Below are positions 1-45,252 of a stretch of 45,252 nucleotides of DNA, piece after piece (position 1 is the first letter of the stretch; each line of letters opens with the position of its first letter). Origin of the DNA: Pelagibacteraceae bacterium. GTDB taxonomy: Bacteria > Pseudomonadota > Alphaproteobacteria > Pelagibacterales > Pelagibacteraceae. The notes beneath the pieces are model-generated. The model worked only from the letters and a program-made list of their open reading frames with translations. It had not been told where the DNA came from and did not search any database. The stretch spans positions 1 to 45,252 of the forward strand of contig SHWS01000011.1 of NCBI GenBank assembly GCA_009693705.1. The letters are read 5' to 3'. The position numbers and the translations under genes were made by a program.

Positions 1-256
1 AATCTGCAGCTTCTATCGAGGGGCGAGCGTCTGATTCTATTTTAGGCGGTGTGTCTATAATCACTATATCGTGATCTTTTTTTAAAATTTTTGCTTCATA
101 CTGCGCCCCCCATAAACTGGCTGTTTTAAATGTTAAATTATCATCTTCGAGAAGCTCTTGAATGTTATAAAGTCCAAGACGTTCTATTTTTTCCGCAAAA
201 GTCAATGTTGAATAAAAAATAAAAATAAAAATAAAAATAAAAATTATTTTTTTCAT
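1..256 (-). CDS. ParA-like (Walker B type) protein with an export signal, partial
   Basis: Reading back from an ATG at 254-256, 85 codons are open to the window edge, so the C-terminus is missing. Residues 1-21 look like a signal peptide: MKK, a hydrophobic core of alternating Ile and Phe, then LTFA before EK. The later part contains DIVIIDTPPK (about 67-76) followed by an acidic/Arg/Pro stretch and EAAD, which resembles the Walker B region of ParA/MinD-type ATPases (COG1192). No P-loop KGGxGKT precedes it, although ParA proteins begin with one. There is no clear ribosome binding site, and the start lies 18 bases after the moaC stop. It may be a ParA gene that lost its first ~40 residues and gained a leader, or a different exported protein with a chance DTPP motif. 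The reading frame is certain; the family is moderately supported. Confidence 0.5.
   Translation of the reverse strand, partial: MKKIIFIFIFIFIFYSTLTFAEKIERLGLYNIQELLEDDNLTFKTASLWGAQYEAKILKKDHDIVIIDTPPKIESDARPSIEAAD
213..246. repeat. Short tandem repeat, 6-base unit aaaaat
   Basis: About five copies of a six-base A/T unit run in tandem inside the start of the partial minus-strand gene. On that strand they encode the alternating Ile-Phe core of the apparent signal peptide. Because the unit is six bases, gain or loss of copies keeps the frame and only changes the length of the hydrophobic core. Confidence 0.8.
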
Positions 257-274
257 AAATTTAATTTATTAATA

Positions 275-826
275 TTATTTTAAAAAAAATTCATTTAAAA
301 AATCTGGTAATCCATCTGGATTAGTCCATAAGCCACTTTTTCCGCCTTCTTTAATTAGTAATTTAACATTATCAATTTTAAGATGAGGATTAACAATTTT
401 ACTAAGATCATAAATAGTAATTAGTGCTGCATTTACACCCATAATAGCTTCCATTTCAACACCAGTTTTTGCAATTGCTGAAACTACACAAAAAACTTCT
501 AATGAATAATCTTCTTTATTCATTATTATTTTTGTTGCTGTATGGTCAATCGGAAGTGGATGGCATAGTGGGATTAATTCACTTGTTTTTTTTACGCCCA
601 AAACTGCAGAAACTTCTGCCAAGGCTATTGGATCACCTTTAGGCATTTTTTTATTCTGAATTAGATTAAATACTTTTTCTCCAACATAAATTTTACCAGA
701 CGCCAAAGCTCTTCTGAAAGTTTCTTTTTTTAAAGAAACATCGATCATATTAAATGAATTTTTTTGAAATATTTCTTTAGCCCAATCGTTTAGTTTGTTT
801 TGATTAATGATATTTAAATTCCTCAT
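275..826 (-). CDS. moaC: Cyclic pyranopterin monophosphate synthase MoaC
   Basis: Second step of molybdenum cofactor synthesis in the cytoplasm: converts the MoaA product 3',8-cyclo-dihydro-GTP to cyclic pyranopterin monophosphate. At 183 residues it is slightly longer than the usual ~160 because of an extra N-terminal stretch before MIDVSLKKET. Family motifs are all present: MPKGDP with the catalytic Lys, SELIPLCHPL, GVEMEAIMGVNAA, IYDLSK (the Asp and Lys equivalent to E. coli D128 and K131) and the C-terminal KEGGKSG. It follows moaA by five bases on the same strand, so the two are surely cotranscribed. No other Mo-cofactor genes are in view. Identity is confident. Confidence 0.96.
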   Translation of the reverse strand: MRNLNIINQNKLNDWAKEIFQKNSFNMIDVSLKKETFRRALASGKIYVGEKVFNLIQNKKMPKGDPIALAEVSAVLGVKKTSELIPLCHPLPIDHTATKIIMNKEDYSLEVFCVVSAIAKTGVEMEAIMGVNAALITIYDLSKIVNPHLKIDNVKLLIKEGGKSGLWTNPDGLPDFLNEFFLK

Positions 827-831
827 ATTAA

Positions 832-1824
832 TTATCCACCGGTAGTTGATAAATTTTTTGTTAATCCAGTATCACCAAGTTCAAGATAGTGAGTTTCTTT
901 TTTAAAATTTAATTGTTTTAAAATTAAATCTTTTAACTCTTCAATTTGGTCATCTTTTTGCATTAAATACCTAATATTTATTCCTGTATTACCAAACAAA
1001 CACAATCTTAAATCTCCTTTGGCTGTAATTCTTAAACGGTTACAGCTTTTACAAAAATCTTTAGAGTAGGGTGCGATAACTCCAAATTTACCTTTAAATT
1101 CAGGATTTAAATAATTTTTTGAAGGGCCAGCATCCCTGCCCAATGTTTGGATAATCCATTTATTATGATTTAAATAATCAGTAAATTTTTTTGCAGAAAT
1201 ATGATATTTTTTGAAATAATCAAGATTGTCACCGGTTTGCATTAGTTCAATATATCTGAAATCTATCTCATTATTTTTAATAAAATCTGCCCATTGATTA
1301 AATTCATCCTCGCTATCATTAACTCCTTTAAGTAGCACAGCATTTATTTTAATATTTTTAAATTCAAGATTTTGTAAAATTTTTATTCCCTCAAGAATTT
1401 CTGGTAATCGATCGTGATCAGTTATTTTTTTAAATTTTTCTCTATTAAGACTATCAATACTTATGTTAATTCCATCTAAACCACTTTCTTTTATTTGATG
1501 AGCTATTTTATTTAATCGATAACCATTAGTTGTAATTACAGTTTTTTTAATACCTACATTTTTTTTTATTGATTTTACAATATCAAAAAAATCTTTTCTG
1601 ACGGTAGGTTCTCCTCCAGTTAGTCTGATTTTACAAACTCCTAATCCAGATAAAGCTTTTGCTAATCTTTCTATTTCATCAATTTTTAAAAAAGTTCTAT
1701 TATCACTTTTGTCAACTTGATAACCGTTGGGTAAACAATAACCACACTTAAAGTTACATACATCGGTAATCGAAAGTCTAATGTAAGGAAATTTACGTCC
1801 AAAGTTATCTTTAAGTAAGTTCAT
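832..1824 (-). CDS. moaA: GTP 3',8-cyclase MoaA (radical SAM)
   Basis: Radical-SAM enzyme that opens molybdenum cofactor synthesis by rearranging GTP. The N-terminal cluster motif CNFKCGYC has cysteines 23, 27 and 30 in the family's C-x3-C-x2-C spacing, followed by LTGGEPTVRKD, the SAM-binding GGEP region. The C-terminal GTP-side cluster is present as CKSCNRLR ... LRLCLFG, and the chain ends in Gly-Gly, which is required for activity in MoaA. Length 330 is normal. It lies directly upstream of moaC in a two-gene unit. The next upstream gene ends at 1880, leaving 55 bases for a promoter. Together the pair implies the host makes molybdopterin and so has at least one Mo or W enzyme elsewhere. Confidence 0.97.
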   Translation of the reverse strand: MNLLKDNFGRKFPYIRLSITDVCNFKCGYCLPNGYQVDKSDNRTFLKIDEIERLAKALSGLGVCKIRLTGGEPTVRKDFFDIVKSIKKNVGIKKTVITTNGYRLNKIAHQIKESGLDGINISIDSLNREKFKKITDHDRLPEILEGIKILQNLEFKNIKINAVLLKGVNDSEDEFNQWADFIKNNEIDFRYIELMQTGDNLDYFKKYHISAKKFTDYLNHNKWIIQTLGRDAGPSKNYLNPEFKGKFGVIAPYSKDFCKSCNRLRITAKGDLRLCLFGNTGINIRYLMQKDDQIEELKDLILKQLNFKKETHYLELGDTGLTKNLSTTGG

Positions 1825-1879
1825 ATTAATAGATACTTATCACCATTTAAGATCAATTAATATAATCTTAACATAAAAT

Positions 1880-2809
1880 TTAATAACCTCTTGATGGGTT
1901 AATTATGTTAAGAGGACTTTTACCATCAAAATATCTTTTAAAATTGTCTATAAAAAAATAAACTTTATCTTTGGTTTCATCAATATAGCCTCCACCAGTA
2001 TGTTGTGTAAGTATTAAGTTAGGACATGTCCAAAGAGGGTTATTTTTTTTTAAGGGTTCATCAGCAGTAACGTCTAAGATTGCTCCTTTTATAGAATTAT
2101 TTTTAAGCTTTTTAATTAGACATTTTTCATCGATCAAATTTCCTCTTCCAACATTAATCAAAATAGAATTTTTTGATAAATAATTTAAAACTTTAGTGTT
2201 AAATATCTTATTTGTACTTTTAGTACCTGGTAAAGCACAGATAATAATTTCTGCTAGTTTTAATTTATTGAAAAATAAATTATTTTTTGTACGGGAGTCA
2301 ATAAATGAACACTTGCAATTAAATGGTTTAAGATATTTTGCTATTTCTTTATTAATTGATCCTTTTCCCAGAAATAAAATATTCTTATTATTTAAAATTT
2401 CTAATTTTTTTCTTAAGGGTTCGCCGATCCATTTCTTTTCTTTTTTTAATAATGGAAATAAATTTATACCTCTAAAAAAACAAAATATCCCTGCCAACAC
2501 AGTTTGAGCCACTTGTGGTGCAAAAAAACCCTTTAAATTGGTAACAATTATTTTTTTATTTAAAAAATTTCTTTTAACATTTGAGTATTCTGCAAATCCG
2601 GTAGATTCTAATTGAAGCCATTTTATTTTAGGACTCTGTTCTATCCAGTTAGAAGGTATGTTGCCAAATACAATCTCACATTTTAAAAATTTTTCATTTG
2701 GTTTTTGCTTAAAATTTTGATTAGAAAAATATAAAGTATGTTTATTTAAATTACTTTTTATAATTTTTTTTTCTATAGTGTTTAATTCTGTTGCAATAAA
2801 AATATTCAT
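1880..2809 (-). CDS. D-isomer 2-hydroxyacid dehydrogenase (NAD-dependent)
   Basis: Likely interconverts a 2-oxoacid and a D-2-hydroxyacid with NAD(P)H (glyoxylate/hydroxypyruvate reductase-like fold). The nucleotide-binding turn is ILFLGKGSINKEIAKYL (about residue 145). The typical NVGRGNLIDE block carries the substrate Arg, LDVTADEPL the Glu, and TQHTGG the catalytic His. Length 309 is normal. The protein is unusually Lys/Asn/Phe-rich and divergent, so the substrate cannot be named. It begins 14 bases downstream of the dehydratase gene on the same strand and is probably the last gene of that catabolic operon, which suggests reduction or oxidation of a hydroxyacid end product. It is one of three proteins of this family in the window. 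Confidence 0.85.
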   Translation of the reverse strand: MNIFIATELNTIEKKIIKSNLNKHTLYFSNQNFKQKPNEKFLKCEIVFGNIPSNWIEQSPKIKWLQLESTGFAEYSNVKRNFLNKKIIVTNLKGFFAPQVAQTVLAGIFCFFRGINLFPLLKKEKKWIGEPLRKKLEILNNKNILFLGKGSINKEIAKYLKPFNCKCSFIDSRTKNNLFFNKLKLAEIIICALPGTKSTNKIFNTKVLNYLSKNSILINVGRGNLIDEKCLIKKLKNNSIKGAILDVTADEPLKKNNPLWTCPNLILTQHTGGGYIDETKDKVYFFIDNFKRYFDGKSPLNIINPSRGY

Positions 2810-2823
2810 TTAATGATTATAAA

Positions 2824-4023
2824 TCATTCTTTCCAATAATCGTCAATCGGCTGTCCTCTATCAACAACAACACATGAGTAGACTGCTTTTTGATCAAATG
2901 GAAAATTTTTTTCAATTTTATCGTTCATCGTAATACCTATGCCAGATAACTCTGGTCTTCTAAGATGACCATTTTTTATAATTCTTTGATCTTCAAACAT
3001 TATTGGTTCTAATTTGTAAGGTATCATTGGAAACTCAACAAGATTCCCATTGCACCCAAATGCAACATGATAATTTGCCATAATAGCTACTGGTCCACCC
3101 CAAGCATGAACAACTGGAGTAATATTTTTTGTTCTAGCATACAAAAAAACTTCTTTGACAGCATTCATGCCCCCAATAACAGAGGCATCTGGCTGAACAA
3201 AATCATAAATATCTAAATCTATTCTTCGAATCATTTCTAACGGTGTTGTTATTACTTCACCACCGCAAATTTCAATATTAAGATTTTCTTTTAATTTCTT
3301 AAATCCATTTATATCCATTGGACCAACAGCTTCTTCAAGAAATAAAATTTTTTCACTAGTAATATTTTTTACCGCATTGATATAATTTATCACTGATGTT
3401 GCATTAATTGGTGGGTCAGCCAAATTTTGGCACATATCAATAGCAACATCTATTTCGTATTTTCTTGCTTTGTTAAGCACCCATGCTGTTTTATTTATAT
3501 CGTTTGAAACTGATCTAATTTTATATTTTTTAACTCCCAATGATTTTAATAATTCTAATTCTTCAATAAAATGTTCTTTAGTATCACAAATTCCTCCGCT
3601 TCCATAAACTTCAATATTCTGTTTATTACTATTCCCAAATAATTTATATGCTGGACACTTTTGGCTTTTTGATTTTGCGTCTACTAAAGCTATCTCTATT
3701 GCACTAGTGCTATGTCTCGCTGCACCTTGTAAGGACCAATAGTCACAAACACTACATAAATCTTTATATCTTCTTAAAATATCAAATCCATCTTTTCCAA
3801 TGAGGTAGGGCGTGCAAAGTTCAACAATAGATTTAAATACAATTGGTGCAAAAACAGCAAGATAACCTTCGCCATATCCTTTTACTCCATTTTCGAGCGT
3901 TATTTCAACTAAGCCTATAGTTCTTTTTGGTCCATTAGGAAAACATTCTAAAATTTCAGGATGTTTATCATGTCCATAATTTGCACTTAATAAAATTGTT
4001 CTAACGTTTTCAATTTTACTCAT
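2824..4023 (-). CDS. Enolase-superfamily acid-sugar dehydratase/racemase (mandelate racemase/MLE type)
   Basis: Predicted to abstract the alpha-proton of a carboxylate and, most likely, dehydrate a sugar acid to a 2-keto-3-deoxy acid. Seen: an N-terminal capping domain (1-130), then a TIM barrel with KIR (Lys168, Arg170), metal ligands Asp196, Glu230 and Glu256 (AIDM, FLEEA, GGE) and an Asp279/His306 pair (QPDAS, VVHAWGG), the mandelate racemase/sugar-acid dehydratase pattern. Length 399 is normal. Its ATG overlaps the stop of the DapA-type gene by one base (TAATG), so translation is probably coupled. A dehydratase next to a 2-keto-3-deoxy-acid lyase is a standard two-step route. The real substrate cannot be read from sequence and may not be a sugar acid, given the transporter type in the operon. 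Confidence 0.87.
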   Translation of the reverse strand: MSKIENVRTILLSANYGHDKHPEILECFPNGPKRTIGLVEITLENGVKGYGEGYLAVFAPIVFKSIVELCTPYLIGKDGFDILRRYKDLCSVCDYWSLQGAARHSTSAIEIALVDAKSKSQKCPAYKLFGNSNKQNIEVYGSGGICDTKEHFIEELELLKSLGVKKYKIRSVSNDINKTAWVLNKARKYEIDVAIDMCQNLADPPINATSVINYINAVKNITSEKILFLEEAVGPMDINGFKKLKENLNIEICGGEVITTPLEMIRRIDLDIYDFVQPDASVIGGMNAVKEVFLYARTKNITPVVHAWGGPVAIMANYHVAFGCNGNLVEFPMIPYKLEPIMFEDQRIIKNGHLRRPELSGIGITMNDKIEKNFPFDQKAVYSCVVVDRGQPIDDYWKE

Positions 4024-4982
4024 TAAAATTTAAGATGTGGAACTTTAATTTTTTTCATATAATCCAGAGTTCTTTGTCTATATTTTTCTCTAATATCTCT
4101 TGTTGGTGGTCTACATCTACTTGAAGGAAGTCCAACTAATTCCATACAAAGTTTATCTAAATATCCATCTCCAGAGGTATAATTCGTTTCTATCTCAACC
4201 CAGAGTTTATAAAAAGGCATCGCTTCTTCAATCATCATTCTTGCTATTTCTTCAAAGTTTTTATTTTTTACCTCATTAATTAATTTTTTTCCCCACTCAG
4301 GCCAAAAATTACACATATGAACCTCAAAAGCTTTTGCATTTAATGACTTCATAGCCGAATATGGAAAAAATAAATTATTATCAATAATAGTAAATCGTTT
4401 TGAGTAGGTTGAGGTGACGTCTTCAAATTCCATCGCATCTGTTCTAGGTGTTGCCCATTTCAATCCAACTATATTTTTGAGATCTATTATTTTTTCAATT
4501 AATTGATTAGAGACACTGGTTGAGGTCCAAAATGTATTATATATAATTATTCCAACTCCATCAGCAGCAATTGATGCTGTTCTTACATATTCAATAAAAT
4601 CATCTTCAGTGTGCTTAAAGTAAAAAGGACAGGAAACTTGAAGAAAATCATATCCAAAATCTTTAGCAATCCCAGCCAGTTTTTGTAATTCTTGAGTATT
4701 CGTAGTTTGACCACCTAAAGCAATTGGGACTCTGCCATTTACTATTTTTGAACCTGCTTTAGCTAAAGATAATCTTTCTTCAAAACTCATAGCAGAAAAA
4801 TCTCCTGCCGCGCCTCCAAAAAGTATTGTACAATTTTCATTGTTTAAACCGTTGTTTAACAAAAAATCAACATAATCTTTAAGTGCATCAAAGTTAATTG
4901 GTAAATCCTTTGTGTCTTTAAATGGAGTTGGAACAGTTACATAACAACCTTCAAGCCTTATTTTTAATTTTTCGTAATCCAT
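4023..4982 (-). CDS. DapA-family (DHDPS/N-acetylneuraminate lyase superfamily) aldolase or dehydratase
   Basis: Class I Schiff-base enzyme of the DHDPS/NAL superfamily, probably cleaving or dehydrating a 2-keto-3-deoxy acid made by the adjacent enolase-superfamily enzyme. The Schiff-base lysine is Lys175 in VGLKWA and the conserved tyrosine is Tyr148 in IIYNTFW. The carboxylate-binding loop is the unusual GGAAGDFS (57-64) rather than GxxGE, which suggests a substrate different from DapA's. Length 319 is a little longer than DapA (~295). A good Shine-Dalgarno (AGGAG) precedes the ATG. It sits between the permease and the dehydratase in one operon. Alternatives are 5-dehydro-4-deoxyglucarate dehydratase or a KDG-type aldolase; a role in lysine synthesis is unlikely in this context. 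Confidence 0.87.
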   Translation of the reverse strand: MDYEKLKIRLEGCYVTVPTPFKDTKDLPINFDALKDYVDFLLNNGLNNENCTILFGGAAGDFSAMSFEERLSLAKAGSKIVNGRVPIALGGQTTNTQELQKLAGIAKDFGYDFLQVSCPFYFKHTEDDFIEYVRTASIAADGVGIIIYNTFWTSTSVSNQLIEKIIDLKNIVGLKWATPRTDAMEFEDVTSTYSKRFTIIDNNLFFPYSAMKSLNAKAFEVHMCNFWPEWGKKLINEVKNKNFEEIARMMIEEAMPFYKLWVEIETNYTSGDGYLDKLCMELVGLPSSRCRPPTRDIREKYRQRTLDYMKKIKVPHLKF

Positions 4983-4991
4983 AGTTAACTC

Positions 4992-5774
4992 CTATTGTTT
5001 ATTTAATCGTTTCATTGAAATATGCCAGGGCATTAAAATTTTTTCCATTATGGTAACAAAAGCAAAAACTGATAAACCCAAACAAGTTAAGAAAAATATT
5101 CCAGCAAAAGCTAAATCTGGCCTCATATTTCCTGTTACAATAGAAATATAAAATCCAAGTCCTTTGTCTGATCCAATAAATTCTGCAATAGTAGCTCCTA
5201 CGGTTGCGTTAATTCCAGCATATTTAAAACCAACAAAACATTGTGGTAGAGCAGCCGGTAATCTAATTTTAAAAAAAGTTTTTATTCTGCTTGCACCAGT
5301 TGACTGGTAAAATAAAGTAAGTTCATTACTTAGAGAATTAAATGCTAAAATTGCATTTAAAACAATCGGAAAAAAACAAACCAATACAACAATAATTACT
5401 TTTGGCAACAATCCAAAACCAAACCAAGATATAAATAAGGGAGCAAAAGCTATTTTTGGAGTCATTTCAATACTTACAAAGAAAGGGTATAAAGTCCTTC
5501 TTAATATTGATGAAAAAGAAATAGCTATTCCAAATCCCAGACCCAATACTATAGCTATAGTAAATCCAAGAACAGTTTCTAAAGCGGTAATTCCTGTATA
5601 ATAAATTAGTTTATCTAAATCGGCGGAACCTTTTACAAAAATTTGCGAAGGTGGAGGAAGAATATATTTCGGTACATCAAAAAATATGATTGAATATTCC
5701 CAAAATAAAAAAAATCCAATAAAAAATAGAATTACCATCCATCCACTTAAAATCCATTTAATAAATTTTTTCAT
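4992..5774 (-). CDS. ABC transporter permease, NitT/TauT (SsuC/TauC) type
   Basis: Inner-membrane channel subunit of an importer. It has about six hydrophobic segments (roughly 12-33, 60-85, 95-118, 122-145, 185-205 and 222-245). The cytoplasmic EAA loop that docks the ATPase lies near 159-177 (STGASRIKTFFKIRLP), and TIAEFIGSDKGLG near 196 is typical of the SsuC/TauC/ThiX group. Length 260 is normal. It sits eight bases after the ATPase gene and is followed at once by the DapA-type gene. This family normally carries sulfonates, nitrate, pyrimidines or similar small molecules, not sugars, which makes the partnership with an acid-sugar-type dehydratase notable. Confidence 0.92.
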   Translation of the reverse strand: MKKFIKWILSGWMVILFFIGFFLFWEYSIIFFDVPKYILPPPSQIFVKGSADLDKLIYYTGITALETVLGFTIAIVLGLGFGIAISFSSILRRTLYPFFVSIEMTPKIAFAPLFISWFGFGLLPKVIIVVLVCFFPIVLNAILAFNSLSNELTLFYQSTGASRIKTFFKIRLPAALPQCFVGFKYAGINATVGATIAEFIGSDKGLGFYISIVTGNMRPDLAFAGIFFLTCLGLSVFAFVTIMEKILMPWHISMKRLNKQ

Positions 5775-5782
5775 ATAATTAT

Positions 5783-6550
5783 TTAAATAACACCGTATTC
5801 ATGAAAAACTTCTTCAATTGAATTAACATATTCCATAAATTTTGCTGATCTTTTTAATTTTAAATCCCTTGGATAGGGCAGATCAATTTTCATCTCTCTA
5901 TCTATTTTTCCTGGTCTAGGTGTAATTAATATAATTCTACTTGATAATTGAACCGCTTCCTCAATCGAATGAGTGACAAATATTACGGTTGGTTTTTTAA
6001 TCATCCATAATTTTTGAAAATCTGCCCTAATTTTTTCTCTTGTCATCGCATCTAGTTTTCCAAGAGGCTCATCCAGCAAAATTATTTTTGGCTCATGTAT
6101 CATTGCTTGACAAAAAGCTGCTCTTTGCTGCATACCGCCGGATAATTCATTTGGATACCTATGAGCAAAATCCTCTAGATTTACGGATTTCAAAATGTCA
6201 TTTACTTTATCTTCATAATCCTCAAGACTTAGTTTTCTTAACTCTAATTGTAATTCAATATTACCTTTAACTGTTCGCCAAGGCACCAATGTGTTGTTTT
6301 GAAACATTATCCCAATATCTGTTTTAGGTCCTTCTACTAATTTATTTTCAAATTCTACTTTTCCGCTAGTGGACTCTAATAACCCAGCTATAATTAACAT
6401 TAATGTTGATTTTCCACATCCAGATGGTCCTAAAATTGTTACAAATTCCCCAATATTAATATCAACAGATAAAGGACCAAAAGCATGAACCGTTTCAGAT
6501 CCATTTTCAAATATTTTTTTTAAATTTGTTACCTGTATTAATTTTGCCAT
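5783..6550 (-). CDS. ABC transporter ATP-binding protein, NitT/TauT (SsuB/TauB) type
   Basis: Cytoplasmic motor of the importer. Walker A GPSGCGKST is at 41-49, the Q-loop MFQNNTLVPWRTV near 82-94, the signature ELSGGMQQR at 135-143, Walker B IILLDEP at 156-162 and the switch His in FVTHSIEEA. The PWRTV and LGKLDAMTR wording is typical of the SsuB/TauB/ThiZ group. Length 255 is normal. The gene starts 60 bases downstream of the binding-protein gene, past a perfect hairpin, and is followed closely by the permease, so the three form one transporter. Confidence 0.94.
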   Translation of the reverse strand: MAKLIQVTNLKKIFENGSETVHAFGPLSVDINIGEFVTILGPSGCGKSTLMLIIAGLLESTSGKVEFENKLVEGPKTDIGIMFQNNTLVPWRTVKGNIELQLELRKLSLEDYEDKVNDILKSVNLEDFAHRYPNELSGGMQQRAAFCQAMIHEPKIILLDEPLGKLDAMTREKIRADFQKLWMIKKPTVIFVTHSIEEAVQLSSRIILITPRPGKIDREMKIDLPYPRDLKLKRSAKFMEYVNSIEEVFHEYGVI

Positions 6551-6564
6551 TTTAAGGATTTAAC

Positions 6565-6593
6565 CTAGTCGAATATTTTTTATATTCGACTAG
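6565..6593 (-). promoter_or_regulatory. Perfect 12-bp intercistronic hairpin after the binding-protein gene
   Basis: A 12-base arm (6565-6576) and its exact complement (6582-6593) flank a five-base loop, between the stop of the periplasmic binding-protein gene and the start of its ATPase. There is no strong T-run after it on the minus strand, so it fits an mRNA-stabilising or partial-termination hairpin that lets the binding protein be made in excess over the membrane parts. Confidence 0.75.
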
Positions 6594-6610
6594 ATTTTAA
6601 TTTATTAAGA

Positions 6611-7609
6611 TTATTTTATGAATTCATTTGTATAAAAGTCAGATGCCTTAGCATTTTTATCTAAGTCATTATATTCTTTCATCAAATTAACCATACTTTC
6701 CCAATCAGATTCAACGTTTAAACCGAGAACTTTTTTCTTGTTTGCTTTAGAATATAGTATTCCTAAAGTGACATCTAAAACTTCTCTTGATTGAGCTTTT
6801 CCAGCATCTTCATTCATAGAACCACCAACGATATCACCAATTGCATTTACCGCTGCGTCTGGATTTTTTTCTGCATTAGCATAAGACTCAATAGTTGCTT
6901 TCATAAATCTTTTTGCTAAATCAGGATTATCTTTGATCATGTCATTATGTGTTACTATACAATATCCAACCTGATCAACTCCAAAATCAGAGTAAGGAAA
7001 TGCTATAGGTTGAGCACCGCCATTTGCTTTTATCTCAGCAGGTTTATCATCAAGACCACCTAAAATCCCTACGGCACCACCACTCGCTTGCAGGTAACTT
7101 GAAACAAGCGCACCATCTGGAACATTTGTTATATTAACATCTGATTCACTTAATCCAGCGTTTTTTAAAACAATTGGGAAAAAGGTATTAACACCGGCAT
7201 TTGATGTAGTTAATATTTTTTTTCCTTTCAAATCTTTAATTGTTTTAACTCCACTATCTGGTCTTACAAGAACTGCTTCAGTTCCCATAGCATCAATTAC
7301 TCCAATTGATTTTAGTGGCGCTCCTTCAGAAACGAGTTTAGTCATCGAACCGCATGAACCATAAGAAAAGTGACTGTCTTTATTTGCCACTAATCTATGT
7401 GCAGATCCTGAACCGTTTCCTGATCTAATATCTAAATCGATACCATATTTTGCATAAGTCCCATCTACAAACCCTAATGCAAAACCAGCATGTGATCCAT
7501 AGTACATCCAGTTCAATCTTAGCTTAACTTTATCTGCCGCATAAGAAGCTGAAGATGTAATTAAAAAAATAATTGCAAATTTGCAAAAATTATTAAAAAG
7601 TTTCATCAT
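6611..7609 (-). CDS. ABC transporter substrate-binding protein, NMT1/THI5-like (SsuA/TauA/ThiY family)
   Basis: Periplasmic receptor of the NitT/TauT-type importer. Residues 1-24 form a signal peptide ending SASYA before ADKV. The mature part begins KLRLNWMYYGSHAGFALGFVDG and has KYGIDLDI, typical of NMT1/SsuA-like proteins. The later GVKTIKDLKGKKILTTS block is the usual mid-domain motif. Length 332 is normal. There are two tandem ATGs; the first has AAGGA five bases upstream and is preferred. First gene of the minus-strand operon, reading away from the AraC-type regulator, and probably controlled from the shared intergenic region. The ligand is unknown: ThiY-like pyrimidine, a sulfonate, or a carboxylate matching the downstream enzymes are all possible. 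Confidence 0.93.
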   Translation of the reverse strand: MMKLFNNFCKFAIIFLITSSASYAADKVKLRLNWMYYGSHAGFALGFVDGTYAKYGIDLDIRSGNGSGSAHRLVANKDSHFSYGSCGSMTKLVSEGAPLKSIGVIDAMGTEAVLVRPDSGVKTIKDLKGKKILTTSNAGVNTFFPIVLKNAGLSESDVNITNVPDGALVSSYLQASGGAVGILGGLDDKPAEIKANGGAQPIAFPYSDFGVDQVGYCIVTHNDMIKDNPDLAKRFMKATIESYANAEKNPDAAVNAIGDIVGGSMNEDAGKAQSREVLDVTLGILYSKANKKKVLGLNVESDWESMVNLMKEYNDLDKNAKASDFYTNEFIK

Positions 7610-7680
7610 TTTGTTCCTTTATATTTGTTTGTTAAAAAAATATATTCTCAAGAATTTTTGTTAAATAAACTATTTAATTC

Positions 7681-7770
7681 GACATATTGTTAATATTAAT
7701 AGACATTATATTAATTGAGGTATTACAATATTAATCGTAATATATTGTCATTATTTAATTAAATAATGTC
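7681..7770. promoter_or_regulatory. Candidate AraC-family operators: two direct-repeat pairs in mirrored orientation
   Basis: The 193-base gap between the divergent binding-protein and AraC-type genes holds GACAt/a boxes. On the plus strand they start at 7681 and 7702. On the minus strand they start at 7770 and 7749. Each pair is 21 bases apart, two helical turns, the usual geometry for tandem AraC half-sites, and the outer box of each pair is CGACAT. A perfect 20-base A/T palindrome (7749-7768) overlaps the second pair. One pair would serve each divergent promoter. Confidence 0.55.
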
Positions 7771-7802
7771 GTTATTAATTAACTTTTTTTAAAAAATTAA
7801 TT

Positions 7803-8780
7803 ATGGAAAATAAAACTGTTAGTTTTGATATTTTTTTAGAACCAGAGTTCCCTGTAAACTCACTAATCTTAATTCAAGAAGCATTAAGAATATCAAACCA
7901 ATATAGAATTAATGAAATTTTTAAAATTAAACTTATAACTACTGATGGTAAAAGAATTAGGTCAAGCAATGGTCAGTGGTGGAAAGTTGACGCTGGACTA
8001 GAAGGGATTAAAAATCCAGATTTTATAGTTGTTTTAGGTGGTAACTTACCAGTGCAAAAAAAATCAAAAAAATTATTTTCTATTTTGCGAGTAGCGCATA
8101 AAAATTTATCAAAAATAATTGCAATAGACACAGGAGCTTTTCTTTTAGCAGAAGCTGGTTTAATAACCAATGATACTGTTGTCTGCGTTCATTGGGAAGT
8201 AAAAAATAATTTTTTAGAAAAATATTCAAATATTAAAATTGTGGATGATATTTATACAATTAATCGAAATGGCTTAATATTTGGAGCTGGCGGTATATCA
8301 ACTTTAGATCTAATTTTAGAGTGCATTAGCACTGTAAAAGGAAAAGATTATGCCAATGAAATAGCTCAAGCATTGATTTATCGACCAAGAGAAAATAGTA
8401 CCAATCAAAAAGATGAGTTATTTGAATTGTCTCTTGATAATATTTGTAAAAAAGCAATTCAAATCATGGAAAAAAATATAGAGGTACCATTAAAGATAAA
8501 CGAAATTTCAAAAAAATTAAATGTTTCTTTAAGAACATTAGAACGTAAATTTTATAAAATGTATAAAATTTCTCCTATTAAATTTTATGTTAACCTAAGA
8601 GTAAAATTTGCTAGAAACCTACTTTTTTATGATGATCGTAAAATTAATGAAATATCAAGTATGGCTGGATTTAACTATAATTCTGTTTTTATAAATTCTT
8701 TCAAAAAAATTTACAACAAAACGCCCTCAGAGTATAGAAAGTATTTTAGAAATCAGCAGTTTGATAATAGTATTTTTTAA
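7803..8780 (+). CDS. AraC-family activator with DJ-1/PfpI-like (GlxA/GbdR type) sensor domain
   Basis: DNA-binding regulator. The N-terminal half (about 5-195) is the glutamine-amidotransferase-like domain of GlxA/CdhR/GbdR regulators, with FIVVLGG at 74-80 and AIDTGAFLLAEAGL at 107-120. The nucleophile-elbow position is Asp109 rather than Cys, so it is a ligand sensor, not an enzyme. The C-terminal part (about 225-320) is the AraC double helix-turn-helix: VSLRTLERKFYK and the second helix pair ending SVFINSFKKIYNKTPSEYRK. Length 325 is normal. It diverges from the NitT/TauT-type operon and most likely activates it. GbdR/CdhR relatives sense glycine betaine or carnitine breakdown products, so a quaternary amine or related amino compound is a possible inducer, but this is only a hint. 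Confidence 0.9.
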   Translation: MENKTVSFDIFLEPEFPVNSLILIQEALRISNQYRINEIFKIKLITTDGKRIRSSNGQWWKVDAGLEGIKNPDFIVVLGGNLPVQKKSKKLFSILRVAHKNLSKIIAIDTGAFLLAEAGLITNDTVVCVHWEVKNNFLEKYSNIKIVDDIYTINRNGLIFGAGGISTLDLILECISTVKGKDYANEIAQALIYRPRENSTNQKDELFELSLDNICKKAIQIMEKNIEVPLKINEISKKLNVSLRTLERKFYKMYKISPIKFYVNLRVKFARNLLFYDDRKINEISSMAGFNYNSVFINSFKKIYNKTPSEYRKYFRNQQFDNSIF

Positions 8781-8793
8781 AATAAATTTAAAT

Positions 8794-9756
8794 TTATCCA
8801 GGTGTATAAATCCTATTTGCTTCTGGATCGTCACTTGAAAAAGGAAGTTTTAAAACCTCAGCCCAGAATTCATTTGAGATTTTAGCTTTAGCCCAAGCTA
8901 GATTTTTTTCTATACTATCAATGCTTGTCACCCCGCATATTGTAGATGATATTCTTTTGTCTCTTAATGAGAATTGAAGTGCAGCAGCGCCTATATCAAC
9001 GTTATGTTTTTTACAAATTTTTTCTATTTCTTTAACTGGTCTTAACATTTCCTCTGTTACATCTTGATAAGTAATTTTTTTAAAATTACTTGGGCCTTTC
9101 GCCAAAACTCCGCCAGCATAAGGAGCGGCATTAAAAATTGCAATTTTTTTGTTATAAGCGTAATCAAATAATTTATCTGCCTCTCTGTTTAGTAGCGTAA
9201 ATCTATTATGACTAATCAGAGCATCAAAGTCCCAATTTTTTAGCAAAGGAAACATGATATTGATTTTACCCATCGCTACTCCAACGGCTTTAGCTAATCC
9301 TTCCTCTTTTATTTTAAATAGTTCGTCCATTGCTCCGTTTTTTTTAGTAATCTCAGAAATATCCTTTGCATATTCTGGGTCATGTAAAAATAAAATATCA
9401 ACAGAGTCGACCCCTAAAGCTTCTAAACTTTCTTCAAGTGATTTTCTTGCTTGATTTTTATCGAACTTCAAAGTGTTCATATCTCTATCTAATTTAGTAG
9501 ATAAAACGAATTTGTCTGGCCATTTACCATTATCTTTTATAGCTCTACCTATTCTTTTTTCACTTTCTCCTGAAGCATAATTTCTAGATGTATCAAGCAT
9601 ATTCACTGGACCTTGAAAAAATCTTTTTAGGGTTTTTTGAGCTCGATCTTCAGAAACTTCATATCCATAAGTATCTGGCATACTACCTAAACTAGAAGTT
9701 CCAAAGCTTATTTCTGTTACTTCTAAACCAGTATTTTTAATCTTATTTTTTTTCAT
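8794..9756 (-). CDS. Aldo/keto reductase, probable aldose (L-fucose/D-threo-aldose) 1-dehydrogenase
   Basis: NAD(P)-dependent oxidoreductase of the aldo/keto reductase superfamily. The catalytic tetrad is Asp55 (MLDTSRNY), Tyr60, Lys88 (LSTKLD) and His125 (LFLHDPEY). The ASGESEKRIGRAI stretch resembles the D-threo-aldose 1-dehydrogenase subgroup, which oxidises L-fucose and similar sugars to the lactone. Length 320 is normal. Its stop faces the AraC gene 14 bases away. Directly upstream is a COG3618 lactonase, the expected next enzyme for a lactone product, so aldose oxidation fits better than carbonyl reduction. Confidence 0.85.
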   Translation of the reverse strand: MKKNKIKNTGLEVTEISFGTSSLGSMPDTYGYEVSEDRAQKTLKRFFQGPVNMLDTSRNYASGESEKRIGRAIKDNGKWPDKFVLSTKLDRDMNTLKFDKNQARKSLEESLEALGVDSVDILFLHDPEYAKDISEITKKNGAMDELFKIKEEGLAKAVGVAMGKINIMFPLLKNWDFDALISHNRFTLLNREADKLFDYAYNKKIAIFNAAPYAGGVLAKGPSNFKKITYQDVTEEMLRPVKEIEKICKKHNVDIGAAALQFSLRDKRISSTICGVTSIDSIEKNLAWAKAKISNEFWAEVLKLPFSSDDPEANRIYTPG

Positions 9757-9759
9757 AAA

Positions 9760-10602
9760 TTAAATTTTCAGTTTATAAAAATTAATAACATTATTATAAA
9801 ATATATTTCGTTTTTGAGTTAAATTCAATTTATTAGTAAGATTGGTGGCAGTATTAAACCAACCAGCGTAGTTAGTTCGTAATTTACAAACAGGCCAATC
9901 AGAACCCCAAAGTATTCTTTCATCAGTAAATGCCTTTAAAATTTCATCTGAGTAGGGTTTTAAATCTTTTTCAGTCCAATTTTTGCAGGCCTCCGTAACC
10001 ATTCCTGAAAACTTGCAATAAACATTGTCTAATTTAGATAATTTATTTATGCCAATCTTCCAATACTGAAAATCCTTTTTGTTATTTTTGCATATTTTTG
10101 GTTTCATTAAGTGATCAATTACAAAACGCAATGAAGGATATTTGGATGCAATAAAATAGAAATTGTCAAGATGAATTGGAAAACCTAGTGCATCAAAAGA
10201 TAAATCTAACTTTATTATAGTTTTAAAAAAAATATCAAAATTTTTATTCAATACCCAGTTTGGATCAGGAATATCTTGTATCATTGGTCTTACACCAACA
10301 AATTTTTTATTTTTTGCAAATATTTTTAATTGCTTTAATTGATTAATGTCTTCAAAATTCACCCAGCCAACAACACCAGCAACTAAACTTGATTTATCAG
10401 CGATATCAAGCATGTATGCTGTCTCAGCATTTGTTGCGGCAGCTTGTACTAAAATTGTTTTATGTAATTTAATTGATTTTGACTCTTTAATTAAATCTTT
10501 AACAGCATATTTTTTTGTTAGGATTTTATCATTTTTGGGCATCCAGGAATAGTCACCTCTGCTAGGATCCCAGAAGTGTTGATGTGAATCAATGATTTTC
10601 AT
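9760..10602 (-). CDS. Amidohydrolase-family lactonase (COG3618; L-fuconolactonase-like)
   Basis: TIM-barrel metal-dependent hydrolase predicted to open a sugar 1,4- or 1,5-lactone to the aldonic acid. It begins IIDSHQHFWDP, with the His7/His9 metal pair and the FWDP wording typical of fuconolactonase and rhamnonolactonase. FVIDHLMKP and the late ILWGSDWPVCKL block carry the other conserved His and Asp. Length 280 is normal. It is three bases from the aldo/keto reductase and 24 bases from an SDR, all on one strand, which supports an aldose to lactone to aldonate sequence. It could equally act on a dicarboxylate lactone (PDC hydrolase branch). Confidence 0.86.
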   Translation of the reverse strand: MKIIDSHQHFWDPSRGDYSWMPKNDKILTKKYAVKDLIKESKSIKLHKTILVQAAATNAETAYMLDIADKSSLVAGVVGWVNFEDINQLKQLKIFAKNKKFVGVRPMIQDIPDPNWVLNKNFDIFFKTIIKLDLSFDALGFPIHLDNFYFIASKYPSLRFVIDHLMKPKICKNNKKDFQYWKIGINKLSKLDNVYCKFSGMVTEACKNWTEKDLKPYSDEILKAFTDERILWGSDWPVCKLRTNYAGWFNTATNLTNKLNLTQKRNIFYNNVINFYKLKI

Positions 10603-10626
10603 TAACTAAAAATCTTTTTTAAATTA

Positions 10627-11481
10627 TCATTCACCTAAGATGCTATTATCTAATATTTTAGTGTCGTAGGCAGAGTATGAATGCCAACCAGCAACTGTTT
10701 GATCAAAATCCACAATACTTCCTGTCATAATTCCTGACTCCTCTGAACATAAAAAAGCTAAAATTCTTGCAACATCTATCGGTTTATTTAATCTTTTAAA
10801 TGGAACTTGAGATTCTTGTTTTTTCAACCAATCATCATCTGCTTTGTGGAATTTTTTTTGTATAACTGTCTCTGCGGGCGTATCTGTCCATCCTAAGTTT
10901 ATACCGTTTATTCTAATCTGATGACCTGATACAGAATTTGCTACATTTTTAATCATTATTGCTAAAGCAGCCTTTGAGGAGCTGTATGCGGTTAAAAAAG
11001 GCATACCGCTATAGGCAGCCATAGATAGAACATGAGCGATTGTTCCTTTTTTTTTATCTCTTATCATTATCTTTATAACGTCTTGCATCATAAAAAGTGG
11101 AGCTTTTACATTGATGTTAAAATTCTTATCATAATTTTCTTCAGTAGTGCTCAGGATTGTTCCTCTTTCAGTAAATGCCGCAACATTAATAAAACTGTCT
11201 ATAGTTCTAAATTTTTTATCTGTTTCTGATATAATTTTTTTACAATCATGAAGGTTTTCTAAATCAGCTTTTACGTAAATACAGTCAGAACCAATTTTTT
11301 TAATTTCTTCTTTTATTCTTTCTCCTTTTTGCTCATTTCTTCCACAAATAGTTATTCCTTTGGCACCTCTGCTAGCTAATAATTTAGCAGTTTCAGCCCC
11401 ACTTCCTTGGGTGCTACCAGTAACAATAATAATTTTGTCTTTAAATTGATTGGAAAGATTGGGAGTATATTTATTATCCAT
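10627..11481 (-). CDS. Short-chain dehydrogenase/reductase, sugar-type
   Basis: NAD(P)-dependent oxidoreductase with a Rossmann fold. Cofactor motif TGSTQGSG at 21-28, catalytic Ser153, Tyr166 and Lys170 (MAAYSG then AYSSSK), and a C-terminal IMTGSIVDFDQTVAG. Length 284 is longer than typical (~250) because of an extended C-terminus ending in a Tyr/Ser-rich tail. Upstream of the lactonase and aldo/keto reductase in the same run, so it is likely an alternative aldose dehydrogenase or the 2-keto-3-deoxy-aldonate dehydrogenase of the same pathway. Which of these cannot be settled by reading. Confidence 0.85.
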   Translation of the reverse strand: MDNKYTPNLSNQFKDKIIIVTGSTQGSGAETAKLLASRGAKGITICGRNEQKGERIKEEIKKIGSDCIYVKADLENLHDCKKIISETDKKFRTIDSFINVAAFTERGTILSTTEENYDKNFNINVKAPLFMMQDVIKIMIRDKKKGTIAHVLSMAAYSGMPFLTAYSSSKAALAIMIKNVANSVSGHQIRINGINLGWTDTPAETVIQKKFHKADDDWLKKQESQVPFKRLNKPIDVARILAFLCSEESGIMTGSIVDFDQTVAGWHSYSAYDTKILDNSILGE

Positions 11482-11511
11482 TTTTAAGTTTAAGGCTGTT
11501 TAACTATACAA

Positions 11512-11549
11512 TACAAAGCCCAACTTAATATTTAAAGTTGGGCTTTGTA
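11512..11549 (-). promoter_or_regulatory. Perfect 15-bp hairpin after the sugar-binding-protein gene
   Basis: Arms 11512-11526 and 11535-11549 are exact complements around an eight-base loop and include a GCCCAAC core, the most GC-rich spot nearby. It lies just beyond the stop of the sugar-binding protein and before the SDR gene. No T-run follows on either strand, so it looks like a 3' stabilising or attenuating hairpin rather than a full intrinsic terminator. Confidence 0.8.
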
Positions 11550-11559
11550 ATTTAATTAA

Positions 11560-12564
11560 TTAACCAGCAATACAAGTTTTAATGTTTTGTGGCGTACAAA
11601 CATCAAGACCTGTGTAGATTGCTTTTAAAGAATCATTGTCAAACTTTAATGGTTTTTTATCAACGATATCTTTAAGAACGAGCATAGATTTGTAACCCAT
11701 CATAAAAGGCTGTTGACCTACTTGTCCATGTGTTCTTCCAGCAGCTAAATCTTCCATCTGCATTGGTAAAGTATCAGCAATTACTACTACTGTTTTTTGA
11801 GAACTTATTCTATCTTTGTGTTTTTCAGCAAGATCTCTAAATGCTTTTGAAACGAACTGAGGAAAACCACCAGTTGGAACGAAAGCAGTTAAATCTGGAT
11901 GTTTTGCAAAAATATCATCCATTTGTTGAACAGAAAGTGGGAAGTCGTCATTAGTGTAAAGTGGACATCCAGCAGCTTCTTTCCATCCATTTTCACCATT
12001 CAATGCTTCGCTTGGATATTTTCCACCATCAGCACGTCCTGCAATTGTGTCTCTAATGCCTGACATTCTTTCATTGTGGTTTGCAGCAGAAGCTCCGCCT
12101 GATTGGATACAAATTTCGCCACCTTTAGGTTTTAATTCCATAACGATTTTGGCAAGATTAACTCCAATATCATAGTTTTTAGTTCCAACGTAAGCACTTC
12201 TTAAACCAGCATCTTCATTTAAAAGATCAGAGTCCCAAGTAACAACAGGGATTTTAGTACCTTTTAAAATTTTGGCCATAGCTGCTGCGTTAGATGATGC
12301 TACTGCAATTCCATCCACACCTTTAGCAATTAAATCTTGAACTATTTGAAGTTGTTCTTGTTCAGTATGTTCACCTGGACCAATATATAAGCACTCAATT
12401 CCTCCAATTTCTTTCTCAGCTTTTTTACAACCATCTCTTGCTAAATCAAAAAATGGATTGTTCATAGATTTAGGTACCAATGCGAATACTAAATTTTTCG
12501 CATAAGATATACTTGAAATAGAAACGAAAAGAAAAGTTAACAACGTAATCATTAATTTATTCAT
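11560..12564 (-). CDS. Sugar ABC transporter substrate-binding protein (RbsB/periplasmic-binding 4 family)
   Basis: Periplasmic receptor for a monosaccharide or cyclitol. The signal peptide is residues 1-22, ending ISYA before KNLVFAL. The mature fold shows ALVPKSMNNPFFDLARDGCKKAE, IQDLIAKGVDGIAVASSN and VVTWDSD, the type I ribose/inositol-binding pattern, and an extra loop near 175-200 with Cys pairs that may be disulphides. Length 334 is normal. A Shine-Dalgarno GGAG lies eight bases upstream. It is separated by 154 bases from the permease, enough for its own promoter, and is followed by a strong hairpin. Because an IolG-type dehydrogenase heads the same operon, inositol or a related polyol is a plausible ligand, but this is inference. 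Confidence 0.92.
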   Translation of the reverse strand: MNKLMITLLTFLFVSISSISYAKNLVFALVPKSMNNPFFDLARDGCKKAEKEIGGIECLYIGPGEHTEQEQLQIVQDLIAKGVDGIAVASSNAAAMAKILKGTKIPVVTWDSDLLNEDAGLRSAYVGTKNYDIGVNLAKIVMELKPKGGEICIQSGGASAANHNERMSGIRDTIAGRADGGKYPSEALNGENGWKEAAGCPLYTNDDFPLSVQQMDDIFAKHPDLTAFVPTGGFPQFVSKAFRDLAEKHKDRISSQKTVVVIADTLPMQMEDLAAGRTHGQVGQQPFMMGYKSMLVLKDIVDKKPLKFDNDSLKAIYTGLDVCTPQNIKTCIAG

Positions 12565-12718
12565 TTTTTTCTCCAGTTATTTTATTTAAAAATATTTTAA
12601 AAAATATTTTTTAAGTTTAATATTTAAGCATACAATAATAAACCTAGCAAATAATAAACCGAACATTTCAACTGCAGGTTGTTTTTTTTGTTTAATATAT
12701 GTCCGTAGATAAAATTTT

Positions 12719-13750
12719 TTAATTATTTTTTTTATTTTTTACTTTTTCTAACCAGACGGCAGCAACAATAAATATTCCTAAAAAAGTACCTTGCCAGTTT
12801 GGATCAATCCCAGCCATCAATAAACTGTTTCTAATTGTTTCCATTAAAGCTGCCCCAATAAAAGCTCCGTATGTTCCTCCGACACCTCCCATTAGATTGG
12901 CTCCACCAATAACACTGGCAGCAATAACTCTTAGTTCATAAGTATATCCAAGTCCGTTAGTTACAGAACCCATCCAACTAACAATCATCACAGCAGATAT
13001 TGCGGCAAAAAAACCGCTGAGCATGTAAACTGACATTTCTATCCATCTGATATTAATTCCAGCTAGTTCTGCAGCTTTTTTATTACTTCCTACCGCATAA
13101 ACATGTTTTCCATAAGTTGTATAATTTAAAACTAGTCCCATTAATATTGTTAAAAATATTAATAACCAAGTAATATTTGCCAATCCTAAAAATTGTCCAC
13201 CTCCAAGTTTAAAAAACATTTCATCTTTAGGTCCAAATTCATAAAACATTTTATTGTTTGATACTACGATTGCTAAACTTCTTGCAATCGCCATCATACC
13301 CAAAGTCACTACAAAAGAAGATAGATTTAAATAGGCAATCAAGTATCCATTCACCGCTCCTATTATTATTCCAGCTATAAGAGCAAATACGATTCCAACC
13401 CAAACATAATTGCTCTCGTAGAAGGCAGATTTAGAATACCATTCAGGTAAATATTGTGCATCTAGAAATAAACCACAAATTATTCCAGTCAAGCCCATAA
13501 TAGAACCAACCGAAAGATCAATGCCGGAAGTAATTATAACTAAAGTCATACTAATGGCCATGATCCCGATAAAAGAAAAGTTTCTTGCTATATTGTAGAC
13601 ATTGTCTTTACTTGAGAAAGCTTCTTCTACAAAATACATTACAAAACAAATTAATATTAAAGCAATAGTAACCCAAAAAGATTGTTCTGATAAAAATTTT
13701 TGAAAAGATGTTTTTTCAGATTTTGATATTATATCTTTATTAAATTTCAT
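12719..13750 (-). CDS. Sugar ABC transporter permease (RbsC/FrcC family)
   Basis: Inner-membrane subunit of the ribose/fructose-type importer (branched-chain/ribose permease family). It has around nine to ten hydrophobic segments, the GIDLSVGSIMGLTG motif after the second one, and GKHVYAVGSNKKAAELAGIN, the conserved cytoplasmic loop that contacts the ATPase. The C-terminal VIGGANLMGGVGGTYGAFIGA block is also typical. Length 343 is normal. It lies four bases after the ATPase gene and upstream of the binding protein, so ATPase, permease and binding protein form one transporter. Confidence 0.94.
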   Translation of the reverse strand: MKFNKDIISKSEKTSFQKFLSEQSFWVTIALILICFVMYFVEEAFSSKDNVYNIARNFSFIGIMAISMTLVIITSGIDLSVGSIMGLTGIICGLFLDAQYLPEWYSKSAFYESNYVWVGIVFALIAGIIIGAVNGYLIAYLNLSSFVVTLGMMAIARSLAIVVSNNKMFYEFGPKDEMFFKLGGGQFLGLANITWLLIFLTILMGLVLNYTTYGKHVYAVGSNKKAAELAGINIRWIEMSVYMLSGFFAAISAVMIVSWMGSVTNGLGYTYELRVIAASVIGGANLMGGVGGTYGAFIGAALMETIRNSLLMAGIDPNWQGTFLGIFIVAAVWLEKVKNKKNN

Positions 13751-13754
13751 TTAC

Positions 13755-14495
13755 TTATACTCTATCTATCGCACCAGTTATAAGTCCTGTTGCTTCTTCG
13801 GTTGAAGAATGTTTAATTAATTTATCACACACTTTTTCTCCTCTTCTTAAAACTACAAGTTTGTCACAAACTTGAAATATATCTGGCATTCGATGACTTA
13901 TTAAGAGTACAGAAATTCCATTATCCTTCAATCTTTTAATAAGGTCTAAAACTTCAACAACCTGTCTGACACTGATCGCGGCTGTAGGCTCATCCATTAA
14001 CACTAATTTTGGGTTTGTAAGCCTAGTTCTTGCAATAGCCACAGCCTGCCTTTGTCCACCTGACATTTGCATAACTAAATCTTTCGGTCGAGTTTCTGAT
14101 TTTAATTCTTCAAATAGTTCTGCTGATTTTTTAAACATAGAAGGATAGTCTAAATATCTAAAAGGCCAAATTCCCTTATTTATTTCTCTTCCTAAAAAAA
14201 CATTTGCAGCGGCTGTTAAATGATTACATAGAGCTAAATCTTGATAAACAACTTCAATACCAGCTTCTCTTGATTCAATAGGTTTTTCAAAATGAACTTC
14301 TTGATCTTCAAATTTAATTACACCAGAGGAAGGATTAAAATTTCCTGCAATAATTTTTAATAAAGTAGATTTACCAGCGCCATTATCACCCATTAATCCA
14401 ACAATTTCCGCTTCTTTAATATTAAAACTAACATCTACAATTGCCTGAATAGCTCCAAAATTTTTTGCTATGTTTTGAAGGGATAAAATAGTCAT
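13755..14495 (-). CDS. Sugar ABC transporter ATPase, single-domain (FrcA-like)
   Basis: Energises the adjoining RbsC-type permease. Walker A GDNGAGKST near 36-44, signature QMSGGQRQAVAIAR and Walker B LVLMDEPTAAISVRQ. At 246 residues it has a single nucleotide-binding domain, whereas RbsA/XylG/MglA-type ATPases are fused doubles of ~500 residues, so it must work as a homodimer, as in FrcA of rhizobia. Its ATG overlaps the stop of the IolG-type gene by one base (TAATG), giving coupled translation. The same half-size design occurs in the second sugar transporter of this window. Confidence 0.93.
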   Translation of the reverse strand: MTILSLQNIAKNFGAIQAIVDVSFNIKEAEIVGLMGDNGAGKSTLLKIIAGNFNPSSGVIKFEDQEVHFEKPIESREAGIEVVYQDLALCNHLTAAANVFLGREINKGIWPFRYLDYPSMFKKSAELFEELKSETRPKDLVMQMSGGQRQAVAIARTRLTNPKLVLMDEPTAAISVRQVVEVLDLIKRLKDNGISVLLISHRMPDIFQVCDKLVVLRRGEKVCDKLIKHSSTEEATGLITGAIDRV

Positions 14496-15499
14496 TAATT
14501 GAAATTTATATCAATTGTTTTTCGGCTTTCTAATGACTGATAAGCTGCATTTGCTATTATTAATGCATTCCTTCCGTCTTCAAATGTTACTTTTGGTTTT
14601 GTTTTATTTTTAATACTTTCCATAAAAGCATTAAATTGATCTTTGTAAGCTTGCTCATATCTTTCAATAAAAAAGAAGTGAATAGGGTCTTGAGCATTAG
14701 TTTTATATTTATCAAAAATTTTTATCGAGTTAGGAATTTGATTATCAGAAATAATCATTCCTTTACTACCGAATACTTCAACCCTCTGATCATAACCATA
14801 TACTGCTCTCCTTGAATTATTAACATGAATCAAAACCCCAGATTTAGATCTCATAATGAACATAGCTGTATCAAGATCTTTTGTTTTTTTTGCATTTTCA
14901 TCAAATAAAGCATCTCCAAAAGCAGATATTTGAATTATTGGATCATCTCCTAAAATAAATCTAGATAAATCAAAATCATGTATGGTCGTGTCTCTAAAAA
15001 ATCCCCCTGCAGCTTTTAGATATTCAATACCTGGAGGTTCAGGATCTCGACTTGTAATTATTAACATCTCCAATTCACCTATTTCTTTGTTTACCCTTGC
15101 TTGCTGAGCTTTAGCGTGACTTTTATCAAATCTTCTATTAAAACCTATTTGCAAGGGAACATTAATTCCTTTTATTTCCTCCATACATTGGTTCACTTTA
15201 CCAATATCTAAATCTATAGGTTTCTCACAAAAAATAGCTTTACCTGCTTTTGCGGCCATGGTTATAAACCTTGTATGAGTAGGCGTTGCTGATGCAATAA
15301 GTACTGCATCCACTTCACTAGAAGTGATTGCTTCCTCAGGAGATTTAGCAACTTTTGAATTGTTTGCTTTCGCTACCTGTTCAGAGAAACCCGTGTTTGT
15401 GTCGAAGACATATTTTAAACTTGATCCTGGATGAGAGTTAATTATTGCAGCATGCATTTTACCAATTCTTCCTGCGCCCATCAACGCAAATTTAATCAT
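14495..15499 (-). CDS. iolG: Inositol 2-dehydrogenase-like oxidoreductase (Gfo/Idh/MocA, IolG type)
   Basis: NAD-dependent oxidation of myo-inositol (or a close cyclitol) to the inosose, the first step of inositol breakdown. GAGRIGKMH at 8-16 binds NAD. CEKPIDL holds catalytic Lys93, and FFRDTTIHDFDLSRFIL carries Asp170 and His174 in the pattern of IolG. RRAVYGYDQRVEVFG and FFIERYEQAY further match the IolG subgroup. Length 334 is normal. It is first in an operon with the sugar ABC transporter and faces the plus-strand UxaA-type gene across 311 bases. IolE and IolD lie nearby, which supports the inositol assignment over a general sugar dehydrogenase. Confidence 0.85.
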   Translation of the reverse strand: MIKFALMGAGRIGKMHAAIINSHPGSSLKYVFDTNTGFSEQVAKANNSKVAKSPEEAITSSEVDAVLIASATPTHTRFITMAAKAGKAIFCEKPIDLDIGKVNQCMEEIKGINVPLQIGFNRRFDKSHAKAQQARVNKEIGELEMLIITSRDPEPPGIEYLKAAGGFFRDTTIHDFDLSRFILGDDPIIQISAFGDALFDENAKKTKDLDTAMFIMRSKSGVLIHVNNSRRAVYGYDQRVEVFGSKGMIISDNQIPNSIKIFDKYKTNAQDPIHFFFIERYEQAYKDQFNAFMESIKNKTKPKVTFEDGRNALIIANAAYQSLESRKTIDINFN

Positions 15500-15810
15500 T
15501 AGCTATAATTATAGAATTGATAATTTAAAATCAAGCTAGAAATAAGCCCTACAAATTTAAAGGTTTTATAACAAAAAAAATTTGATTAATGCTTATTGAG
15601 ATTTTAATCGAATAAAAACTATATCACTTAAGTATATCGTTCTATTTAATTTCTCTTAAAAACGGCATTGGAACACCAGATCTTAAGACTATTAAATTAC
15701 TATAGAGTTCATATTTTTTTAATTATTCCTTTTTATGCCAATTAGTATGTAATTCGAGTAAATAAAAATATTGATTAACTTTATAAATGGAATAATTTTC
15801 TATTTAAATC
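15500..15810. promoter_or_regulatory. Divergent 311-base intergenic region
   Basis: Lies between the minus-strand iolG operon and the plus-strand UxaA-type gene, so it should hold both promoters. It is A/T-rich with no clear large palindrome or T-run terminator. The one coding-like piece inside is a short minus-strand scrap at 15642-15722. Nothing else is recognised. Confidence 0.5.
15642..15722 (-). pseudogene. Possible C-terminal remnant of an unidentified gene
   Basis: A 26-codon open stretch on the minus strand without a start codon at its head ends in a normal stop and reads LRSGVPMPFLREIK at its C-terminus, more protein-like and GC-richer than the surrounding spacer. It could be the tail of a gene lost by deletion. 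The parent family is not recognised and chance is a real alternative. Confidence 0.2.
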
Positions 15811-17316
15811 ATGAATAATCTAATTATATTAAATAAAAACGATAACGTTGGCGTTACAACTTTTTTAATTTCCCCCCATACAAAAATAGAAAACCATGGC
15901 ATAGTTAGCATTGATTCTATACCTTTTGGACATAAAATTTGTCTTAAACCCATTAATAAAGGTGAGCCAGTTATTAAGTATGATCAAATTATCGGTTTTG
16001 CATCTAAATCTATTAAGCCAGGTGAACATGTTCATTCACATAATTTAGAATTCAAAGAATTTAGTAGAGGATTTGCTATTTCAGAAAAAAAAGATATTGC
16101 TGCTGAAAAAAGCAACTTATTCTTTGATGGTATTCTTCGTGACAATGGTGATGTTGCAACGAGAAATTATATTGGTATTATTAGTACAGTTAATTGCTCA
16201 GCAACTGTTTGCAAAATTGTTGCTGATAAAATTAAATATAGCGACATTCTCAAAGACTACCCAAATATTGATGGTGTAGTTCCTATTACTCATTCTACAG
16301 GATGTGGTATGAATACAGTCAGTGAGGGAATGCAAATTTTTCAAAGAACTATTGACGGATTTAAAAATCATTCTAATTTTTCACATGTTTTTGTAATTGG
16401 TTTAGGATGTGAGTGTGCACAGATAAGTTTATTTGTAGACTCAATGAAAAAACATAATCGAATTCATTTTTTAAATATTCAAGATGAGGGAGGAACTAAA
16501 AAAACAGTGGATAAAGTTTTTGGTCAAATCAAAGAATTATTAAAAGAAGCAAATAATATCAAAAGAACCCCGCAAGCCGCTCATCACCTAACCTTAGCAT
16601 TGCAATGTGGAGGTTCAGATGGTTATTCAGGAATTTCTGCCAATCCTGCATTAGGAGTTGCGGCAGATCTTATAGTAAAAAATGGTGGCAGTTCGATTTT
16701 ATCTGAAACACCAGAAATTTATGGTGCTGAGCATTTGTTAATTAATAGAGCGGTAAGTAAAGAAGTGGCAGATAAATTAATAGCTAAAATTGAATGGTGG
16801 AAACAGTATACAAAAATTAATAATAGCTCGATGGATAATAATCCTGCACCTGGAAATAAAAAAGGTGGACTTACAACAATATTAGAAAAATCTTTGGGTG
16901 CCGTTGCTAAAGGAGGAAATTCTTTTTTGAGCGATGTTCTAAGTTACGCAGAGCCATTAAAAAAAAAAGGATTTAATTTTATGGACTCCCCAGGTTACGA
17001 TCCCGTATCTGCAACTGGTCAAGTAGCATCTGGCGCTAATGTTATTTGTTTTACTACTGGCAGAGGTTCATGTTTTGGCTGTAAGCCTGTTCCTAGCTTA
17101 AAACTATCAACGAATACAACTATGTTTAATAAGATGAGTGAGGACATGGATATTAATTGTGGAACAATTGTTGATGGGAAAGAGTCAATAGAGGAAGTAG
17201 GTCAAAAAATATTCAAATTAATTTTAAATACAGCTTCGGGCCTTAAGTCTAAAAGTGAATTAAACGGTTATGGTGATGAAGAATTTAATCCATGGCAAAT
17301 TGGCGCGGTAATGTAA
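15811..17316 (+). CDS. UxaA/GarD-family sugar-acid dehydratase (altronate dehydratase-like)
   Basis: Predicted iron-dependent dehydratase turning an aldonate or aldarate into a 2-keto-3-deoxy acid. The N-terminal ~95 residues form the SAF domain. The large domain begins GILRDNGDVATRNYIGIISTVNCSATVC and has HSTGCGMNT, GLGCECAQI, LALQCGGSDGYSGISANPALG and TTGRGSCFGCKPVPSLKLSTN, the conserved Cys/His blocks of the UxaA/GarD family. At 501 residues it is a full fused protein. It is the first plus-strand gene after the divergent region and precedes IolE. Candidate substrates are altronate, galactarate, or a deoxy-aldonate such as fuconate from the lactonase set; family alone does not decide. Confidence 0.88.
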   Translation: MNNLIILNKNDNVGVTTFLISPHTKIENHGIVSIDSIPFGHKICLKPINKGEPVIKYDQIIGFASKSIKPGEHVHSHNLEFKEFSRGFAISEKKDIAAEKSNLFFDGILRDNGDVATRNYIGIISTVNCSATVCKIVADKIKYSDILKDYPNIDGVVPITHSTGCGMNTVSEGMQIFQRTIDGFKNHSNFSHVFVIGLGCECAQISLFVDSMKKHNRIHFLNIQDEGGTKKTVDKVFGQIKELLKEANNIKRTPQAAHHLTLALQCGGSDGYSGISANPALGVAADLIVKNGGSSILSETPEIYGAEHLLINRAVSKEVADKLIAKIEWWKQYTKINNSSMDNNPAPGNKKGGLTTILEKSLGAVAKGGNSFLSDVLSYAEPLKKKGFNFMDSPGYDPVSATGQVASGANVICFTTGRGSCFGCKPVPSLKLSTNTTMFNKMSEDMDINCGTIVDGKESIEEVGQKIFKLILNTASGLKSKSELNGYGDEEFNPWQIGAVM

Positions 17317-17458
17317 ATTAAATAATGAAAGAAATTAAAATATTTAATTTTTTTTTAAATCGCATTACTACATTATATTTTGAACTTACCAGAAAAAACT
17401 TGATGAATTTAATATCATGATTTATATTTTTAAATAAACTAATAAAGAGTTAAATAAA

Positions 17459-18358
17459 ATGTCAGTAAAATTAGGAGTGGCACCGATTGCATGGAGTAAT
17501 GATGACATGCCAGAATTAGGAGGTGATACCCCACTAGAACAATGTCTTTCTGAAGCAAGCGAAGCTGGTTTTTCAGGGATAGAAAGTGGAGGTAAATTTC
17601 CAAAAAAATCAGAACAACTAATTCCATTGTTAGAAAAACATAATTTAAACTTGTGTTCAGGTTGGTATGGAGCAAATCTTAGAACAAATTCAGTTAAAGA
17701 AGAGATTGAGGCTATTCAAGGACAGCTAAAACTTTTTAAAGATTGTAATGCACCTTGCATAGTTTTTGCAGAAGTATCAGGTTCCATTGCAGGTGACCCA
17801 AATCGTCCGTTGTCGAGTAGACCTCAAATGGATCGAGATGGGTGGACTAATTTTTGTAAAAAGATTTCGGAAATGGGGAAATATTTGGAGGACCAAGGTA
17901 TGCCTTTAGCCTATCACCACCACATGGGAACAGTAATAGAATCTCAAAACGATACAGAAAGACTTTTAGAAAATACTCTTGATCAAGTTAAATTAATTCT
18001 AGACACTGGCCACATGCTTTTTGCAAAAGGCAATTCAATAAAAATTGCAACAGATTTTAAAGATAGAATTATACACGTACACTGCAAAGATATGAGAAAA
18101 AATATATTAGATAAATCTTTAAAGGAAGATTTAAGCTTTAGACAAGCTTTTTTAGAAGGTGCTTTTACGGTACCGGGTGATGGATGTATAGATTATAAAC
18201 CCTTTTTAAATTTATTAAAAAAAAATGATTATTCTGGTTGGTTAGTGGTTGAAGCGGAACAGGATCCGGCCAAAGCTAACCCTTTAAAATACGCAAAAAT
18301 AGGCCATAAATACCTATCTAAAATTTGCAAAGAAGTAAATTTAGAGATTGTTTTATAA
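17459..18358 (+). CDS. iolE: Inosose dehydratase IolE
   Basis: Removes water from 2-keto-myo-inositol to give 3D-trihydroxycyclohexane-1,2-dione, the second step of inositol catabolism. Near the N-terminus WSNDDMPELGGDTPLEQCL closely matches IolE. So do CSGWYGANLR, FAEVSGSIAGDPNRPLSSRP and AYHHHMGTVIES, followed by LILDTGHMLFA, HVHCKDMR and GAFTVPGDGCIDY, ending with WLVVEAEQDPAKANPLKYA. Metal ligands come from these Glu, Asp and His residues of the xylose-isomerase-like barrel. Length 299 is normal. It stands 142 bases after the UxaA-type gene and its stop overlaps the convergent SerA-like gene by a few bases. Confidence 0.95.
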   Translation: MSVKLGVAPIAWSNDDMPELGGDTPLEQCLSEASEAGFSGIESGGKFPKKSEQLIPLLEKHNLNLCSGWYGANLRTNSVKEEIEAIQGQLKLFKDCNAPCIVFAEVSGSIAGDPNRPLSSRPQMDRDGWTNFCKKISEMGKYLEDQGMPLAYHHHMGTVIESQNDTERLLENTLDQVKLILDTGHMLFAKGNSIKIATDFKDRIIHVHCKDMRKNILDKSLKEDLSFRQAFLEGAFTVPGDGCIDYKPFLNLLKKNDYSGWLVVEAEQDPAKANPLKYAKIGHKYLSKICKEVNLEIVL

Positions 18359-19309
18359 TTTTACAATTTTTGATTTATCTAATTTTTTTTCAAAAAAATC
18401 TATAATATTTTGAGTTGTTTCTTTAGCCATTCTAATCATACACTCTTCAGTAAATGCTGCAGTATGAGGACTAAGAAAAACTTTATTATTTTGAAGTAAA
18501 GGATTATTATTCATTGGGGGTTCGCTTTCAAAAACATCTAAACCAGCACCAAAAATTAAATTTTCATTAAGAGCTTTATCTAAATCAATTTCATTAATTA
18601 AGCCACCTCTTGCTGCATTAATGATTATACAATTTTTTTTCATTGTTTTAAGTAAATCTAGATTAATCATATTTTTAGTTTCTTCATTTAAAGGAATATG
18701 AAGGGACAAAGCATCAGCTGTTTTTACAGCATTTTTTAAATCATTTACTTTTTTTCCACCTAACGACTCTATTTTTTCTGAAGAAACAAATGGATCATAA
18801 ACAAAAACATTCATTTCAAACCCTAAACATCTTTTTATCAAACATTGACCAATTCTACCAAATCCAGCGATTAAAATATTTTTTCCCCACAACTCAATTG
18901 TCTTTGGTAATTTATTTCTTTCATTAAATTTTCCCTCTTTGACGTTTTTATCATACATGTCTTTTCTTTTTGCAATATTTAGCAACATAAACATTACATG
19001 TTCTGCAACCGCAACGGCATTAGCAGTAGCTGTGATTGCTACGGTAATTTTATTTTTTTTGGCAACAGCCAAATCAATATTATCATAACCAACTCCATGC
19101 CTAGAGATTATCTGGATTTTTTTACCCATCTCTAAAATTTCACCTGATAATTTTGCAGTTCTTAAAGAAATAGCATCACAATCAACAATTTTTTTTTTTA
19201 GCTCATCTGAGTTTATGTCTTCTATAATTTCAAATTCATAATCAGAGTTTTTTTTTAGAATTTCTATTCCAGACTCATGGATATTTTGAATGATTAAAAT
19301 TTTTTTCAT
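18353..19309 (-). CDS. D-3-phosphoglycerate dehydrogenase-like 2-hydroxyacid dehydrogenase
   Basis: NAD-dependent D-2-hydroxyacid dehydrogenase of the SerA type without the C-terminal ACT regulatory domain (318 residues against ~410-530 for SerA). Seen: ISRHGVGYDNIDL, the NAD loop LIAGFGRIGQCL, NAARGGLINE with the substrate Arg, GLDVFESEPP with the Glu and LSPHTAAFT with the catalytic His. It overlaps the iolE stop tail-to-tail and is last in a minus-strand run after the aldolase (44 bases) and aldehyde dehydrogenase. In that context it may oxidise lactate or glycolate-type products, or reduce hydroxypyruvate. The substrate is undetermined. Confidence 0.88.
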   Translation of the reverse strand: MKKILIIQNIHESGIEILKKNSDYEFEIIEDINSDELKKKIVDCDAISLRTAKLSGEILEMGKKIQIISRHGVGYDNIDLAVAKKNKITVAITATANAVAVAEHVMFMLLNIAKRKDMYDKNVKEGKFNERNKLPKTIELWGKNILIAGFGRIGQCLIKRCLGFEMNVFVYDPFVSSEKIESLGGKKVNDLKNAVKTADALSLHIPLNEETKNMINLDLLKTMKKNCIIINAARGGLINEIDLDKALNENLIFGAGLDVFESEPPMNNNPLLQNNKVFLSPHTAAFTEECMIRMAKETTQNIIDFFEKKLDKSKIVKL

Positions 19310-19353
19310 TATTAATTAAAAAGTAATCATTAACTAAAATTATACTATAAAGT

Positions 19354-20145
19354 TTAGTAGCTTTTAGTTTCTTCTTTTTTTGAAGAAATTTTCATTTTAT
19401 CAATTATAATTTTTGCCCCAGTACTCATTGCTCTTTGATCCGAACTAATAGTTACAAAATTGAAACCTTTATCAATCATTTTTAATGCATATTCTGGAGT
19501 TCCATTATGAATGCCAGCGTAAATATTGTTTTTTTTAGCATGTTCTAAAATTCTTAAAATTTCTGAATATGCTTTAGTATTTTCAGCTTTATCAAATCCC
19601 GGCTCTTCACCTAGCGCTAAACTTAAGTCTGCAGGTCCAATATAAATTCCATCTAGACCAGGCGTTGACATAATTTCATCAAGTTTATTTAGAGACTCTG
19701 CTGTTTCTATCATGGCAAATTTAAGCATCTCATCATTTGCGTATTTAGCATAATCTGCTCCCCCATAAATTAAACCTCTGACCGGTCCAAAACTCCGATA
19801 GCCTAAAGGTGGGTACATGCAGGCTTGAACAAATTTTTCAGTTTCATTTTTGTTACTAACCATTGGGCATATTATTCCATAGCAACCTGCATCTAAAATC
19901 TTCATGATTTGACCAGGTTCATTCCAATTTACCCTAGCTAAAGGCGTTACATTTGTAGTTGATAAAGTTTGTAACATTGGCAAAGCATTTGTGTAGTCAA
20001 CTAAACCATGTTGCATATCTATCGTCAAAGAATCCCAACCTTGATGAGCCATGACTTCAGTAGAAACTGTACTAGGAATTTGTAACCAACCATTAATGAC
20101 GGGCTTGCCTACCTTCATCATTTCTTTAACTTTATTCTTTCTCAT
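19354..20145 (-). CDS. HpcH/HpaI-family class II aldolase (2-keto-3-deoxy acid aldolase)
   Basis: Metal-dependent pyruvate aldolase of the HpaI/YfaU type, expected to split a 2-keto-3-deoxy acid into pyruvate plus an aldehyde. Motifs: LTIDMQHGLVDY near 40-51 (base His), ARVNWNE, CPMVSNKNETEKFV, GYRSFGPVRG and the GIYIGPADLSLALG block near 165-178. Length 263 is normal. It begins four bases downstream of an aldehyde dehydrogenase on the same strand. This pairing suggests the released aldehyde (lactaldehyde or glycolaldehyde) is oxidised by the neighbour. KDR aldolase or 4-hydroxy-2-oxoheptanedioate aldolase are the closest named relatives. Confidence 0.9.
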   Translation of the reverse strand: MRKNKVKEMMKVGKPVINGWLQIPSTVSTEVMAHQGWDSLTIDMQHGLVDYTNALPMLQTLSTTNVTPLARVNWNEPGQIMKILDAGCYGIICPMVSNKNETEKFVQACMYPPLGYRSFGPVRGLIYGGADYAKYANDEMLKFAMIETAESLNKLDEIMSTPGLDGIYIGPADLSLALGEEPGFDKAENTKAYSEILRILEHAKKNNIYAGIHNGTPEYALKMIDKGFNFVTISSDQRAMSTGAKIIIDKMKISSKKEETKSY

Positions 20146-20149
20146 TGGA

Positions 20150-21592
20150 TTAAATTTTTAATCCCATATGAGTATATTTAGTATTTAAATAATCTTTAAT
20201 AGCCATAGAACCACCTTCACGTCCATAACCAGTTTGTTTAATTCCACCAAAAGGAGCTTCGGCCACTGCTACAGCACCTGTATTAATTGCAACAACTCCT
20301 GACTCTAATAGTTCAGACCCTCTATGAGCTTGATCCATTGAATTTGTATATAAATAACTACATAATCCTAAATCATTATTATTTGCTCTTTCAATTACTT
20401 CCTCGAAAGTTTTAAATGTTAAAATAGGAACAAGAGGTCCAAATGGTTCTTCTTTCATAATAGTAAAATTATCTTTTACTTCATCAAAGACAGTTGGTTC
20501 ATAATAATATCCTTTATTGAAACCAGAAGGTCTTTTACCTCCCATTAGAACTTTAGCTCCTTCTTTTTTTGTTGTCTCAACAAGTTTTTCTATTTCTTCT
20601 AGTCTTTTAGCTGTTGATAAAGGACCTATTTGAACACCTTCATCCATACCATTACCAATTTTTAATTTTTTTGCTTTATCTATAAATGCTTGAACAAATT
20701 CGTCTTTTCTTTTTTCTTGAATATAAAATCTATTAGGAGATATACAAACTTGACCATTATTTCTAAATTTTGTTGAAATAGCTATATCAGCAACATTATT
20801 AATATTTACATCTTCGCATACTATAAAAGGAGAGTGGCCACTAAGTTCCATTGTAACCCTTTGTACTTTATCTGCAGCCTTTTTAAGAATTAACTTACCA
20901 ACTCTTGTAGATCCAGTAATTGATATTTTTTTAATAATATCTGACTCTAATAATTCATTAGATATTTCAGCAGGATCTCCAGATAAAAGGTTTACAACTC
21001 CATCAGGTAGACCTGATTCTTTACATATATCCATCAATTCCATTACACCACCCGGTGCAATGACATCGGGTTTACAAATTACTGAACACCCAGCAGCTAA
21101 TGCGGTTGAAATTTTTCTTGCGGCCAAAAGTATTGGAAAATTCCAAGGTATTAATGCAGCAACTACTCCAACAGGTTGGTAATAAATTTGTACTCTAGTA
21201 TCTTGAAATCTACTCTGAACAGTTTGCCCAAAAATTCTCTTAGTTTCCTCGGAATTCCATTCAAAAATATCAGCAGCGCTTCCAACTTCTCCAATACCTT
21301 CTGCAAGTGGTTTCCCAACCTCAAGTGTAAGCCATTTAGCTAAAATATTTTTTTTTACTCTCATTAAATCTGCAATTTTTCTAATAATGTATGACCTTTG
21401 CCAAGGTGAGGTATTTTTCCAAATTTCCAAACCTTTTTTTGCAGATTTTAATGCTTTTTGTACATCTAACGAAGATGCTTTTGATGCTTTTCCAATCAAC
21501 TCCTCTGTTGCAGGATTAATCACATCATAAGTTTCATTTTTTTCTGCTTGTTGCCACTGGCCATTTATGAACTGACCAAATTTACTATACAT
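20150..21592 (-). CDS. NAD(P)-dependent aldehyde dehydrogenase (GabD/AldA type)
   Basis: Oxidises an aldehyde to the carboxylate. IPWNFP with Asn151, the GSTRVGK cofactor loop (227-233), general base Glu249 in TMELSGHSP and nucleophile Cys283 in NNGQVCISPNR are all present, as is EEPFGPL further on. Length 480 is normal. The wording is that of succinate-semialdehyde, lactaldehyde or alpha-ketoglutaric-semialdehyde dehydrogenases, not of CoA-dependent IolA/MmsA, so it is not the missing last inositol enzyme. First gene of the minus-strand aldehyde dehydrogenase, aldolase and hydroxyacid dehydrogenase run; its start faces iolD across 95 bases. Confidence 0.93.
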   Translation of the reverse strand: MYSKFGQFINGQWQQAEKNETYDVINPATEELIGKASKASSLDVQKALKSAKKGLEIWKNTSPWQRSYIIRKIADLMRVKKNILAKWLTLEVGKPLAEGIGEVGSAADIFEWNSEETKRIFGQTVQSRFQDTRVQIYYQPVGVVAALIPWNFPILLAARKISTALAAGCSVICKPDVIAPGGVMELMDICKESGLPDGVVNLLSGDPAEISNELLESDIIKKISITGSTRVGKLILKKAADKVQRVTMELSGHSPFIVCEDVNINNVADIAISTKFRNNGQVCISPNRFYIQEKRKDEFVQAFIDKAKKLKIGNGMDEGVQIGPLSTAKRLEEIEKLVETTKKEGAKVLMGGKRPSGFNKGYYYEPTVFDEVKDNFTIMKEEPFGPLVPILTFKTFEEVIERANNNDLGLCSYLYTNSMDQAHRGSELLESGVVAINTGAVAVAEAPFGGIKQTGYGREGGSMAIKDYLNTKYTHMGLKI

Positions 21593-21687
21593 AAACGTTT
21601 GTTTATTTTGAGTTACTTTTTATAGTTAATTAAAATATAATTTTATTATATATACAAAGTTTAATAAATAAAAGGCTTAAATCGTTA

Positions 21688-23532
21688 ATGAAAAAAATTA
21701 AACTGACATGTGCTCACGCAATAGTCAAATATCTTATTGCACAAAAAATTTTAATAAGTGGGAAAAAGGAGCCTCTTTTTCCAGGTGTCTTTGGAATTTT
21801 TGGTCATGGCAATGTAGCTTGCTTAGGGCAAGCATTGGAGGAAAATCAAAAAGATCTTCCAACTTATAGAGGCCATCACGAACAGAATATGGCTTTAACA
21901 GGAATTGCTTACGCAAGAGCAAAAAGAAGACAACAAATTTTTATAGCAACATCTTCTGTTGGACCCGGTTCAACAAATATGATTACAGCAGCAGCTGTTG
22001 CAATGAGTAATAGATTACCAATTTTATTTTTACCAGGAGACACCTATGCAAATAGAATGCCCGATCCAGTATTACAGCAGGTTGAGCATTTCAATAACCC
22101 TGGAATTACAGCTAATGATGCTTTTAAATCTGTAACTAAATATTTTGACAGAATAACTAGAGCTGAACAAATAATTCAATCATTTCCAAACGCTATACAA
22201 ACAATGTTAGATCCAGCTGATTGTGGACCAGCCTGTATTTCTTTAAGCCAAGATGTTCAAGGTGAAACATTTGAATACCCAGCAGAATTTTTTCAAGAGA
22301 GAATTCATACAATAAGAAGACCAAAAGCTGATGATTTTCAAATCAAAGAGGCTGCCGAAAAAATCAAATTATCAAAAAATCCAATTATAATTTCTGGTGG
22401 AGGAGTTTTCTATTCTGATGCAATGAAAGAATTAAGTGAATTTGCAATTAAACATAATATTCCTGTAACGCAAACAGTAATGGGATATTCAACAATGAAA
22501 CGAGATCATTCTCATTACGCTGGTCAAATTGGAGGGCTTGGAGGTAAAAATGCTAATAATTTAGCTAAACAGACTGATCTTGCAATCGCTGTAGGAACCA
22601 AATTAGGAGATTTTACTACAGGCTCATGGTCAATTTTTGAAAATGAAAAATTTAAATTAGTTACAATCAATGTTTCAAGATTTGATGCTAACAAGCATCT
22701 TGCTCAAGCAGTTGTTGGAGATGCTAAAGTTTGTTTAAAGGAATTATCTTCAGCATTAGGTGACTGGAAAGCAGGTGATGAATGGCAAAAAAAATCTCAG
22801 TTTGAATTAAAATCTTGGAATGATTATATCGAAAAACAAAGTGGACCAACAAATCAAGAAATACCCAGTTATGCTCAGGTAATTGGAGCTGTTTATAGAA
22901 ATTCAGATCCAACTGATATTGCAGTAACCGCAGCTGGAGGATTGGTTGGTGAAGTTATTCAAGTTTGGAGACCACGTGAACTCAATACACACGAAACAGA
23001 ATGGGGTTTTAGTTGTATGGGTTATGAAATTTCCGGTGCTCTAGGCATCAAGATGGCAAATCCTGATAAAGAAGTTATCTCCTTTGTGGGTGATGGATCT
23101 TATCTATTAAATAATACTGATATATATTCTTCTGTAATTACAAATAATAAATTAATTATAATTGTATGCGACAATGGAGGTTTTGCGGTTATTAATAGAC
23201 TTCAATTATTTAAGGGTGGAAAAGAATTTAATAATTTATTTAAAACTTCAAAAACACCTGGATTAGTAAGTGTAGATTTTGCAAAGCATGCAGAGAGCAT
23301 GGGAGCTAAATCAGAAGAAGTAAATTCTATAGCAGATCTAGAAAAAGCGGTTCTAAGAGCAAAAAAATCTAAGGTAACCTACGTGATATCTATTAAAACT
23401 CATGCATACGAGTGGTTAGAAGGATCAACTTACTGGGAAAGTCCAACATTAGAAATTTCAACAACTAAAGAAAATGAAAATGCTTTAAAAATTCATAAAG
23501 AGGGAAAATTTAAGCAAAGACAAGGAGTTTAA
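21688..23532 (+). CDS. iolD: 3D-trihydroxycyclohexane-1,2-dione acylhydrolase IolD (ThDP-dependent)
   Basis: Third inositol-degradation enzyme: hydrolytic ring opening to 5-deoxyglucuronate, using thiamin diphosphate. N-terminal GVFGIFGHGNVACLGQALEE and YRGHHEQNMALTGIAYARAKRR (the Glu that activates ThDP) match IolD. The C-terminal ThDP motif is GDGSYLLNNTD ... IVCDNGGF. Length 614 is normal. A divergent promoter region of 95 bases separates it from the aldehyde dehydrogenase. The following Gfo/Idh gene begins 13 bases on, so it heads a plus-strand operon. Dependence on ThDP links this enzyme to the thiamin-precursor uptake locus later in the window. Confidence 0.95.
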   Translation: MKKIKLTCAHAIVKYLIAQKILISGKKEPLFPGVFGIFGHGNVACLGQALEENQKDLPTYRGHHEQNMALTGIAYARAKRRQQIFIATSSVGPGSTNMITAAAVAMSNRLPILFLPGDTYANRMPDPVLQQVEHFNNPGITANDAFKSVTKYFDRITRAEQIIQSFPNAIQTMLDPADCGPACISLSQDVQGETFEYPAEFFQERIHTIRRPKADDFQIKEAAEKIKLSKNPIIISGGGVFYSDAMKELSEFAIKHNIPVTQTVMGYSTMKRDHSHYAGQIGGLGGKNANNLAKQTDLAIAVGTKLGDFTTGSWSIFENEKFKLVTINVSRFDANKHLAQAVVGDAKVCLKELSSALGDWKAGDEWQKKSQFELKSWNDYIEKQSGPTNQEIPSYAQVIGAVYRNSDPTDIAVTAAGGLVGEVIQVWRPRELNTHETEWGFSCMGYEISGALGIKMANPDKEVISFVGDGSYLLNNTDIYSSVITNNKLIIIVCDNGGFAVINRLQLFKGGKEFNNLFKTSKTPGLVSVDFAKHAESMGAKSEEVNSIADLEKAVLRAKKSKVTYVISIKTHAYEWLEGSTYWESPTLEISTTKENENALKIHKEGKFKQRQGV

Positions 23533-23545
23533 TAAATAAATTTTC

Positions 23546-24703
23546 ATGAATAAAATTTTTAAAGTTGGTTTAATAGGTTGTGGACATATATCGGAAACAT
23601 ATTTCAGAGCTCAAAAATATTTCAATAATATAAAAATTGTAAAGTGCGCAGATATTATTCATTCAAATGCTATTAAATGCGCTCAAACATATAAAATCCA
23701 AGCTTTAAGTGTAAAAGATTTGCTTAATGATAAAGAAGTGGAAATTATTCTTAATCTAACAATTCCAAATGCCCATTATCAAATTGCAAAACAAGCGTTA
23801 TTAAGTGGTAAACATGTTTACTCGGAAAAGCCATTGGCTATTAATTTTAAAGATGGACAGGAATTAATTAAATTATCTCAAAAGAAAAGTTTATATATTG
23901 GTAATGCACCTGATACTTTTCTAGGTGGAGGAATTCAAAAATCTAAAGAGTTGCTTGAAAAAAATATTATTGGTAAAATTAGTTTGGGTAGTGCGATATT
24001 TGCATATCCTGGATTAGAGTCTTATCATCCAAACCCTGAACCTTGGTTTGCAAAAAAGGAGGGTGGACCAGTAATAGATATGGGACCTTATTATTTAACT
24101 GCACTTGTTAATTTGTTAGGACCAGCCAAAAAAGTAAGTGGAAGAATTGTTGAAGGAGCAAAAAAAAGAACGATTGGAATTGGTCCAAAAAAAAATAAAA
24201 TATTTAAAGTAAAATGTCCTACAACCTATTTATCCACAATTGATTTTAAAAATGGCACAACTATTAGGTTAACTCTTTCTTTTGATGTAATAGCCCATCA
24301 AAGAAATCATATTGAATTATATGGAAATAGGGGTTCAATGATTGTACCTGATCCAAATATGTTTGGTGGATCAGTTTATATATGTAAAAAGATGGGCAAT
24401 CCTTGGCTAGAATACAAAACAGATAATATGCCATTAGGTAAAATTAATATTAGATTGCAAAGCTCAAGAGCTAATGAGTCACCGACAAATGCGAATTACA
24501 GAGGGGTTGGTTTAGCTGAAATGGCTTACGCGATAGAAAATAATAAAAGACATATCTGTAATGGGGAACTTTCGTTGCACGTTTTAGATATTATTCAATC
24601 AACGATGAAAGCGTGCAAGTTAAGAATACCTCAATTAATCAAAACAACATGTAAAAAACCAAATCTATTTTCGATCAAGGAATTAAAAAAAATAATGAAA
24701 TAA
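23546..24703 (+). CDS. Gfo/Idh/MocA-family oxidoreductase
   Basis: NAD(P)-dependent sugar or cyclitol dehydrogenase. VGLIGCGHISETYFRA near residue 7 is the dinucleotide site, YSEKPLAINFKDG holds the family Lys, and GGPVIDMGPYYLTALVNLLGPAKKVSG is the GGGxxxDxGxY(H) block with Asp and Tyr in place of His. Length 385 is normal for the larger members. It follows iolD closely and precedes a hydroxyacid dehydrogenase by 19 bases. It may oxidise an inositol isomer (scyllo- or chiro-type) or a sugar brought in by the adjoining ABC transporter. The substrate cannot be named. Confidence 0.88.
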   Translation: MNKIFKVGLIGCGHISETYFRAQKYFNNIKIVKCADIIHSNAIKCAQTYKIQALSVKDLLNDKEVEIILNLTIPNAHYQIAKQALLSGKHVYSEKPLAINFKDGQELIKLSQKKSLYIGNAPDTFLGGGIQKSKELLEKNIIGKISLGSAIFAYPGLESYHPNPEPWFAKKEGGPVIDMGPYYLTALVNLLGPAKKVSGRIVEGAKKRTIGIGPKKNKIFKVKCPTTYLSTIDFKNGTTIRLTLSFDVIAHQRNHIELYGNRGSMIVPDPNMFGGSVYICKKMGNPWLEYKTDNMPLGKINIRLQSSRANESPTNANYRGVGLAEMAYAIENNKRHICNGELSLHVLDIIQSTMKACKLRIPQLIKTTCKKPNLFSIKELKKIMK

Positions 24704-24722
24704 GTTTAATACTTTTTACTTT

Positions 24723-25745
24723 ATGATAAAACCCATAGTGATCTCTGATCCATATCCAAGAACTTTAGATTTAATATTTACAAAGAAAAAATTTAAAGAA
24801 TTAAAATCAAATTATACAATCTTAAGTTCACCTAAAGTGAATAAAAAAAAGTTTTATGAAAATAATATTCATAAAGCCACATTTATTCTTGGTCAACCAG
24901 ATCTAGATAGAGCTCTGTTATTAAAAGCAAAAAAACTTAAGGCCATAATTAATGTTGAAAGTAACTTTCTAGATAATATGGATTATGATTATTGTTTTGC
25001 AAAAGGAATTCATGTAATTGCGACATCACCAGTATTTTCCAGACCTGTTGCAGAACTCGCTTTAGGTTTAACATTGTCTTTATTAAGAGATATTCATAAT
25101 TCACAAAAAAGTTTTCTTAATAAAGAGGAAAAATATGGTTTAGAGGGAAATTTAAAAGCGTCCTTATTGAGTCAAAAAAAAATAGGCCTCTTAGGATATG
25201 GCGATATAGCTAAAGCGTTAACACCTCTCTTATTACCTTTTTCAAAAGATATTAATGTTTATGATCCATGGGTACCTAATAAAATTATTAATGAGAATGG
25301 TTTTAAAAATATTTCACTCGATAATATGTTTAAAACATGTGATGTCATATATGTGCTAGCAGCTATCACTAAAAATAACCAATATCTTATTGATAAAAAA
25401 CTTCTTAATAAATTAAAATCCCAATCTTTATTTATTTTAATGAGTAGGGCAGCAGTGGTAAATTTTAGAGATTTGATAAACAGAGTTAAAAAAGGAGATA
25501 TTTATGTTGCTACAGATGTATTTCCTGAAGAACCAGTAAAAAAAAATGATCCAATAAGAAAAGTAAAAAATATTTTGTTTTCTGCTCATCGAGCAGGAGC
25601 ATTAAAATCAGTATTCGAGGAAATGGGAAATATAGTTATGGAAGATATGAAGTTAATTTCTAAAAATCTGCCACCTAGATTGTGCAAAAGAGCTGAAAGA
25701 GAAACTGTTGGTTTGTTAAGATCTAAACCAGTTGCAATTAATTAA
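24723..25745 (+). CDS. D-isomer 2-hydroxyacid dehydrogenase
   Basis: NAD-dependent hydroxyacid dehydrogenase. GLLGYGDIAKALTPLL is the cofactor loop, MSRAAVVNFRDLI replaces the usual NxGRGxxVDExAL but keeps the Arg, DVFPEEPV has the Glu and SAHRAGAL the His. Length 340 is normal. The changed Arg-region wording sets it apart from the other two members in this window, so a different substrate is likely. It sits between the Gfo/Idh gene and the second sugar ABC transporter (20-base gap) in the plus-strand operon. Confidence 0.86.
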   Translation: MIKPIVISDPYPRTLDLIFTKKKFKELKSNYTILSSPKVNKKKFYENNIHKATFILGQPDLDRALLLKAKKLKAIINVESNFLDNMDYDYCFAKGIHVIATSPVFSRPVAELALGLTLSLLRDIHNSQKSFLNKEEKYGLEGNLKASLLSQKKIGLLGYGDIAKALTPLLLPFSKDINVYDPWVPNKIINENGFKNISLDNMFKTCDVIYVLAAITKNNQYLIDKKLLNKLKSQSLFILMSRAAVVNFRDLINRVKKGDIYVATDVFPEEPVKKNDPIRKVKNILFSAHRAGALKSVFEEMGNIVMEDMKLISKNLPPRLCKRAERETVGLLRSKPVAIN

Positions 25746-25765
25746 TTTTTTTTTAAAGTTAAAAA

Positions 25766-26515
25766 ATGAACACTTCAAATAAAATAATTTTAGAGGCTAA
25801 AAACATTTCAAAATACTTTGGTACTATTACCGCATTAGAAAATGTTAATTTAAAAGTTAGAGAAGGAGAATGTCTTGGTGTTGTAGGTGATAATGGAGCA
25901 GGAAAATCAACTTTAATGAAGATACTTTCAGGTCTTTATAAACCCAGTAAAGGTGAGATGTATTTTTATGGAAAACGAGAAGTTTTAGAAAGTCCAAGAG
26001 ATTCTCAAAATTTGGGTCTAGAAATGGTATATCAAGATCTCGCTCTAGCGGGTAATTTACCAATTGGAGAAAATATTTTTCTTGGTCGTGAACCAACAAA
26101 AAGCTTTGGTTTTTTAAAATTATTAGATTACAAGAAAATTAAAGAATTGTCAGAAGCCCATTTAGACAAGTTAAAAATCCATGTAAAAAGTTCTGATCAA
26201 AAAGTTGAAGAGCTATCTGGAGGTCAAAGACAAGCCATAGCTATAGCCAGAGCAACAGCTTTTAATTCAAAATTAGTGATTATGGATGAGCCAACAGCAG
26301 CTCTAGCAATTAAAGAGGTAAGTAAAGTTTTAGATCTTATTAATGGACTAAAAAAAATTGGGGTTAGTGTAATTATCATAAGTCACAGAATGGACGATAT
26401 TTTTGCCGTTTGCGATCGTATAACTGCTCTTTTCCAAGGTACAAACTTTGCAGAGTCTGAATTATCAAAAACTTCTAAAGACGAAGTTATTGGTTGGATT
26501 ATGGGTAAAAAATAA
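25766..26515 (+). CDS. Sugar ABC transporter ATPase, single-domain (FrcA-like)
   Basis: Motor subunit of the second sugar importer. Walker A GDNGAGKST (about 40-48), signature ELSGGQRQAIAIAR, Walker B LVIMDEPTAAL and IISHRMDDIFAVCDR with the switch His. It is 249 residues and one domain only, so it works as a homodimer, unlike the double RbsA. Very similar in wording to the ATPase at 13755-14495, which suggests an old duplication of the transporter type. Followed after two bases by the permease gene. Confidence 0.94.
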   Translation: MNTSNKIILEAKNISKYFGTITALENVNLKVREGECLGVVGDNGAGKSTLMKILSGLYKPSKGEMYFYGKREVLESPRDSQNLGLEMVYQDLALAGNLPIGENIFLGREPTKSFGFLKLLDYKKIKELSEAHLDKLKIHVKSSDQKVEELSGGQRQAIAIARATAFNSKLVIMDEPTAALAIKEVSKVLDLINGLKKIGVSVIIISHRMDDIFAVCDRITALFQGTNFAESELSKTSKDEVIGWIMGKK

Positions 26516-26517
26516 AT

Positions 26518-27531
26518 ATGGAAAATAAAGAAGTTAAAAAAGAAAGTTTATTTTTAAAAAGTATTCCATATTTTGAAAAGTACGGAATTTTAATTGTCTT
26601 AATAATTATGATAGTTGGTCTTCATTTTATGCAGCCTGAAGTATTTTTGTCATGGAGAAATATTACTAATATTTTTAAACAAGTGTCTTGGCAATCAATG
26701 CTTGCCTTAGGAGTTTTTGTAGTAATTGTTACCGCTGGTATTGATTTATCTGTTGGATCAATAATGATGTTATCTCTTATGGTCTTAGCAATTACCGCCA
26801 AGTCAGGAGCTGACTGGTACATAGTGGTATTTATTCCTTTATTAGTAGGAATGCTCTGTGGAATGTTTAATGGTTTAGGAATAGTTCTTCTTCGCATGCC
26901 GCATCCATTTATAATGACTCTTGGCACGCTTTATATATTTAGAGGAACAGGAAATTTAATATCAGGCGGTTCTCCCATAAGCGGATTTACAGATGAAGTT
27001 AGATTTATTGGAAATGGGAGAATTGATTTAACATGGTTAGGATTGGATGAAACACAGTACTTGCCTGTAAGTGTAATTTTAATTGCGAGTGTTTTTTTTT
27101 GTATGTGGTTATTTTTAAATCACACAAGAACAGGGAAATGGATTTATGCAATAGGCGGCAATCCTAACGCAGCAAGGGCCGCGGGAATAAATGTAAATAA
27201 AATTTTAGTAATCGTTTATTCGCTTTGTGGACTTTTGTCTGGGTTTGGTGCACTTATTTTAGCAGGTAGAGCTGACTCAGGATATCCAAATGCTGGTTTA
27301 AATGCCGAACTAGATGCAATCGCTGCCTGTATTATAGGTGGGGCGAGTTTCTTTGGTGGGAGAGGGACAGTCTTAGGAGTTTTTGCCGGTGTCATGATAA
27401 TGGGAATTTTAAGGAATGGTTTAAATTTAATGGACGTAAGCGCTTTTTGGCAACAGGTGCTTATAGGAGCAATAATAGTAATTGCAGTTTACATAGATGT
27501 TTTAAGAAAAGATCTAGGAACCAGGAAATAG
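26518..27531 (+). CDS. Sugar ABC transporter permease (RbsC family)
   Basis: Inner-membrane channel of the second sugar importer. Around ten hydrophobic segments, GIDLSVGSIMMLSLM after the second, GKWIYAIGGNPNAARAAGIN as the ATPase-contact loop and CIIGGASFFGGRGTVLGVFAGV near the C-terminus, all typical of the ribose-type permease family. Length 337 is normal. It lies between ATPase and binding-protein genes; the 134-base gap after it (no T-run terminator seen) can hold a separate promoter for the binding protein. Confidence 0.94.
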   Translation: MENKEVKKESLFLKSIPYFEKYGILIVLIIMIVGLHFMQPEVFLSWRNITNIFKQVSWQSMLALGVFVVIVTAGIDLSVGSIMMLSLMVLAITAKSGADWYIVVFIPLLVGMLCGMFNGLGIVLLRMPHPFIMTLGTLYIFRGTGNLISGGSPISGFTDEVRFIGNGRIDLTWLGLDETQYLPVSVILIASVFFCMWLFLNHTRTGKWIYAIGGNPNAARAAGINVNKILVIVYSLCGLLSGFGALILAGRADSGYPNAGLNAELDAIAACIIGGASFFGGRGTVLGVFAGVMIMGILRNGLNLMDVSAFWQQVLIGAIIVIAVYIDVLRKDLGTRK

Positions 27532-27665
27532 TTTATTTTTTGTATTTCAACTTATAATTGATAACTAATTTTTTTTAATGAATTCATTTAAGAGTTGTTT
27601 TTTATTGTTAAATATTATTAATAACAGTGTTTAAAGTTGTTATAAAAATCAAAAAAGGAAAAATA

Positions 27666-28589
27666 ATGAATATAATTAAAAAATTAGGTGTATTTTTTAC
27701 ATCTTTGTTTCTAATGCTAAGCATTACAGTTGCAAGTTCGTTTGCTGAAAAAACTATTTTGTTTAGTATTAAAGGACCTGGATCAGGAAACCCATTTTGG
27801 GCTTCTGTTGAAAAAGGTGCTCAAGAAGAAGCTAAAAAATTAGGCGTTAAATTGATTTTGATTGCACCACCTCAAGAGGGTGATGTTCAAGCTCAAGTGA
27901 ACCAATTAGAAGATCAAATTGCAAAAGGTGTTGACGCTATTGCGCTTGCTCCTTCAGATCCAAATGCATTAGCTCCAATTGTTGCTGATGCAATTAAAAA
28001 CGGAATTCCCGTTGTGTTTGTTGACACAAAAGGAAGTAACGAAGGTGTAACTTTTATTGGAACTAACAATGAAAATGGAGCTGAGTTAGCTGCTAAATTT
28101 ATATGTGAAAAAACTCCAAAAGGTTCAGATGTTGCAATTTTAACTGGTATCGAGTCTCAATCAACAGCATTATTAAGAAGAGATGGTGCTGCTAAAGGAC
28201 TAAAAGCTTGTGGTTTAAATATTGTAGCTACTCAAACAGCTGAATGGGACACTGCAAAAGCAAGATCAGTTACAGAATCTATTATTGCAAAAAATCCTAA
28301 TATTAAAGCAATCTTTGGATCTAATGACAATATGGCGTTAGGTGCAATTCAAGCTCTTAAAGATGCTGGAATGAAAGATGTTACAGTCGTAGGTTTTGAT
28401 GCAACTCCTGATGCCGCTAATAGTATTTTAGCTGGTGACATGACAGCAACTGTTGCGCAATTTTCATATAACATGGGTGCTTATGGAGTAAAATATGCAC
28501 TTGATTTAGCAAATGGTAAAAAAATTGAGCCAAATATTGATACAGGAACTCAATTAGTTACTAAAGATAACGCTAAAGATTTTAAATAG
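27666..28589 (+). CDS. Sugar ABC transporter substrate-binding protein (RbsB-like)
   Basis: Periplasmic receptor of the second sugar importer. I place the start at the ATG at 27666 rather than 39 bases upstream, because AGGA lies just before it and the protein then begins with a proper signal peptide (MNIIKKLG ... ASSFA before EKT). Mature sequence: SIKGPGSGNPFWASVEKGAQEEAKKLG, QIAKGVDAIALAPSDPNAL, VFVDTKGS and IFGSNDNMALGAIQALKDAG, the ribose-binding pattern. About 307 residues. It is followed by a classic intrinsic terminator and then by FucU and ribokinase, so ribose, fucose or another mutarotating aldose is the likely ligand. Confidence 0.93.
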   Translation: MNIIKKLGVFFTSLFLMLSITVASSFAEKTILFSIKGPGSGNPFWASVEKGAQEEAKKLGVKLILIAPPQEGDVQAQVNQLEDQIAKGVDAIALAPSDPNALAPIVADAIKNGIPVVFVDTKGSNEGVTFIGTNNENGAELAAKFICEKTPKGSDVAILTGIESQSTALLRRDGAAKGLKACGLNIVATQTAEWDTAKARSVTESIIAKNPNIKAIFGSNDNMALGAIQALKDAGMKDVTVVGFDATPDAANSILAGDMTATVAQFSYNMGAYGVKYALDLANGKKIEPNIDTGTQLVTKDNAKDFK

Positions 28590-28611
28590 TCTTTATAATA
28601 AAAGAAAAATT

Positions 28612-28644
28612 AAAGGGTGGAATAAAATTTCCACCCTTTTTTTT
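28612..28644 (+). terminator. Rho-independent terminator after the sugar-binding-protein gene
   Basis: An 11-bp stem (28612-28622 with 28629-28639, core GGGTGG/CCACCC), a six-base loop and a following T-run. It ends the transporter operon 22 bases after the binding-protein stop. The next gene starts 15 bases later, so partial read-through or a nearby promoter must serve fucU. Confidence 0.92.
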
Positions 28645-28659
28645 ATAACATAGCTTTTC

Positions 28660-29130
28660 ATGTTAATAAAACTTGATCCAATTCTTAGTCCAGAGCTATT
28701 ATTTACTCTTCGTTCAATGGGTCATGGTGACAAATTAGTTTTAGCTGATGCAAATTTCCCAGCGCATTCAATGAATAAAAATGTTGTTAGATTAGATGGG
28801 GTAAATATTAATGATGCTTCAAGGGCTATTCTATCAGTATTTCCGCTGGATAGTTTTGTTGTTTCTCAAGGAGGAATGGCAGCAAATAGAATGGAAGTTG
28901 ATGATAAACCAAATGAGCTAACAGATGCTCATAAGGAATTTATTAAAGCAGTTAAAGATGTTTCGGGAGATAACTGGCAAGTAGGATCTATTGAAAGACA
29001 ATCTTTTTATGAAGAGGCTAAAAAATCCTATGCAATTGTTACAACAACAGATGCTAGGCCATTTGGATGTTTTATAATAACCAAAGGTGTAATTAAACCA
29101 GACGGCAGTGTTTGGGTTCTTAATAAGTAA
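28660..29130 (+). CDS. fucU: L-fucose mutarotase FucU (RbsD/FucU family)
   Basis: Interconverts sugar anomers, speeding entry of imported pyranose into catabolism. LISPELL-like opening, MGHGDKLVLADANFPAHS (His22, Asp30, His36) and the later ARPFGCFIITKGV match FucU more closely than RbsD. Length 156 against ~140 for E. coli FucU. It starts right behind a terminator and its stop overlaps the ribokinase start by one base (TAATG), coupling the two. Presence of FucU supports fucose or a similar sugar as substrate of this island, though a ribose-active member cannot be excluded. Confidence 0.9.
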   Translation: MLIKLDPILSPELLFTLRSMGHGDKLVLADANFPAHSMNKNVVRLDGVNINDASRAILSVFPLDSFVVSQGGMAANRMEVDDKPNELTDAHKEFIKAVKDVSGDNWQVGSIERQSFYEEAKKSYAIVTTTDARPFGCFIITKGVIKPDGSVWVLNK

Positions 29131-30041
29131 TGAGCTCAATTTGCATTTTTGGTGTATTTGTTGCTGATCTTAGTTTTTTTGGAAACAAGATACCTGTAAG
29201 AGGAGAAACAATTTTAGGAAACAAGCATTTGGTTGGCCCAGGTGGAAAAGGTTCTAACCAAGCAATTGCCGCTGCAAGATTGAAGGGTGAGGTAAATTTT
29301 ATAACTAAAGTGGGCAAAGACAATTACGCAGATATGGCATTCTCTTATTATAAAGAGGCAGGCGTTAATACAATCTCTGTAATTCAAGACCCAAATTTAT
29401 CTACGGGCGTGGCTGGCATAATGATTAATGAAAACGGCCATAATGCAATTAATATTGTTCCTGGTGCTGCTGCTTATCTAAATAATGAGGATATTGATAA
29501 AAATTTGGAGGTAATAAAAAAGTCCAAGATATTTTTAACACAAATGGAAACACCAGACTTAACTACAATGTATGCTTTAAAAAAGGCTAAGGAAAATAAT
29601 TGTCTTACAATTTTAAACCCAGCGCCAGCTAGAAAAATTAATAAAGAGGACTTTTCTTTATTGGATTTTTTTACTCCAAATGAAACTGAAGCAGAATTTT
29701 ATATTAATAAAAAAATTCATACAGAAGAAGACATGAAAAATGCAGCAAAACAATTTTTGAACATGGGTATTAAAAATATTATTATTACATTAGGTGCAAA
29801 AGGTGTTTATTTTGCAAACAAAGAAGAAAATTATTTTATTGAAGCTTTCAAATTAAAAGAGGATGTTGTTGATACCACTGGAGCAGGGGATGCTTTTAAT
29901 GGAGCTTTGGCTGTTGCTCTAGCAAAGGGTTATACTTATAAAGATTCAGTTATCTTTGCAAATAAAGTCGGCGGTATTTCAACAACTAGATTAGGGGCTG
30001 CAAGTTCAATGCCTTTATTGAAAGAGGTATTAGAATATTAA
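29130..30041 (+). CDS. rbsK: Ribokinase (PfkB family)
   Basis: ATP-dependent sugar kinase. GPGGKGSNQA at 36-45 is the ribose-binding loop and DTTGAGDAFNG at 248-258 holds the anion hole and catalytic base Asp254. ITKVGKD and LTQMETP blocks are also ribokinase-like. Length 303 is normal. It is translationally coupled to fucU and followed after one base by an aldo/keto reductase. It is the only clear phosphorylating enzyme of the PfkB type in the island, so at least one imported sugar (probably ribose or a deoxyribose) uses a phosphorylative route. Confidence 0.9.
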   Translation: MSSICIFGVFVADLSFFGNKIPVRGETILGNKHLVGPGGKGSNQAIAAARLKGEVNFITKVGKDNYADMAFSYYKEAGVNTISVIQDPNLSTGVAGIMINENGHNAINIVPGAAAYLNNEDIDKNLEVIKKSKIFLTQMETPDLTTMYALKKAKENNCLTILNPAPARKINKEDFSLLDFFTPNETEAEFYINKKIHTEEDMKNAAKQFLNMGIKNIIITLGAKGVYFANKEENYFIEAFKLKEDVVDTTGAGDAFNGALAVALAKGYTYKDSVIFANKVGGISTTRLGAASSMPLLKEVLEY

Positions 30042-30042
30042 A

Positions 30043-31071
30043 ATGATTTATAAAGCATTAGATAAAAGATATAGCGAAATGGAATATAGAAAATGTGGAA
30101 CTAGTGGCCTTAAGCTACCATTAATTAGTTTAGGCCTTTGGCATAACTTTGGGGGAAAAACTATAAATCCTGAGTCTAAAAAAGTTTTATTTAAAGCGTT
30201 TGATTTAGGGATTACTCATTTTGATTTAGCTAATAACTATGGGCCACCATACGGAAGTGCAGAAAGTAATTTTGGAAAAATAATGAAAACTGATTTAAAA
30301 AAATATAGAGATGAGCTTATTATTTCATCTAAAGCTGGATATGATATGTGGGCTGGTCCATACGGTGAGTGGGGATCAAAAAAACATATTGTAGCAAGCT
30401 GTGATCAAAGTTTAAAAAGAATGCGATTAGACTATGTTGATATATTTTATTCACATCGATTTGATCCAAATACCCCTCTAGAGGAAACAGTTGATGCTTT
30501 AGAAAACATTTATAGATCGGGAAAAGCCTTGTATGTTGGTATTTCTTCCTATTCGTCAAAAAAAACCAAAGAAATATATAAAATTTTAAAATCAAGAAAT
30601 ATTAAAATACTTATTCATCAACCATCTTATTCTATTATCAATAGATGGATTGAAAAGGATTTAACTCAAACTTTGATAAATTATGGTATTGGATGCATTG
30701 CATTTTCACCAATAGCTCAAGGAATGTTATCTGAAAAATATTTAAAGAAAATTCCTAGAAATTCTAGAGCCAATCAAAAAATAACATCCTTAAATAAAAA
30801 ATTAATCACTAGTAAAAATATTAAAATTATAAATGACCTTAATGTTATTGCAAAAAAAAGAGGACAGTCATTGACACAAATGTCTATTGCTTGGGTTTTA
30901 AACAATAAAGCAGTTACTTCAGCTTTGATTGGAGTTAGAAATTTAAAACAATTAAAAGAAAATGTAGAAAGTTTAAATAATTTAAATTTTTCTAAAAATG
31001 AGTTGTCATTAATAAATAAAAAAGCTAAAGATGGGGGAATTAATTTATGGCTTACATCAAGCTCCTACTAA
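30043..31071 (+). CDS. Aldo/keto reductase, YghZ/Kv-beta type
   Basis: NADPH-dependent carbonyl reductase. MEYRKCGTSGLKLPLISLGLWHNFG is the usual opening of the YghZ (L-glyceraldehyde-3-phosphate reductase) group. HFDLANNYGPPYGSAESNFG carries catalytic Asp and Tyr, ISSKAGYDMW the Lys, and FYSHRFDPNTPLEETVDAL the His. Length 342 is normal. One base after ribokinase and six before an SDR, in one plus-strand operon. It may detoxify or reduce an aldehyde arising from sugar cleavage; the physiological substrate is not evident. Confidence 0.9.
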   Translation: MIYKALDKRYSEMEYRKCGTSGLKLPLISLGLWHNFGGKTINPESKKVLFKAFDLGITHFDLANNYGPPYGSAESNFGKIMKTDLKKYRDELIISSKAGYDMWAGPYGEWGSKKHIVASCDQSLKRMRLDYVDIFYSHRFDPNTPLEETVDALENIYRSGKALYVGISSYSSKKTKEIYKILKSRNIKILIHQPSYSIINRWIEKDLTQTLINYGIGCIAFSPIAQGMLSEKYLKKIPRNSRANQKITSLNKKLITSKNIKIINDLNVIAKKRGQSLTQMSIAWVLNNKAVTSALIGVRNLKQLKENVESLNNLNFSKNELSLINKKAKDGGINLWLTSSSY

Positions 31072-31077
31072 AAAAAA

Positions 31078-31827
31078 ATGATTAAATTTGATTTAAACAA
31101 TAGAGTTGCGATAGTAACAGGAGGTGCTCAAGGTTTTGGATTTGCAATTACTGAAAGATTTATCGAATCAGGAGCAAAAGTTGTCATTTGGGACATCGAT
31201 GAAGTTGAGACTAAAAAAGCTTTAAATAAAATAAATTCAGAAAATTTAACTTATCAAATCGTTGATATATCTAATTTTGAAAAAATTAGTCAAAATCTAA
31301 AAGAAGCTGAGAATAAGCATGGCAAAATCGATATCTTTGTTAATAACGCAGGAATTGCCGGCATAATTAAAACTGTTGTAGATTACCCAATTGAAGAATG
31401 GAACAAGGTTATAAATTTAAATTTAAATTCTGTTTTTTATTGTTGCAAAGCTGTTGTTCCAATTATGATCAAAAACAATTATGGACGTATCGTGAATATC
31501 GCATCAATTGCTGGTAAAGAGGGAAATCCAAATGCTAGTGCGTATAGTGCATCCAAGGCAGGTGTAATTGGTTTAACTAAATCTTTAGGTAAAGAATTGG
31601 CTCTTAAAAATATTGCAGTAAACTGCGTAACACCCGCTGCTGCAAAAACTAGAATATTTGATCAAATTACTCAAGAACATATTGACTATATGCTTTCAAA
31701 AATTCCTAGAAACAAGTTTGCAAAAGTAGAAGAGCTAGCTTCTTTAGTAACTTGGCTGTGTAGTGAAGAAAATTCATTTTCAACAGCGGCTATTTTTGAT
31801 TTAAGTGGTGGTAGAGCTACATACTAA
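31078..31827 (+). CDS. Short-chain dehydrogenase/reductase (FabG-like, sugar/keto-acid type)
   Basis: NAD(P)-dependent dehydrogenase. VTGGAQGFGFA near 14-24 is the cofactor loop, NNAGIAG follows and the catalytic set is Ser in NIASIAGKEG with YSASK. Length 249 is standard. The C-terminus lacks the usual final GGxxx(M)H variety and ends LSGGRATY. By context between an aldo/keto reductase and a ROK kinase, and by its resemblance to 2-keto-3-deoxy-L-fuconate dehydrogenases, it may act in the same deoxysugar pathway, but this is a guess. Confidence 0.87.
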   Translation: MIKFDLNNRVAIVTGGAQGFGFAITERFIESGAKVVIWDIDEVETKKALNKINSENLTYQIVDISNFEKISQNLKEAENKHGKIDIFVNNAGIAGIIKTVVDYPIEEWNKVINLNLNSVFYCCKAVVPIMIKNNYGRIVNIASIAGKEGNPNASAYSASKAGVIGLTKSLGKELALKNIAVNCVTPAAAKTRIFDQITQEHIDYMLSKIPRNKFAKVEELASLVTWLCSEENSFSTAAIFDLSGGRATY

Positions 31828-31828
31828 T

Positions 31829-32731
31829 ATGCAAATTGGTTTTGATATTGGTGCTACAAAAATAGAAAGTGTAGTATTAAAAGATAATGGTGATGAGACA
31901 CATAGAACTCGAAAAGAATGCCCAAAAGATTATTTTTCTATAATTAATACAATTAAAGATACCGTTATAAATTTAGAAAAAGAATTTAATAAAACTCTTC
32001 CCATAGGAGTTTGTCATCCAGGAGTACATTCTCCACAAACAGGTTTGGTTAAAAATGCACCTAATTGTATATGGATTGAAAAAAAACCATTTCAAAAAAA
32101 TTTAAGAGAAGCTTTAGGTAGAGAGGTTTTTTGTGAAAATGACGCAAACTGTTTTGCTTTGTCAGAAGCTATTGATGGTTCAGGTAAACATTATAAAATT
32201 GTTTATGGAATAATTTTGGGTTCAGGAGTTGGTGGTGGTCTTGTCATTGATAAAAAAATTGTAACTGGTCCAAATGGCGTTGCTGGCGAATGGGGCCATA
32301 ATCAAATACCATATCCATTAGCAAAAAAAGAAAATTTTGATAGTAATTTTCAAAGAGATGGTGAAATAGAAAGTTTTATTTCAGGACTTGGTTTGGCAAA
32401 AAGATTTAATAAGAAATTTTCAAAAAATCTTAAGGCAAATGAAATATTTGAACTAAATAGAAAACATGATTTGGACGCAGAATCATTTATTGATGATTTT
32501 AAATTAAATTTAGCAATGTCATTATCATTGATAATAAATATATTGGACCCAGATGTATTTGTTTTTGGTGGGGGGCTTTCAAATGAAATTGATTTTTTAA
32601 GTGAAATCGAGTCTTTGGTTAAAAAATTTGTTATTGGGAAAGAATATGAGGGAGTTTTTTTAAAACCAAAATACGGTGATGCAAGTGGTGTTAGAGGTGC
32701 TGCAAGACTAGGCAGGATGACAGTTTATTAA
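31829..32731 (+). CDS. mak: ROK-family sugar kinase, Mak-like fructokinase without zinc cysteines
   Basis: Sugar kinase of the ROK family. I start at the ATG at 31829, one base after the SDR stop, where MQIGFDIGATKIE gives the phosphate loop; the longer reading from 31805 overlaps the SDR. GVCHPGVHSPQTG, CENDANCFALSEA (catalytic Asp), GAGEWGHN-like AGEWGHNQIPYP and the C-terminal NILDPDVFVFGGGLSN and GDASGVRGAARL follow E. coli Mak closely over 300 residues. The ROK zinc motif C-x-C-G-x2-G-C-x-E is replaced by SNFQRDGEIE: the His is kept but all three Cys are gone. Activity without zinc is possible but unproven. Confidence 0.85.
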   Translation: MQIGFDIGATKIESVVLKDNGDETHRTRKECPKDYFSIINTIKDTVINLEKEFNKTLPIGVCHPGVHSPQTGLVKNAPNCIWIEKKPFQKNLREALGREVFCENDANCFALSEAIDGSGKHYKIVYGIILGSGVGGGLVIDKKIVTGPNGVAGEWGHNQIPYPLAKKENFDSNFQRDGEIESFISGLGLAKRFNKKFSKNLKANEIFELNRKHDLDAESFIDDFKLNLAMSLSLIINILDPDVFVFGGGLSNEIDFLSEIESLVKKFVIGKEYEGVFLKPKYGDASGVRGAARLGRMTVY

Positions 32732-32871
32732 ATACAATTAATTATTGTGATCAGCAATTGCTAGGAAAATTTTCATCAACTATTGATATTGTTATTAATA
32801 AAGAATATAAATTAAATTTAGATACAAATAAAATTTCCTTATTTGATAAAGTAACCAAAGAAAGATTGTAG
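32731..32871 (+). pseudogene. Remnant: C-terminal tail of a MalK/UgpC-type sugar ABC ATPase
   Basis: A start-less open frame of 46 codons fills the gap between the ROK gene and the next SDR and ends two bases before the SDR's ATG. It reads LGKFSSTIDIVINKEYKLNL then DTNKISLFDKVTKERL and stop. The final part matches the end of MalK/UgpC-type ATPases (usual wording: ...KxHLFDxxTGxxL). The body of the ATPase is absent, so this is probably a scar of a deleted transporter once in operon with the SDR. Confidence 0.55.
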
Positions 32872-32873
32872 AA

Positions 32874-33635
32874 ATGAAAGTAAAATATTTTGATCTAGAA
32901 AATAAAAGAGTTTTTATTACCGGAGGTGGATCTGGTATAGGAGCTTCTATTGTTGAGCATTTTTGTGAACAAGGCTCAGAAGTATATTTTATTGATATTA
33001 ACGAAATAGAGTCTAAAAAATTAATTGATGATTTAAAAAATAAAAATTACCTTGTACCATCTTTTATAAAATGTGATCTTTTAAATATAAAGCAGCTGCA
33101 AAAAACTATTGCTGATATTATTAATCAAAAAGGACCTATTAATATTTTAATTAATAATGCTGCAAATGACACAAGACACAATATAGATGATGTTACAGAG
33201 GAATATTGGAATGAAAGAATTAATGTAAATTTAAGACATTTTTTCTTTACGGTCCAATCAGTTAAAAAATCAATGATAGAAAATGGAGGAGGATCAATTA
33301 TTAACATGGGCTCAACATCATGGATGGTTGGTCAAGGTGGAATGGCGGCCTATACAGCGGCAAAATCGGGAGTTGTTGGTTTATCCAGATCATTTGCGAG
33401 AGATCTAGGCGAGTTTAATATTAGAGTAAACTCGGTAGTGCCAGGCTGGGTAATGACCCAAAGACAAATAGATTTATGGTTGAACGATGAGTCGGAAAAA
33501 GAATTAATGAAAAGACAATGTTTGAAAGAAAAATTAATGCCCGCTGAGATTGCTCAAGCAGTTTTATTTTTTTCATCAGAACAATCATCAGGATGTACCA
33601 ATCAATCTTATATTGTTGATAAAGGTTGGTTTTAA
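32874..33635 (+). CDS. SDR-family aldose dehydrogenase (D-xylose 1-dehydrogenase-like)
   Basis: Likely oxidises an aldopentose or hexose to its lactone. FITGGGSGIGASIVEHF near 15-30 binds NAD, NNAANDTRH near 97 and GSTSWMVGQGGMAAYTAAKSG hold the catalytic Ser, Tyr and Lys. The strongest subgroup mark is RVNSVVPGWVMTQRQIDLWL with a later RQCLKEKLMPAEIA, the wording of Caulobacter-type xylose dehydrogenases and related galactose dehydrogenases. Length 253 is normal. It is followed eight bases later by the broken aldose epimerase, a natural partner that supplies the right anomer. Confidence 0.9.
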   Translation: MKVKYFDLENKRVFITGGGSGIGASIVEHFCEQGSEVYFIDINEIESKKLIDDLKNKNYLVPSFIKCDLLNIKQLQKTIADIINQKGPINILINNAANDTRHNIDDVTEEYWNERINVNLRHFFFTVQSVKKSMIENGGGSIINMGSTSWMVGQGGMAAYTAAKSGVVGLSRSFARDLGEFNIRVNSVVPGWVMTQRQIDLWLNDESEKELMKRQCLKEKLMPAEIAQAVLFFSSEQSSGCTNQSYIVDKGWF

Positions 33636-33643
33636 TAAACTCT

Positions 33644-34628
33644 GTGAAAATAAAGAGTTCGATAATAGAAAATAATTTTTTAAGGATAAAAACAATTAAT
33701 GTTGGTGCAAGTCTTTTCGAGATTCTTCATAAAAAAAAAAAAAAATAATTTAATTTTAAATTTAGGGTCAACAAAGAATTATAAAAATAAAAATTTATAT
33801 GTTGGGGCTACCTGTGGAAGATATGCGGGTAGAATTTCGAATTCTAAATTTAAAATTAAAAAAAATGTTTATTATCTTAACAAAAATGAAAATAAAAATA
33901 TTCTTCATGGCGGCAAAAAAGGATTTGATAGATTTATTTGGGAAAAAAAATCTCATAGTAAAAAAAAAATAGTCTATCAATTATTTTCTAAGCATTTAGA
34001 TCAAGGTTTTCCAGGCAATTTAAATGTTATGTGCACTTATGAGTTAAGAAATAAAAATTTAATAATAAAATATAATTATTCTTCAGATAAATATACTCAT
34101 GTAAATTTGACCAATCATTGCTACTGGAACTTTAATTTAATAAAAAAAAAAAATATTTTCAATCATGATTTAAAAATTAATTCGACACAATATCTAGAAG
34201 TAGACCAAACATTAATTCCCACAGGAAAAATAAAAAAAACAAATAAAACAGTAAATGATTTTAAAAATTTTTTTAACTTAGGAAAAAAAATAAATTTAAT
34301 AAAAAAAAAAAAAATTAAAAAAATTTCAAATACGATAAATCAATCAGGATTTGATTTAACTTATGTGGTTAAAAAAAATCCTAGAAATTATGTTGCGTCA
34401 TTGAGAAATAATAATAATGATATCAAGATAGATATTTTTTCAGATTTGCCTGGGGTTCAATTATATACAAGTCAAGGTCTTCGTTATAAAAAAAAATTAT
34501 ATCCTTATCAGGGGATTTGTTTAGAGACTCAATTCTTTCCAGATGCTCCTAATAATAAAAATTTTCCAACAACTTTAATTATACCAAACAAAAATTATAC
34601 TTGTTTTACTAGATTTAAAATTAATTAG
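33644..34628 (+). pseudogene. galM: Aldose 1-epimerase (GalM), split by a 15-A homopolymer frameshift
   Basis: Anomerisation of aldoses. The downstream frame (from about 33732 to the stop at 34626-34628) has YVGATCGRYAGRIS, NILHGGKKGFDRFIW, the active-site His in NLTNHCYWNFN, and LETQFFPDAPN with the base Glu, so the GalM body is intact. The N-terminal strand lies in another frame: from a GTG at 33644, eight bases after the SDR stop, it reads VKIKSSII ... INVGASLFEILH and then enters a run of 15 A (33731-33745) that leads to a stop. Removing one A joins both halves into a ~327-residue protein with the normal family N-terminus. It is a recent frameshift, a phase-variable or slippage-rescued gene, or a sequencing error. 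Very Lys/Asn-rich. Confidence 0.85.
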
Positions 34629-34680
34629 TATAATTGATACAAAATTAAGGATTTAAATAATTGCTTAATATATTAATCCA

Positions 34681-34863
34681 TTAATCACCAAGGCCATCTA
34701 TTGCTTTTGGATGATATATTGCCTGCTGTTCTTTTTCTGTTTTTTTTTGAAATTTTTTAAGCTCTATTTGGTAATCATCTTCAGTTAAATCATGCCAACC
34801 CAAACATCTACCCACTGGTGATCGGCCACATGAGCAACTACTTTTTTGTTTAATCTGAGTCAT
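34681..34863 (-). CDS. Small Cys-rich protein, CDGSH-like
   Basis: A 60-residue protein on the strand opposite its neighbours. SCSCGRSPVGRCLGWH (about 9-24) gives Cys-x-Cys-x7-Cys-x3-His, one residue shorter than the C-x-C-x8-C-x3-H iron-sulfur motif of CDGSH proteins and with CLGWH in place of CDGSH. The rest is charged and helical (DLTEDDYQIELKKFQKK). It ends convergently 52 bases from galM. I do not recognise a named family. Codon use and the motif make a real gene likely; an iron-sulfur or zinc role is only suggested. Confidence 0.55.
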   Translation of the reverse strand: MTQIKQKSSCSCGRSPVGRCLGWHDLTEDDYQIELKKFQKKTEKEQQAIYHPKAIDGLGD

Positions 34864-34943
34864 TTTTTTTAATAATCTAAAAATATTAAATTATTCTAAC
34901 AATGTCTACTTTTTAAAAAATTGTTAATCTGATTTTATAATTA

Positions 34944-35078
34944 ATGAATATTCTTGATAATAAAAATCAATGTAATTTAAATATCAAAAAAATTTTAATA
35001 ATTATATTTGTATCTTTAATCATATTTACTATTAGTTTTTTAAAAGATAAAATTTTATATAATAAAGTTTTTAAATAA
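34944..35078 (+). CDS. Small single-pass membrane protein, 44 residues
   Basis: An ATG-started frame of 44 codons just upstream of the monooxygenase gene, ending 15 bases before its ATG. A polar start (NILDNKNQCNL) is followed by one clear hydrophobic helix (IKKILIIIFVSLIIFTISFL, about 14-34) and a short basic tail, the layout of a small inner-membrane protein. No Shine-Dalgarno is visible, and no family is recognised. In such A/T-rich DNA, chance hydrophobic frames occur, so support is modest. Confidence 0.35.
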   Translation: MNILDNKNQCNLNIKKILIIIFVSLIIFTISFLKDKILYNKVFK

Positions 35079-35093
35079 ATAATTGTAATTAAA

Positions 35094-36335
35094 ATGAAAA
35101 TTGAAAAAATAAATACAATCATAGTTGGTGGCGGACAAGCAGGTCTTGCAATGAGCGAACATTTATCTAATCATAAAGTTGAGCACCTGATTTATGAAAA
35201 AAATCGGATCGTTGAAAGTTGGCGAACTTCCAGATGGGACTCTTTGGTTGCTAATGGTCCAGCATGGCATGATCGTTTTCCGAGTTTAGATTTTGATAAT
35301 CATACATCTAATTATTTTGCTCATAAAGATACTGTTGTTTCTTATTTTGAAAAATTTGCAAAAAAGATTAAAGCACCAATTAAGTGCAATACAAATGTTG
35401 AAGAAGTTACTCAAAATAAAAATATTCAAAAATACCTGATCAAAACATCGCAAGGTATGATTGAAGCTAATAATATTGTAGTTGCAACTGGTGCTTTTCA
35501 AAAACCAGTTTTTCCCTCAATTGTTCCAAATGATATAGGTATTACTCAAATCCATTCCCAATATTATAAAAATCCTCAGCAACTTGAAGAAGGATCTGTT
35601 TTGGTTGTTGGATCTGGTTCCTCAGGATCTCAAATTGCCCAGGAAATTATGCTGTCTGGAAAAAAAGTTTTTTTATCTATAGGTCCACACAATAGACCTC
35701 CAAGAAGATATCGAGAAAAAGATAATGTTTGGTGGTTTGGCGTTTTAGGAATTTGGCAAAAAAAAACTCCAGATCCTAATGTCCAACATGTGACGATTGC
35801 CGTTAGTGGATATAATGGTGGCAAAACTATTGATTTTAGAAAATTTGCAAAACAAGGATTAACTTTAGTTGGTTTAACTTCAAAATGTGAAAAAGGTAAA
35901 TTATTTTTCAATAATGATTTAAAATATAATTTGGATAACGGAGATAAAAGTTATTTATCTGTTTTAGATCAAGCTGATGAATATATTAAAAAAAATAATC
36001 TAAATTTTCCTGAGGAACCTGATGCAAGAACTATCGAGTCAGACCCTGATTGTGTAATTAATCCAATATTAGAAATAGATTTTAAAAAAGAAAATATAAA
36101 AACAATAATTTGGGCCACAGGCTATCAGTATGATTTCAGTTGGCTGAAAGTAGATACTTTTGACCAAACTGGAAAACCTGAACATTTAAATGGTGTTGCA
36201 AAAGTTAATGGCATATATTTTATAGGGTTACCATGGTTATCTAACAGAGGGTCATCTTTTATTTGGGGTGTTTGGCAGGATGCCAAATATTTAGCTGAAC
36301 AAATTGAAAAAAAAAACGATAATATAATTAATTAA
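35094..36335 (+). CDS. FAD/NADPH-dependent flavin monooxygenase (FMO/CzcO-like)
   Basis: Probable N- or C-hydroxylating or Baeyer-Villiger-type oxygenase. FAD site VGGGQAGLAMSEHL near 12-25, NADPH site VVGSGSSGSQIAQEI near 167-181, an FMO-like segment ITQIHSQYYKNP between them, and WATGYQYDFSWL near the C-terminus, the ATG motif of this group. Length 413 is normal. First of four tightly packed plus-strand genes with RidA (14-base gap), DUF1028 and an M20 amidohydrolase. The set suggests oxidation of a nitrogen compound, deamination of an imine intermediate and hydrolysis of an amide. The substrate is unknown. Too distant in context to call trimethylamine monooxygenase. Confidence 0.88.
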   Translation: MKIEKINTIIVGGGQAGLAMSEHLSNHKVEHLIYEKNRIVESWRTSRWDSLVANGPAWHDRFPSLDFDNHTSNYFAHKDTVVSYFEKFAKKIKAPIKCNTNVEEVTQNKNIQKYLIKTSQGMIEANNIVVATGAFQKPVFPSIVPNDIGITQIHSQYYKNPQQLEEGSVLVVGSGSSGSQIAQEIMLSGKKVFLSIGPHNRPPRRYREKDNVWWFGVLGIWQKKTPDPNVQHVTIAVSGYNGGKTIDFRKFAKQGLTLVGLTSKCEKGKLFFNNDLKYNLDNGDKSYLSVLDQADEYIKKNNLNFPEEPDARTIESDPDCVINPILEIDFKKENIKTIIWATGYQYDFSWLKVDTFDQTGKPEHLNGVAKVNGIYFIGLPWLSNRGSSFIWGVWQDAKYLAEQIEKKNDNIIN

Positions 36336-36349
36336 AAATTTGAAATTAG

Positions 36350-36766
36350 ATGGTTCACAAAAGAATTAGAAAATTTAATACTAAAGATACTTATCCAGAG
36401 CAGAAACTGAATAATGATCTATGCCAAGCTGTAGTGACAGAGGGTGGTAAAACAGTGTGGTTGAGAGGTCAATGTCCTCAAAATTTAGACGATGGGGTAA
36501 ATATTGAAAGTAGTGACCCAGCCGAACAAACTCACAAAGTAATGCAAAACATTAAACAACTTATCGAGGAAGCTGGAGGATCAATGAGTCATTTAGTAAA
36601 GATAGTGGTTTATATCACTGATATAAAAAATCGAGAGGCAATTTACAGAGTTATCGGACAATATGTAAAGGATGTTTATCCTGTCTCAACAGGGTTAGTC
36701 GTTGAACGTTTGGCAAGACCAGAATGGTTAGTTGAAATTGATGCAACAGCAGTAATTCCAAAATGA
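36350..36766 (+). CDS. RidA/YjgF/YER057c-family protein
   Basis: RidA-family enzymes hydrolyse reactive enamines and imines or related nitrogen intermediates; members inside catabolic operons often have specific deaminase or carbamate-hydrolase roles. Seen: QAVVTEGGKTVWLRGQCPQN near 25-45, the middle helix with EEAGGSMSHLVKIVVYITD and the VERLARPEWLVEIDATAV end. The Arg of archetypal RidA appears here as VERLARPEW, so the usual P-R-xxVEV pattern is varied. Length 138 is normal. Its stop overlaps the DUF1028 start by four bases (ATGA), a sign of coupled expression. Confidence 0.9.
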   Translation: MVHKRIRKFNTKDTYPEQKLNNDLCQAVVTEGGKTVWLRGQCPQNLDDGVNIESSDPAEQTHKVMQNIKQLIEEAGGSMSHLVKIVVYITDIKNREAIYRVIGQYVKDVYPVSTGLVVERLARPEWLVEIDATAVIPK

Positions 36767-37440
36767 CTTTTTCATTAATTGGAAGGTGTGAAAAAACCAA
36801 CATGTTTGGAGTTGCAATCTCATCATCCAGTATTAGTGTTGCAAGTCGATGTCCTTGGGTGAGAGCTGGTATTGGCGCTGCTGCAACGCAAAATATTACA
36901 AATCCTAGTTTAGGAAATCTTATGTTAGATTATTTAGAAAAAGGTTTAACTGCTAACGAGGTTATTAATAAAATTGTTAAAAATGAAAAATATATTGAAT
37001 ATCGACAATTAATTTTAATTGATAAAAAAGGTAATACTGCAGAATATTCTGGATCTAAAGTTTTAGGCAAACACAGTCTAGAAAAAGGACTAAACTGTAT
37101 TGCTGCAGGAAACATGCTTAAATCAACAAAAATACCAAAAGCTATGATTGATAACTTTTTAAAAAATTCACATTTACACCTTGCAGAACGACTAATGATC
37201 GGACTTAAAGCAGGATTAGAAGCTGGTGGAGAAGAGGGACCTGTACATTCTGCGGGAATCAAAGTAGCAGATAATACCTCTTGGCCACTTGTTGATTTAA
37301 GAATTGATTGGTCGGACAATCAGTCTATAGATGAACTTTATAAATTATGGAAAGCATTTGAACCTCAAATGAAAGATTATAAGTCAAGAGCATTAAATCC
37401 TTCAGAAGCACCAAGCTATGGTGTTGCAGGTGATTTATAA
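36763..37440 (+). CDS. DUF1028 family protein (Ntn-hydrolase-like)
   Basis: Function unknown; the family is thought to have an N-terminal-nucleophile hydrolase-like fold. The start MTFSLIGRCEKTNMFGVAISSSSISVASRCPWVRAG, then IGAAATQNITNP, GNTAEYSGSKV, CIAAGNML and GLKAGLEAGGEEGPVHSAGIKV are the typical blocks. Length 225 is normal. It sits between RidA (4-base overlap) and an M20 deacylase (6-base gap). If Thr2 or Ser4 were freed it could serve as nucleophile, but no propeptide is seen. By position it likely hydrolyses an amide or peptide-like bond in the same pathway. Confidence 0.9.
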   Translation: MTFSLIGRCEKTNMFGVAISSSSISVASRCPWVRAGIGAAATQNITNPSLGNLMLDYLEKGLTANEVINKIVKNEKYIEYRQLILIDKKGNTAEYSGSKVLGKHSLEKGLNCIAAGNMLKSTKIPKAMIDNFLKNSHLHLAERLMIGLKAGLEAGGEEGPVHSAGIKVADNTSWPLVDLRIDWSDNQSIDELYKLWKAFEPQMKDYKSRALNPSEAPSYGVAGDL

Positions 37441-37446
37441 AAATTT

Positions 37447-38601
37447 ATGATTGAAAAAAACTCTCTAGATTTACTAAAGGCTTTAATAGGTTTTGATACC
37501 ACCAGTTTCAAATCAAATTTAAATCTAATTAAATATATTGAAAATTATTTAAACCAATACAAAATTAAATCTGAATTGGTCTATAATGACACTAAAACTA
37601 AGGCTAATTTATTTGCAACCATAGGACCTAATACAGATGGTGGAATTGTCCTTTCTGGTCACACTGATGTTGTACCAGTTACAAATCAATTATGGAACAG
37701 TGATCCTTTTCAATTAACAGAAAAAGATGAAAAACTATATGGTAGAGGCACATCCGATATGAAAAGTTTTATTGCTTTAGTATTAAGTCGCGTGCCTAAA
37801 TTAGTTGAAAAAAAATTATCAAAGCCTATTCATTTTGCCTTTTCTTACGATGAGGAAATAGGATGCGTAGGAGTTCATGGCTTACTTGATTTAATTGATC
37901 AAAAATCGTTAAAACCTGAATTTTGTATTATAGGAGAGCCCACAAGCATGGAAGTAGTAATAGGCCATAAAGGAAAACACTCATATAACGTTAAGGTTAA
38001 CGGACTATCATGCCATTCAGGACAGGCTCCTTTGGGGGTTAATGCCATTAATTATGCTTCAAAACTAATTGCTTATATAGATGAATTAAATAATGAAAAA
38101 TCAATCAAAGGTCCTTTCGATCAAGATTATGAAGTTCCCTACACAACACTTCATACTGGTTTAATTAAAGGGGGAACCATTTTAAACATAGTGCCTAATT
38201 TGTGTGAATTTGAATACGAAATAAGAAATATAAAAGAGGACGATCCTAATGTTTTGGCAAATAGAATTAAAGATTATGCTGACGAAAAATTGACTGTGAA
38301 TATGCATAAAATCTCTTCTAAAACTGGAATTGAAATTAATGAAATAATTAATTATCCTGGCCTTGATATTAGTCCAGAAATTGAACCTGTAAAAAAAATT
38401 AAAAAGCTTTTAAATAACCACAAACATAAAAAAGTTGTTTATGGATCAGAAGGTGGTTTATTTAAAAATAGATTTAATATTCCAACAATTGTTTGTGGGC
38501 CAGGAAGCATTGATCAAGCACACAAACCCAATGAATTTGTAAGTATTGAACAAATTAAAAAGTGTAGTGTTTTTTTAGATAACCTAATCAGCAATTTTTA
38601 A
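37447..38601 (+). CDS. M20-family metallohydrolase (ArgE/DapE-like deacylase)
   Basis: Di-zinc amidohydrolase removing an acyl group from an amino acid or similar amine. LSGHTDVVPV, LYGRGTSDMKSF, SYDEEIGCVGVHG and the late GPGSIDQAHKPNEFV supply the metal ligands and the catalytic Glu; IGEPTSMEVVIGHKGK is typical of acetylornithine deacetylase. Length 384 is normal. It closes the monooxygenase-RidA-DUF1028 cassette. Because no arginine-synthesis genes are near, a catabolic N-acyl substrate is more likely than acetylornithine. Confidence 0.9.
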   Translation: MIEKNSLDLLKALIGFDTTSFKSNLNLIKYIENYLNQYKIKSELVYNDTKTKANLFATIGPNTDGGIVLSGHTDVVPVTNQLWNSDPFQLTEKDEKLYGRGTSDMKSFIALVLSRVPKLVEKKLSKPIHFAFSYDEEIGCVGVHGLLDLIDQKSLKPEFCIIGEPTSMEVVIGHKGKHSYNVKVNGLSCHSGQAPLGVNAINYASKLIAYIDELNNEKSIKGPFDQDYEVPYTTLHTGLIKGGTILNIVPNLCEFEYEIRNIKEDDPNVLANRIKDYADEKLTVNMHKISSKTGIEINEIINYPGLDISPEIEPVKKIKKLLNNHKHKKVVYGSEGGLFKNRFNIPTIVCGPGSIDQAHKPNEFVSIEQIKKCSVFLDNLISNF

Positions 38602-38644
38602 TAATACTGTTTGCTAAATTGAAAAAGTAATTTATAACTGTTTT

Positions 38645-38707
38645 AAGGGGTGTCATTATAGACTGAGATTATACCCTAAGAACCTGTCCGGTAATTCAGA
38701 AAGGGAG
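38645..38707 (+). promoter_or_regulatory. TPP-type (THI-box) riboswitch upstream of the symporter
   Basis: The THI-box blocks occur in order: GGGGTG near 38647, CTGAGA at 38663-38668, ATACCC near 38671, GAACCTG near 38680, CCGGTAAT and finally AAGGGA near 38701. The variable P3 arm is almost absent. The 3' AGGGAG also works as the Shine-Dalgarno four bases before the ATG at 38712, so ligand binding probably hides the ribosome site. SAR11 genomes are known to carry such switches upstream of thiV. Confidence 0.92.
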
Positions 38708-38711
38708 CATA

Positions 38712-40154
38712 ATGAATAAAACATACTTTATTAATCAATCCACATCTATAACATTAATAATTATTGTTAGTTTAATTTTCACATTTTTGGGTATTTATTA
38801 TTCAAAAAAATATCCTGGACTAAATAATTATTTAACCGCCAATAGAAATATTGGCTTTTTTTCATTAACAAATAGTTTGGTTGCATCCGCATTAGGTGCT
38901 TGGATTTTATTCGGTCCACCATCAGCAGCCACATGGGGAGGTATTGGTGCTGTTATTGGATATGCTTTAGGCACTGCTTTTCCTATGATTTTACTAATTT
39001 TTTTAGGAAAAAAAATTAGGAATGAATTTCCTAAAGGATCAACTTTAATTGAATTTATGAGAAAAAAATTCGGAAAAAGTTTATTTAAACTTATTCTTTT
39101 TATGTCAATTTTTTATATGTCTATTTTTTTATGTGCCGAGATTACAGCGGTTGCATTGCTCATTAATTTTATTTCTGGAACTAAACTTTGGATTACAGCA
39201 TTAGTTGTTCTGTTATCAACTTTAACCTATACATTGTATGGAGGTTTGAAGGCCTCGATTTTTACTGACAATATTCAAATGATTGTTATGGCTATTCTTT
39301 TGGTTATTTCGATCTCATATTTAATTTCATTTACTGATAACCAATTTTCATTTTCATTTATAAATGAAAAAAATTCTTATTTATTAAGTAGCAACTACAT
39401 TCCAAACTATACCTCAGGACTAACCTTTTTTATTGCTGTTGCTGCTACTAATTTATTTCATCAGGGAAATTGGCAAAGAGTTTATGCTGCAAAAGATTAT
39501 CAAACTTTAAAAAAAAGTCTAATTTTTTCATTCTTTATTATAATACCAATTATTTTTTTTATGGGTTTTTCAGGTTTAGTTGCAATTTCGTTAGATCCAA
39601 AAATTTCACCTGATCTTGCCTTTTTCTCATTACTGTTAAAAGATCAAACAGAGCTTTTATCACTAATAGTTATGATCTTAGGTTTAACTCTAACAATTTC
39701 AACAGTCGATACTTTAATTAATGCAATTTCAAGTTTGATTGTTGTGGACGGTTCAGCAACCTTTAACTTAACAAAAAAAATCAACAATTTAAAATTATCT
39801 AAATACATAATAATAATTTTATCGATAATTATTTTTTTTATCGCTTCGAAGGGTTTTAGTATTTTATATTTATTTTTATTAGCTGATTTGTTTTGCTGCG
39901 CATTTGTTTTGACTGTTTTTTATAGTTTTTATAATAAAGCGCTAAATGAAAAAATTGCCTATATTTCAATAAGTGTAGGTTTAATTGCTGGGTTTTTATT
40001 ATTTCCTTCACCTGATTTTTCAAAAAGTTTACTAGTTGGAATTTTAATCCCAAAAGAAATATTTCCGCCAATTGTTAGTCAGTCTTTATTATTTTTATCA
40101 TTTATGGTTGCGACTTTTTTGCCCATAACAATATTCAAAATTAAAAAAAATTAA
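38712..40154 (+). CDS. thiV: Sodium:solute symporter, probable thiamin-precursor (HMP) transporter ThiV
   Basis: Na+-coupled importer of the SSS family with about 13 hydrophobic segments over 480 residues. SLVASALGAWILFGPPSAATWGGIGAVIGYALG near 50-85 and TYTLYGGLKASIFTDNIQMIVM near 170 are family landmarks, and NLFHQGNWQRVYAAKD near 250 the SSS cytoplasmic loop. A TPP-type riboswitch directly in front ties it to thiamin. In SAR11 the like-placed thiV is reported as the candidate carrier of the pyrimidine precursor HMP. This would feed ThDP enzymes such as IolD here. The ligand could also be thiamin itself. Confidence 0.88.
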   Translation: MNKTYFINQSTSITLIIIVSLIFTFLGIYYSKKYPGLNNYLTANRNIGFFSLTNSLVASALGAWILFGPPSAATWGGIGAVIGYALGTAFPMILLIFLGKKIRNEFPKGSTLIEFMRKKFGKSLFKLILFMSIFYMSIFLCAEITAVALLINFISGTKLWITALVVLLSTLTYTLYGGLKASIFTDNIQMIVMAILLVISISYLISFTDNQFSFSFINEKNSYLLSSNYIPNYTSGLTFFIAVAATNLFHQGNWQRVYAAKDYQTLKKSLIFSFFIIIPIIFFMGFSGLVAISLDPKISPDLAFFSLLLKDQTELLSLIVMILGLTLTISTVDTLINAISSLIVVDGSATFNLTKKINNLKLSKYIIIILSIIIFFIASKGFSILYLFLLADLFCCAFVLTVFYSFYNKALNEKIAYISISVGLIAGFLLFPSPDFSKSLLVGILIPKEIFPPIVSQSLLFLSFMVATFLPITIFKIKKN

Positions 40155-40242
40155 AATTTAAAAATTTTATTAGATTAAATAGTCATATCTCTATATGTTC
40201 ATTGCAATATATTAAATAAGACCTATAATTTTAATATACATC

Positions 40243-41178
40243 ATGTCGGAAAATCAAATTATTATAACAAACCTATCTAAAAAATATGATAATGGCTTTA
40301 ATGCATTGAAGAATATTAACCTTACAATTAAAAAAAGTGAAATTTTCGCAATGCTTGGCCCAAATGGCGCTGGTAAAACAACTTTGATTAATATTATTTG
40401 TGGAATTGTAACGCCCTCTGCGGGTAAAATTACTGTAGATGGCTTCGATATTATTATAGATTATCGTGAAACACGATCCAGAATTGGATTAGTTCCTCAA
40501 GAATTATTTTTAGAACAATTTGAAACAGTTTTTAATAATGTCACATACTCAAGAGGTCTTTATGGAAAAAAACCAAACCCTCAACATATTGAAAAAATAT
40601 TAAAACAGTTAAGTTTATGGGATAAAAAAGACTCAAGACTTCGTCAATTATCTGGGGGAATGAAGCGAAGAGTTTTAATTGCAAAAGCATTATCTCATGA
40701 ACCAACCATTTTATTTTTAGACGAACCAACAGCTGGCGTTGATGTAGAATTAAGGCAAGATATGTGGAAGGTTGTTGGTTTATTAAGAGAAATGGGTGTA
40801 ACTATAATTTTAACTACGCACTATATTGAAGAAGCTGAAGCAATAGCAGACAGAGTAGCTGTAATTAACCAAGGCGAAATCATTGTAATTGATGAAACTA
40901 AGGAATTGTTGAAGAAAATGGGACACAAAAAATTAACCGTAGAGTTTCAAAATGAAATTTTGGAAATTCCAAATCAACTTCAAAAGTATGAATTATCTTT
41001 GGGTAAAAACAGGATGTCAATTGAATATACATATAATGTTCAAGCAAAGCAAACTGGGATAACTAATTTGCTGCAAGATTTAAAAGATGCGGGATTAAAA
41101 CTTAAAGATTTAAAAACTGAACAAAATACTTTAGAAAAAATATTTGTTAGTTTAGTGAGAGAAAATAATGCAGTTTAA
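40243..41178 (+). CDS. yadG: ABC-2 transporter ATPase (YadG-like)
   Basis: Motor of an ABC-2-type exporter. Walker A GPNGAGKTT near 39-47, signature LSGGMKRRVLIAKAL, Walker B ILFLDEPTAGVD with the switch His in LTTHYIEEAE. A C-terminal ~90-residue extension beyond the ATPase core is usual for YadG/CcmA-like proteins. Length 311 is normal. Its last codons overlap the permease gene by 11 bases, so the two are translated together. An 88-base spacer with TATA-like sequence separates it from thiV, so it probably has its own promoter. Substrate unknown. Confidence 0.93.
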   Translation: MSENQIIITNLSKKYDNGFNALKNINLTIKKSEIFAMLGPNGAGKTTLINIICGIVTPSAGKITVDGFDIIIDYRETRSRIGLVPQELFLEQFETVFNNVTYSRGLYGKKPNPQHIEKILKQLSLWDKKDSRLRQLSGGMKRRVLIAKALSHEPTILFLDEPTAGVDVELRQDMWKVVGLLREMGVTIILTTHYIEEAEAIADRVAVINQGEIIVIDETKELLKKMGHKKLTVEFQNEILEIPNQLQKYELSLGKNRMSIEYTYNVQAKQTGITNLLQDLKDAGLKLKDLKTEQNTLEKIFVSLVRENNAV

Positions 41179-41935
41179 TTTTTACGGTTTTAAAGCCATC
41201 TATCTTCATGAGATGGATCGATTTAGAAGAACCTTGCTACAATCTTTAATATCTCCGGTATTATCAACGTCTTTATATTTTATTGTTTTTGGATCGGTTA
41301 TAGGAGGTTATGTGGAAACAATTGATGGTATAAGTTATGGATCGTATATTGTTCCTGGTTTATTAATGTTAACACTTTTAACTCAATCAATCAGTAATAC
41401 ATCTTTTGGTATTTTTTTTCCAAAATTTAATGGAACTATTTATGAAATTTTAGCAGCTCCTATTTCAACGTTAGAAATTGTAATAGCATTTGTTGGTGCG
41501 GGCGCCAGTAAAACTTTAATTATTGGTTCAGTAATTTTTATAACATCATTATTTTTTGTTGAAGTTAACGTTAAATATCCATTGCTGATGATATTCTTAC
41601 TAGTATTAGTCTCGGTTACCTTTTCGTTATTTGGATTTTTAATTGGGTTAATGAGTTCAAACTTTGAAGAAATTTCAATTATTCCAACCTTAATAATTAC
41701 CCCAATGGTTTTTTTGGGTGGAAGTTTATACTCACTAGATATGTTGTCGCCTTTTTGGCAAACAGTGACTTATTTTAACCCTGTAGTTTATCTAATAAAT
41801 GGATTGAGGTTTGCTTTTTATGGAGTTTCAGATTTTAATATATGGATAAGTATCAGTTCAATGATTGTGTTCTTAATTATTTGCACTGTAATAGTGGCTC
41901 TTTTACTTAAAAAAGGTTACAATATTAAATCTTAA
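41168..41935 (+). CDS. yadH: ABC-2 type transporter permease (YadH-like)
   Basis: Membrane partner of the preceding ATPase, with about six hydrophobic segments in 255 residues. IYLHEMDRFRRTLLQSLISPVLSTSLYFIVFG is the standard YadH opening, with SYGSYIVPGLLMLTLLTQS after it. IIPTLIITPMVFLGGSLYSLDMLSPFWQTV near 175-205 is the ABC-2 signature region. The start overlaps the ATPase gene by 11 bases; the true start could be a little later, but the overlap is typical. It runs convergently towards isocitrate lyase, 34 bases apart. Confidence 0.93.
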   Translation: MQFNFYGFKAIYLHEMDRFRRTLLQSLISPVLSTSLYFIVFGSVIGGYVETIDGISYGSYIVPGLLMLTLLTQSISNTSFGIFFPKFNGTIYEILAAPISTLEIVIAFVGAGASKTLIIGSVIFITSLFFVEVNVKYPLLMIFLLVLVSVTFSLFGFLIGLMSSNFEEISIIPTLIITPMVFLGGSLYSLDMLSPFWQTVTYFNPVVYLINGLRFAFYGVSDFNIWISISSMIVFLIICTVIVALLLKKGYNIKS

Positions 41936-41969
41936 CATCGAATACCTATAAGTTTTAAGTAATTTTTGA

Positions 41970-43244
41970 TTAAAATTGTTCTGACTCAGTTGAACCTGAC
42001 ATTGCTCCAGTTGAGCTTTTTCCACCGCTGATAGTGTTAGATACGGCATCAAAATAAGATGTTCCAACTTCTCGTTGATGTTTTACACTAGTGTAGCCAT
42101 CTTTTTCTCGAGAAAATTCTAATTGTTGAATTCTTGAATAAGCGGTCATGCCCTCTTTTTTATATTTTTCTGCTAATTCAAAAATAGCAATATTTTGAGC
42201 ATGAAATCCTGCAAGAGTAATAAATTGAAATTTATAACCCATCTCACCAATTTTTTGTTGGAAAGTAGCTATCTCTGGGTCAGATAAATGTTTTTTCCAA
42301 TTAAAAGAAGGAGAACAATTATATGCTAGTAATTTTCCTGGAAACTTTTCATGAATAGCATCAGCAAATTTTTTAGCTTCAGCAAGATTTGGAGTTGCTG
42401 TTTCACACCAAATTAAATCTGCATAAGGAGCGTAAGCTATTCCTCTCGAAATTGCTTGTTCTATCCCATCTCTAACATAAAAGAATCCCTCAGGAGATCT
42501 TTTGCCAGTTAAAAAAGGTTTATCATTATCATCATGATCGTTTGTAATTAATTTTGCGGCATTTGCATCTGTTCGAGCTAAAATAATTAATTCAACATTA
42601 GCAATGTCAGCAGCTAGTCTCGCTGCTTTTAAATTTCTGATCATAGTGCTTGTTGGCACTAGAACTTTTCCACCCATATGACCACATTTTTTTTCACTAG
42701 CTAATTGATCTTCAAAATGAACGCCTGCTGCTCCAGTTTTTATAAATTTTTTAGTAAGTTCAAACACATTTAAAGGTCCACCAAAACCAGCTTCACCATC
42801 AGCGATTATAGGCAACATGTAATCAGTTCTATTTTCTTTTTTCATATCACCGTCTAGAATTTCCATATGCTGAATTTGATCAGCTCTAATTAAAGAGTTA
42901 TTCATTGATTCGACTAATTTAGGGGCGCTGTCATAAGGATATAATGATTGATCGGGGTACATTTCACCTGCAGAATTAGCATCAGCAGCAACTTGCCATC
43001 CGCTTAAATAAATTGCTTTTAATCCAGCTTTTGCATGTTGAACAGCTTGATTGCCAGATAGAGAACCCATAGTATTAATATAAGGTTCAGAGTTTAATAA
43101 TTTCCAAAGTTTTTTAGATTGAATATCACACATAGTGTATTCAATTTTTATCGAGCCACGCAATCTTTCAACTTGTTCTGGTGTATAATCTCTTTTTATT
43201 CCAGCATATCTTTTTAAGTTGTAAGAAATATTTTCAGCGCTCAT
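41970..43244 (-). CDS. aceA: Isocitrate lyase
   Basis: Glyoxylate-bypass enzyme splitting isocitrate to succinate and glyoxylate. The active-site signature is [15 protein letters not shown] with Cys187; [33 protein letters not shown] near 57-88, [12 protein letters not shown] and [12 protein letters not shown] complete the family pattern. Length 424 is normal for the bacterial ~430-residue class. It allows growth on acetate, fatty-acid or C2-producing substrates. It diverges from the ScfR-type regulator across 318 bases that hold a small reading frame and a 26-base palindrome; control by that regulator is likely, as for RamB in corynebacteria. Confidence 0.97.
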
Positions 43245-43289
43245 TTATTATTCTACTGTAAGGTTAAGGAAAATTCTTGAGAATATGAA

Positions 43290-43448
43290 TTACTTGCTAT
43301 CGTTATTGTCTTCAGCAATATCTTTCATTCCACTAGAACCCCAGTCACAATGATCATCTCTAAAGTAAATACTCTTACGGTTATGTTTGGTATGTTCTTC
43401 ACGAGTAGTTAGATTATTGTTATTTTGTTCTTTTTTGTTATTTTCCAT
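43290..43448 (-). CDS. Small hydrophilic protein, 52 residues
   Basis: An ATG-started minus-strand frame between aceA and the regulator, with aceA starting 46 bases further on. It is very polar: an Asn/Lys/Glu-rich start, TREEHTKHNRKSIYFRDDHCDWGSSG in the middle and a DIAEDNNDSK end. The composition (His, Asp, Trp, Gly, Arg) is not that of the surrounding A/T-rich spacer, which supports real coding. It may be transcribed with aceA from the palindrome region. No family recognised. Confidence 0.5.
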   Translation of the reverse strand: MENNKKEQNNNNLTTREEHTKHNRKSIYFRDDHCDWGSSGMKDIAEDNNDSK

Positions 43449-43521
43449 AATGTTAACTATATAATTTACTAAATTTACATAATCTACTAAATTGTTAAAA
43501 AAGCTTGTAAACTAAAGAAAT

Positions 43522-43554
43522 ATTTTGTAAATTATAATTTACAAAATTTACAAA
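43522..43554. promoter_or_regulatory. 26-bp palindrome plus a third half-site, probable ScfR-type operator
   Basis: 43522-43547 is a perfect inverted repeat whose arms contain TTTGTAAA (43524-43531) and TTTACAAA (43538-43545), and a second TTTACAAA follows at 43547-43554. It ends nine bases before the regulator's start. RamB/PccR-type regulators recognise TTTGCAAA-like half-sites, so this fits autoregulation and control of the divergent aceA side. Confidence 0.7.
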
Positions 43555-43562
43555 TAGAAAAT

Positions 43563-44990
43563 ATGAGTCAAATAAACTTAAAAATTGGGCCTAAAATTAA
43601 GTCTTTTAGGAGACAATTGGGCCTACAAGCCAATAAACTTGCAGAAGATTTAAATATATCTCCTAGTTATTTAAACCTTATTGAAAGTGGCAAGAGAAAA
43701 ATTGATGGGGATTTGCTGTTAAAAGTTTGTGAAAAACTCAATATTGAACTTTCAGATTTAACATCAAAATCAGACATTAATTTAGAAAATACCGTCTCTG
43801 AAATCTTAGATGATAAATTATTTGAAGATCTAGATATTCTTGGTCCAGAAATTAAGGATTTAGTGAGCACAAATCCAAAAATAGGTAAAGCCATTGTTAA
43901 ATTGGGCGATATATTAAAAGAGAAAGATCATGAACTGGTTAATAAAATTGAAAAAATTTCTGGCAAGATAGTTGACAATAGGAAAAGCTCATTTCCAGGT
44001 GAAGTAATCTCTGATTTTTTACAAGAAAATAAAAATTATTTTCCAAAACTAGAAGATTTTGCAAATAAAGTTTTTGAAAAAATTCAAAAAAATAATCGTA
44101 CTAGATATATTGAGTTGTGTGAATATTTAAAGTCGGAATATTCTATAAAAGTTATCGATGTTATCCCGGATGAAAATAAACCATTTTCAAAAATATATAA
44201 TAAAAATAAAAAAGAGCTTTTATTAAGCGATTATAGTTCAACAGAAACTAAAAAACTTTATGCAGCTGCTCAAATAGCGCAAGAGGGGGCAATGGAAGAT
44301 ATTGAAAATTATTTGTCAGGGTTCACGTTTCCATCAGAGGAGTCGAAGAACTTATCCAAAGTTGCCTTACTAAATTACTGTGGAGCAGCTATTTTAATGC
44401 CCTATAAATTATTTCATGCAGAGTGTAAAAAACTTAAATATGATTTAGAATTATTACAAATCACTTTTGCAACCTCATTTGAACAAGTGGCGCACAGAGT
44501 TACATCATTACAAGACCCAAAATTACCTGGGATACCTTTTCATTTGTTAAGAGTAGATGTTGCTGGAAACATTTCTAAAAGATTTTCTTTATCTGGAATT
44601 GAAATACCACGATATGGTGGAGCATGTCCTAGATGGAATGTTTATTCTGCATTTAGTAGACCGGGTGTCATTCAAGCGGCAATTAGTAAAATGACCAACG
44701 GTGAAAAATATGTTTGTATTGCTAGAACAGTTGAAAAGGGTATCGGAAAATTTGGCAAAACTAAGAGTTTGTTATCGATTGGTTTAGGCTGTGATGCCAA
44801 ATATGCAAAAGATTTTATTTATACTGAAAATATGAATATTAACGACAAATCATCTGAAATTCCCATAGGTGTTTCTTGTAGAACCTGTGATCGATTAGAT
44901 TGTTCTCAGCGTGCCTTTCCACCATTGCATAAAAAATTTAATGTTGATATTAACTCGAGAGGTGTATCTGTTTATGTTGTTAATGATTAA
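43563..44990 (+). CDS. ScfR-family regulator (XRE HTH + ImmA/IrrE-like + short-chain acyl-CoA sensing domain)
   Basis: Transcription factor of the RamB/PccR/MccR group that senses acyl-CoA thioesters. Residues ~8-62 form an XRE helix-turn-helix (KIKSFRRQLGLQANKLAEDL, SPSYLNLIESGKRK). The middle has an ImmA/IrrE-like domain (DUF955) near 185-290 but with no obvious HExxH zinc motif. The C-terminal DUF2083 part ends with VSCRTCDRLDCSQRAFPPL, Cys439, 442 and 447. Length 475 is normal. It diverges from isocitrate lyase and has a palindromic TTTGTAAA-type site at its own promoter, so it most likely represses or activates aceA and itself in response to acetyl- or propionyl-CoA. Confidence 0.92.
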   Translation: MSQINLKIGPKIKSFRRQLGLQANKLAEDLNISPSYLNLIESGKRKIDGDLLLKVCEKLNIELSDLTSKSDINLENTVSEILDDKLFEDLDILGPEIKDLVSTNPKIGKAIVKLGDILKEKDHELVNKIEKISGKIVDNRKSSFPGEVISDFLQENKNYFPKLEDFANKVFEKIQKNNRTRYIELCEYLKSEYSIKVIDVIPDENKPFSKIYNKNKKELLLSDYSSTETKKLYAAAQIAQEGAMEDIENYLSGFTFPSEESKNLSKVALLNYCGAAILMPYKLFHAECKKLKYDLELLQITFATSFEQVAHRVTSLQDPKLPGIPFHLLRVDVAGNISKRFSLSGIEIPRYGGACPRWNVYSAFSRPGVIQAAISKMTNGEKYVCIARTVEKGIGKFGKTKSLLSIGLGCDAKYAKDFIYTENMNINDKSSEIPIGVSCRTCDRLDCSQRAFPPLHKKFNVDINSRGVSVYVVND

Positions 44991-45067
44991 ATCTAATATT
45001 AAGTGTTTAAAACTTAGACTAATATGTTTTAAAACAAGTTTACTGCAAAAGTTATTGCTAACAATTA

Positions 45068-45096
45068 GATCCTGGGTTCAATTCCCTTCACCTGCT
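45068..45096 (+). tRNA. tRNA-like 3'-end fragment (T-arm and acceptor side), degenerate
   Basis: GGGTTCAATTCCC gives a T-loop of the TTCRANY type with three good stem pairs, followed by seven bases and a discriminator-like T. No D-arm, anticodon arm or matching 5' acceptor strand is found in the ~80 bases before it. It is therefore a scrap of a tRNA, as left beside integration or deletion points, or a chance match. Confidence 0.3.
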
Positions 45097-45114
45097 TAAA
45101 AAAACAATTAAGCA
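45093..45114. terminator. Small 7-bp hairpin after the regulator gene
   Basis: TGCTTAA (45093-45099) pairs with TTAAGCA (45108-45114) around an A-rich loop. It lies between the two converging genes and overlaps the end of the tRNA-like scrap. It is a weak terminator candidate for either strand because no long T-run follows. Confidence 0.35.
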
Positions 45115-45168
45115 CTTAATTTTCTATCTTTTCTATATTTGTTTAGACAGCAGACCTTTGTTTATTAA

Positions 45169-45252
45169 TCAATCTTTAGATTTAGGACCAAAAAATTTAC
45201 TGTGTCTTAATCTCATAACCACAATTGCAATTGCTATTAATAAAATTGCAAT
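45169..45252 (-). CDS. C-terminal end of a small membrane protein, partial
   Basis: A minus-strand frame entering from the right edge ends at a TGA at 45169-45171. The 27 visible residues show a hydrophobic run (IAILLIAIAIVV) followed by a basic, hydrophilic tail, MRLRHSKFFGPKSKD. This looks like a final transmembrane helix with a cytoplasmic tail. No family can be named from this much, and the rest lies outside the window. Confidence 0.45.
   Translation of the reverse strand: MAILLIAIAIVVMRLRHSKFFGPKSKD

Follow-up and report, generated by a model that had tools for sequence, protein, structure and literature searches.

Importers of the NitT/TauT (NMT1/THI5) family are usually tied to compounds such as thiamin precursor, taurine, alkanesulfonate and nitrate. 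The locus described here, from a SAR11 genome, raises the question of what such an importer carries when its partner genes encode sugar-acid enzymes of known kinds rather than sulfonate, nitrate or thiamin functions. An earlier note on the window (the whole 45,252-nucleotide stretch analysed) had placed an importer, a lyase, a dehydratase and "probably" a hydroxyacid dehydrogenase in one operon, and this arrangement is confirmed. Six minus-strand genes occupy positions 1880-7609, facing a divergent AraC/DJ-1 regulator on the plus strand (7803-8780). All seven open reading frames are intact, no gap within the minus-strand run exceeds 60 bases, base 4023 is common to the lyase end and the dehydratase start, and each product has Pfam matches at the gathering cut-off. 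We propose, with a probability of about one half, that the operon encodes the non-phosphorylative breakdown of an aldonic acid (Route I type); the substrate probably has the L-fuconate/D-arabinonate configuration. The compact gene set of this rare ocean-bacterial group most likely serves to take up an unusual sugar acid and cleave it to ordinary metabolites.

The lyase (LYA, 4023-4982, minus strand; DHDPS, PF00701) is a class I enzyme of the DapA/NAL superfamily. The canonical carboxylate loop of this superfamily is GxxGE with Ser/Thr; LYA instead carries GGAAGDFS at residues 56-63. Positions 57-63 do not vary among the 70 aligned rows (three of them duplicates of others), so the loop, already noted as atypical, marks the family and is no artefact of sequencing. 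Y148 and K175, the catalytic Tyr and Schiff-base Lys by which the superfamily is recognised, are invariant in the same 70 rows. The AlphaFold2 model (pLDDT 90.4) matches DHDPS-family structures with Z about 34, and KdgD structures match as well as any (Z 34.0). NCBIfam scores are 70.5 bits for dapA (cut-off 206), 63 for HpaI-NOT-DapA, 61 for the NAL-type model, 60 for KdgD (374) and 45 for nanA (382). Assignment as DapA proper, or as a KdgD or NanA equivalog, was rejected, every curated cut-off being missed. LYA is about equally distant from superfamily aldolases and dehydratases, both by profile and by fold, and constitutes a subfamily of its own. In the PDB its best relatives score no more than 63 bits, and neither there nor in the plasmid collections searched was a close relative found.

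The dehydratase (ENO, 2824-4023, minus strand) has both MR_MLE domains, N- and C-terminal, above the gathering cut-off (PF02746, PF13378). Residues K168, R170, D196, E230, E231, E256, D279 and H306 show no variation across the 50 aligned rows (three repeating others). We take D196, E230/E231 and E256 to be the metal ligands, K168-x-R170 the second-strand Lys motif and D279/H306 the His-Asp dyad; KxK is commoner than KxR in mandelate-racemase-type dehydratases. These features bear out the predicted assignment as an acid-sugar-type dehydratase of the enolase superfamily. The closest PDB match is a galactonate-dehydratase entry (114 bits), not an L-fuconate dehydratase, and ENO reaches no NCBIfam model cut-off.

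Neighbourhood analysis extends the importer-enzyme linkage to other genomes. At high identity (E <= 1e-60), LYA, the substrate-binding protein (SBP) and ENO occur in the same 3 of 297 SAR11-order genomes, a grouping far beyond chance. Among 68 named loci with close LYA relatives (55-90% identity), 53 have the SBP within 8.5 kb of LYA, the counting distance. ENO is near LYA in 48, a UxaA/GarD-type dehydratase in 13, both in none and neither in seven; for the 39 loci with at least 7.5 kb of flank on each side, the corresponding figures are 29, 9, 0 and 1. The exclusion needs as few as two changes on the LYA tree, so that its plain Fisher value is inflated. A 2-hydroxyacid dehydrogenase of either of two families (HDH or LDH2) lies near LYA in 57 of the 68 loci (33 of the 39), and a conserved aldehyde dehydrogenase, ALDHa, in 32 of 68. 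In 20 of the 39 fully flanked loci the counting distance takes in all three: dehydratase, 2-hydroxyacid dehydrogenase and ALDHa. No characterised close relative was found in the collections searched.

The dehydratases that replace ENO have relatives in gene clusters of L-fucose and altronate type. In Sphingomonas, split UxaA relatives (large subunit 59% identical) share a gene run with fucP and with amidohydrolase and aldo/keto reductase genes, and an L-rhamnose mutarotase gene is close by. Full-length UxaA/GarD relatives adjoin uxaC in Azospirillum and, in two Rhodobacterales, lie near an aldo/keto reductase, an RbsD/FucU-type protein and an amidohydrolase. Split UxaA at 54-60% was found at seven plasmid places, of which four were examined; one of these four, Rhizobium L121, has no lactonase relative. 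According to the available portion of PMC6336799, enolase-type and UxaA/GarD-type enzymes alike dehydrate D-arabinonate, and L-fuconate, D-arabinonate, L-galactonate and D-altronate have the same C2-C4 configuration. This shared configuration most likely defines the substrate class. Within a single catabolic module, the dehydratase, the 2-hydroxyacid dehydrogenase and the transporter are each swapped for unrelated proteins, and such swaps narrow the substrate without experiment.

The window itself holds genes of similar type. An aldo/keto reductase (8794-9756, minus strand; PF00248), whose five top-scoring PDB sequences are all L-galactose dehydrogenases, could convert an aldose to the aldonolactone, and an amidohydrolase-family lactonase (9760-10602, minus strand; PF04909) could convert the lactone to the aldonate. 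The lactonase scores 178 bits against the NCBIfam L-fucono-1,5-lactonase model (cut-off 400) and shares 39-40% identity with amidohydrolase-family members encoded in sugar clusters of two Rhodobacterales. Both are putatively associated with the operon as possible upstream steps. A search of 14 SAR11-clade loci, as far as their available flanks extend, detected neither gene close to the operon. The exclusion between dehydratase types is further qualified by the window itself, which contains both ENO and a full-length UxaA/GarD-family gene (15811-17316, plus strand; TIGR03248, 376 bits, cut-off 731), 11.8 kb apart and thus outside the counting distance. Its product is 48-55% identical to the proteins replacing ENO in loci L084, L086-L088 and L095, and may act with the operon as a second aldonate dehydratase. 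The aldehyde dehydrogenase partner, the UxaA/GarD replacement and the fucose-type neighbours, none of them recognised in the earlier note, together narrow the likely substrate.

The remaining enzymes bear on the chemistry of cleavage. HDH (1880-2809, minus strand; 2-Hacid_dh_C, PF02826, E 4e-35) is a D-isomer-specific 2-hydroxyacid dehydrogenase in which R222, E251 and H270, presumably the catalytic residues of the family, are unchanged in all 41 aligned rows, the window's own among them. ALDHa belongs to the operon in many relatives; in the genome of the window, a relative 60% identical lies on another contig. It is also present in 4 of 12 sampled SAR11 genomes without the operon, and is therefore no dedicated partner in SAR11. 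Its nearest profiles are of the PuuC/KauB types, not lactaldehyde dehydrogenases; it scores 507 bits against PuuC, 468 against BADH and 365 against the GucD model. A lyase that yields a hydroxyaldehyde calls for an aldehyde dehydrogenase together with a 2-hydroxyacid dehydrogenase, which supports an aldol-type route; the products of the Route I L-fucose/D-arabinose pathway are pyruvate and a hydroxyaldehyde. From the gene content, linkage, conserved residues and replacement patterns observed, we infer an order of steps in which aldol cleavage is preferred to dehydration/decarboxylation. The sugar acid would enter through the ABC importer and be dehydrated by ENO to a 2-keto-3-deoxy acid. LYA, through a Schiff base on K175, would then release pyruvate and a short hydroxyaldehyde, which the aldehyde dehydrogenase would oxidise to a 2-hydroxyacid and HDH would carry on to a 2-keto acid.

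The importer is a full set, as the assignment to the NitT/TauT type requires: a permease (4992-5774; BPD_transp_1, PF00528), an ATPase (5783-6550; ABC_tran, PF00005) and a periplasmic NMT1/THI5-type SBP (6611-7609; NMT1, PF09084, E 9e-31), all on the minus strand. It shares with known members of the family the three-component layout, the Pfam families and the SBP fold. Scores lie below the NCBIfam cut-offs for all models listed for the SBP and the permease and for the best 25 for the ATPase; the best permease models are SaoP, TauC and SsuC, and the SBP reaches 71.6 bits against SsuA_fam (cut-off 163.5) and 41.6 against the taurine model (304). A TauABC/SsuABC-type taurine or alkanesulfonate binder was rejected on these cut-offs. 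In the SBP model (pLDDT 91.0) the best fold matches are FAMP-binding (Z 34.9) and thiamin-binding (Z 32.7) proteins, with 26.2 for SsuA and 25.2 for TauA, placing the modelled fold nearer the pyrimidine/thiamin-binding members than the sulfonate binders. The pairing of importer and lyase holds in the 53 linked loci, but the tie is not unique: TRAP genes replace the importer in L096, and Ugp-type ABC genes are present in 10 of the 68 loci, each without the NMT1 SBP.

Other readings of the same genes give LYA or the substrate a different role. Hexarate and pentonate Route II operons combine an enolase- or GarD-type dehydratase, a DapA-type enzyme, an aldehyde dehydrogenase and a transporter in one unit, and the composition here is the same. 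LYA would then be a 2-keto-3-deoxy acid dehydratase of the KdgD or L-KDP dehydratase type yielding alpha-ketoglutarate semialdehyde, which ALDHa would convert to alpha-ketoglutarate, the substrate being a pentonate or hexarate and HDH an accessory. The KdgD fold matches and the galactarate dehydratase model hit of the window's GarD-like protein agree with this, and L-KDP dehydratase is a DapA-superfamily member (PMC6336799, available part). Such a route, however, has no step for the conserved 2-hydroxyacid dehydrogenase, ALDHa scores better against PuuC and BADH than against GucD, and the KdgD and GucD models fall far short; we regard it as unlikely. We give a smaller chance to the proposal that LYA opens the pathway as an N-acetylneuraminate lyase would, acting on a 3-deoxy-2-ulosonate (Kdo-, KDN- or DHA-like) that is freed by sialidase-like proteins and imported, with the aldose passing to an aldonate and on to dehydration by ENO or UxaA/GarD. 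LYA is of the NAL superfamily, and 20 of 68 loci encode sialidase-like BNR proteins no more than 8.5 kb away from it; in L087 and L088 they belong to its gene run. They have conserved Arg, Glu and Tyr positions that we take, from mapping by eye, to be of the kind used by sialidases. Yet no BNR match occurs in the window, in its own genome (a search made without a positive control) or in the 14 SAR11-clade loci within available flanks; the NanA score is low, and the dehydrated product would need an extra step to which no gene is assigned. Equally improbable is the fullest form, in which a Ugp-type ABC system imports glycosides, BNR proteins free the ulosonates, free acid enters through the NMT1 importer, LYA releases pyruvate, the aldose goes to aldehyde dehydrogenase and ENO or UxaA/GarD, and SAR11 retains the free-acid half only. 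Sources named for ulosonate scavenging are algal walls, plant pectin or lipopolysaccharide.

A sulfonated substrate, a sulfo-sugar acid or sulfolactate, would suit the sulfonate branch of the importer family and the SsuA-family best SBP model, with the split UxaA pair as SuyAB and LDH2 plus HDH as sulfolactate dehydrogenases. SuyAB is a heteromeric UxaA/GarD-superfamily member (PMC6336799, in the text at hand), and LDH2 scores 143 bits against the L-sulfolactate dehydrogenase model. This is nevertheless very improbable, for the SBP fold ranks sulfonate binders lower, profile scores are far below cut-off, LDH2 scores higher (164 bits) against the malate/lactate/ureidoglycolate model, and the split UxaA relatives sit in fucose-type clusters; dehydratase and SuyAB would both be needed, but UxaA types were not found together with ENO within the counting distance in the 68 loci. 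The faintest prospect is some other substrate, such as a conjugate of an acid sugar with a heterocycle or amine. The SBP fold ranking, the GbdR-like regulator and the PuuC and BADH matches of ALDHa point that way; against it, no deaminase or nitrogen gene was recognised by eye among the shared families listed, and TRAP or Ugp-type systems replace the importer in some loci.

The preferred Route I reading can be set beside the fuc operon of Campylobacter jejuni, whose dehydratase is presumably of a predicted UxaA type. That operon has a DapA homologue and a dehydratase, and the Route I L-fucose/D-arabinose pathway proposed for it is equated there with a pathway of Sulfolobus solfataricus (PMC6946681, as far as its available text goes). 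On that partial account, both systems have an aldonate dehydratase, a DapA-superfamily lyase and dehydrogenases, but C. jejuni imports the sugar by MFS transporters (FucP), whereas the operon here has an NMT1-type ABC importer, lacks a sugar dehydrogenase, uses an enolase-type dehydratase and a lyase of a separate subfamily, and adds a 2-hydroxyacid dehydrogenase.

The enolase superfamily includes D-tartrate dehydratase (tarD), and an automated pipeline might give ENO that name. Coastal SAR11 are reported to have L-fucose/D-arabinose/L-xylose genes with fucB, plus tarD (PMC12636525, portion available), which is consistent with the fuconolactonase-like gene and sugar ABC systems of the window. 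The main text of that report has 0 occurrences of "mandelate racemase" and "dihydrodipicolinate", and its available portion does not mention the NMT1 operon or the enolase/DapA pair. If the Route I proposal is correct, sugar acids become a new cargo class for NMT1/NitT-TauT importers, a DapA-superfamily subfamily is defined by a distinct invariant active-site signature, ocean carbon gains a sugar-acid niche in about 1 in 100 SAR11-order genomes sampled (3/297), and an unassigned SAR11 importer becomes directly testable.

The regulator (7803-8780) combines HTH_18 (PF12833) with DJ-1_PfpI (PF01965), the DJ-1 plus AraC architecture. It had been described as a GbdR/GlxA-like activator; the architecture agrees and GbdR is the best NCBIfam model, but its score of 170 bits falls well short of the 480-bit cut-off and does not establish it as GbdR, and we therefore call it a DJ-1/AraC activator. 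It would switch the operon on. In the divergent promoter region (7680-7771), the half sites CGACA (7680-7684) and TGTCG (7767-7771) are present in 10 of 10 aligned intergenic regions (the window and nine loci) and form a candidate operator.

The importer, dehydratase and lyase operon with a divergent regulator that was claimed in the earlier note is confirmed by six minus-strand ORFs with matching Pfam families. These run from 7609 down to 1880 and encode, in transcription order, an NMT1 importer binding protein (SBP), an ABC ATPase, a permease, a DapA-superfamily lyase (LYA), an enolase-superfamily dehydratase (ENO) and a D-2-hydroxyacid dehydrogenase (HDH). Gaps between the genes are at most 60 bases, and the called ORFs of LYA and ENO have base 4023 in common. 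The divergent gene (7803–8780) encodes an AraC/DJ-1 regulator by Pfam, for which GbdR is the best model (170 bits against a cut-off of 480). Within the divergent promoter stretch (7610–7802) the inverted half sites CGACA (7680–7684) and TGTCG (7767–7771), kept in 10 divergent regions (the window and nine loci), form a candidate operator. The operon is adjoined by a gene at 832–1824 and, beside that, one at 275–826, which from their sequences we take to be moaA-like and moaC-like; relatives of both are also found near the operon in locus L036 (74% and 85% identical, respectively).

All three enzymes look active, as judged from their conserved residues. Tyr148 and Lys175 of LYA are invariant, and its loop G57–S63 (GAAGDFS) identical, in all 70 aligned rows, three of which repeat other rows; further invariant stretches, in 44 sequences, are RTDAMEFED (180–188) and SRCR/PTRD (288–296). 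In ENO, Lys168, Arg170, Asp196, Glu230, Glu231, Glu256, Asp279 and His306 are invariant in 50 of 50 rows, and in HDH Arg222, Glu251 and His270 in 41 of 41. Both the LYA and the ENO rows include the window a second time (L001), along with apparent repeats of L048 and L036 (L002 and L003). We take the listed positions to be the catalytic residues of their families. Assignment of LYA by fold to DHDPS, YagE or KdgD was dropped, as their Z scores against the PDB (34.6, 34.3 and 34.0) are ties; the Foldseek list holds the same superfamily throughout. Plasmid relatives of HDH were no help either, the 25 matches listed being D-2-hydroxyacid dehydrogenases and their kin with at most 33% identity.

The module is real, rare and patchily distributed, and is made of known kinds of enzyme. 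LYA is present at high identity in 3 of 297 genomes of the order (the window's own, G000, which is of SAR11 type, with G096 and G130), its other matches, in 228 genomes, being DapA relatives with E values of 4e-19 or weaker; at E ≤ 1e-60 ENO occurs in the same three genomes, as does SBP, with no further ones. An even draw of 385 genomes from the class gave one with LYA and one with ENO at this threshold, both being the window's own genome. Neither LYA nor ENO has a match at 1e-30 in 72,556 plasmid records, and SBP at 1e-40 finds one record, with 35% identity. At 1e-6 LYA matches 436 plasmid records, but the 50 listed all have identities of 32% or less, so that none of those tells us its substrate. 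A search by sequence pattern, in which each species was represented by a single genome and only loci sharing an exact short peptide could be detected, gave 69 LYA loci. One of these, archaeal and 24% identical (L099), is left out of every count. In the 68 that were counted LYA is 55–90% identical to that of the window. They belong mostly to Alphaproteobacteria (SAR11, Mesorhizobium, roseobacters and Rhodospirillales); the rest are a few Gammaproteobacteria and one record each titled SAR324, Proteobacteria and Pirellulales. In the operon copy of the SAR324 record (L040, 2–13565), LYA, ENO, permease and SBP are 83–88% identical to those of the window, suggesting recent transfer or mis-binning; downstream of it are a GMC oxidoreductase (Pfam) and genes whose sequences resemble those of an aldolase of the Eda type and of the kinase DgoK. 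Literature searches for the operon or its substrate, with subscription journals mostly outside them, gave no title or abstract opening that names the operon, and the literature and database searches made gave no sugar-acid assignment for the NMT1 importer family or the LYA subfamily.

Neighbourhoods were counted within 8.5 kb of LYA at the 68 loci, on mechanically called ORFs and with thresholds and distances chosen by hand after the neighbourhood table had been viewed. ENO is near LYA in 48 loci and a UxaA/GarD-family dehydratase in 13, with both in none and neither in seven; in the subset of 39 loci whose flanks reach 7.5 kb or more on both sides the corresponding numbers are 29, 9, 0 and 1 (L097). 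HDH is found in 43 of the 68 and Ldh_2 (PF02615), an unrelated family, in 15, with both in one and neither in 11. The replacements go together, ENO pairing with HDH in 42 of 48 loci and UxaA/GarD with Ldh_2 in 10 of 13; L087 and L088 are scored as lacking the latter at 8.5 kb and have it at ∼9.3 kb. L096 is scored as ENO, a 50-residue GarD-like match ∼10 kb off falling under the length filter. In the window, too, a GarD-like gene accompanies ENO, at a distance of 11.8 kb. On the LYA tree, from which L052 and L094 were omitted (as from one LYA alignment) for too little coverage, the minimum number of changes is two for dehydratase type, three for 2-hydroxyacid dehydrogenase type and eight for presence of the NMT1 importer. 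Two loci with the UxaA/Ldh_2 pair (L050 and L053) cluster with Mesorhizobium ENO/HDH loci, in a group of 10 with 91% SH-aLRT support. Fisher tests of the exclusion between ENO and UxaA/GarD give 2e-9 for the 68 loci and 4e-5 when each of 36 clusters (85% identity) contributes a single locus. We treat these values with reserve, since two dehydratase changes suffice on the tree and the independent-pairs test amounts to 1–2 pairs. The exclusion is thus seen in every counted locus, yet derives from few events.

For the observed parts, with their linkage and replacement, we infer the following order and chemistry. An aldonate would be imported and dehydrated by ENO, and LYA would then cleave the product through a Schiff base to pyruvate and a hydroxyaldehyde. 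An aldehyde dehydrogenase conserved near the operon in many relatives (ALDHa) would oxidise the hydroxyaldehyde, and HDH the resulting 2-hydroxyacid. In the alternative route (Route II) the product would be α-ketoglutarate semialdehyde. Aldol cleavage is preferred because a 2-hydroxyacid dehydrogenase, HDH or Ldh_2, is near LYA in 57 of the 68 loci, and because ALDHa reaches higher profile scores with the PuuC and BADH models than with that of GucD. ALDHa lies within 8.5 kb of LYA in 32 of the 68 loci and within 10.5 kb in 36; in the window's genome a 60% identical relative is unlinked (G000:C44:61901–63358). The operon in G130 occupies the equivalent site, between ALDHa and a VOC-like gene. 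The idea that the unlinked ALDHa is a relic of a moved operon was dropped in part, since ALDHa is also found in 4 of 12 sampled genomes that lack the operon, which may thus merely have inserted at this site.

The NMT1 SBP is within 8.5 kb of LYA in 53 of the 68 loci. Its model (pLDDT 91.0) is nearest in fold to FAMP-, thiamin- and Thi5-type proteins (Z 34.9, 32.7 and 30.8), followed by SsuA (26.2) and TauA (25.2), a ranking that speaks against a plain sulfonate importer and does not name the ligand. Other importers occur at LYA loci: Ugp-type genes stand without the NMT1 SBP in 10 loci and with it in 13, the SBP alone being present in 40 and neither in five. In L096 (Ruegeria lacuscaerulensis) the gene order is LYA, DctP, DctQ, DctM, ALDHa and ENO; these TRAP labels are our assumption from sequence, that of DctP being borne out by its closest PDB match, 4pe3, followed by the lactate-binding proteins 2zzv and 7e9y. 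In L087 and L088 the genes between LYA and a GarD-like dehydratase encode sialidase-like BNR proteins (PF13088) and an ABC system of the Ugp type. This variety makes it likely that the cargo is an organic acid accepted by importers of several kinds. Sialidase-like BNR proteins are also near LYA in L043–L047, L050, L053, L054, L059, L060, L063, L064, L069, L071, L074, L083, L086, L093 and L095; they have strongly conserved Arg, Glu and Tyr positions, and most of these loci also carry an ABC system of the Ugp type together with a second aldehyde dehydrogenase. A TRAP transporter recurs near ALDHa on the operon's contig in L109 (G130; 12491–17036), L034, L048, L062 and L098, its DctP being ∼70% identical between SAR11 and Labrenzia/Roseibium, and is possibly an alternative importer of a related acid.

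Three converging leads make the class of the substrate probable, the first two being the company kept by plasmid relatives of the two types of replacement dehydratase. The large subunit of the split (two-subunit) UxaA has its best plasmid relatives at seven places (54–60% identity), of which four were sampled, two of them without annotation. In Sphingomonas parapaucimobilis the relative lies in an L-fucose cluster (fucP, SDR, amidohydrolase, aldo/keto reductase and mutarotase), and in Ponticoccus alexandrii with an amidohydrolase, a Ugp-type ABC system, a mandelate-racemase-family protein, an L-rhamnose mutarotase, an SDR and a fumarylacetoacetate-hydrolase protein. In Caballeronia sp. SBC1 it precedes an aldo/keto reductase and a lactonase with 26% and 40% identity, respectively, to those of the window; no lactonase relative was seen at the Rhizobium sp. 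11515TR place. Neighbourhoods were sampled at one of the 25 places listed for the full-length type and, for the lactonase, at two of the 20 listed and the Caballeronia place. The full-length-type relative in Azospirillum sp. B510 adjoins uxaC and a sugar kinase, and two Rhodobacterales clusters combine this type with a ribose-type ABC system, an aldo/keto reductase, an RbsD/FucU-type protein and an amidohydrolase. The GarD-like protein of the window is 48–55% identical to these three full-length types. Its RbsD-like protein is 45% identical to the plasmid-cluster counterpart, its aldo/keto reductase 25–29% and its ABC genes 28–37%, and its lactonase is 39–40% identical to those of the two Rhodobacterales and 21–25% to those of Sphingomonas and Ponticoccus. 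According to PMC6336799, D-arabinonate, L-fuconate, D-altronate and L-galactonate have their C2–C4 configuration in common, and the enolase superfamily and the UxaA/GarD superfamily each have known D-arabinonate dehydratases. That the dehydratase is swapped between these superfamilies, and that its relatives occur in clusters for fucose and altronate, points to a substrate that would have this same configuration.

An L-galactose-dehydrogenase-like reductase and an L-fuconolactonase-like lactonase (8794–10602) adjoin the operon region and could make the aldonate from a sugar; in 14 SAR11-clade loci, within the flanks covered, no relative of either was detected close to the operon. They begin a run of sugar-catabolism genes (8794–34628) that includes Gfo/Idh-type genes, GarD-like, HpaI/GarL-like and RbsD-like proteins, kinases, SDRs and a mutarotase-like protein; the names are mostly tentative, given by sequence resemblance, with some of the genes profile-scanned. 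Two ribose-type ABC sets are at 11560–14495 and 25766–28589. L-fucose/D-arabinose genes including fucB, and the tartrate dehydratase gene tarD, which may or may not be this ENO by a different name, are reported for coastal SAR11 in PMC12636525. In L069 the genes that come after LYA, the large subunit of UxaA and Ldh_2 are relatives (66%, 55% and 43% identical) of the window's first ribose-type ABC set and of its Gfo/Idh-type gene.
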